A stretch of DNA of 49,976 nt from an uncultured bacterium (lineage in GTDB: Bacteria; Patescibacteriota; Gracilibacteria; Absconditabacterales; Absconditicoccaceae): assembly GCA_903953935.1 (NCBI GenBank), contig CAJBLF010000023.1:1-49976 (forward strand). Direction: 5' to 3'. Position numbers and translations under genes: made by a program. Numbering within the stretch: the stretch's first letter is position 1; each line of letters opens with the position of its first letter. The notes under the pieces were generated by a model. It was not told the DNA's origin and ran no database searches. It saw only the letters and a list, made by a program, of their open reading frames with translations. Of the stretch, positions 1 to 49,976 are shown piece by piece.

Positions 1-576
1 AACAATCTTTATATAGAGACATTAATCTGAAATTCATACATTGAAGGAAGTTGAACAAGTACAGATATCCAATCAATACGGAATTCAGACAGAAATCTTT
101 TGGTATCATCAGGAATAAACACTATTAAGTTTACAGAAGACAACAATTGGAATGTGTTACAAAGATATACCAGCAAAATAAATCTTAGTCTTCCAGGCAC
201 AACACCTTTTGATCTCATTTATATGAAAAATATTTTCGGAATACATACTATCGACCTAAACACATTTCAACGAAAAACATTTAAATTTCACGCAGGCATA
301 AACGACATAACAATAAGAATAGGAAATGTTTTTTCAGGAAACAACATAGAAATTCAAGGTCCAGCAGCAAATATAGCACTTGATATTCCCAAAGACATAG
401 GTGTTAATATGTATTACAAACAATTATTAGGCAAATTAGAAGCACCGGAATTTTACACACATTCAGGACATTATCTTCAATCAAACAATATTACTACAGC
501 CAAAGCAATGCTAAATATCTATATCAATCTCTGAGCAGGAAACACAAAAATCAATCGAACAGAACCTAAAAATTAG
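1..576 (+). CDS. Toast-rack (LiaF/DUF2154-like) domain protein, 5' end outside window
   Basis: The frame is open from the first base with TGA codons at 28-30, 52-54 and 532-534 read as Gly, and ends at TAG 574-576, so about 191 residues are visible and the start lies upstream. The protein is rich in beta-branched and Asn residues and carries short repeated strand-like segments such as GINDITIRIGN, ANIALDIPKDIGVN and NLGAGNTKIN. Alternating hydrophobic strands with G-x-G turns ending in 'LGAGN' resemble the C-terminal toast-rack domain of LiaF and cell-wall-stress proteins. Family assignment is inferred from this pattern only. No membrane segment is visible in the part present. It could equally be another beta-helical or beta-solenoid surface protein. 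Confidence 0.6.
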
Positions 577-652
577 TAGAAAGTATAAAGTAGAAAGTAA
601 AGAGAACTTACCTTTCACCATTTACATTCTACCTTTTACCAAAATTTTTGTT
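577..652. repeat. Intergenic short-word inverted repeat (GTAGAAAGT type)
   Basis: The spacer holds quasi-repeats of GTAGAAAGT (581-601) facing the reverse-type words CTTTCACC, ATTCTACC and TTTTACC (611-640), so the two halves could fold on each other. A similar GTAGAA/TTCTACC pair lies at about 7990-8055. No gene is seen. Confidence 0.45.
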
Positions 653-1114
653 ATGAAACTAATTAGTAAAAATAGAAGAGCATATAGTGATTATCAGATC
701 GACAAGGAGTACGAAGTCTGAATAATTTTGAAGTGACACGAAGTAAAGTCTATTAAAGCAAGTCACGTAAACATAAAAGATAGCATTGTAAGGTTAGACA
801 ATAAAGAATTATGGATTCATAATATGGATGTACCGCTCTACGAAAAGACATCGCACGCATTGGTACCAGGATATCTACCCAAAGGCAAAAGAAAATTGTT
901 GATTACAAAAAAAGAATTGACCAAAATCTCAGCAGCACTCGATAAATCAGGAACAACAATCATTCCTCTAGAAATATTTATAAATAAACGCAGTCTAATA
1001 AAGCTAAAAATAGGTCTAGCTAAACTTATGAGAAAGGTAGAAAAAAAACAAGTACTCAAAGAAAAAGATATGAAGAGACAAATGGATAGAGAAATAAAGA
1101 CAATAAGAAATTAG
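653..1114 (+). CDS. smpB: SsrA-binding protein SmpB
   Basis: SmpB binds tmRNA and delivers it to stalled ribosomes for trans-translation. The 153-residue product starts at ATG 653 and matches the family from the N-terminus on: NRRAYSDYQIDKEYEVG, then GHEVKSIKASHVNIKDSIV, then the central VPGYLPKGKRKLLI with the typical 'R..KLLL' motif, and a long basic Lys/Arg-rich tail ending in TIRN. TGA at 719-721 and 734-736 encode Gly, the second giving the conserved 'L.G.EVKS' motif. Length is normal for SmpB (about 150-160). No obvious Shine-Dalgarno precedes the start. It stands alone between the toast-rack gene and a tRNA. The family assignment is secure. Confidence 0.96.
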
Positions 1115-1263
1115 TGTAAAGCTCTAAGCTTAAAGCACAAGGCACGGTACAAGTAAAAACGCGAATTTGAACCATAAGCTTTAGACCTTATGCAATATAA
1201 TTTATATATAATTTATAATTGAAAAGTTAGACCGAATTCGTATATATGCAGAACGACCAAAAT

Positions 1264-1337
1264 GGCACCTTGCTAGAGTGGTCCAATAGACGGGTCTGCA
1301 AAACCTTGGTTCGCCGGTTCGAATCCGGCAGGTGCCT
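1264..1337 (+). tRNA. tRNA-Cys (GCA)
   Basis: A full cloverleaf is visible: acceptor GGCACCT (1264-1270) pairs with AGGTGCC (1330-1336), and the T arm GCCGG/CCGGC encloses TTCGAAT. The anticodon loop CTGCAAA gives anticodon GCA at 1298-1300, with U33 in place. The anticodon stem has one C-T mismatch at its outer pair and a G-T next to it. CCA is not encoded; TAT follows the discriminator T. It reads UGC/UGU as Cys. It is not the tRNA-Gly(UCA) needed for UGA decoding. Confidence 0.95.
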
Positions 1338-1392
1338 TATGACTCTAGCCATAACAACCAAGAGAAACACATCTCAGCTCCGTTCAAAAGAA

Positions 1393-1416
1393 ACTCCTCA
1401 CCAGGAGCTTTTTTTG
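1393..1416 (+). terminator. Rho-independent terminator after tRNA-Cys
   Basis: Hairpin CTCCT-CACC-AGGAG followed by a run of seven T (after one C), about 55 bases downstream of the tRNA. Confidence 0.75.
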
Positions 1417-1489
1417 TTATAAAAAATACAAATTGACTTTTATTAAAAAATAAATATAAGTGGTTATTTATACAATAAAATTATTATCT

Positions 1490-2056
1490 ATGGAATCACA
1501 TAGCGATAGTTGTAGATATTATTCAGAACAGATGAAAGATAAAGAAATTTTCTTCAAAGAATACAAAGAAAATCACATCAATAAAACAATATTAGAGGTA
1601 TATCATATCCTACATCACCATATGAGTGAAAAAGATAAAAACGGAATATATTTTGGTGACATAATAATTGATGGACAAAAAATCGACACACGAGATATCA
1701 AAATACTCGATTTAGATCCTCAATGAATATATGAGGCCAATGAGATAGAAACAAAAGACGATATATTAATAACAAATCCAACCTATATACCAGGAAAAAC
1801 ATTAAAAGACTACGAAGATCAATTGTGAAAAAGCACAATACAACACATATGTGAGGCAATAACTAAACATATAGAAACGATTACTAAGGTTAATTTTACT
1901 GATATGTATGGCATAGCACCAATAAACGTCAAGATACATATTAAAGATGGAAATGTAGAACTAATAGTTACTGATATAAGTTGCAACATAAAAAATTTTT
2001 TTTATACGGGGAAAAATGCAGTAATATTAGATACATTAGGTAAAAAAGCTCCATAA
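1490..2056 (+). CDS. Hypothetical protein, 188 aa
   Basis: An open frame from ATG 1490 to TAA 2054-2056, with TGA 1724 and 1826 read as Gly. A GTG at 1460 lies in the same frame but the ATG is the better start; neither has a Shine-Dalgarno. The product is acidic and Ile/Lys/Asp-rich, without signal peptide or membrane segment. Visible features are a basic/His cluster (YHILHHHMSEKD, residues about 43-54), a strand-turn-strand IYFGDIIIDGQKID and a C-terminal beta-rich part (VKIHIKDGNVELIVTDIS) that looks like a small alpha/beta domain. I do not recognise a family. It is monocistronic: a terminator precedes it (after tRNA-Cys) and another overlaps its stop codon. Confidence 0.75.
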
Positions 2057-2071
2057 CAGGAGCCTTTTTTT
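2048..2071 (+). terminator. Terminator overlapping the stop of the 1490-2056 gene
   Basis: Stem GCTCC (2048-2052) / GGAGC (2059-2063), loop ATAACA, then C and a T-run. The stop codon sits inside the loop, an economical arrangement in front of the convergent serS. Confidence 0.75.
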
Positions 2072-2101
2072 ATAATTGTTTTTGCTAAATACAGTAATAT
2101 A

Positions 2102-3340
2102 TTATTTTCAAATAAATTCTTTACCCATATACGGAACCAAGACCTCTGGAATTTTTATCGTTCCATCTTTCTGCTGATTATTTTCGATGATTGCAATCAA
2201 TATTCTTGGAGTAGCAATAGCTGTATTGTTCATGGTATAACAGTATTTTATTTTTCCTTCAGCATCACGATAACGAAGATTCAATCTACGTGCCTGGAAG
2301 TCAAGAAATGAAGTCACAGAATGTGTTTCTCCGTAACTAGTACGTGATGGCATCCAGCATTCCAAATCATGAGAATTATATTTACCTATAGCAAGATCTC
2401 AGCTACATAGTTGTAATAAACGATAAGGAATTTTTAGATCATCAAGAATATCCATAGCATTTTGTAGTATCTGTTGATGATATTCATTAGACATTTTTTC
2501 ATCTTCTGGTAATATAACCACCTGCTCTACCTTCATAAACTGATGTACTCTATAAAGTCCAGCAGTATCTTTTCCATAAGTTCAAGCTTCTCTACGATAA
2601 CATGCAGAATAACCGCAGTATTTTTTAGGCAATTCCTTTTCATCTAAGATTTCATCCATATGATAGGCAGTAACTGGTATCTCAGAAGTTCAAATCAATC
2701 GTTGATTATCTCTCTCCAACCGATAAGCATCTTCTTCTCCACCAGGAAAATATCATGTCCCTACCAAACATTCTGGATTGACAATATTGGGAACATTCAA
2801 GGGAGTAAATCATTTTTTAACGAGTTTTTTTAATGTATACTGAAGTACTGCTTGTTCGAGCAACATACCGTCACCCTTGAGAAAATAACTACGAGCTCAA
2901 GCCAATTTTACTCCCCTTTCCACATCTACCATATCATAAAGTTTCATAAGAGACATATGATCTTTGATCTCAAAATCAAAATTAGGCACTTCTCCAAAAT
3001 TTTTAACTACCACATTTTCACGTTCATCGTTACCAATGGGTACACCTGAAGATAAAGCAGTATTTGGCATAGTTAAAAGATCTTTGTCGAGCTCAGCAAC
3101 TATCGCTTCATATTGAGCCTCCAATCATTGGATTTCTCATTTCAATGCTTTAGCACTATCATATTCTTTTTTGGCTGCTAATTCTTTTTGTTGAAATTTC
3201 ATAGCATCTATTTTTTGTTGAAATTCTTTTCTTTGGTCATCCTTGGCTAAGATACCATCGACATCTATTTTTTTTCATTTATGCTGACAAATAAGCTTAT
3301 AGGCTTTTATATCATCACGAACTTTTTTTAAATCTATCAT
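2102..3340 (-). CDS. serS: Seryl-tRNA synthetase
   Basis: SerS charges tRNA-Ser with serine; it is a class II synthetase. The 412-residue product starts at the ATG at 3340-3338 ([15 protein letters not shown]). The N-terminal long coiled-coil tRNA-binding arm (about residues 25-105, Lys/Glu-rich heptads) is followed by the catalytic core. Motif 2 is [19 protein letters not shown] (about residues 240-260), whose invariant REAG glycine is a TGA codon, and motif 3 is [17 protein letters not shown] near residue 350. The last sense codons are ATT TGA AAA then TAA at 2104-2102, so the standard-code end at 2108 would be two residues short. Length fits bacterial SerS. It is a single-gene unit convergent with the gene at 1490. 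Confidence 0.97.
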
Positions 3341-3444
3341 ACGCTAAAATAATTAAAAACTAAAAACGAAGAATTAACAATATAAGAATCACCTTGGTAT
3401 AAGTTATAATTACATTATTATGCCTTGAGTTTAAGGCTAAATAG

Positions 3445-4590
3445 TTATCTGAAAAATATTTTTTTATAAATCATTTCCGAGGCTAATTTTAGACTATTCG
3501 AGTTCTTTTGTCATTTAGTGAGACTATACTCCGTATATCTTATATGAACAGGTACTTCTTCATATTTCATATGATGTTTTTTGATTTGTTCATTCAATTC
3601 ATTAGCATAATGCATTCCATCAGCTGTAATCACAAATTTTCTCAATGCAGAAAGAGAAATAACCCTATATCCACCATGTGGATCAGTAATCTTAGCACCA
3701 TAAAATATTCTGGTTACTAATGTCGCTATTAAAAGGATGATTTTTCTCATCGCAGGCATATTTTCTCAGGTACCTCCTTTAACAAATCTCGAACCAAGAT
3801 AGAGATCATGTTTTTTGTTTTCAAGATCCAATCAAAGTTTCTGATCAGCATCGATGTATTTCAAAAAAGTATCCATATCTTTTACATCCATTTGACCATC
3901 GGAATCAAAGCCGACAAACCATTTAATTTTGAGCTCATCACCATATTTTTTAATGAAATTATACCCCGTCTGATTAGCTGCACCACCTCATCTATTTATA
4001 GTATGAGACAATACAACAATCATCTTATCACTATATTGTTTTTGTTTATTTATCAATGTTTGTAATATACTAGAGCCATCACTAATAAGGACTATTTTTC
4101 TAAATCATGCATCTATAATTTCATCAATAACACTACTAACCACTTCTGATTCTTCATTATACACTCTTATATTGAAGACAAAATCATCTTTTCTATCAAT
4201 ATTGTGTCGCGAGGCAATCTGATCTTTACATTCCATATATCATTGATCTATAGCGGTCTGAGAAATAAGTCTAGTTAGTTGAAATTTATCTTTGGTATGT
4301 TTATTGAGCACTTCAATATAGAAATAGAACAAGAGAATAAGCGAAACATATACTAAAAGATCAGCACCTCTTGCAACACCAAAATATGTACCAAACTGAT
4401 CTAATAAACTTTGATTTAAGGAGAAAACGATGACCATACCACCACCTATAAAGAACACGAGAAAATGAAGTACATTCATCTTTTTGCGTTTGTAGAGGTC
4501 CAAACCGAACAGAATGAACACGACAGCAGAAATCATAATAATGAACTGTAGTAGAGACATCACAATACTCAGAAGGTAAAAAGAATACAT
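3445..4590 (-). CDS. DUF2304 membrane domain fused to a GT2 (DPM1-like) glycosyltransferase
   Basis: One 381-residue frame from ATG 4590 to TAA 3447-3445. Residues 1-115 form a DUF2304-type membrane domain with about three helices (LLQFIIMISAVVFILFG; FLVFFIGGGMVIVFS; LLVYVSLILLFYFYIEV) ending in the usual amphipathic tail QLTRLISQTAI. A TGA=Gly joins it, without a stop, to a GT2 domain: RVYNEESEV, LISDGS, HTINRGGGAANQTGY, GFDSDGQMD (the D-x-D region) and GSRFVKGGTGENMP, then DPHGGYRVIS. Such enzymes usually transfer a sugar from a nucleotide donor to a lipid or polyprenyl acceptor, and DUF2304 is normally a separate gene next to the GT2. Here the order is DUF2304 first. An internal ATG at about 4236 could give a separate GT2, but the DUF2304 part would then have no stop codon of its own. 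Confidence 0.85.
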
Positions 4591-4658
4591 AGCTTTTATT
4601 TAGTTAGCAAGCAAAATCAAGTAATTCAGGAAAATATCATTGATTTATATAGAAAAAA

Positions 4659-4853
4659 ATGTACATCAATAAAAACATACAATTTATGAAAAATTTTCAT
4701 CCGGTTATGATCATTGGACGTTTCATCGGATTACTTGTACTACTCTATGGAGGAGAACAAGCAACACAAAAAAACCCATTAGGATTCATGGCATTCTTCT
4801 GTGGATCGATAGCCATCCCTATTGTCGGAATTATTACACTATGTAGTTATTAA
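4659..4853 (+). CDS. Small hydrophobic membrane protein, 64 aa
   Basis: The frame is bounded by TAG at 4650-4652 upstream and TAA at 4851-4853. ATG 4659 is the first start; ATG 4686 (MKNFHPVMIIG) is an alternative. Two hydrophobic segments are visible: VMIIGRFIGLLVLLYGG (about residues 16-32) and GFMAFFCGSIAIPIVGIITL (about 42-61), joined by a polar EQATQKNP loop, so it is probably a two-helix inner-membrane protein. It contains no TGA. A strong terminator follows directly, supporting that it is a real transcription unit. I do not recognise the family. Confidence 0.65.
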   Translation: MYINKNIQFMKNFHPVMIIGRFIGLLVLLYGGEQATQKNPLGFMAFFCGSIAIPIVGIITLCSY

Positions 4854-4859
4854 GAAAAA

Positions 4860-4885
4860 CCCCGGGTATCCCGGGGCCTTTTTTT
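4860..4885 (+). terminator. Strong, bidirectional GC-rich terminator
   Basis: Perfect stem CCCCGGG-TAT-CCCGGGG with CC and seven T downstream on the plus strand, and five T downstream on the minus strand. It sits between the small membrane gene and convergent hisS and can serve both. Confidence 0.9.
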
Positions 4886-4933
4886 GTATAATCATAATAT
4901 ATTTTATAATTCCATCGTCCATCGTTCTATCAT

Positions 4934-6244
4934 CTATCGTTCTATCTCCTTTTCCTCACCAGTTTTCATATTTTTAATCTTATATCTTTTTAAAGCCTTT
5001 TCACCTTCACCAAAAATAACAACATGCGGGATTCATTTTTTATCTGCATATGCAAACTGTTTACCTAGTTTTTCTACAGACGGATAAATCTCTATATTTT
5101 TTCCTTCATCAACAAAAAGATTTGCGAGCATAAGGATATCTTGTATGGTTTCAGAGAAATGCACGAATAAATATTCAGTCTGTGTAGTATGTTCAGGTTT
5201 CATTGTTTCTAGAATTAGATAGACCATCCTTGATAATCAAATACTTCATCCTACTCCAGAATAATTACTTTTTTTAGGATTGATATATCCGGTCAGATTT
5301 TCATATCTACCACCAGAACTAATACTTCACAAGGCAATATCATCATCAAATAATGTCTCATAGACAGTACCTGTATAATAATCCAATCATCTAATAATAC
5401 ATGGATCCCAGATGATAGTATATTTTTTTTCTTGATTAAGTCCGCCAACAAAACGAAGCACTTCTTGTAATTCTTGATATCATTTACGATAATTGTCATT
5501 ATCCACAAGATTAGGGTCTAATTTTTCGAAATTACTTTGTACAAAAGCAACGATTTTTTTAACATCAGCCTCAGAAACCAATTCTGCAAGTTCTTTTTGA
5601 AATACATCAAATCACATCTTATAATATTTATCAAACAGATTGTACAGTTGAGGAACAACATTTTCATCAAACTGAGAAAAAAATCACGCAAGCAAATATC
5701 TATTATTGATATGTAAAGTAAATGGCTTATTTGAGAGAAATTTTGCAACAATTTCATGTAATGTTTTTGCTACTACCACCAACATTTCTGCATCATAATA
5801 CAAATTTTTTCATACCTGATTATCTTTTCCTTGTTCCTCATCCCTTCGAATTACATCTATATCTGATTGCCAAAATTCTTTAAATCTTCCTCTTTGTGAT
5901 CTTTCTCCTCTCCAAACAGGTTGAATTTGATAACGTTTGAAGGGAAAAGTTAATTCATTTTCTCGATCCAAAACATATCTCGCAAAGGGAACCGTAAGAT
6001 CGAAATGTAATGCATAATCCTTAGTATCATCTTTGCCTTGAGCTAGTCCATACAATCAGAAAATCTGCTTCCCTGCATCTTCACCGTTTTTTGCAAGAAG
6101 AACGGAATTAGCTTCTACCGCAGGAGTTTCTATATGGGAAAAACCATATTGACGATAATTGGATTCAATAATCATTCTAACCTGATCAAAAACCAACTGT
6201 TCTGCTGGACTATATTCAGGGAATCATCCGGGACGTAATACCAT
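4934..6244 (-). CDS. hisS: Histidyl-tRNA synthetase
   Basis: HisRS charges tRNA-His. The 436-residue frame runs from the ATG at 6244-6242 ([21 protein letters not shown]) to TAG 4936-4934, with many TGA codons as Gly. Motif 1 follows the N-terminus ([13 protein letters not shown]). Motif 2 is [20 protein letters not shown] (about residues 105-125). The histidine-specific [12 protein letters not shown] is near residue 285 and SSGGRYENL near 305. The C-terminal anticodon-binding alpha/beta domain ends in [14 protein letters not shown]. Length is typical. Its last codons run into short repeated ATCGTTCTATC words, so the very C-terminus (EEKEIER) may be recent. Assignment is certain. Confidence 0.97.
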
Positions 6245-6388
6245 ATTAACTAATTAATGATTAAAAATGAATTATTTTTTTATGAATGATGAAGAATGAA
6301 AGATGAATAATTGAGGTTTTGTATATTGATGGACTATTGTATCTTACAATAGCTTAATGGAAACAATTCAATCATTATTCATTATCAA
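6245..6388. repeat. Intergenic imperfect inverted repeat (ATGAATAATTGA type)
   Basis: Words such as GAATGATGAAGAATGAA and GATGAATAATTGA (about 6283-6314) face CAATCATTATTCATTATC and AATTATT (about 6370-6392). The same words recur at about 6745-6785 on the other side of the four-helix-bundle gene. No gene or clear promoter is seen. Confidence 0.4.
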
Positions 6389-6724
6389 TTATTTTTTTGA
6401 GGATTTTACTATAGTTACTAATATTCTCACAATAGATTCACAATCAGTTTTTATTTCGAGGACACGTTCATTAAATCAATGCTGAAGTACTTCTATCCAA
6501 TATAATGTCTCATAGGATTCTTTTAGTGCTATAGTCATTTTATTTATAAAGTCTTTTTTACTTACAGCTCATTGTGCTTCGGCAACATTTGATCATATAC
6601 TAGTTCAACTCCTAAAAAGTTGTGAAGCTATTTCATAATATTTCTTATCTTTCAAAGATATATAAAATTTTGCTAATCTAATAGAAAATTCAAGTGTCTT
6701 CTGTTGAATAAGATTTTCTTTCAT
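6389..6724 (-). CDS. Four-helix bundle protein (23S rRNA IVS / TIGR02436-like)
   Basis: A 111-residue all-alpha protein starting at the ATG at 6724-6722. The conserved core of this family is clear: LEFSIRLAKFYISLK, then IASQLFRSGTSIGSNVAEAQGA (residues about 34-55, with three TGA-coded Gly), then FINKMTIALKESYETLYWIEVL and a last helix ESIVRILVTIVKSSKK. The family was first found as ORFs in rRNA intervening sequences but is also common as free-standing genes of unknown role, possibly forming pentameric helical assemblies. No rRNA is nearby. It is flanked on both sides by related short inverted repeats. Confidence 0.92.
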
Positions 6725-6821
6725 AGCTATAGTCCATAAATAAAGCTATACAATCATCATTCATCATTAACTATTCATTATTCATCGAATTTTATATTCT
6801 CATTCATAAAATTCAAGAGAT

Positions 6822-7973
6822 TTAAGCTATCTGCTTAGTCAAATATTTTTTCGCATACACGTATGCAACAATAAGTAACACTACAACTAACCCAAACGGA
6901 GAGATATTAAGATCTATCATATACCCACCTACCAATGGTCAAAATATATTTGCCAAATTCGCCAATGCCGCCATATTTCAATTAATCAAGCCGATATCAT
7001 GATTGTTTCACAAAATCATATCTTGAAAAACTGGACGGAAAATTCCTTGAAAAATACCACTTATAGCAACCAAAGCAATAATAATTCGCAACGAACCAGC
7101 AAAAAAAGCTCATGCATAACAAACAATCATTCACAGGATACTTATTCACACCAAACGTTTATTTGAAAACCTCTTGAGCCAAAATGACTTAAGAAGAAAT
7201 CATTGGTTGATAACCATAACTAAACCAATAAGTGCCATTACATATCCACTTGTTTCACCAGAAATTCCAAAACGTTCATTAAGGAAAAGAACAAATGACA
7301 TTTGATATACCATCAACGCTAAGTTGACAATAAAGAAAACAAGGTACTCTTTATTCTCTTTGGATACAAACATATTTTTAAAGATAGTTACAATATTAAT
7401 AGAAATCTTTTTCGCTGTAACTAAAAATTTATTGGTCTCAGGAAGTCATCGAATAATAAATAGCACATTGATAAGACAAAGAAAAAAACTAACGATAAAT
7501 GGCATCTTGACTCCATATCCAAGCAGCCATCATCCTATAGCAGGACCAATAATAAATCATAAACCAAACACTGCTCCAAAAAGTCAGAAATTTGCTGTAC
7601 GCTCTTTATGATCAACAGATATATCAGTAAGAATAGATTGAATAGAACTAATATTACCTGCGGCAGCACCATTAACTATTCTTGAAATCAAATATACTCG
7701 AATATTTCCAGATATCCGGATCAATCAATAACTTATCAGACTAGAAATAACGGATACCAAGAGGACAATTTTTCTTCCATACTTATCAGAGATAGCTCAG
7801 AGAATCGGCGTAGAAAACAACCCAAACAAAGAAAATAAAGTAACCCCAAGTGATATCATAAAATAACTCGTATGATAATAGGTTACCAGATTGGGAAATG
7901 CAGGAATCATAATAGTCATACCCAACATATCAAGAAACAAGGTAAAGATTACGATCCGTTTTATTTTTTTCAT
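6822..7973 (-). CDS. MFS transporter (drug/proton antiporter-like)
   Basis: A 383-residue polytopic protein with about 12 hydrophobic segments. It starts at the ATG at 7973-7971 (MKKIKRIVIFTLFLDMLG); an in-frame TTG at 7985 is less likely. The first helix carries LDMLGMTIMIPAFP, typical of TetA/Bcr-type antiporters. The loop after helix 2 holds motif A, GAISDKYGRKIVLL, and helix 5 has GAVFGLGFIIGPAIGGWLLG, an antiporter-type motif C (GxxxGPxxGG). Many Gly in the helices are TGA codons. Substrate cannot be told. No regulator is adjacent. Just downstream in transcription are the short repeat words and the four-helix-bundle gene. Confidence 0.9.
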
Positions 7974-8063
7974 AATTTGAAACAAAAGATAAAAGGTAGA
8001 AGGCGAAAAATAGAAAAGTTCTACCTTTCACGTTCTACATAATACTTTCTATTAGTTCATAGG

Positions 8064-9062
8064 TTATTGCACAGTATTTCCGATTTTATAATCAGACAAT
8101 ACCATAGTATATGGCTGCTGAGCTCGTTGATCAGGTTTAACACCAGATTTAAGTCCTATACCTGAAGAAAGATAAAGATATGTTTTATTGTCTCTTCGGA
8201 GATTAAAGAGTACTAAGACTTTTTGAGGATTATCAAATTTTATTGTTGTAGGGGTCTGTCCATAAAACGGAGAATTTCATCCATTTTGTAAAATTCTAAC
8301 TGCATCAGCTCCAGTGAGTTTCTCAGAATTTCTTTTAGCTGCTTTGAAAGGAAGAAGTCTTGCATTCATATTCGCAACACCATCAGCATATACTTCCAAA
8401 GTCATACCAACTCTACTACCATATTGTTCCCAAATTTCTTGACCATTGATAATATATGGATACATAATAGTAAATGAAATATATTCTGGTAATATATCAC
8501 CAGCGGTATCAGTAGAATCAATTTCTATATCAGTTACATCATCCCTAAGTGTAGTAGTTTCTTTTGTTAAAGGATACATAGGACCATTGCTATTTTTATA
8601 CAAAACAAATGGTTTACCTAATTGATAAAAAACCTTATCCTTAAAATAAGAAGATTGCATAAATGTTTCAGCCAATGCTAATGCTTCTTTTTCTGTAAGA
8701 GATTTGGAATAGTTGTAGTTCATATTTACCTTGTTACCGTAGAAGCTACAATTTTTTACATCAAAGGTATACTCATATCCATTTTCTTCAAGTCAGATAG
8801 AGAATAACTTTTTTGTGGAAGTGCCAAATCATAAGGACTGAAGAATAGCAGAAGCATTACAATTGAGTTGTAATAATGTGTTTTTTTGACCGATAAGTGT
8901 TTTAACTCATGTCTCATTAAAGACATACTGATTAGCTCATTGTACAGGGGGAACTCGTTCTGAATTAACCATTTTGTCATCAGTGGAAACTGTGGTAGTA
9001 TTTGCAGCAAAGGTAAAACCTAAAAGAGCAAAAAATGATAGTAAAAACAATAATTTTTTCAT
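8064..9062 (-). CDS. Secreted protein with signal peptide, function unknown
   Basis: A 332-residue frame from the ATG at 9062-9060 to TAA 8066-8064. The N-terminus MKKLLFLLSFFALLGFTFAANT is a clear Sec signal peptide with cleavage likely after AFA/A (about residue 20). The mature part is mixed alpha/beta: a short region with NCNASAILQSLG, strands around EYTFDVKNCSFYGN (one Cys each, a possible disulfide), a helix LTEKEALALAETFMQSS, then DITPEYISFTIMYPY-like strands (LPEYISFTIMYPYII) and VYADGVANMNARL near the C-terminus. The helix-strand organisation resembles PepSY/YcdA-type periplasmic folds, but I do not recognise a family. It lies between murA and the MFS gene on the same strand. Confidence 0.8.
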
Positions 9063-9139
9063 AACAAAGAAGCATAATAAAATAAAAAAAGAGATTGTTA
9101 TCATGAACTTGCTTTCAATAAGCAAGATTAATGTAATCG

Positions 9140-10366
9140 TTATACAGCTTGTATATGAACTCAAATACTATGCAATTTATTGAGGATATCATCATACCCT
9201 CTTGCGATAATATCTTCATTCATAATGTTGGTTGTCCCACGAGCCATAATTCATGCAAGGATCATTGCACCTCAACATCTAAGATCTGTAGAAGAGACGT
9301 ATCCTCCTTTAAGTTTTGTAGGACCGATAACAATCGCCTCATGGGGATTTAATATTTCGATTCTTGCTCCAAGATTTTCTAGTTCTGTTAAATAATTAAA
9401 CCTTCCTTCATATAATGTTTCAAATATTTTGGAGATTCATGTTGCTTGAGTTAACAGAGTTCAAAAGATGGATTGCAAATCAGTAGGAAATCAAGGATAG
9501 GTTCTCGTTTCAAATTTTACAGCCTGATAATTTTTTTTGTTTTTTGAACTCACCCTGATAGTATATTTATCAAGAATTTTGAAATCTATTCAAATCTTTG
9601 CGGCAACGCTATAAATAGCGGATAAATCGTCAACATCACATCATTTGATAGTAATCTCACTATCATCAGCACCAGCTCCTATAGCAAAATACGTACCCGC
9701 CTCTATATAATCAGCAATGATGGTAAATTCTTTATGATCAGATACAATCTTCGATGGTTTCATAACGATACTATGATCAACATTGAGATGAATATCTGCA
9801 CCTATGCTATTGAGAAAAGCAATTAAGTTTCTCACATGAGGTTCTATAGCAACCTGATAAATATTGATGTCATAATCAAAATTATTAGCAAAAGCAAGAT
9901 AGGTTAATAACGCTTCAATAGCAGTTACTGAGAATCATTGAAGCATAATATTTTTCTTGGGAAGTCACACAACTTCAAATGTTTTATGTGTTCATTCGGT
10001 AACCTTGATACCAGCTTTAACCAACGCATCATCAAACATATCTAAGGGTCTTTTTCCAATATTACATCCACCACTTCAAACGAATTTCACTTTGCCAAAT
10101 TTAATGAGACCAAAGGGAATAAGCAAGATAGATGCTCTAAACTTCTTTGCAAGATCATCTGTCAGATCAAAATAATCTGTAGATTTTGCAAGCGCAGCAT
10201 CTGCTAAAGTCTCCATGGAAACCACATCCTTAATATTTGGTTTGTTAAGTAACTTTACTGCATTACCAACACAATAGTTTGCAGCGACAATAGGCAAAGC
10301 TGCATTTTTGCTTCATGAAATAAGAATCTCTCATTTCAAGCTAGGTGAATACTCTATTTGAAACAT
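9140..10366 (-). CDS. murA: UDP-N-acetylglucosamine 1-carboxyvinyltransferase
   Basis: MurA transfers enolpyruvate from PEP to UDP-GlcNAc, the first committed step of peptidoglycan synthesis. The 408-residue product begins MFQIEYSPSLKGEILISGSKNAALPIVAA: the SKN (residues 19-21) holds the catalytic Lys-Asn pair. The PEP-reactive Cys lies in SGGCNIGKRPLDM (about residue 100), so a fosfomycin-type Cys target is present rather than Asp. Further family marks are YIEAGTYFAIGAG, YPGFPTDLQ and DLRCGAMILAG. The end is TAA 9142-9140, 13 codons past a TGA that a standard reading would take as stop. It shows the organism keeps at least part of a wall pathway. Confidence 0.97.
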
Positions 10367-10456
10367 AACAAACGATGAAACAATAAAACAATTATATATA
10401 ATACCTCTTGCTATGTATATCTAACAAAAGACCGATTATTTGCAAGATTAAAATAA

Positions 10457-10494
10457 GACGCCGGAACTTCCAAAAGAAGTTCAACGTCGTTTTT
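10457..10494 (+). terminator. Hairpin with T-run, between murA and the small ORF
   Basis: GACGCCGGAACTTC and GAAGTTCAACGTC pair with G-T wobbles around an AAAA loop, followed by TTTTT on the plus strand and TTATTTT on the minus strand. No plus-strand gene precedes it. On the minus strand it lies just after the TAA of the small ORF when TGA is read as Gly. Confidence 0.55.
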
Positions 10495-10816
10495 ATCCAG
10501 CTTTGCTGAATAGGAATTGTTTTGAAATTCTTATGTGATAAAAAAACCCTGCTTCTATACGCAGGGATAGGTCGTTGTTGTGGAGAAGACATCGTCAAAG
10601 TCCGTGACAACTGGTAAGATACTCAACAGCATCAACAAGCTTTTGAGGAATTGGTGTAGTATCACCAACCTCATCATACGAAACCTCCATAATGGTTTGT
10701 ACAAGATTTTCAACTTTTTCAATTTCCCTTTTGAGGGATTCAGCAAATGTTCGATCACGACGAGATTGAACATTTTTTGCTGAAATAATGGCTGATTTTA
10801 ATTCTGATCCATTCAT
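10493..10816 (-). CDS. Small hypothetical protein with ambiguous C-terminus
   Basis: The convincing part is 73 residues from the ATG at 10816-10814 (MNGSELKSAIISAKNVQSRRD...), a charged, helical protein ending DAVEYLTSCHGL. The next codon is TGA (10597-10595). Read as Gly, the frame continues 33 residues to TAA 10495-10493, a tail that looks unconstrained and spans a terminator-like hairpin. A +1 shift at CTT TGA C would instead give DDVFSTTTTYPCV and a TAG at 10557-10555, in the loop of that hairpin. Both candidate ends fall at a hairpin. No family is recognised. It lies between korB and murA on the same strand. Confidence 0.55.
10540..10566 (-). terminator. Terminator hairpin at the end of the small ORF
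   Basis: On the minus strand CCCTGC-GTATAGAA-GCAGGG followed by seven T. A TAG in another frame lies in its loop. Confidence 0.75.
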
Positions 10817-10932
10817 ATAGCTTATAGTTTTTGAATAGTATGAATTTTATTTGGGAAAATACTATATATATTTTTAAACAAATAACAAGACTTTAAAATA
10901 TTGAAAGATGGAAAAATTAATCTTTCCATTTT

Positions 10933-11535
10933 TTATCGTTTTCTCCAACTTGGACAGGCCTGATCGACATCGATATGAGAAAATCATTGATGTTGTATTC
11001 AGTCTATAATAGCTTGAGTAAGTAATGGGAGGTCCTTATCTATCATATGGACAGAATATGCACATCCTGCAGATTTAGCCATACCCACAGGATCAAATGG
11101 TAATATCTGATTTCCCTGAGGAGTAGATTTAGTTTTGACGTGCAGTGGAGTTGTCGGAGACGCTTGACCAGTAGTCAATCCATAGTTTTCATTATTTGCG
11201 ACGATATAGGTCAGATTTATATCTCTTCTACATGAATGTAAAAAATGTCCAAGCCCGATACCATATCCATCACCATCTCCACCATATGCAATAACTGTAA
11301 GATCAGGATTAGCAAGTTTTATTCCGGTAGCAAATGGCAACGATCTACCGTGTAAAGTCTCGCATCCATATCCATCGATATATTGAGCTGTTTTGCTAGC
11401 ACATCAGATACCAGAAAGTATCACTACCTTATGTTTAGGAATATTCAATTGTTTGAGTGCACTCTTAATTGCAGCATTGATAAGAAAATTACCACATCAA
11501 GGACATCGTTGAATTTTAGTAAGATTTGTTCTCAT
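10933..11535 (-). CDS. korB: 2-oxoacid:ferredoxin oxidoreductase, beta subunit
   Basis: The TPP-binding subunit of an enzyme that decarboxylates a 2-oxoacid to acyl-CoA and reduces ferredoxin. The 200-residue product begins MRTNLTKIQRCPGCGNF: CPGCG (residues 11-15) and the later Cys in GIGCAS and ACPSW are the usual [4Fe-4S] ligands. LPFATGIKLANPDLTVI leads into the TPP motif YGGDGDGYGIG, followed by NENYGLTTGQASPTT. It is shorter than typical KorB/PorB (about 270-300) because the C-terminal extension is missing, but all core motifs are present. The true end is TAA 10935-10933, two TGA codons beyond a standard-code stop. It lies about 190 bp downstream of korA, separated by a repeat element. 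Confidence 0.93.
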
Positions 11536-11578
11536 GAACAAGAATTAGAATTTAAAATTTATTTTATTTTTTCTTAAC

Positions 11579-11712
11579 AAATCCCTACCCTAAAGGTACC
11601 CTTCCCTTTATCAAGGGACAGTGTATTTTTACTAAAGGCCTCCTTGATAAAGGAGGAGGCTACAGTCCTAAGCGAAAGCCTTAGGATACCCGCCAATGCG
11701 GATGGTGGATTT
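11579..11712. repeat. MITE-like imperfect palindrome, AAATCC...GGATTT
   Basis: The spacer between korA and korB starts with AAATCCCTACCC and ends with GATGGTGGATTT. Inside are CCCTTTATCAAGGGA and CTCCTTGATAAAGGAGG, so two diverged copies of one unit face each other, plus a smaller hairpin around CCTAAGCGAAAGCCTTAGG. A related pair lies at 37283-37384. It carries no ORF; transcription of korA into korB would have to cross it. Confidence 0.6.
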
Positions 11713-11723
11713 GTTTATGTTTA

Positions 11724-13337
11724 CTAAATAATTATGTCTTCTGCAAATATAGGATATAAGGTATATTTTCTGATATTCGTAATTTTATTATTCCATTTCT
11801 TATCGTGAAGCCAACATTTGTTAGTAATAAGCTCTTGGAATTGTCATGAATAATTCATCTCTACAAAAATAAGTTTCTTTATTTGTTTTACATGCACATC
11901 CAAAAATTCTTTGAGCCTCATATCTAATGGTTGTAAACACTTAATAACTATCAGACCATATTTTACAGATTTCTTATTCTTTGTACGTATATACTCCTCT
12001 ATCACATAACGATTGACTCCAAATGTCACAAAAAATTCTTTAGCTTCAGGATTGATGATTTCATATCCGTAAAAATCTTTGGTAAATTCTTGTTGGACAA
12101 AAGTTTCTAATTTTTTGAATCTCTTATCTTGTTGTTGTTTTTTAATAAGTGGATCTTCATTAGTAGCACCATATTCATCGTGTTCATATGATGTTGCAAT
12201 AAATTCACCGTTCTCAGTACCAGGTAAAGTTATAGGAGAAATTCAATCATCGGAAAGCAGATATCTCTTATATCATTCAGATCAGGTATTTTGAAGTTTT
12301 CATCTATTGATGGGATAGGAAAGTAATGTAGACTTATCAACCGACAAATATGATTCAGAAAGTTGTTTATCGATAAGGAAGATGAGTGGATGTTGGTAGA
12401 CATCAGATCGATTTAATGCTTTTCAGATTAAAGCATATCATTCTTCAAACGTAGAAGGAGCCAAAACAATCGGATAGGTATCGCCAAAACTTGAATTCAA
12501 CGCATAATTTAAATCTGACTGACCAGTATAGGTTGGTGTCCCTGTACTTGGACCATCACGTTGAGAAAGGATATATACTCATCAAAGTTCAGCGATATTG
12601 GAGAAACTAATAGATTCAGTCATTAATGCAAATCCGCCCCCGCTAGTTCCACACATTGCTCTTTTACCAGCAAATTTGGCTCCAAGCATAGCCATACTTA
12701 CAGCAATTTCATCTTCTCACTGGAAGAATGTAACTTCTTTATGATCTACAATCACATCAATTAAGGATGAAGCTGGAGTCATAGGATATGCCGAATAAAA
12801 ATCCATCCCAGCTGCAATAGCTCACGTACCTATCATTTCATTTCAGAAAACAAATGATTTAGCTGGTCAGATGTTTTTTGAGAGATCATATATAGGAGTC
12901 TTAAAATAAGCATATCATTTACTCAATGTAGCGATATTATCATTCAACACATCACCAACAAACTGAGCTGCCAATAATTTTTCTCATTCTTCACAATCAA
13001 TACCAAGGAGTTTTAGTGATGCTCAGAAAAAATAGACATTTTTATATTTGATAGTAGTATCCTTCAAAGGATGAATCTTTTTGAGATTATAAATCTTAGA
13101 ATTTTTGCTTACTGAGTATTCATCAAATGGAAAAAAGTGATGTATGGTTTGAGTAATAGAAGGATGTTCATCAGAGATATATAAGAAGAAGTTGTTATTA
13201 TCTCCTTTAATAATAGAAGCATATTCCTTGTCACCAAGAACCGTATATCATTTGGATGATAAAAGTTGTCCCAGAAGCATTCCAGAGGTATTGACTCATG
13301 TGCCAGCCGCTCATGAGAAGCCGATTGAAATTTTCAT
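11724..13337 (-). CDS. korA: 2-oxoacid:ferredoxin oxidoreductase, fused gamma-alpha subunit
   Basis: A 537-residue partner of korB. Residues 1-180 are the gamma (CoA/acceptor) domain beginning [19 protein letters not shown], followed by the alpha domain with [50 protein letters not shown] and [19 protein letters not shown], all hallmarks of the KorA/VorA gamma-alpha fusion that lacks a separate ferredoxin subunit. Nearly every Gly in these motifs is a TGA or GGA. Substrate (2-oxoglutarate, pyruvate or branched) is not decidable from sequence. With korB it is the only visible energy-metabolism enzyme in the window. It ends at TAG 11726-11724, after an Ile-rich tail. Confidence 0.95.
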
Positions 13338-13512
13338 ATTCGCTAGTAAACAATAAAAGCAATTTTTTATCTTTTGTGTTTTTATATCCAAAGTAAAATA
13401 ATTTACAATTGAAAATAAAAAAACACAGAGAATAGACAAAAAATAAGGTTTAGTTCTATATTTTGCTTTTGTCCTAACTTTGTCCATTTTTTTCTTTTTT
13501 GAGAATAGTATA
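13338..13512. other. AT-rich intergenic stretch with no gene
   Basis: Between the divergent starts of korA and the Nudix-methyltransferase gene, before the tandem repeats. It holds AT-rich sequence and CTTTTGTCCTAACTTTGTCC-type short words, but I see no convincing promoter or ORF. Confidence 0.5.
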
Positions 13513-13797
13513 TTTGAGACGAAATAAAAACACGATACATTTTGAGTATTTTTAAACGTCGAAATTATACCGACGATTTTAGATGCTTAAATTTCAAACG
13601 AAGTAAAGAAATTTAAGATTTCTAAAACAGTTCGGTACATTTGAGACGAAATAAAAACACGATACATTTTAAGTGTTTTTAAACGTCGAAATTATACCGA
13701 CGATTTTAGATGCTTAAATTTCAAACGAAGTAAAGAAATTTAAGATTTCTAAAACAGTTCGGTACATTTGAGACGAAATAAAAATACGATACATGAG
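13513..13797 (+). repeat. 127-bp tandem direct repeat, 2.25 copies
   Basis: The unit starting TTTGAGACGAAATAAAAA occurs at 13513, 13640 and (partial, 31 bp) 13767, an exact 127-bp period with nearly identical copies. Each full copy holds two dyads: CGTCG-AAATTATAC-CGACG and CTTAAATTT...AAATTTAAG. The third, truncated copy ends in GATACATGAG and supplies the putative ATG of the next gene. Confidence 0.95.
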
Positions 13798-15151
13798 AAG
13801 CGAAATGGTTTTATCTCGTAATCAATCGAACATGAACCAATCTGATTTTATATTTGACAAGATTTTTCAACAAAAACTTGGACATCTGACTTTCAATATC
13901 GAAATGTATAAGAAAATTTATGATTTGGCGGAAATTCAAGAGACATTTGAAGTATCTAAAGAACAGTTTGCCTATGCCAAGAAAAAAACACTGTTTTCTA
14001 TACTCTGTATCTACAATGAAGAAGGAAAAATATATTTACAAAAAGATTTTCATGATAATTATCGAGCATTACCAGGGGGAAGTATCTATGACACTGATGA
14101 TATCCACAGTGCAATAAGAAGAATAGCGAAAAAAATTCATGACGACATAGTGATCTGAGAAATAGAACCTATAGCATTGGTAAGCAATGTATTCAAATTC
14201 TGAGAAGAACATCACACCAACACAGGAATCGTTTCTATGGCAAGAGTAAGAAATTTTGATGAAATAAAAAAATCTTTAATCTATGGAGATTTTCTCTTTA
14301 TCACCAAACAGGAGTTACATAAAATAAACAAATACGCCAACAATAAGGTAGTACAATTAGCACTCAAAAGAATTAAAACATTTGCACAAAAATTTCCTGA
14401 ACATGAAATAGCAGTAAATGAGAAATATAGACGAAGATACGCGATTCATAATAACATAGTAAAAAGATTTTTACTTACGCCATATCTCAAAAAGAAAGAA
14501 GCATTTAATCAACTCTTATTTGACAAAATAGGATCTATTAGTTCTTTTATTGATGTATCTTGTTGAGATAACGGATTTATACACACATTGGCCAATAAGG
14601 TACCACAAATAAATACTATAGTAGGAAATGACATCTCTCGAAGTCAACTAGATCTCACAAAAAAAGAAAGACAAAAAATACTCTATACCAACCATAATGC
14701 AGTACATCTCCCCTTCAAAGAAAAAACCTTTGATATAGCATATTGTGCAAACACATTACACCATATGACCTCAAGAAAAGACATAAAGAATCTCCTGGAA
14801 GGTATGTTTGATATATCAAAAAAAATGCTTATTGTAGAGATTGAAAGACCCAAAGAAACAGGTTGGTTTCCACACATATTGAACAAATATCGATATATCG
14901 GATTTTTAAAAGACGTAGGATGAGCATACCTTTCACAAAAAGAATTTGAAATCGTGCTCTATGATTTTTTTAAAGAAAAAGCAAAGATAACGTTTTCATA
15001 TTTCAAAAACATCCAAGGAAAATATATGATTGCAGAGATAGAACAACCAAGAAACAACAATTTACTCCAAACGAACAGAATACTGTTCCAGAAGTTTAGA
15101 GAAAAATACGAAAATATGAGGGTAGCAAAAGAATATCATAAAAGTGTATAA
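13793..15151 (+). CDS. Nudix-like domain fused to SAM-dependent methyltransferase
   Basis: One 452-residue frame (TGA 14156, 14201, 14564, 14921 as Gly). Residues about 60-190 resemble a Nudix fold: KKTLFSILCIYNEEGKIYLQK, RALPGGSIYDTDD, then a helix SAIRRIAKKIHDD. The Nudix box (GX5EX7REUXEE) is degenerate, with RRIAKK in place of REUXEE, so hydrolase activity is doubtful. From about residue 250 a class I methyltransferase follows: FIDVSCGDNGF (motif I), GNDISRSQLDL, LPFKEKTFDIAYCANTLHHM and KKMLIVEIERP. The ATG at 13793 lies in the last tandem repeat; ATG 13805 or 13832 are alternatives. A substrate is not evident. It is followed 37 bp later by the CYTH gene. Confidence 0.75.
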
Positions 15152-15188
15152 ACACATTATCATATATTTTTATTTTTTCATAGAATAG

Positions 15189-15770
15189 ATGACGCCTCAC
15201 CGCATTTTCGAAACAGAAAAAAAATTCAGATGTGATAAGATTAATGAACTAGTAACTTATGCACTATCTATGGATTTCATAAGAACCCATGAAAACGTAT
15301 CAGAACACGATATTTATTTCACAGACAAAGATGATACGTTTATCGAACAAAGGATATGTTTGAGAATAAGACAAACAGAGAACCATTGCGAAATCACCTA
15401 CAAATGACAATCTAAAGATACATGAGCATTCTATTCCAAACTAGAGAACAATATCAACATAACACACAATCACAAAGAAAACGCAATAGAACTATTACAG
15501 TCATTATGATTTTTGAGATATGTGGATGTAAAAAAAACCAGAAATATGTATAAAAAAGATGGAGAAAATATTGTTTACAATATTGCTATCGATCATATCG
15601 AAGGAGCAGGACATTTTGTAGAATTTGAGATGTTATCGGGAAAAGCATTGGAAGAAAATCAGATACAATCATTTTTTGAATCATTTGTAGATCTATTTAG
15701 AAATTTTGGTTTGCAAGAAGAGAAATTGCCCTATAGGGATATAGTAAAACAAATGAATAGCAATAAGTAA
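15189..15770 (+). CDS. CYTH domain protein (class IV adenylate cyclase / triphosphatase-like)
   Basis: A 193-residue protein starting MTPHRIFETEKKF; ETEKKF (residues 8-13) is the ExExK signature of CYTH/triphosphate-tunnel enzymes. Later tunnel strands are visible: ICLRIRQTENHCEITYKG, GAFYSKLENN, YNIAIDHIEGAGHFVEFEML (the E-x-E strand) and a C-terminal YRDIVKQ. The family binds triphosphates with a divalent metal and includes adenylate cyclase CyaB, thiamine triphosphatase and short-chain polyphosphatases; the exact reaction cannot be told. It includes six TGA=Gly codons. Together with the Nudix-methyltransferase gene just upstream it may form a small nucleotide-related unit. Confidence 0.9.
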
Positions 15771-15808
15771 GTATCGAAGATACATGAAAACCTATAAAAG
15801 CACAAGAG

Positions 15809-15837
15809 AATATCCCATTGAAAAATAGGATATTTTT
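15809..15837 (+). terminator. Terminator after the CYTH gene
   Basis: AATATCC (15809-15815) pairs with GGATATT (15828-15834), followed by TTTT. It separates the CYTH unit from the glycan locus. Confidence 0.65.
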
Positions 15838-15881
15838 GTTACTTATAGAAAAAGATTTTTATTTTCTTAGCTACTAACAGT

Positions 15882-16826
15882 ATGCAAAAGATTATAGTAA
15901 CGTGATGAGCATGATTTATCGGATCAAATTTTCTAAATAAGTATGTAATATTACATCCAGAAATTACATTCATCAATGTGGATTGTCTAACTTATGCATG
16001 AAAATTGGAAAACATTTCTGAAGAAGTAAAATCTGCTTCCAATTACTTTTTTGAAAAGGTAGACATAAGAGACACAGAAAAACTTGAAGAAGTTTTTATA
16101 CGCAACAGTCCAACAGATATCATTCATTTTGCAGCCGAATCACATGTAGACAACAGTATAAAGAACCCTAAATTATTTACAGAAACCAATGTAATCGGAA
16201 CACAAAATCTGCTTGATCTCTATAGAAAATATGGACTCAAAAGATTTCATCAGATATCAACCGACGAAGTCTACGGTGACATTCCCAATAGTGGATTTTT
16301 TTTGGAGACAACGCCATTAAATCCAAGTTCGCCATATAGTGCATCAAAGACTGCAGCAGATATGTTAGTTAAAGCATACGGAAGAACATTTAAGATAGAC
16401 TACACCATAACAAGATGTTCAAACAATTACGGACCTAATCAAGATAATGAAAAACTAATTCCTCATTTTATAGATTTATTGAAAAACGACAAACCAGTAA
16501 CAGTATATGGAGACTGATCAAACATCAGAGATCGATTATTTGTGGAAGATCATTGTGATGCTATATGGGAAGTATTCACCAAAGCACAAAGTGGAAGCAC
16601 ATACAATATCTGAGGAAATAATGAATATAGCAATCTTGAAATCACAAAAATTCTTCTCAAAGAAATGGGTAAAGACGAAAGTTATATCAGTTTTGTAACT
16701 GATAGGCCAGGACACGATAAAAGATATGCAATAGATGCAAGCAAGATAAAAGATGAATTATGATGGGAGCCAAAAGTTAAATTTGACGGATGAATAAAGA
16801 CAACAATAGCATTTTATACAGCTTAA
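15882..16826 (+). CDS. rfbB: dTDP-glucose 4,6-dehydratase
   Basis: RfbB/RmlB converts dTDP-glucose to the 4-keto-6-deoxy sugar, step 2 of dTDP-L-rhamnose synthesis, with NAD. The 314-residue product begins MQKIIVTGGAGFIGSNF; three glycines of this Rossmann motif are TGA codons, which excludes a Trp reading. Then come DIRDTEKLEEVF, HFAAESHVDNS, ISTDEVYGDI (catalytic TDE), SPYSASKTAADML (YxxxK) and RCSNNYGPNQ. Slightly shorter than usual (about 340-355). A T-rich tract (TTTTTATTTT, 17-26 bases upstream) and no Shine-Dalgarno precede the ATG. It opens the glycan locus, with rfbA 69 bp downstream. Confidence 0.97.
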
Positions 16827-16895
16827 GGTTATAAAACGAAAGTATATTTTTTCAGAAAGTACAAAATCTTATTTTATCTTTCTAAATAACGATTC

Positions 16896-17750
16896 ATGAA
16901 ATGAATAATCCTTGCAGGATGATCAGGCACAAGACTCCATCCACTCACCTTAGCAGTCAGTAAACAATTGATGCCAATCTACGATAAACCGATGATCTAT
17001 TATCCTCTTTCCATTTTGATGATGGCAGGAATCAAAGAAATATTGATTATCTCTACTCCTCACGATCTACCAAACTTTCAGAAACTTTTAGGAGATGGAA
17101 GCGCCTTATGATGCAAGTTCGAATATAAAGAACAAAAAATACCAAATGGATTAGCTCAAGCGTTTGTACTAGGAGAAGAATTCATAGGAAACGATAAGGT
17201 AGCTTTGATACTAGGAGACAATATTTTTTATGGTGCAGGACTACAATGAATCATAAAAAACTGCAAAGATCCAGAATGATGAATAGTATTTGCTTATCAT
17301 GTAGCCGATCCCGAAAGATATGGTGTCGTAGAATTCGATGAATCAAATAAAGCATTATCAATAGAAGAAAAACCAGCACATCCTAGATCAAACTATGCGG
17401 TACCAGGACTTTATTTTTATGACAACAGTGTAGTAAAGGTAGCAAAAGAACTTACACCAAGCGCAAGAGGAGAATACGAGCTCACCGACGTAAATAAGAT
17501 ATACCTTAGAGAATGAAAATTAAAAGTAGAGATGTTGCCAAGAGGAACAGCATGGTTAGATACAGGAACATTTAATTCACTGATCCAAGCATCAGAATTC
17601 GTTCAGACTATACAAGAAAGACAATGATTTATGGTATGATGTATAGAAGAAATAGCTTATCATGAATGATTTATCAACAAAGAACAACTTATAAAATTAG
17701 CTGAACCACTAAGAAAAAGTTGATATGGAGAATACCTAATGAAATTATAA
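16896..17750 (+). CDS. rfbA: Glucose-1-phosphate thymidylyltransferase
   Basis: RfbA/RmlA makes dTDP-glucose from glucose-1-phosphate and dTTP, step 1 of the rhamnose pathway. 284 residues: [19 protein letters not shown] is the nucleotide-binding signature (the GG and K-G are partly TGA-coded). [41 protein letters not shown] and [13 protein letters not shown] complete the active site, and GEYLMKL is the usual C-terminus. Length matches the short RmlA type. It sits between rfbB and rfbC on the same strand. Confidence 0.98.
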
Positions 17751-17775
17751 TCTTTAGATAATAACAACACTACTA

Positions 17776-18351
17776 ATGGCATTTACTTTTACAAAAAACG
17801 AGGTAATCAATGATATAATACTTATCGATACCAAAAGTTTCTGAGACCAAAGATGATTTTTTATGGAAACGTACAATCAAAAAGATTTTGAAGCAAACTG
17901 AATCACAACAAAGTTCGTACAAGACAATTACAGCAAATCTATTAAGGGCGTTTTCAGATGATTTCACTTTCAGACACAGCATACACAAGCAAAGCTGGTA
18001 AGGGTCAATATATGATCAGTACTGGATTTTGCTATCGACATAAGAAAAGATTCACCGACATATGGTAGATATATATACGAATTATTATCAGCCAAAAACA
18101 AGAAACAGTTATTTATTCCAAAATGATTTGCCCATGGATTTCTGGTATTAGAAGATGAAACAGAATTCTATTACAAATGTGATGATTATTATGACCCAGA
18201 ACATGAGGGGGGAATATATTATACCGACAAAGAAATACAGATAAACCGGGAGGAAATAATGAAAAATCACGACATCAAAGAATTGATATTGGCAGAAAAA
18301 GATAAAAAGCATCCGACACTCAAAGAGTTTTATATAAATAATCCTTTTTAA
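17776..18351 (+). CDS. rfbC: dTDP-4-dehydrorhamnose 3,5-epimerase
   Basis: RfbC epimerises the 4-keto-6-deoxyglucose at C3 and C5. 191 residues of a cupin fold: FGDQRGFFMETYNQ, FVQDNYSKSIKGVFRGFHFQ (His of the catalytic centre), VDFAIDIR-type strand VLDFAIDIRKDSPTYG, and FIPKGFAHGFLVLEDETEF. Length is typical. It starts 25 bp after rfbA, and rfbD begins 69 bp after it. Confidence 0.97.
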
Positions 18352-18420
18352 ACAAACACTCATCATAATCTCAAAAAAAATATTTAAAATAATACATTTT
18401 TTTATTGCATATCAATAAGC

Positions 18421-19272
18421 ATGAAAAAAATATTACTGACCTGAGCCAACGGAATGTTAGGAACAGACTTTATCAAACACTTTGGAAAGACATTTGAAAT
18501 CTTAGCACTTGATAGAAATAACGGTGATATAACCAACAGAACATCAATGGAAGAACTCATAAAAAAAACGACACCAGATATAATAGTAAACTTTGCAGCC
18601 TATACCAATGTGGAAGCTGCTGAAGACACATGAAGGAAAATGAATTTTGACGTAAATAGTTTATGAGTACATAACTTGGCTAAATTATCAGCAAAACATG
18701 CTATAGATTTAATAACCATCTCTACTGACTATGTCTTTGATGGTAGCAAAAAAGAATGATATACAGAAAACGATGTATGCAATCCCATAAATAGTTATGG
18801 TATGGCAAAATATCTGTGAGAACAACTAGCGCAACAAGAGAATCCAGACAGTATAATCATCAGAACCAGTCGACTCTACGGATGAGGGAAAGAGTATAAA
18901 AACTTTGTAAATACTATAATTAATCTATGAACCAATAGAGACGAAGTAAAAGTAGTAAAGGATCAAATGGGAGCACCAACCTATACTATTGATCTATGTG
19001 AAGCTATAACAAAAACCATAAACAATACAGAGGACTACAAGTGAAAAATATTGCATTTTTGTAACGAAACAAAAGACGATGGAATAAGTTGGTTTGAATT
19101 TGCAGAAGAGATATGTAAAGTGGCCGGGGTACAAACAAAATTAACGCCATGTTCTTCTCAAGAGTTCGTAACTAAGGCACCAAGACCGCAATGTAGCAAA
19201 TTAATAAATTGAAGTAACATCCATTTGAGAGACTGGAAAGAATGATTACACGAATATCTTGCGACACTATAA
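18421..19272 (+). CDS. rfbD: dTDP-4-dehydrorhamnose reductase
   Basis: RfbD reduces dTDP-4-keto-rhamnose to dTDP-L-rhamnose with NAD(P)H. 283 residues: MKKILLTGANGMLGTDF (Rossmann), IVNFAAYTNVEAAED, ISTDYVFDGSKKEGY and YGMAKYLGEQL (YxxxK) are the family marks; near the C-terminus APRPQCSKL resembles the conserved 'RP..S.L'. It completes a full rfbB-A-C-D set. The start is preceded by an ATTTTTTTATTG tract and no Shine-Dalgarno. Confidence 0.97.
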
Positions 19273-19304
19273 TAAATTTTTTTATTTTTAATTGCAGAAA
19301 AAAA

Positions 19305-20531
19305 ATGGGGAAGTATTCATTAATCGATCATTGTCCGATAACAGGTAACGAAGAAAGGATAACATATTTCAATTTGGGAAACATTCCATTGGTAAACAAC
19401 TTGAATGCAACGAGAGAAGAATCTTTACATGCAGATAGATATCCTCTGCAAGTTAATTATTTCCCTAGTTCGGGAGTGTCAGCATTAGAATGTTCAATTG
19501 ACGGCGATCTCCTCTTTTCTAATTACCTCTACAAATCAGAAGTAAACATCCCCTATTATAATCACTGCAAAGAAATGTTTAAGTATATACAAAAATACGT
19601 AACCACAAAAAACATGTTGAAAATAGCAGATATTGGAGGTAACGACTGATCATTATTGTGTGCCTTCAGAGAAGAAAGTAAAGAAGAATTATCATTATTA
19701 AATATAGATCCCTCCGTAAACCTTACAAAAATCTCAGAATCCAAGGGGATTTATACCTTAGTAGATTTTTTTAGTTATGAAGTAGCACAAAAGATTTCAG
19801 ATAAATATGACATCATCACCTCAACCAATGTATTTCAACATCTAAAAGATATAGCCTCTTTTGTCCAAGGAGTAGAATTTCTTTTATCTGAAGAAGGAAT
19901 ACGAGTCTTAGAATTTCCTTACTGGATACATAGCATGGAGACGAATCAATTTGATCAAGTATATCATGAACATATGTACTATCACTCAGCGACACCACTA
20001 AAAGCATTAATGGAAAAATATGGCTTGAAAATTATCAACATAACCACACAGGATATCCATGGAGGATCTATGAGAATGATAATGGCAAAGAAAAAATCTG
20101 CACATACACCAGACGAAACCGTAGGGACAACAATCAAAGCAGAAGAAAAGTATACGCTCGAGTATTATAAAGATCGGTGATTGAACATACAAAAATATAT
20201 CAACGAATCTAAAAAATTTATAAAAGATCTCAAGGCTGAAGGCAAAACAATCTACGGTTTTGGCGCTGCAGCAAAAGGATGCATCTATCTCAATGCAATG
20301 GGTATAGATTATACCGATATAGACGTAGTAATAGACGATACAGACATCAAACAAGGAAAATTTATCCCAGGAACAGGAATTGAAATAGTTAGTAGAGATA
20401 TTTTGAAAGAAAAAAAACCTGATTATATTCTGATTTTGGCACACAACTTCGCTGAATATATTATCAAATCTTTATACCACGAATACCAAGGAAAATTCAT
20501 TATTTTAATTCCTTCAATAAGAATTTTTTAA
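19305..20531 (+). CDS. Sugar C-methyltransferase (Methyltransf_13/14 architecture)
   Basis: A 408-residue protein with the three-part layout of deoxysugar C-methyltransferases such as TylC3 and NovU. The N-terminal part has SLIDHCPITGN and ALECSIDGDLLFSN, where this family has Cys metal ligands. The SAM domain has LKIADIGGNDGSLL and FDVITSTNVFQHL-like IITSTNVFQHLKD. The C-terminal Rossmann-like part has YGFGAAAKGCIYLN and DYILILAHNFAEY. Such enzymes methylate C3 of dTDP-4-keto sugars, fitting its place directly after the dTDP-rhamnose genes: the locus may make a branched-chain deoxysugar from the shared 4-keto intermediate. Which sugar carbon is used is not known. Confidence 0.85.
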
Positions 20532-20547
20532 TAGCATAAGAGATTAT

Positions 20548-22077
20548 ATGGAAGGAGAATTATTAGCAGACCAACCATTGGGACACAAATTAATCAAAAA
20601 ATGATTCTGGTTGTATTTTTTTATGATTATCATATCTCCAGTAGGATATCTCATCAAAGTCATTGTATCAAACACTCTTTCTGTAGAAGATGTTTGAATT
20701 TTTTACAGCGTCCTAGGGTTAATTATGCTTATTTCAATTTATCATGATCTATGACTTACTGAGGCACTGCAATATTTTCTTCCTAAATATTGGATAGAGA
20801 AAAAATACAATAATTTTAAGACAATTATTATCATAACAATTCTTTCTCAAGTAATTATATGAACCAGCATTGCTAGTGGTATCTTTTTTGGAGCAGATCG
20901 ACTTGCTTTACATCATTTCAAATCTCAAGAAGCGGCTGGAATAATTAGAACATTGGCCTTTTATTTCATCTGAATCAATTTTATTCAGGTTTTTTCATCT
21001 ATTTTTCTCTCTTTTCAAGATACCATATCCAATAATTTATTAGAATTTTTTAGAGCATATGGCGTTCTATTATTTACTATTATCTTTTGGACATGACATA
21101 CACTTACTACAGCAAATTTCGCAATATGATGGATAGGTTGATTGATCATATCATTAATAGCTGGTGCAATTATTCTTTGGAAAAAATATGGCCATACATT
21201 TAAAAGAGGTGTTTTTGTATGGGATAACTCAATTATAAAAAAGCAATTTAAATATGCTCTTCGAGTATTTTTATGAGCAAATATTGGAAGTCTTCTATGA
21301 CAAGTAGATCAACAAATGATTATTAACATACTTGGCCCAAAAGCAGCTGGTTATTATACAAATTTTTTTAGTTTATTAATGGCATATTCTCTTATCGTTG
21401 CACCAATACTCACCCTTATTTTTCCAATTGTTACAGAACTCACAACAAAAAAAAAACACGCCCAATTCAGAGAGTTTCAAAACATACTTTATAAATATTT
21501 CTCCATATTAGCAGTCAGTATTGGATGAATTTTTTTTGTTTTTTGACCAGAAATATCAAGTATATTATTTGGCATAAAATTTTTGTATTCTGGAAAACTT
21601 TTAATGTATGCTGCACCATTTCTAATTTTTAACGTACTGTTTATTATCAATTTTGGTATTTTAGCATGATTGGGGAAAGTAAAAGAAAGAGTAAAAGTAT
21701 TGATCATAGCACTAACAGCAAATATAATTATAAATTTCCTCCTATTGTATACCTTTGACATATGACTTCCATGAGCAATTATTGCTATGGTCATAGGACG
21801 ATTATTACTTCGATGATGAAGTCTTATAACTATTCAGAAATATCAAAAAATATCATTTAATTGGAGATTTTTCTTTTGAAATATGTTTGTTATTATGGTT
21901 TTATGCGGAATATTTCTTTTATGGAAAAAAAGGGTTTTTGTAATAAACGATATATCTAGACGAAAAAACATTATCTATCTTATCTGTGTAATTATAGCCT
22001 ACTACTGAATCTTAGCTGGTATAAATTACAAAAGCATAAAGGCATTATTTAGGGAGATAAAAACAATGAAAGCATAA
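20548..22077 (+). CDS. Wzx-type flippase / polysaccharide biosynthesis membrane protein
   Basis: A 509-residue polytopic protein with about 13-14 hydrophobic segments. MOP-superfamily features include the first helix region GFWLYFFMIIISPVGYLIKVI, VEDVGIFYSVLGLIMLI, the middle LGANIGSLLGQVDQQMI with NILGPKAAGYYTNFFSL (the typical 'D...ig.....vG.Y' segment) and YAAPFLIFNVLF. These proteins flip undecaprenyl-linked oligosaccharides across the membrane. In the middle of the sugar-nucleotide genes it is the probable export step of the locus. No Wzy-like polymerase is seen in the window. Confidence 0.9.
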
Positions 22078-22166
22078 TCAAAATAAGAACAAAAACAGTT
22101 GCAATAAAATATAAAAAAATTATCAACAGACGACATTCACAATATTTTTATGATTTTTTAAAAAAA

Positions 22167-23177
22167 ATGACATCAAATTTTTTTGAAGGTAAAACAATCC
22201 TGATAACAGGATGAACTTGATTTTTATGACGTGCATTAACAAAGGAGTTATTAAAATACAATCCGCATGCCATAAGGATATATTCTCGTGATGAAGTAAA
22301 ACACTTCAAAATGCAGCAAGAGTTCAACAACAACGAAAAACTTAGATTTTTGATAGGAGATATAAGAGATTATAATAGACTTGAAAAAGCTCTCAAAGGA
22401 GTAGATTACGTTATCAATGCTGCAGCACTCAAGAGATTAGATCTTATAGAGTATAATACAGAAGAAGCCGTAAAAACAAATATTTTATGAACACTGAATC
22501 TAGTAAGAGCTTGCGAAAACAATAAAGTCAAAAAAGTTGTTTTTGTCTCTACAGATAAAGCATGTTCACCAGTGAATACCTACTGAGCCTGCAAATTTGT
22601 TAGCGAAAGAATTATGACAGAATCGAATTATAGTAATGGAGCATCATGAACAGTATATACTTGCGTAAGATACGGTAATGTAATAAATAGCACATGATCA
22701 CTTATTCCAATCCTTCAAGATAAAATAAAAAACAATGAAGACTTCTTACTGACTGATGAAAGGATGACAAGATTTCTTATTACTGAAGAACAAGCAGTAC
22801 AGCTTATAATGAATGCATTTGAACATAGCATATGATGAGAGGTGTTTGTACCAAAGCTTCCTTCAGTAAGAGTAATTGACCTAATGGAGGCTATGAAAAC
22901 TGTAAACAATAGCAACAATAAAATCATACATATATGATTAAGACCAGGAGAAAAGATACACGAGCTTATGATCAATGAGGCAGAAGGAAGCAGAATAGTA
23001 GATTTCAAGGGTATGTATATAATAAAATCCATGATAGAAGAATATAAAATTTTAGAAGATAAACCTAATTATTCAAAAAGCTGAGAAGATAAACAAATTA
23101 TATGTTATTCTTCTGAGACAGAAACAATATCAACAGATGAAATCATAGAAAGATTTTCACTTTATCTTAAGATATAA
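22167..23177 (+). CDS. pseB: UDP-N-acetylglucosamine 4,6-dehydratase (inverting), PseB
   Basis: PseB makes the 4-keto-6-deoxy UDP-AltNAc intermediate, the first step to pseudaminic acid. 336 residues: KTILITGGTGFLGRALTKELL (Rossmann, Gly mostly TGA), IRIYSRDEVKHFKMQQEF, FLIGDIRDYNRL, YVINAAALKRLDLIEYN, VFVSTDKACSPVNTYGACKFVSERI (DKA plus YxxxK) and RYGNVINSTGSLIP. The DKAxxPxNxYGxxK pattern is specific to the PseB/FlaA1 subgroup. It starts the nonulosonic-acid part, 89 bp after the flippase. Confidence 0.95.
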
Positions 23178-23181
23178 AAAC

Positions 23182-24294
23182 ATGAGTATCCCCTATGGAA
23201 AACAATATATCGATGAAAAAGATATCCAAGAAGTAGTAGCAACATTAAAAAGCAACTATCTTACTACATGACCAAAAGTTGCTGAATTTGAACAAAAATT
23301 ATGTGCATATACATGATCAAAATATGCAGTAGCCGTAGGAAATGGAACACAAGCATTACATATAGCATATCAGACTATATGACTACAAGCAGGAGATGAA
23401 ATAATAACCACAGCAAACACCTTTGTGGCGACCTCAAATGCTGCGCTCTTTTGTTGAGCTACACCAGTTTTTTGTGATATAGAATTAGAAAACTATAACA
23501 TAGATGCAAATAAAATAGAAAATTTAATAACAGCAAAAACCAAAGCTATAGTTCCTGTTCATTTTGCAGGACAACCATGTGAAATGACTAAAATATGGGA
23601 TATTGCAAAAAAATATTGATTACAAGTTATTGAGGATTGAGCGCATGCATTAGGAGCACAATATAATTGAATAAAAATAGGAAATACCCAAAGCGATATG
23701 GTTACCCTTAGTTTTCATCCGGTCAAACCAATTACAACAGGAGAATGAGGTGCAGTACTCACAAACAACAAGGAATATTATGAAAAACTTCTTAAATTAA
23801 GGTCTCATGGAATCGAAAGAGATGAAAAGTGATTCAATAATATGGTATATTTATGAAACAATTATAGGATAACAGACATTCAATGTGCATTATGATGTTC
23901 CCAGATGGATAAGCTTGATTATTTTTTAGAATCCAGAAAAAATATTGTAAAAAAATATAATGAAAATTTACATAACACAAAATGAATTATTCTCCCCAAA
24001 GAAAAAGATAATACTATTTGTGGATGGCATCTTTATGTAGTAAGATTTGAAACAGAAGAGATAAGAGACAATGTAATGTCGGAATTAAAACAAAAATGAT
24101 ACTGAGTGACATTACACTATCCGCCTGTATATTCTCATACCTATTACAGAGAACATGGATACAAAGACACTACCCTACCAAACGCAGAACTATATTATAA
24201 GACATGCTTAAGCTTGCCAATATTTGTCGGATTAGAAGACAAAGATATAGATGCAGTATGTTTTATTATTAAAGATATGGCATGAAGGAAATAG
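23182..24294 (+). CDS. pseC: UDP-4-amino-4,6-dideoxy-N-acetyl-beta-L-altrosamine transaminase
   Basis: PseC is the PLP enzyme that aminates the PseB product. 370 residues of the DegT/DnrJ/EryC1 fold: IPYGKQYIDEKDIQEV, YLTTGPKVAEFEQKL, AVGNGTQALHIAYQ, ANTFVATSNAALFCGATP, VIEDGAHALGAQY (PLP-binding Asp), SFHPVKPITTGEGGAV (Schiff-base Lys) and HGIERDE. The HPVKxITTGEGG form is typical of PseC. It begins 4 bp after pseB and its 3' end overlaps the next gene by 13 bp, which implies co-translation. Confidence 0.95.
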
Positions 24295-25181
24295 TATTGG
24301 GAACAGTTCAATTATGATTGAATTATGGAATCAACAATAAATCAGGAAAACCTAGTGAAGAAGATGCTATGAATATTTTGAAATATGCATATAAAAACTG
24401 AATTGATACGTTTGATACTGCAGCGGCATATGGAGACTCTGAAGAGGTTATAGGAAGATTTATCAAGAAGAATAATTTAGCAGAAAAGATAAAAATCATA
24501 ACAAAATTATTACCAAATATATTTGATAAAAAAACTGGAGATATTGGAGATATTATTGAAGAAGAAATACGCTGATCAATGAAAAGACTAAATATCTCAA
24601 CCATACATGGATATTTATTACACACACCAGCATATGTATATAATAATGAGGTCATACAAGGATTGATGAAAGCAAAAGAAAAATGACTAATTGAAAATTT
24701 TGGAGTATCTATTTATGAACCAGAAGAGGCATTATACGCAGTAAAAAATACAAATATAGACTATATCCAGATTCCATACAACATATTTGATGAAAGGCTT
24801 GATAAGACAGATTTTTTTTCTACAGCTCAAGAAAAATGAATAAGGGTATTCGCTAGAACAGCTTTTATACAAGGATTGGTCCTTATGAAAGATGAAGATA
24901 TTCCGGAACATCTCTCTGAAGCTAAAGAATATTTTCATGATTTTGATGTGATTATAGAAAAACATCATATATCTAGAGCAGAAGCAGCGCTTTTATTTGT
25001 ACAAACACATAAAAACATAGATCATGCAGTGATATGAGTAGAGACCGTACAACAACTTACAGAAGATATTGATATAGCAAATAGACAACAGGATTTTGAT
25101 GCTTGTCGCCAAGAGCTCAAGGATAAATTTAGAGATATAAACAAAATATTGTTTTTCCCAAGTTTATGGTCAAAAAAATAA
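24282..25181 (+). CDS. Aldo/keto reductase family protein
   Basis: A 299-residue TIM-barrel oxidoreductase: LGTVQLGLNYGINN at the start, GIDTFDTAAAYGDSEEVIG (the D and Tyr of the catalytic tetrad), IITKLLPN (Lys), ISTIHGYLLHTP (His), IENFGVSIYEPEEAL and YIQIPYNIFDERL. AKR members often occur next to spsF and class III aminotransferases in nonulosonic-acid-like clusters, where they are thought to act on sugar precursors; the exact step is unknown. It overlaps pseC by 13 bp. Confidence 0.9.
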
Positions 25182-25192
25182 ATTTTATATAT

Positions 25193-25957
25193 ATGAAAGT
25201 CACGATGCAAAATTTTAAGATATTGTGTATATTGCAAGCAAGAATGTGATCCACGAGATTGCCAGGGAAAATTCTTAAAGAAATTAAAGGAAAGACGTTG
25301 ATAGAATATGAAATCGATAGAATAAAAAAATCTAAGTATATTGATAAAATAGTTGTTGCTACTAGTATAGATAAATCAAATGACGCCTTAGAAGATTTAT
25401 GTGGAAAAATTAAAATAGATTGTTTTAGAGGAGAAGAAAATGATGTATTAAAAAGATATTATGACTGTAGTCAAAAATATAATGATTTTGAATATATAGT
25501 AAGAGTAACTGGAGATTGTCCACTAATCGATACAGATATCTTAGACAATACTATTGAAAAATTTTTAGAAGCAAATGTTGATTATTGATCAAACTCAGAA
25601 CCACCAACATTTCCAGATGGTCTAGATACTGAAATATTCAAAAAAGAAGCATTAGAAATAGCTAATACAAATGCAAAATTACCATCAGAAAGAGAACACG
25701 TAACACCATACATGAAGAAGAATTTTAGTAAAATAAACTACGCTGCAGATATAGATTATTCATGATATCGCATTACCGTTGATGAACCAGAAGATTTTGA
25801 GATAATTAGAAATCTTATAGAAAACATTTGAAAAGATGCGTGATATCTAAAATATATAGACTATATAAATGAACATTGACTTGAGAAAATAAACAATAAA
25901 TTTAAAAGAAACGAAGGATTTGAAAAATCATTAGAACAAGATAAAAAAATATTTTAG
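25193..25957 (+). CDS. SpsF-like cytidylyltransferase
   Basis: A 254-residue nucleotidyltransferase beginning ILQARMGSTRLPGKILKEIKGK (the R/S-T-R-LPGK loop of the SpsF/CMP-sugar synthetase fold). VVATSIDKSNDAL, CFRGEENDVLKRYYDC and VRVTGDCPLIDTDIL are the SpsF marks, and a C-terminal RITVDEPEDFEIIRNL follows. In the spsF/PseF group the enzyme activates a sugar acid or amine with CTP. As no separate PseF is seen, it is the candidate CMP-activating enzyme of the locus. An alternative is that it charges a different sugar handled by the neighbouring AKR and aminotransferase. Confidence 0.88.
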
Positions 25958-25978
25958 TTCTTTTTTCTATAAATTAGT

Positions 25979-27262
25979 ATGAGAAACAAAAAATCTGCAG
26001 AATTATTCAAGAAAACAATTAAAATCATTCCTTTATGAACACAGACATTTTCCAAAAGTCATCTTTTATATTATAAGGGAGATATACCTCATTTTATTGA
26101 AAAGGGGGAATGATGTTTTGTATGGGACATTGATGGGAACAAATACATAGATTATGTAAGCTGACTTTCAGCACTTGTGTTATGATACAATTGCAAAGAA
26201 GTAAATGATGCCATTCAAAAACAGTTAAAAAACTGAATACTATTTTCTCTAGCGTCACCATTAGAGTATGAACTATCCAAAAAACTAACAGAGATAATTC
26301 CTTGTGCAGAGATGGTGAGATTCGGAAAAAGTTGAACAGATGCAACGTCATCAGCCATCAGATTAGCAAGATATGTCACTAAAAGAGAAAAGGTAGCAGT
26401 ATGTTGATATCACGGACGACAAGACCGGTATATATGATCAACTACTAGAAATGGTGGAGTTCCAAAATGTGTTCAGAATTTGACACTAAAATTTGAATAT
26501 AACAATATTTCTTCTTTAGAAAAAATATTTTCTCAAAATCCAAAAGAAATTGCTGCAATTATCATGGAACCCATGACTACAGAAGAACCAAAAGACAATT
26601 TTTTACAGAAAGTAAAAGATATTTGTCATAAACATGGTGCTTTATTTATATTGGATGAAACAGTAACTTGATTTAAATTAAGCATAGGATGAGCTCAGAA
26701 GCATTTTTGAGTAACACCAGACTTGGCGGCTTTTGGGAAATCAATGGGTAATGGAATGCCGATATCGGCACTGGTAGGGAAAAGAGAATATATGCAAAAA
26801 GTAGAGGAAATATTTTTTTCATGAACATATCTCTGAGAATCTTTATCTATGGCTGCTGCCATAGCTACTATAAATTTCATGCAAAAAAATAAGGTCCAAG
26901 AGAAAATATATAAAATTTGATGAATGTTTATCAAATGACTTAGAACATTAATAAAGAAACATTGATTAGATCAATGCATATCTATTGCATGATATAACAA
27001 TCAATCAGTATGTTTATTCCAGGATTATAAATGAATAAAAGCAATACAGATAAAATCATATCTACAAAAAGAGCTTTTAGAAAAGGGAATATTATGGATT
27101 GGTAATTTGAACATGAACTATGCACATACAGAAAATATCATAAGAAAGAGTTTAGTAATATTTGATAGCTGTTTAGGCATACTCCAGAAAAAAATTTCAA
27201 ATAAGACAATATTGAAGGAGATTAAGGGAAAAGAAATTAATGATATTTTCAGAATAAGATAA
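25979..27262 (+). CDS. Class III aminotransferase (glutamate-1-semialdehyde aminomutase-like)
   Basis: A 427-residue PLP enzyme: VWDIDGNKYIDYVSGLSAL, CAEMVRFGKSGTDATSSAIRLAR (PLP phosphate loop), YHGRQDRYIGST, AAIIMEPMTTEEP, LFILDETVTGF and AFGKSMGNGMPISAL with the Schiff-base Lys. The fold matches HemL, but the context (between SpsF and a methyltransferase, no tetrapyrrole genes) points to transamination of a sugar. Similar gene trios are known from sugar clusters in other bacteria. The C-terminal part from about residue 340 is less conserved and rich in Ile/Lys. Confidence 0.9.
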
Positions 27263-27313
27263 TCAAAATAAACAAATTAAACAACATCATTTTTATCTAA
27301 AACAACAAGAAAC

Positions 27314-28063
27314 ATGAGCAAAAAAATCAAAGTATTGATATGATCCAATGAGAAAGAAATAGATAAAAGAGAAGACTTTATAAAATATTTTAAAGAAAGC
27401 CCAATACCAGATGATGAATTGCTAACAAATCTCTGAATTTATATGAACAGACAATCTCTTTCAAGATTACTTTTTATGAGCGAAATTTATACCAAAATAA
27501 TAAATACACATTGAATAATTATAGAATTTTGAGTTCGTCGAGGACAGAATTTGTGTCTATTTTCATCACTTAGGTGAATATACGAGCCATTCAACTATAA
27601 CAGAAAAATTGTGGGATTTGATACCTTTTGATGATTCCCAGAAATTGCTAAACAAGATGGAGAAAAAATAGCAATTGGAAATTATTCGGTCTCAGACAAT
27701 TATGATGAATATTTAGAAAAGATATTAGAATATCATGAAACAGAATCACCCATATCTCACATTAAAAAATATGAGTTAATAAAAGGCGATGCAACAAAAA
27801 CATTTGAAGAATATTTAGATAAAAACCCACACACTATCGTAGCGCTTGCATATTTTGATTTTGATATTTATATACCAACCAAAGTATGTCTTGAAAAACT
27901 AATGAAAAGAATTACCAAATGAAGCATCATTGTCTTTGATGAGTTAAATTGTGCAGAATTCCCAGGAGAAACACTAGCAGTAATAGAAACTATTGGACTC
28001 TCTAGATACGCCATCAAAAGGTCTCCTCTAAACCCATTAATTTCATATATCATTATCGATTAA
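27314..28063 (+). CDS. TylF/MycF-like SAM-dependent methyltransferase
   Basis: A 249-residue protein with a class I fold: IIIEFGVRRGQNLCLFSSL (motif I-like), RKIVGFDTFGGFPEIA, ELIKGDATKTFEEYL, and ALAYFDFDIYIPTKVCLEKL followed by IIVFDELNCAEFPGE, whose DFD and D-E residues correspond to the metal ligands of TylF/MycF sugar O-methyltransferases. It would place a methyl group on a sugar of this glycan; the position is unknown. It lies within the pse block, 52 bp after the aminotransferase. Confidence 0.82.
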
Positions 28064-28088
28064 TTGAATCTTTTATCCAAACAAAAAC

Positions 28089-28646
28089 ATGCAATACAAA
28101 CTATTAGATAACAACAAGTTTGAAAAAGACAAATACAGCATAGTATGTCTAAGATACAAGGATATTTATGATATAAAAAAATGGAGAAATCAACAAATGG
28201 ACATACTTAGACAGAAAAAAAAACTAACAGATAAAGAACAAATCAGTTATTACAACAACCTCATTGTCCCAACATTTAAAGAAAAAAATCCAAAACAAAT
28301 GCTTTTTAGCTTTTTGTACGATAATATATGCATATGATATTGATGACTAACAAACATTAATCGAGAAGATAAAAGGGCTGAATTATCGTTTATTGTAGAT
28401 ACAAAAAGGACAAAAAATAAAAAACTATACGAAAAAGATTTCTCGATGTTTATATATCTTATAAAAGAAGTTGCAAACGAAAAACTTTGATTTAATAGAA
28501 TATTTACTGAAACGTATGATATAAGACCACTTCACATAAAAATATTAGAGAAAAATTGATTTATATACGAATGAAGAATGAGAAAACACGTCTACATAGA
28601 TAATAAATTTATTGATTCATTGATTCATTGATACGTACACAAATAA
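28089..28646 (+). CDS. GNAT family N-acetyltransferase, PseH-like
   Basis: A 185-residue protein: LRYKDIYDIKKWRNQQMDILRQ near the start resembles the 'D...i..WRN....R' region of sugar N-acetyltransferases, then LFSFLYDNICIGYGGLTNIN, RAELSFIVDTKR, and EKLGFNRIFTETYDIRPLHIKILEKNGF (acetyl-CoA side with the 'N...EK.GF' motif near the end). The last motif is the usual GNAT motif B. In pse pathways PseH acetylates the 4-amino group made by PseC, and this is the only acetyltransferase in the locus. The assignment as PseH is by context. Confidence 0.8.
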
Positions 28647-28663
28647 TCATTTATCATTTTATC

Positions 28664-29608
28664 ATGACCAACATGTTTAAAGACAAAAAGATTTTTATTA
28701 GCTGAGGAAATGGGGTAATCGGGAATGAATTAGTTAAAAAGTTATATGATGCGTGAGCAAAACTATTCGTTGGAGATCTAAAGAAGAGACCGGAAAATCG
28801 ACCAGAAGATATTCTCTATAGAGAATGAGATTTAAACGAAATTACAAAAAAAGAATTAGAAGATTTCTGACCAGAGTACTATTTTCATCTTGCTGCAACA
28901 TTTGAAAGAAGCGAAGAAACATATGAATTTCGAGAAGAAAATTTTTGGCACAACGTCAGATTAAGCCATTATCTGATGACATTAATGAAAGATTTGCCGT
29001 CTTTGAAAAGAGTTATTTTCGCATCTAGTTATCTAATATATGAGCCAAAATTATATCTTTTCGAAGAAGCATGAAAATTATACAATCTACAAGAGGATGA
29101 TCCGATAAATCCACGTAATTTAACGTGAATGGCGAAATTAAATCACGAAATAGAATTACATTTTCTTGATGAATTCAGGTCAAAACAATTCAGCTCTATA
29201 AGTGCAAGAATATATAGAAGTTACTGAAGAGGGTCTCGTGATATAATTTCTCGTCGAATAAGAGCGTTGCTCAACAAAGAGGAAATAATTGTATATAAAA
29301 AAGAAGGAAAATTTGACTATATATTTGCTTGAGAAGTTGCAGAATGATTAATAAAAATGGCATCATCAGATAAAACATGAATTTATAATTTATGAAATGG
29401 AAATGCAAGAAGTATAGAAGAAGCACTTGATATATTAAGGACACATTTTCCAGAGATGAAATATACAGAGAAAGAAAGTAATATTCCTTACGAATGATCA
29501 GAAGCAAATATGGATACAAGTCAAAAAGCATTTTGATGGAAACCAATGATACAACTTGAAGACGGCATAAAACTCATTCTTGAATATGAAAAAGATTTAC
29601 TTCATTAA
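28664..29608 (+). CDS. NAD-dependent epimerase/dehydratase (extended SDR) with atypical active site
   Basis: A 314-residue SDR: DKKIFISGGNGVIGNELVKKL (Rossmann, TGxxGxxG variant), YFHLAATFERSEETYEF, RVIFASSYLIYEPKL, and NPRNLTGMAKLNHEIEL at the place of the catalytic YxxxK. Here the position of Tyr is Thr and only the Lys remains, so the classic proton donor is missing. YNLGNGNARSIEEAL and GWKPMIQLEDGI are normal SDR C-terminal marks. The substrate is unknown; it may bind or reshape rather than oxidise a nucleotide sugar. It lies between the GNAT and ATP-grasp genes. Confidence 0.82.
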
Positions 29609-29620
29609 GAAAAAAAGATA

Positions 29621-30601
29621 ATGTGAGAAACATCCAAAATAAATGTATTATTTACAAGCATATGAAATTGTGTCTCTATAATAAAATATTTTCGTAAAGC
29701 GAAAGAAGATCTAGGGATAAATGGCAATTTGATAGCTATAGATATAGATAAATATGCCCCAGGAATACATGTGGCAGATAAATATTATATAGTAAAAAAA
29801 TTAAATGAAGAATGATTTGACGAACAAATAATAGAAATATGTAAAAAAGAAAATATCCATCTTATAATTCCCACAAGAGATGATGACATTCCTTATTTTG
29901 CAAAACGCAAAGAAATATTTGAAAAAATGAATATAGTGTGTATGGTTCCAGAACTATCAATATCAGAAATATGCAACGACAAATATAAATTTTATGAATA
30001 TCTCACTAAACACAAAATCCCAACAATAAAAACATATGAGAATATTGTTTCATGAATAACCTTTCCCTGTATTGTAAAACCAAGATTTTGAAGTTGATCT
30101 AAATGAGTAAAAGAAATTCTCACAGAAAAAGAACTCAAAGAAACAGATACAGATGGGTGTGTAATCCAAGAAAAAGAGATATGAACCGAATACACCATAG
30201 ACTATTTTGGCGACTTTACATGAGAACCACTATGCGTTATTCCAAGAATAAGGCTAAAGGTATTTAACGGTGAATCTATATTGTGAATAACCAAAAACAA
30301 CAAAAATATTATCGATATATGTATCAAATTAGGGAATACGATGAAACTTATAGGACATAATACTATACAATGTTTTTATTATGAAAATGGAACAGTAAAA
30401 ATATTGGAAATAAATCCAAGATTCTGATGATGAGCACCATTGGGGATTGAAGCATGATGTAATAGTCCAAAGATGTTATTGGAAATGATGCAAGGAACAA
30501 AGATTGAACCAATTACTGAATTTAAAGAAGATTTAATGATGATAAGGTATACAGACAATATTTTTATTGATCAAAAAGAGATACTATGATCAAATTGATA
30601 A
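29621..30601 (+). CDS. ATP-grasp domain protein (carbamoyl-phosphate-synthase-like)
   Basis: A 326-residue ATP-grasp: NVLFTSIGNCVSIIKYFRKAK (N-terminal Rossmann), IIPTRDDDIPYF, ICNDKYKFYEYLTKHKIPT, then FPCIVKPRFGSGSKGVKEIL (ATP-binding Lys and Gly loop), VIQEKEIGTEYTIDYFG and KILEINPRFGGGAPLGIEAG (the Mg-binding E-x-N-P-R-F-G). Such enzymes ligate a carboxylate to an amine; in surface-sugar loci they may add an amino-acid-like decoration to an amino sugar. The gene overlaps the following HAD gene by 16 bp, which points to a paired function. Confidence 0.85.
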
Positions 30602-31200
30602 TTTTTGATTTAGACGACACCTTATATAAAGAGAATAGCTATGTGAAAAGCGGTTTTAGTGAGGTAAGTAAATATATAAGCAAAAAAACAAAAATACCTC
30701 AGAAAAAAATATTTACCTACATTCGGGGAACATTTAAGAGATGATGAAGAGGGAACAATTTTGACAAAGTTATTGAACACTTTAACATAAAGAACATATC
30801 AAAAGAGGAAATGATTGAAATATACAGAAAGCATATACCAAAGATAAAAATAAGCGATAAAAATATAAAGTTACTTAAATTACTTAAAAAAAAATATCTG
30901 TTATGTATTATAACTAATGGAAACCCATGAGTACAAAGAAATAAAACGAATGCTTTAGATGTGGAAAAATATGTAGATAAGATATATTATGCCGAAGATG
31001 AGTGATTTAATTACAGAAAACCACATAAACGTTTTTTTCAGAAAGCTATGAAAGAGTTCTGAACAAAGCCAAAAGAGACGATCATGATAGGAGATGATAT
31101 AACCACAGACATTGCTGGTGCAAAATCCATAGGAATAGAAACTCTCCATATAAATATAAAAACGATTGCGTCAGAAATCAGAAGAAAGATAATTCAGTAA
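30586..31200 (+). CDS. HAD family hydrolase
   Basis: 204 residues: LIIFDLDDTLYKENSYV (motif I, nucleophile D and D+2), LCIITNGNPGVQRNK (motif II), Lys in YRKPHKRFF (motif III) and IMIGDDITTDIAGAKS (motif IV). A small helical cap lies between motifs I and II. This group usually dephosphorylates sugar or nucleotide phosphates. It could release the phosphate of the PseI product, or belong to the ATP-grasp pair; the start codon lies inside the previous gene. Confidence 0.9.
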
Positions 31201-31229
31201 AAAAATATTTATATTTTTATCACGAAATA

Positions 31230-32273
31230 ATGAAAGACATCAAAATTGGGAACATTCTGATTGGAACCACCCATAAACCATTTATTATTGCTGAAATGAG
31301 TGGAAACCACAACCAATCACTAGAAAGAGCATTGAATCTCGTGGATGCTGCTGCAGAAGCAGGAGTGTCAGCGCTCAAATTACAAACATATACTGCCGAT
31401 ACAATAACAATGAATAATGGATTTACTATCAAAGAGAAAGATTCTTTACGACATGGAAAAACACTTTATCAGTTATATGAACAAGCACATACCCCTCGAG
31501 AATGGCACAAAGAGATAATGGAAAGAGCAAAAGAAAAATGAATACTGTGTTTTAGTACTCCGTTTGACGAATCAGCGGTGGACTTTCTTGAAAGCTTAGA
31601 TGTGCCAGCATATAAGATAGCCTCTTTCGAAAATAACTATTTTGGATTGTTGAAGAGGATAGCACAAACAGGAAAGCCAGTCATAATGTCTACATGAATG
31701 ACCAATATATCAGACATAGACAAAGCGGTAAGAGTTCTTCGCGAAAATTGATGTAAGGATATCATCTTATTAAAATGTACAAGCACATATCCAGCAAGTC
31801 CAGAAAACACAAACATATCCACAATACCTCATATGGCAGAGACATTTAAATGTCATGTAGGCCTTTCAGATCATACTATGGGGATATGAGTATCTGTAGC
31901 TTCTGTAGCTTTATGAGCAAGAGTCATAGAAAAACATTTTACACTAAGAAGAGCAGATGGTTGAGTAGATTCGACTTTTTCATTGGAACCAGAAGAACTA
32001 AAAAGCTTAGTCATAGAGACAGAAAGAGCATTTTTATCAATAGGCGAAGTAAATTATGGAATTCAAGATTCAGAACAGAATTCATTAAAACATAAACGTT
32101 CAATATATATAAATAAATCAATCAAAAAATGAGAAAAATTTTCTAAAGATAATATTAGGGTGATAAGACCATGAGATGGTATAAGTCCTGAATACTATGA
32201 TTTATTAATATGAAAAACGGCAAATAGCGATATGGAAGGATGAAAACCATTGACACGAGAAAATATATTATAA
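31230..32273 (+). CDS. pseI: Pseudaminic acid synthase
   Basis: PseI condenses a 6-deoxy-amino-hexose with phosphoenolpyruvate to pseudaminic acid. 347 residues: [53 protein letters not shown] and [11 protein letters not shown] form the NeuB-type TIM barrel, with [28 protein letters not shown] and [29 protein letters not shown] and the SAF-like C-terminal domain ([25 protein letters not shown]) complete it. It stands 30 bp after the HAD gene and closes the nonulosonic-acid block. The 'AEMSGNHN' form is typical of PseI rather than NeuB. Confidence 0.96.
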
Positions 32274-32298
32274 AAGCTTTATTTAAAAATTCAGTAGA

Positions 32299-33609
32299 AT
32301 GTCCATTAATATAGCTAAATACATAAAAAACATATCAGAATATGATAAAAAGATAGTAAACAATATGAATTTTGAGATAAACAAAAAGATATATCGTCAA
32401 TGAGAAAATTTTAAATATGCATCACCGAATTCTAGAGCATATTATGTATTGATATTTTCAAAGATAATACAGATGATATACAAATCATATAAAAGACTAT
32501 TTCAATATAACCATAGTAAAAACTTAATAAAAAAGGGGGGGGAAATCTGAAAAAAAGAATGAAATAGTGATGAAAATGTATTCTTGGTTGATATTCCATT
32601 TCTAGATAAAGAGTTAAAAGAAATATGATATACTACATTAGTTTCACCTCGAAAAGCATGATTTAAGAACATAAAAATAATGATACAAACGATAAAATTA
32701 AGAAAAATATTTTTATATGGTGATTTAAAAAATCTATTCAGTAAAAAAACTATAAATTACATCATAGAATACAAAGAAAAATTAAGAGAAATATATAAAC
32801 AAGAAGATATAAAGGCAATATTTGTAAACAATAACGTAACATTCTTTGAAAATCTATCACTTGATATCTTTGATGAATTACAAAAACCTAGTTTTGAATT
32901 TGTCCATGGATGTCCAGGTATTTATCGAAGCTCACTAAACAAATCTAATTATACACTGGTTCGATGAGAAAAGATGAAAGAAAATTTTGTAAGGTTATGA
33001 GGAATGGACCCAAATAAAGTATTGGTCACATGACATCCTTACTACCAAACCTTACCAAAAAGAGAATTAAGGTTTTGATTAGAAAATATCCTAGTATTAA
33101 ATAAATCTAATTCTTGGACATGATGAATATACAGAGAAGACTCTATAGCATGAGATATATGAGCATCAATATACTATCTCTATTCTATAGAGAATACCCT
33201 TAAAAAACATGGAGTAAAATCGGTTAGATTACGCATTCATCCAGACGAAGATATGAATCGATATAAAAAACACATAAATACAGATTTTTTTATCTTTGAT
33301 AAAGAACCATTATCAGAATCATTGAATAAATCTACATTAGTAATTGGTCCATGATCCACGGTGTTTTTAGAATCCATATATCACGGTGTTAATTACCTAT
33401 TTTATGAACCATGAGAGAACAACATAGACTGTATGAACTTCCCCTTAACTCCACCTTTTGACTGATCAGACTCCAAAGCTCCTGTTGCTAGAAACGAAGA
33501 AATGCTCTTCAAGATGATAGAACAAAAAAAAATGCTTGATAAAAGCATATTCAATGATTATATAAAGACACCATTCGATATAGGTTTTCTGAAATGACTA
33601 ATCAAATAA
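32299..33609 (+). CDS. Probable glycosyltransferase-like protein, family not recognised
   Basis: A 436-residue protein with Lys/Ile/Asn-rich composition. The C-terminal half has GT-B-like marks: LVTGHPYYQTLPKR, then RLRIHPDEDMNRY, LSESLNKSTLVIGPGSTVFLESIYHGVNY and FYEPGENN; the 'GPxST..lEs...G' loop occurs in capsule and polysialic-acid-type transferases and CDP-glycerol enzymes. The first half is variable. It starts 25 bp after pseI, so it may attach the nonulosonic acid or be a transferase of the exported glycan. A run of eight G at about 32537 lies inside it, a spot prone to slippage or error. Confidence 0.55.
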
Positions 33610-33639
33610 GATATTTTTAATTAATAGTCCTCTTTACAT

Positions 33640-34416
33640 ATGAAGTATAAAATAAAAAAAACGATAGAATTTTTGAAGACAAAATGATTGCTAGGAACAA
33701 TAAATTTCATCTATTATTATTTCAAAATTAGAAAAACAAGAAAAAATTTAGCATACAAATATATAAGAGGAAACGGAATAGAGATATGATGACTCATAAA
33801 CCCCAACCCAGTAGACACATCACTTGCCAAAGTAAAATATGTTGATTATCTTGATGAAGAAACATTAAAGAAAAATTATGATAATGAATTAGCAAAAGAT
33901 AATCTGCAAAAAATAGATTATATATGCAAAGCTGATAATCTAGACAAAATAGCATCAGATTCACAAGATTTTATTATAGGGAACCATCTCTTTGAACATC
34001 TTGACAATCCAATCAAAACACTTATAGAACGATATAGAGTACTTAAAAACGGATGAATAATCTTTATGGCTATACCAGATAAAAGAAGGACATTTGATAT
34101 AAATAGAGAAAGAACGCCATTAGATCATATGGTATTAGATTATCAACAACCATCCGAGGAAAGAGATCGACAGCATTATTTAGAATATGCAGGGATAGAA
34201 TATCCCGACTCACAAGAGAGAGAAAAAGAAGCAAAAAGACTGAAATCAATAGACTATAGTATTCATTACCATGTATTTATAGAACAGGACATATTGGATA
34301 TAGTAAATCGATGCAACAAACATGCGAGTGTGAAATTTGAAGAAGTATATACAAAACATACAGCAAAAAACAAAGCTGATAACGAATTTATAATTATTTT
34401 AAAAGCCAAAAAATAG
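33640..34416 (+). CDS. Methyltransferase domain protein
   Basis: 258 residues. The recognisable part is FIIGNHLFEHLDNPIKTL followed by RVLKNGGIIFMAIPDKRRTFD, a Methyltransf_11-like tail (H..EH..dp...l.e..RvLKpGG). The first 60 residues hold no clear motif I; IRGNGIEIGGLINPN may be a remnant (E-I-G-G). The last part is charged and ends in an Ile/Lys-rich strand. It ends with TAG directly adjacent to the ATG of the following GT2. It likely modifies the glycan, but this is only inferred. Confidence 0.8.
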
Positions 34417-35388
34417 ATGACAAAAATATCCATAATCACAACATCATACAATCATAAAGATTTTATAGGATACACTATACAGTCTATTTTAGATCAGACA
34501 TTTTCTGATCGAGAATTGTTGATTGGAGACGATAGTCCAGGCAATGAAACATGGGAAACAATAGAATGATATGTAAAAAAAAATCCTAAAAAAATCAAAG
34601 CACGACATAATACTCCTAACAAATGAATTGCAGAGAATATGAATTTTTTAATAAGCAAAATATGTCCAGAGTCTGAATACATAGCATTTTTGGAGGGAGA
34701 TGATATGCGAGATAAAGATTATCTCAAGGATAAACTAGAAGTTTTTACCAAATATCCCGAAGCAAAACTCGTGTATAATAATTTTAATTTTATAGATAAG
34801 AACAATACCGTAATACAAAAAGATATTTTTGGATTCAGATGAATAAAAACATATCAGAACGAAAAAATAACTGCCGATGACTATGTATTAGCCAATGTAT
34901 GACCAATTATATCATGGAGCACATTTATGATACACAAAGACATGATAGAAAAATATCATATACGATCTTTAGATCCAAAAAACAAGGTATGTAGTACATC
35001 AGAATACGATTTTTGGTTACAAGTAGCAACACATCACAATGTATATTACATGAATCAAACACTCACATTATATCGTAGACACGAAAACAATCTTTCGAGA
35101 TCTAATCCAAATCTAATGAAAGAGCTATCGGATTTAATAAAATATTATCATAAGAATCATATTATATCAGATAATGCATACAACATAAAACTAAGTCATA
35201 ATAATTTAGTACAGTCATTAATATATCTAGAGAATGGAGACAAAAAGAAAAGCCTACATCATTGGAAAGATGCTATATCATATAATAGATTTAATTATAT
35301 AATAATGAAGTTGTGAATAGTATTCTTATTGATACTGCCACTCAATCGGAGCAAACGAATACTTTCAAAACTAATTAAGAGAGGGTAA
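34417..35388 (+). CDS. Glycosyltransferase family 2
   Basis: 323 residues of GT-A fold: MTKISIITTSYNHKDFIGYTI, LLIGDDSPGNETWE, NTPNKGIAENMNFLI and EYIAFLEGDDMRDKDYL (the D-x-D motif as EGDD). SEYDFWLQVATHHNVYYM and LTLYRRHENNLSRSN are typical of this GT2 group. It ends in a helix with hydrophobic residues. It starts on the base after the methyltransferase stop, and its TAA (35386-35388) lies in the loop of a bidirectional hairpin shared with the convergent gene. Confidence 0.93.
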
Positions 35389-36214
35389 ACCCTCTTTTTT
35401 TCATATCTACCAAACTATACTTTTTAATTTTATATCCCTGCAACCTAAACGGCACCCTTTCTATCCAATCAATCAAATATCCAGACTTTAATAGATGCAA
35501 AAAAGGATATATTAATTTTCTCATCAACTCAAATCCTGTAGCAGAAACACCATACCAGACAGGATGCAAACTAAATACTGTTTTTAGATTTTTGAACGTA
35601 AGCTTATACCACTTGTAACTATAATTGTGTGCGCCATCTCTAACACGATGTAGAGTAAGCGTTTCATCTATATTATAGAGCAACCTTTCTCCCTTACAAA
35701 GAATTTTTTTCTGAAACAACGCATCATTCATATAGACCGTATCAGGATACCTATACTTAGAACTGTTTCTAAACACAAGCGACGGATGTATCGTATAATA
35801 ACTTTCTTTTCACAAAAAATATTCAAATCCCATCTGATCTCATTCATATCGCATCAGGGTTTTGGTTCCACATCAAATATATTTTTTATTCTTTTCCAAA
35901 AACGCTACTTGCTTAGCTAATTTTTCTGGATGCCATAAATCATCATGATCCTGGATGGCTATATATTCTCCTTTTGCTTTTTTTAGCAAGAAATTGAGCC
36001 CCCCATAAGGGCCAAGATTTTTTTCTGAAGGATACAGATATATTCTAGCATCTTTATATGTCTTGATAATATTTATCGTTGTATCTTTAGAATTGTTATC
36101 CAAAATAAGTATTTCAATATCCTTAAAACTCTGATAAAGTATACTCTCTAATGTTGCACGTATATATTTCTCTGCATTATAGGTACAAAGTACCACAGAT
36201 ACCTTTGGAATCAT
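35375..36214 (-). CDS. Glycosyltransferase family 2 (convergent)
   Basis: 279 residues: MIPKVSVVLCTYNAEKYIRATLES, ILDNNSKDTTINII, SEKNLGPYGGLNFLLKKAKG and EYIAIQDHDDLWHPEKL (D-H-D-D active-site motif), then TLTLHRVRDGAHNYSYKW. The family features match GT2 with the 'L..HR' C-terminal feature. Its last 14 bp overlap the end of the plus-strand GT2; both stop codons (TAA) fall in the shared hairpin. It is transcribed opposite to the glycan locus but belongs to it functionally. Confidence 0.93.
35380..35401. terminator. Bidirectional terminator within overlapping convergent gene ends
   Basis: AGAGGG-TAAA-CCCTCT with six T on the plus strand. It carries the TAA of the plus-strand gene in its loop and codes for the RGFTL tail of the minus-strand protein. 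The minus-strand A-rich side is weaker. Confidence 0.75.
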
Positions 36215-36318
36215 GTGAAGCTATAGAAGCAAATAAAAATAGTATAGCCATTCTAATTAAAGTATGTTTACCTCCTCGACACAACTCTCAATATCTCAAC
36301 ACTCAACTTTTCAATTAT

Positions 36319-37206
36319 TTAAAACAAACCCATCTGCACAGGATTCTGCAATTTCTTTTTCAATTCATCCAATGTTTTTTCAAAAGAATTGAAATGATAT
36401 TCTCCTACTAATACTTTCTTATACGTAACAAAATCAAGTTCCAAGGCAAAATTAGCAAGATCAGTCGTTTCTATCTCTGGAATAGGTTTCAATTCAATCA
36501 ATCCTCTACTCTTATAGACATCTTCTTTCCCAGTAATCAATTTTTGTTGTACATCTCAAGTAATTTCATCAATATGAATATAGATATTGTCGATGGTCTG
36601 ATATTTTTGAATTAAGTCAGATGCTTTTTTGGGTCAGATTCACGTAATTCATTTGATATTATCAGCACTATCCCCTACCAAAGCTAAATAATCCAAAATA
36701 TATATAGGATCAAAGCCATATTCTTTGACAAAAGATTCTGTAGTAGTTTTGAGGTCTTTCATAGAATCCACACAAAAGACATTGGTAGCCAAAAGTTGTT
36801 TCAAATCCTTGTCTCACGAATAGATATCTATCTTCATATCTTTATCAGCCTTATATTTCATCGCTAAGGTATAAATAATATCATCAGCCTCATAGGTAGG
36901 CACAACTAGACTAGGGATTCACAATTGTTCAACGATTGCTTGAGTAATAGGAATCTGATGTTTAAAATCATCGTCCATCTTTTTGCGATTAGCCTTATAT
37001 TCTGGATATTCTTCATGTCTCAGTGTCTTCACTGGAGAATCCCAAGTAATAACAAAATAATCTGGTTTTTCTTGAAAGATTTTCATCAACATACGGAAAA
37101 ATCCATACACAACATTCACATTATGACCATCTTGATCAGTCATAGCAGGAAATGCATAGTAAGCTCTATACAGGAAACTCGATCAGTCGATAAGAAAAAA
37201 CTTCAT
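36319..37206 (-). CDS. 5'-3' exonuclease (FEN/Pol I N-terminal domain type)
   Basis: A 295-residue stand-alone version of the DNA polymerase I 5' nuclease, which removes RNA primers and flaps. Starts MKFFLIDGSSFLYRAYYA at the ATG at 37206-37204. Then ITWDSPVKTLRHEEYPEYKANR, PTYEADDIIYTLA (the acidic cluster), IYSGDKDLKQLL and ALVGDSADNIKGITGIGPKKASDL (helix-hairpin-helix). The polymerase and 3' exonuclease domains are absent, so it is the short form. A short intergenic repeat lies upstream. Confidence 0.96.
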
Positions 37207-37282
37207 AGAAAAAAATAGATAATAAACGTTGATATATATAGAATTTTCGATATAGATTACAAGTCAGGAAAACAAAAAGATA

Positions 37283-37384
37283 TACCCTCTTTATGTAAAA
37301 GAGGGAGGTATCCTTTAGGATGGGAGATTTTACATAATCACAAAATCCTCCACCGTTCCGGTCCCCCTCCTTTCAATAAAGGAG
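37283..37384. repeat. MITE-like inverted pair, AAAATC cores facing outward arms
   Basis: Left arm CCCTCTTTATGTAAAAGAGGG with GGATGGGAGATTTT; right arm AAAATCCTCCACCGTTCCGG with CCTCCTTTCAATAAAGGAG. The two arms are diverged inverted copies, about 45 bp each, separated by about 10 bp, and resemble 11579-11712. No ORF. Confidence 0.55.
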
Positions 37385-37413
37385 AAACGTTTATCATTAA
37401 TAGCCTAGATATT

Positions 37414-37815
37414 ATGCACACTATCACCACCCCAGAAGAAATGCTACAATTCTGAATAGATCTTGCAAAAGAACATAAAATTTTGCTCCTTCATGGAGAA
37501 CTCTGAGCAGGAAAAACATTATTGACCAAAGGCTTCGCACAAGGATTGGGACTGAATAAACATCACGTACAAAGTCCTACTTACGCATACCTCAACGTCT
37601 ACGATTCAAAACTGCTTCACATAGACATGTATAGAATCAAAGAATATAGTGAACTTGTAGAAAAATGAATTATCGATCAGATAAATGAATTCGAGTATAT
37701 CGTTATTGAACGACCAAAATTCATAGATAAACTACCGATAAAAAACAGTAGCGTAATCAATATAGAAAAAAACTCAGAGACAGAGAGATTGATCACAATA
37801 AAAAAAGGCGAATAA
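37414..37815 (+). CDS. tsaE: tRNA threonylcarbamoyladenosine biosynthesis protein TsaE
   Basis: TsaE is the ATPase partner of TsaD/TsaB in t6A tRNA modification. 133 residues: MHTITTPEEMLQFGIDL, LLLHGELGAGKTLLTKGFAQGLG (Walker A, one Gly of GELGAGKT is TGA), QSPTYAYLNVYD and LLHIDMYRIKEYSEL. The Walker B-like IVIERPK is variant (canonical W-E/PE region shortened). Length is slightly short but normal for the core. The 3' end overlaps the terminator of the minus-strand gene next to it. Confidence 0.92.
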
Positions 37816-37823
37816 GATTCGCC
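37800..37823 (-). terminator. Terminator for the surface protein gene, overlapping tsaE end
   Basis: On the minus strand GGCGAAT-CTT-ATTCGCC then seven T. It overlaps the stop codon of the convergent tsaE. Confidence 0.8.
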
Positions 37824-37869
37824 CCTCAAAAATATTTTGAATATTCAATTCTTCATTATAAATTTCTTA

Positions 37870-39726
37870 TTACATAGTGATATTATATTCTGCTAATGCT
37901 CTCTGGAACTGATTAATATGATAATTAGAAAGATTTTGTTTACACGCATTATCATCATCTCTAAGAAGTTTTAAGATAACTAGGAAGCTATCAAATTTTT
38001 TAGTAATTTCAGCTATATCACCAGAACCCAAAGAAGCATTTTGTTTAACCTTATCAAGTACAAACAAAGTAAAGGCATTTACCAAAGTTTTCATCTGTGC
38101 CTTCTGGAAAATAGGCATTTGAATAGTGAACTTATTGTTTCTTACATTAAGTTCAACAGGAGTATAACTCAAAGAATTTTTACAAACATTAAATTTTTCT
38201 ATTTCAGCCTTGAGAACAACCGCCAATGTAGACAATGTTCAGCTCAATACCACTTCTTTGACTGTAGTAGCGATAGGAACAATAGATACATGAGATAATA
38301 GAGTTCATAACGTTGTCTGTAAAACATCTCCAGTAACTAATCTCATATTTCATGCTCTATCATAAATAGTCATAGTAAACGTATAGAGTTTAGATCTTTC
38401 TATTCACGAAAAGACAAACTGTTGAGCATTGAGATAGTCTGCACTAGAACCAGTGAGAGAAGCTCATGATGTTTGCTGATATTCAATAACATACCTTACA
38501 GCTTCACTTGCAGTAAAATTAAGATAAACTCATGAAGCATACCCACTAAAGACAAATCAAGAAACGACAGGAAAGGTCTTATCAAACACAAGTCATCCCG
38601 TAAAAATGACTGAACCAGTATTTCAAATAGCATCAGAGAAATTAATCGTAGCAACAAGCGGTCATTCGGTAGTTCATGATGTTATAGTCCACGTATATGA
38701 ATACGCCAATCATGTAACGACAGAACTTGTAGGAACCATACTTGATCACAAAGTAACCTGTACACCACTCAAAGGTTGGCTTGCAATAAAATTCAAGGTA
38801 ACGACACCACTGACATTGAGAGATCACGTAGTTGATCAACTAGATACCAAAGCAACAGAGTTCAAAGTAGGGGTTTCATTATTTATAGTGAATGATTGTG
38901 TTTCAAATATAGACGTCTGATTTGAGGTAATCAATCTCAATTTGTATCCAGAGAATACACGTGAATACGTTCAGGTATATGTTCCTGTATAGAGATAGTA
39001 TTGACCACTTGTACCTGTTCATATAACATGATACAATCCTGATTGTTGAAAACTATAGAGTGATTTCGAATTAAACGCATATCACGTAGATCAAGTTGAA
39101 ATAGTTGCTAAAGTAATCCATTGATTGTTATGGTCCCATAATTGAAGTGATAATCAGGTAAGACAATCTCCTCATGAATATGCCCAAGAAATAGGGAATA
39201 TATTTCTGACAACAGATCACGATACAGGCGAATTCCAAAGGATATCTGCACCATCACATATACCATTTCATGAAAGAGTAAGTGTTCAAGTTTGGACAAT
39301 TCAAGCCTGAGCATCTCAAGTTGAATTAGATCATGTTTGTATATCTCAAGTTTCTCCAAGACATCATGTTATATATCATCAAGTTCGATATCAACCAGTA
39401 AGTTCTCATCAAGTTCGATATCAGCCAGTAAGTTCTCATCAAGTTCGATATCAGCCAGTAAGTTCTCATCCAACCATTGTTTGTCAGGTAAGGACTTGTC
39501 AAGTTAGATATCCTCACGTTAGATATTCTCCTGTATAGTATTGACCAGTAAGCGTACAACCACTTGCTAAATCTGCAAAGGTAGAATGATGAAAATATTC
39601 TACGACAGAAACACCAAAAACAAGTAAAAAAAGTTTGACGATAGCAAATCCACCAAATATTCCAAAAAGGTACTTTTTGTGATGACACTTAAGATGAGTG
39701 TGGATCTGACGAAAAGTTGTGTTCAT
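37870..39726 (-). CDS. Large surface protein with N-terminal anchor and Gly/Thr repeats
   Basis: 618 residues from the ATG at 39726-39724 to TAA 37872-37870; an ATG nine bases upstream is an alternative start. The N-terminus has HLKCHHKKYLFGIFGGF and one membrane segment (residues about 21-43), the same motif as in the divergent giant protein. A Thr/Gly-rich stalk follows (residues about 65-145) with three 10-residue repeats ELTGGYRTGG (30-bp DNA repeats at 39381-39470, two or three Gly per unit being TGA). Then come beta-rich, Ig/FN3-like segments (GSVVRNIFPISWAYSGGDCL, DKTFPVVSGFVFSGYAS) and a helical C-terminus (ALAEYNITM). Probably an extracellular stalked protein; function unknown. The C-terminal helical region from about residue 495 differs in composition. 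Confidence 0.85.
39381..39470 (-). repeat. 30-bp tandem repeat (three copies) inside the surface protein gene
   Basis: AAGTTCGATATCA(A/G)CCAGTAAG-type units at 39381, 39411 and 39441, differing at one base in the first copy. They are in-frame and encode the ELTGGYRTGG stalk; partial copies flank the array. It is not CRISPR: there are no spacers. Confidence 0.9.
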
Positions 39727-40235
39727 AATAATCAATAAATTAGATAAATATATAAAATGAGATATATACTATGCAAACGTTTAACGGTAAACAGTTAGCT
39801 TATAAGTAATTATATACAGAAAACATGTTTTTGTCAAATTTTAGATACATATAAAAAAGAATATAGTACAATAAAGAGAAAAACACATAAAAGCAAAAAA
39901 GAAACAATATTTTAGAAAAAAACTGAAAGAAGCAATACAAAATAAACAGAAAATATTTTTGTAAAGTGAAAATTACAAAGAGATTAGACAAAAAAAATGT
40001 CTACATATGACAACATTAAAAATAAGAAAATAAAGCATAAGCAGGATAAAAAGACATTATATATGTCAACATAGACAAGAATACGACAAAAAGACCAATA
40101 TGTGTCAGGGGGATGTCATTGAAAAAACAGCATAAATAAGCATAAAAAATGCTGTTTCTTAAAGATTTTTTTGGTATAAAAAAAATTCAAAAGAAACAAA
40201 AAAAATGACACGGAAGTTTATATCATTATGTATGC
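39727..40235. other. Divergent intergenic region between two surface protein genes
   Basis: 509 bp, very A-rich, no supported gene. It holds repeated ATATGTCAACA/ATATGACAACA-like words at about 40005, 40062 and 40098, candidate operator sites, a hairpin at 40125-40157, and a TTTTTTTGGTATAAA tract (40167-40180) that could be part of a promoter for the giant gene. Promoters for both genes must be here, but I cannot place them with certainty. Confidence 0.5.
40125..40157. terminator. Long hairpin upstream of the giant surface gene
   Basis: AAACAGCAT and ATGCTGTTT form a 9-bp stem around a 15-base loop; a T-run follows on the minus strand and, after a gap, on the plus strand. It may be a terminator or a 5' leader structure. 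Confidence 0.5.
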
Positions 40236-43200
40236 ATGCAACCTATCATTGACAAGCTGCATTATCACGGAAAGAGGGTATATAGACATGCCAAGAAACA
40301 CCACAAGAAATATCTTTGGGGTGCTGTAGGATTTTTTTGATTGTTTAAATTATTCAGTTTTTTATTGCTGAGCTTAGCAGGATATACAGCAATACAAACC
40401 AATATAACACAAGCAAGAACTCCTTTCACTATATGAACAGATAATTTTGATTTTTTTATAGGCGATCCCAAATGTGGAAAAGAGATCATAGAAACAGCAG
40501 AAACTATAATATATCCTTGTATACAAGGAGAAGCGATAGGCTTTATGTGACTAATGAGATTTAGTTTTAAAAACATAGAAGATTTAGCAACACAAGAACG
40601 AATAGCATTTTCAAACGATTATCCATTAACCCTTCCAGAAGGAACAGTAGATAGTGTAATACTGTATGCACAATATGCATATGATCCAGGAGTTCCTTGA
40701 AAAGAAGTAGCAGATGATGTAATAATAACAAATACTACTCCATCAACTGGAACAATGGATCCTTTCGATTTTTTTATTGGCGATGAGAGATGCATAGAAA
40801 GCACAACAACAAATAGACCTAGCGATAGTACAGCTAATCTAATATATCTCTGTGTCTCATGATCGAATTTAAATAAAATGACAGTAATGAGATTTAGCAA
40901 TAGTGGGCTAGATTATTTAAGTGGTGAAAAACGAACGGATTATAGTAATACCTACCAATGGGATTTATGATCAAGTCCCGAAGGAAAAACAAATATATTT
41001 GCAGAATATGGATATACAACAGGAGATACAACAATAAAAACAGGAAGCATAACCATGTCGGTTACATCAATATGATCTGGGGATATTGCAGGATCAAAGA
41101 TCGTATCTAGTGGAGACAACATCCTGACAGACAATATGTATCGTATAATCAAATCTACAAATAACAACGATCAAATAACACTAAACAGTGTGGACACATC
41201 AAGCACGATCAGTGTAGGATTATGAGATCGGGACGGGAAGATTATGGCACCAACACCAATAACTGATGATAGGAAAGCAGCTCAAGGAGAAACATGATTA
41301 CCAGAAGACTTCATTCCAACACAAACAATATTAGTAGGTGCAGATTGAGTAAGTCTAACAATGAGCAACAATGTAAAATTTGATATCTCATTTCAAGTAA
41401 CTGGCTGAGAAATATCACAAGGGACGACATTACCGATTTATTATTCTTATGATGGAAACAATCGAAATATCCTAGACGTTTGATGTACAGTTGATGCAAC
41501 AAATATGTGTACATTCTCCTCATCACATCTTACACTCTTTGCAGTAGGAACAACTGGGTCAAGTAGTATGGCAACCCGAAACAACACAGATTTCATTAAC
41601 CAAAGATTTCGAGACACAGATCCGACCACAGGTCAAATTATTTACGCATTATTTGGATCATGATCAGATCGTAGTGCATACACTTATCATCGAACAAACA
41701 ATTGTACACCAACAAGTGTCAACATTATTAGAATGACCAAATGAACAAAATGACCTATAAATCTAACAGGAAATAATGTATATATTCTCGAAAGCGGAGA
41801 TTATATATCTACAGGAACGATAAGCATAAGCTGAAATTGTATAGCAATTGTGGGAAGTGGAACCGTAACCATCAAGAAAAATTTTGGAGGAAATCTTTTA
41901 TATGCTGTAAGTAAAAACAATATCATCATAGACAACATCCAAATAAATGGAAATGAGAATACAGGATATTTGATGGGATTACAAACCGTAGGATCTATTA
42001 CTATGAACGACATACAAACATATCACAATTCTGGAACTAGCATAATATTTCAAGGCTGAAGTGGTGCTTTGATTAACAACATACAGATGTTCAACAACAA
42101 AGGAATTGGTTTGCGATTATGGTTGAATACCTATAGCACAATAAACAATAGTAAATCATATAACAACACACAAGGGATTTATATACTGAGTTCAACATGA
42201 ATAACAATTAATAATAGTCAGGTATACAATAATAAAAGCGATTATGGAATACTAGTAAACAATACCAAACTACTAGCCATCAACAATATTCAATCATATA
42301 ACAATGGAGCATATGGTATCTCGCTAGTAACTAATACTACTGGAGTTAGAATAAACAATTCAAAAATATTCAATAATAATAGTGGTAATACACAGGTATA
42401 CGTTGATGGAACAAGTAACTGATGATATAATGGAGACAATATAGCATATCCTAATGCATGATTTAATAATTTACTTGGGAACATATACGACGCAACATTA
42501 TTACGGGCAGAAGGACATCTCTATACAACAGATTTATGATTCAATTGTGATTTTGTAAATAATCCGATTAACTGATCAGGCAATTGGATGTATAACAATA
42601 GCTATTGTAATCAAACAGGATATATATCACCAACATGGACCGGATATGCAATCGTAAAATATTTCTATGGTAATAATATACTCTTAGGAAATTATGTAAT
42701 GAGACAAATAGCACCAGTAGTACGAAGTTGATCAACACTATCATTATCAAAAATACCATATCATGGACATAGATTTATTGGAGAATATGATGATGATATA
42801 GACAGGGACATCAACATTCCTATAGCATTTTTTACATGAGAAACACCACCACTAGGATATAATGTAAACAATACATGATATTTTAGAGTAAGAGCATATG
42901 TGTATGAACCAAACCTAGCAAGTCTTTGACGGAATGAAGACATAAGCGGAAGTAACATGTACTATAGCATATACAACAAGAATATGGTCTTGATGATGAA
43001 TTTTGACAGCATAAAAGAAATAGGAGAAGTATGAGGAGTTGTGAGAGATCTCTCTTTATACAAAAATATAGGTATCGTAAACTGATCAACAGCACGAACA
43101 AGCAATGGTAAATGGAATGGAGCATTTAGTTTTGCTTCTGCAGGAGATAGGATAACAACATTAGATAATCCAAATTTAAGAGTATCAACAGATTTCACCT

Positions 43201-46200
43201 TATCGACTCGAGTAAAAAGAAATACAACAAACACAAGCCATCAAATATTTTTTTACGACAACTGCGCTTCTACATATACAACTGCCTATGGAGTAGACAT
43301 ATATAGTGACAATAAACTGAGATTGGTATTTCAAAGTGGAACCACTTCAAACATAGCAACGAGCACCGCAACCATAGGAACCTCACGAACACATGTAGCA
43401 ATAACCCACACAAACAACTATACATATTTCTATATCAACGGTATATTAAACACATGAGTTTATCATCCATATAATCCATTTTATGCTTCATGAGTAGGAT
43501 CTACAAACTGCAATTGATTAGCTATTGGACAATACGCTGATGGAATATATACCAATAGTCAAATGAACGGATACATAGATGAAGTACGTATATATGATAT
43601 AGCATTATCGAATTGAGATATAGATATGATATATCGTAGCAACCTTTCATCTAAACCCGATCATCGAGAATATGTTGTTGATTATACAGGAGTAGGATGA
43701 TGGTCAATAGGAACACACACATTCTGATTTCCAAATTCATATTATATAAAAGATAGTAACCAAAATGAAATTATTCCTGTTACATGATACGTAGTGAAAT
43801 CACAAAGTTGTACATGATCACTAATAGGATGGAATAACGACAATTTTATTAATTCAGGATTTTGGAACAGCAATCCTGGATTTTGTGATATAGTAATAGC
43901 ACTCTTTGGGACTGGATTGGCTGGCAACGACACAACAGCATATACGAACAATCGAAGTGGTTGGAATACAAGTACCACATGCAATGATCAAAATATGAGT
44001 ATAGTATATCTCACATGAGGAATAAACAAACTGCCTAATTATATGCCGGACAATACAATTTACGTATTAGCTTCAGGAAATTATCTTCAAGACTATGAAA
44101 TACGTATGGGGGCTTGTTCTGCTATTATAGGACAAACAGGAAGTATAAAATTATATGGAACATTAACACTACCAAAATGACTTATTCTCATGAGCAGTAA
44201 CCCCAAAAACATAATAGATAATTTTTACATCTATGGAATTGCTGATGGATCGGGATGAACACATGCTCCAAACGCAAACAGTATTTCTAGTGTCTGAGCA
44301 TATAGAACAATAAATAACATTAAATCATTTGAGAGTATAATTGGTATCGATGGCAAGGACAATATGTATGATACAACAAACAATACTACCATCTATAGTG
44401 GTGAAATAGGTATAAAATACACTAACAGTGTATATTCGATAATTTCAGATTCGCAAACATATAATGCGACACAAAACGGAATATCAATAGAAGGATGAAC
44501 TAATTTTTTGACAACAAACAATATCCAATCATATAACAACGGAAGCCATGGAATAAAGATGAACATAGATGGAACATATATAACAATAAACAATAGTCAG
44601 ATATTTAACAATGGTGGTGATGGTATATTTATAGATTTAGCAACATATTATCCAACCATAAACAATACCCACATATTTAACAATTCAGGTAATGGTATAT
44701 CTTTTATAAATTGAAGCAATTCAGGAATATTAAACAACGTATGGATATATAACAATGGATTAACATGAATACATATTGGAGCATGAACACATAAATATTA
44801 CGGTAGACTAACAATATTTGCAAACAACACCAACACCCTTTCAGTTTGATTAACTGCATGATTATCTTCTACCTATACATCATTATGATGGACATGAGGT
44901 AGCTTAGATACAGGACAATGTATGAACTGTGCCCGGACAACCAACCCACAAAACTCATCATATATAACACTAATAAATACTGCTACATATCCAAAATGTC
45001 AGATGAGAGGAATTAGTACCGTATGGTCAAATTCAGAAAATATAAATTATACCTACGGTATAAATTTAACAGGACAAAAGATTCCGGTATTCTATTCAGG
45101 TACCATATTAACAAATTCAAGTATAGTATACAGTGGAAACAAATATGTAGCAGAAACAAACAAACTATCACCCGATTATACCAACACACAATGTAGCTGT
45201 TCAGGTCATACCTATCGATGGAACAACAATAGTTTTCTAGATACATGATTTCGAAATAACGGGACTCAACCAGACTATTGTGATATCATTGCAGCAGTAT
45301 ATGGTACCGGAGGAGCAGGACAAGATACTACTGCATACAACAAAAATCGAGGTTCTCAGTGGACTGGACAATGTAATGTAGAAAATGTGGAAGTGAAATA
45401 TATGACATGAGGTACAGGAAAAATAGACTACCTAATGAATGATCACACCATATACGTTCTAGGAAGTGGAAATTATATTCAGACAGGAACAATATATGCT
45501 AATTGGTGTAATGGTATACTATGAAAAACAGGAAATATCGTGCTATATAGTACAACATGATTAAGTAATGGTATGATTAGTAACGTAAGCACACGCTATT
45601 CGGTATTTGATAATTTACGTATAAATTGAACATGATGAGGACCAGTACCTAATCACACCAACAATAGACAGGGCATATATTTTGATACAGCATTAAGTAA
45701 CACAATAAATAACATACAAACATATAACAATTATTGGTTTGGAATATACATAGTAAATTCATTAAATAATATCATAAACAATAACCAAACGTATAATAAT
45801 GATATGTATGGGATAGGGATAGATAGCTTTTCAGAAGATAATATATTCAACAACATTCAGAGCTATAACAACGGCAGCATGTGAATACTAATAGGAGAAA
45901 ATGCATTTTACAATACATTCAACAACATTCAATCTTATAATAATAATAGTAACGGAATACAGATAGGAAGCTTTTCAAGTGGAAACACACTTAACAATGT
46001 ACAAAGTTACAATAATTGATGAGATTGAATAATAATTCAGGAGGGTTCTCACAATAATAATCTGAACAACATCTGGAGTTATAATAATGAAAGATATGGA
46101 ATAGAAACAGACAGTTCCGATTATAATAAATATTTTGGTACAGGAAAATTTTTTAATAATGGAAGCTGAAACATATATCTAATGTCATCTACAGATTTGA

Positions 46201-49200
46201 TTACAGGTATATTTAATAGCGTAGGACGAAGTCCTGGAATCTTGATAACTACAGGAACAATGTCCTGGGACTACATAACCAATCCTACAACTATAAGCAA
46301 TTATTTTCTTCCATGGACAGGTCTCCGAACAGGAATTAGAGCACAGCAAAACAATTATCTCTATACAACAACAGACAAATATTCGTATGGTAGTGGTATC
46401 TTATTACAAATAGAACCAGTCTATTACAATTGAGCAGTACTTCAAGCAGGAGGAATATTTAGTTGAATAAAATATATCTGATCCTCTATCACCAGATACA
46501 CATGATTACTCTCATGAATAACTTCTACGATTACAAACGTCTGACCTTTTACCGTAACATGATTGGCCAATCAGACATATATAAACACATATTCATTATT
46601 TGGAGATATTGCTAGTTATAAAATTGGACAGACAATAAATACAAGTACAGGGATTTCAGTAACAGCTGGAGTTGGAGCAAAACGCATTGTAACACAAATA
46701 TATTCGGGAGGAGATTTTGCAACTCACTTCCAAACAGATACATCATTGATGGGAACGATATCATGTGCGTCACGATGGAACAACGATAACTTTATAACAG
46801 GAGCATTTTGGACAAATGGAACACCAACAGATCAAAACATCATTTGTGCTTTATACGGTACTGGAGCAGGTGATCCTAATGGTACAGCATATACTAAATT
46901 TCGAAATGGACGGAATACAACACAATGTAGTGGAACACAAATAACAGTAATCAAAACAGGAAATTTGAATATTACTACCCTAGCATCCAACACTATTTAT
47001 GTACTTACCTGACAGATTTCTACAGGAACAACAAGCATAACATTAGCATCATGCAGCGCAATAATCAGTAGTCAAAGTACATGAACCACCTTCTATAGTA
47101 CCACTTACGCAACGAATGGTATGTTTTACGGAAACGCAAAAAATTACGTCATCTTTGATAACATAACAATTAACGGAAGTGGAAACTGAGCTGGATGATG
47201 ACACACACCAATGAACAACTATTACGGAATACAGCTTTTAAGCAATCAAAATAATAGTTTTAATATGGTGAGAGTACAAGACAACACAGTATGAATCCGC
47301 TTATACAACGACAACAACGGATATATAAGTAATAGTCAATTCTATAATAACACAGAAGGAATACATATGCTTATTTGATCTAACAACACAATCAACAATA
47401 GTCAATTTTACAACAACAGTATTGGAATAACGGGGACTTCAAGTTCTTACAACAGCATAAATAATAGTCAATTCTATAACAATAATTATTGAATATATAT
47501 ATCAGCTTGTATGATAAGCATGAACACCAGCCAATTTTTTAATAATGCAAGTGGAGGAATATATATAACAAATAGTCCGAACACAAACATAAACAATAGT
47601 AAGATATATAATAACGACATAGGAATAAATATTGATAGCAACTCCACTAGTGGGAAATATTATGGTACATCGTTTATATTCGGAAACAAATCAAGCAATA
47701 TAACTGGTACAACAACAAATTTAATAACGGGAACATTCAATTCAGTTTGATGGACCGTAGGAGAATTAATAACTACAGGAATTTTTTCTTGGGAATACGT
47801 TACCAATCCGATCAATACAATAAACAATTATTTAATTTCATGGACAGGTCTTCGAACGTGAATAATGTGACCACAATCAACATATCTAGGAAAAACAACA
47901 GACAAACACTCGTATGGTAGTGGTATCTTGCTACAAACACAACCAGTATATTATACAGGATCAACACTTCAGACAGGATGAATATTTGACGTAACAAAAT
48001 ACATTTGATCATCTATCACTAGATATACATGATCACTTTCATGAATAGCTTCAAGTTCATATACAACGTGATTATTCACCGTTACTGGTCTAGCTAACGC
48101 AACATGGATAAGTAATTATTCATTATTTTGAGATATCTTCGCATATAAGATTTGACAAAGTATAAACACAAGTACAGGCATCTATCTATTATCATGAGAT
48201 GGAACCAAACGCATAGTAACACAAATATATTCTGGAACAAATTTCTCTACACACTTTCAAACAGATACTTCATTAATAAACAGTCAAATAGTTGCTTGTG
48301 AACTTTTACCAGCTAATGCTCATTATTATGGATGAGTAACAACATATAATATTACTCAAAATCGGAATTATCAGATACCTGGTCGAGAACCAACATCAGG
48401 AGCATATTATGAGGATAATACCCCTAATCAATACACTTGTGAATATGCCTGTGATAATAACTTTACACGAGTATGAGCTATGGAGGTAAATCTTGGGCAG
48501 ATAACACTTGGTTCACTTACTTTCAGGTCCATACTGGATACTGAATGAAATGTGTGGGTTTCTTATATAGGTGAATGAAATAAGATGCAAGTAAAGAAAA
48601 CATCTTCAACAGGACTAGTATTAGTAAATTGGACGGGAGTATCGGATTACACATTAACTTCAGATTCATCACTTGGTTTGTGGTTAGATTCAAGCAATAA
48701 TCCATATGCATATTATTGAGTGTATAACACTACACCAAAAACGATAAAAGAACTTACAGGTAGTTCTCGAGTACAGATAGCAATGCTTACATGAGATAAG
48801 CCAAGAATAATAACAGATTATGAAAATAACTTATATCTATTGAGTGCTGTAGCTGGTACACGACAAATCCGTAATAATATGACCCAAAATTGGTCTACAG
48901 GTACATTCCCATCTGCGAATACGGACGGATGATGGATACTAGATAAAAACTGAAGAGTAGTGTTTGGTGGAACGAATTATATGTATATATATGAAAATTG
49001 AGCGCGAATAAAGTATACACTAAGTAAGACCTATACTAATTGAGCATCATCAGTAGTAGATAATGTTTGAGGTACGTATCGGATTTGACATAACGCAAGC
49101 AAACTCTTGATAACCTATTTGTCGAGTACGGGTAATTTAACTAATCGATATTTTGATGGAACCAATGGGTTAGCTAATATAGCTGCAGGTTATGCATATC

Positions 49201-49976
49201 AAGCAGGGGTAGTAGATTCTCTAGGAAATCTTCGAGTAACTACCATGCAAAACAATTTTTGAGTAGCAAAATATAATGGAAGCACTCGACAGTATCGATC
49301 ATGATTGACTATTCATGGAGCCATAGATTATGGTCCTACTATACGAGAAAGTAAATTGTGAGGAATACGAGCTCTTCATGAAAGTTTTGTTGATGATAAA
49401 ATATACTGAGCATACTATAGTGGTTGAATACGAGAAACTGATATAGAGGTATCTAGTGGTATGGTAAATTGAACAGGTACTATGAATAAAGTTATCAATA
49501 CAAACTGAGACACTATGATATGATATATAAATGTAGCGGGAGAATATGTTCTTACTACGCCAGAAGAGTGATGTTCACCAGAACAAGTAAGCGCTGCCTG
49601 TCAGGATATAGCAGATCCTAATGGGGTATTTATCAATGGATTAACTTGATATATTGTCTATCAAACATGGAATGGAACATCATGGATACCAACCACCTGA
49701 TCATATTATGACGATGGAATCTTAATTGCCAACACCTGTGAATATATGTGTAAAGATAATTACATATACAGCTGAAGCCTTTGTGTAACAATACCTCCTA
49801 TAGTAGGACAAGCATATATATCTAGTTGAGTGACAGGTATGTCTGTTGCTTTGAATAATTACTACAAATGAATAATAGATATCAGTGGAGCGGTAAGTGA
49901 TAATCTATGATTAAATACGGGAACATGTATGTATACAACAGGAAGTACACGAGCACCAGCGACATATTCAGGTACT
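40236..49976 (+). CDS. Giant beta-helix/LamG surface protein, 3' end outside window
   Basis: One frame without TAA/TAG from ATG 40236 through the window edge (3,247 codons visible). N-terminus: basic, with HAKKHHKKYLWGAVGFF and one membrane helix (residues about 28-50). Then two FDFFIGD..C domains (about 69 and 175), CTFSSSHLTLFAVG (about 425), and four modules headed by F-I-x(n)-ALFGTG-like blocks (about 450, 1200, 1660, 2180), each followed by a parallel beta-helix of INNxQSYNNxxGI rungs (about 550-730, 1340-1510, 1800-1960, 2320-2480). A LamG-type domain sits at about 915-1130 (DEVRIYDIALS). A duplicated beta-domain lies at about 1980-2175 and 2485-2685, propeller-like strands at about 2750-3110, and Cys-rich CEYACDNNF and CEYMCKDNY segments. 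Probably a cell-surface adhesin; the role is inferred from architecture. Confidence 0.85.

Follow-up and report, generated by a model that had tools for sequence, protein, structure and literature searches.

A lineage-specific, motif-bearing N-terminal module, probably an extended signal peptide, on surface proteins of one Absconditabacteria family

Within a 49,976-nucleotide stretch of DNA from an uncultured bacterium (hereafter the window), two divergent genes encode surface proteins that share an N-terminal module. We identified module proteins in 16 genomes (n = 59), all from one SR1/Absconditabacteria family (SR1 being Candidatus Absconditibacteriota). The module is probably an extended Sec signal peptide, specific to this lineage and carrying a motif, which marks selected surface proteins, working like the YSIRK-G/S signal peptides while being unrelated to them in sequence.

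Two divergent genes share an N-terminal module

Reading frames were translated with code 25 (TGA = Gly). The relevant features of the window are:

36319..37275, minus strand: 5'-3' exonuclease (Pol I exonuclease-like) gene, named by sequence inspection; conserved neighbour in the family B locus (cluster c2 in 11 loci)
37414..37815, plus strand: tsaE-like ATPase gene, named by sequence inspection; conserved next to family B on its downstream side, in 9 loci (cluster c4)
37870..39726, minus strand: family B gene for a 618-aa protein, MNTTFRQIHTHLKCHHKKYLFGIFGGFAIVKLF...; one copy per genome in 14 genomes
39574..39726, minus strand: N-terminal module of family B, MNTTFRQIHTHLKCHHKKYLFGIFGGFAIVKLFLLVFGVSVVEYFHHSTFA; predicted signal peptide with putative cleavage after STFA, at the conserved [ST]xA site
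39667..39684, minus strand: HHKKYL core of the 618-aa protein (DNA pattern match; residues 15-20)
40236..49976, plus strand: giant surface protein gene with beta-helix and laminin-G-like domains, running off the contig end and continuing on contig C22
40236..40415, plus strand: N-terminal module of the giant, MQPIIDKLHYHGKRVYRHAKKHHKKYLWGAVGFFGLFKLFSFLLLSLAGYTAIQTNITQA (profile match)
40299..40316, plus strand: HHKKYL core of the giant protein (DNA pattern match)

Both genes encode HHKKYLxGxxGxFxxxKLF near the N-terminus. The giant's motif, HHKKYLWGAVGFFGLFKLF, spans residues 22-40, counted from the Met at 40236; we placed the start here and not at 40149 because the orthologues L102 and L090 have the same Met and no Met upstream of it. 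The module proved larger than this first-noted motif, comprising a His/Lys-rich region, HxxxHHKKYLxGxxGGFAxxK, a hydrophobic stretch, and an [ST]xA site ~31-36 residues past the invariant Tyr.

The HHKKYL DNA pattern occurs at three sites in the window's own genome, compared with none for the reversed control. Among nine genomes of the genus, none has more than three HKKYLxG sites or more than one site for a control pattern. Many HKKYLxG sites lie in long reading frames with the motif N-terminal; the remainder are short or out of frame. The two window copies use differing synonymous codons at 4 of 6 HHKKYL positions. Profile searches gave E-values of 2.6e-19 for the family B module in its own genome and 9.9e-17 for the giant's module, each row itself being part of the seed, while a hold-out profile built from N-termini of the 618-aa family alone matched the giant's module at E = 2.9e-6. 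By BLAST, the mature parts of the two proteins group separately. Because of the pattern control, the codon differences, the hold-out match and the separate mature groups, the likeness of the two window proteins is far beyond chance and limited to the N-terminus, confirming the original prediction that both N-termini carry a common motif and that the rest of the two proteins differs. The reversed-pattern controls and hold-out profile also rule out chance or low complexity as the source of the motif.

Beyond its module, the 618-aa protein has a repeat region rich in Thr and Gly, Ig/FN3-like domains and, at its C-terminus, a conserved helical domain. The predicted structure of family B shows the Ig/FN3-like domains with moderate confidence and is uninformative over the module region (pLDDT <40). 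The last 72 bases of the window (49905-49976) overlap exactly with the first 72 of contig C22 (L186, G000:C22 1-9000), which extends the giant's reading frame by 1171 codons, to ~4394 aa in all. On C22 the giant is followed by a 331-aa membrane protein and then, on the other strand, by the SLH gene c1. Judged from this join, which consists of the 72-bp overlap only, the giant and the 331-aa membrane protein seem to sit between c1 and family B.

The gene order in most module-bearing genomes is SLH protein c1, family B, then tsaE and the Pol I-type exonuclease gene; the loci that we analysed in detail are those chosen for holding the module. Family B was found in 14 of the 16 module genomes and in no genome without the module. 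Of the remaining two, G025 contains a diverged relative, and in G045 (81% complete) none was found. The distribution of c1 is wider than that of the module, and several module-free genera have c1 without a family B gene. By inspection, a long surface-glycan locus (window 15882-35388) adjoins the surface-protein genes, and contains rmlB/A/C/D-like genes, a flippase, a NeuB-like gene (31230-32273), and glycosyl- and methyltransferases.

Anatomy and cargo of the module

The module is N-terminal in all 59 proteins, with usually 17-30 and at most 81 residues from the Met to the invariant Tyr; a position within the first 60 residues, as had been predicted, holds nearly always. The n-region contains 23% His, 20% Lys and 6% Arg, compared with 1.1% His and 2.9% Lys in the mature parts, and has nearly no Asp or Glu, for a median net charge of +5. 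Across the 59 proteins, the conserved columns are H4 (89%), H8 (91%), K11 (84%), Y12 (100%), G15 (95%), F20 (84%) and K24 (98%), followed in the c-region by [ST] at -3 (77%) and Ala at -1 (93%). In 54 of 59 proteins the Tyr is followed, at a distance of 24-47 and mostly 31-36 residues, by an AxA-type site. The basic n-region, hydrophobic core and small residues at -3 and -1 agree with a Sec/SPase I signal peptide; the conserved Lys within the hydrophobic stretch is atypical, being unusual for an h-region. The original prediction had described the motif as not a typical Sec signal; this is not supported, since the [ST]xA at the end of the module is typical of a signal-peptidase-I-like site. The conserved residues cluster on one helical face to a degree that is no more than suggestive (permutation p 0.03-0.07, without significance once angle scanning is allowed for).

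We considered several other export signals. A Tat twin-arginine motif is found in none of the 59 module proteins and LPXTG likewise in none, some of these proteins being cut by contig ends, and both readings were rejected on this basis. A consistent lipobox with Cys at the cleavage site is absent from the module proteins, with 1 of 59 weakly lipobox-like; the lipoprotein reading was prompted by an 'SGC' in family B that lies ~5 residues beyond [ST]xA and is not consistent. By inspection, there is no Glu at +5 after Gly as in a type IV prepilin-like signal.

The module could also be an uncleaved N-terminal signal anchor, its basic His/Lys part cytoplasmic and its long hydrophobic stretch spanning the membrane, with the surface protein hanging from it. 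The cargo, which has no LPXTG and no C-terminal transmembrane segment, would fit such an arrangement, as would the metallopeptidase members, with a longer hydrophobic stretch and no clear c-region, and the small-protein members, which have no clear c-region either. We nonetheless consider it unlikely, since the residues at -1 and -3 together with their fixed spacing are a signal-peptidase-I signature, and several giants have C-terminal SLH domains that would anchor them. Under the preferred reading as a signal peptide, the module would probably stay on as an N-terminal membrane anchor in a minority of proteins, namely the metallopeptidases and some small proteins. Of the earlier proposal of an export or anchoring tag, the general idea is supported, with anchoring plausible only for this minority.

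The mature parts of the module proteins form several separate BLAST groups, ruling out a motif limited to full-length homologues. One large group consists of giants with beta-helix, LRR, laminin-G or Ig domains; the others are family B, a HEXXH zinc metallopeptidase, small proteins that occur as a tandem array, and singletons that include a DUF5122 repeat protein. We recognised no cytoplasmic families among the cargo, the small proteins being uncharacterised. These 59 proteins bear out the claim of a recurrent N-terminal tag on unrelated, mostly large extracellular proteins: carriers are neither homologues only nor, in any number, cytoplasmic.

Ordinary signal peptides coexist with the module in the same genomes, as at window positions 8064-9164 (MKKLLFLLSFFALLGFTFAA), in the SLH gene c1 and in some other SLH proteins. 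SLH as an obligatory partner of the module is ruled out, since some SLH proteins of module-bearing genomes are module-free and c1 is more widely distributed than the module. Two such module-free SLH proteins (L075 5210-6652 and L089 4899-6530) have a different common N-terminal pattern, K-x-YRHI...VGI plus a hydrophobic stretch.

Related module proteins adjoin SLH-protein genes at L075 6951-8363, L089 13084-14586 and L080 2221-3723, and the L075 and L089 copies contain the HEXXH zinc metallopeptidase; such SLH-adjacent, metallopeptidase-type proteins are possible surface processing enzymes. The metallopeptidase was rejected as the processing enzyme, being seen in only 3 of the 16 genomes. The window's own genome encodes, at L077 397-840 (G000:C31), a short protein related to the metallopeptidase N-terminus that stops before the peptidase domain. 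The tandem array (L078, G004:C47, 9135-14347) encodes at least five small module proteins, several with an (I)DDIAH motif, and related small proteins lie near a ComF-like gene in L076 and L084. At L098 8363-10188, two WxLIP_PGBD-like (PF06030) proteins, the first above cut-off at 28.6 bits, come after a module-bearing giant, which suggests that SR1 bacteria may have a WxL-like cell-wall system.

Distribution, conservation and export machinery

We searched for the module with two profiles, A2 (17 N-termini) and A3 (44 rows, searched in 353 genomes of the class). The A2 profile found five copies in the window's own genome and up to 13 in a related one, with copies in other genera too; over all module proteins, counts reach 12 or 13 in a genome. 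Convincing A3 matches are confined to one family, in 5 of its 22 genera (g1, g11, g20, g21 and g22) and 16 genomes. Outside that family, the 353 genomes gave weak matches only (best E 5.4e-4), which look like chance. The lineage first proposed, Gracilibacteria/Absconditabacteria, was therefore too broad, while recurrence within the lineage stands. A search of IMG/VR viral contigs for the module returned nothing. No Pfam or NCBIfam model matches the module, a few single members giving weak hits (best E 0.0088), and no paper turned up when the literature was searched for the motif string.

Conservation of the motif exceeds that of its surroundings. Mean identity within family B is 60% for the motif, 42% for the mature part and 33% for the h/c-region, and motif identity is higher than mature identity in 45 of 45 pairs, which are not independent. 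As a control, the adjacent SLH gene c1 shows 31% identity in its ordinary signal peptide and 40% in its mature part. A profile from family B N-termini alone retrieved 32 proteins of other families at E<1e-3, and unrelated ORFs show up only above ~0.01. The synonymous codons of HHKKY are randomised, so the conservation is at the protein level and old. Together, these results show a motif kept by selection at the protein level, which did not arise from recent copying of DNA. An ordinary signal peptide without special function, copied or recombined by duplication or 5' shuffling and conserved-looking by descent alone, is consistent with the recent paralogue groups of module proteins within G004 and G024, and with a giant gene lying between normally adjacent SLH and family B genes. 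The pairwise comparison, in which the neighbouring ordinary signal peptide behaves differently, the randomised synonymous sites and the several unrelated cargo groups make this reading quite improbable.

Each of the 49 family genomes has essentially one copy of SecY, SecA and SPase I, with or without the module; the few second matches are fragments, weak, or in single genomes. Sortase is found in nearly all family genomes, module-free ones included, and the module loci have no common neighbour gene outside the family B locus. Because SecY, SecA and SPase I are essentially single-copy regardless of the module, there is no support for an accessory Sec system or an additional SPase I dedicated to it, and among the families searched (SecY, SecA, SPase I and sortase) the dedicated peptidase or translocase of the original prediction was not found. 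Precedents for motif-bearing tags with dedicated machinery are KxYKxGKxW (accessory Sec) and PEP-CTERM (exosortase), yet a tag read here by an accessory Sec system, an archaeosortase-like enzyme or the like is very unlikely given these copy numbers, a sortase present with or without the tag, and the missing common neighbour.

In the signal-peptide reading that we prefer, the module combines a long His/Lys-rich n-region, the fixed motif H-x3-HHKKYL[FL]GxxGGFAxxK where the hydrophobic core begins, and an SPase-I-type [ST]xA c-region. Module proteins would be exported through the single general SecA/SecYEG, and in most cargo the module would be removed by the single SPase I. The motif may be read by a component that sets the place or time of export, as with YSIRK/GXXS in staphylococci; this component could be a face of SecA or a site in the membrane or envelope. 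More tentatively, the module might serve as a spatial address, sending adhesins and S-layer-type proteins through a receptor to a particular envelope zone such as the prey contact face; host-attached or predatory bacteria with reduced genomes and one SecA, SecYEG and SPase I would then use the His/Lys/Tyr/Gly motif for this purpose.

Comparison with known signal peptides

The module offers a sequence handle on the surface proteins of an uncultured, host-dependent lineage, and searching for it is a simple way to list candidate adhesins in these genomes. Its occurrence suggests an independent origin of motif-coded signal peptides outside Firmicutes and Proteobacteria, among cells that have essentially a single Sec machine, making the question of how a single translocase sorts cargo directly testable.

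Large adhesins of the accessory Sec system (SecA2-SecY2) carry KxYKxGKxW signal peptides, in which the n-region is long and basic and includes a motif. The module too has a long, basic, motif-bearing n-region; unlike that system, its genomes have no second SecA or SecY, and there is no Pfam match. In autotransporters, the ESPR (extended signal peptide region) gives very large beta-helical adhesins a long n-region in which some residues are conserved (PMC2805444). The module shares this layout and is likewise found on giant beta-helix proteins, among others, but has no Pfam match, and no autotransporter barrel domain is among the cargo Pfam matches.

YSIRK-G/S signal peptides (PF04650, TIGR01168) belong to staphylococci and streptococci. 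Neither model matches the module, and PF04650 has no match over cut-off in 49 genomes, which rules out membership. The module differs in its motif (HHKKYLxGxxGGFAxxK), its long His-rich n-region and its phylum, and its cargo is without LPXTG, whereas YSIRK cargo are mostly LPXTG sortase substrates. The YSIRK/GXXS signal peptide works with ordinary SecA and SecDF and directs secretion to the septum (PMC5962339). With a motif that also lies just before or at the start of the hydrophobic core, the module finds its closest working analogue in YSIRK-G/S.
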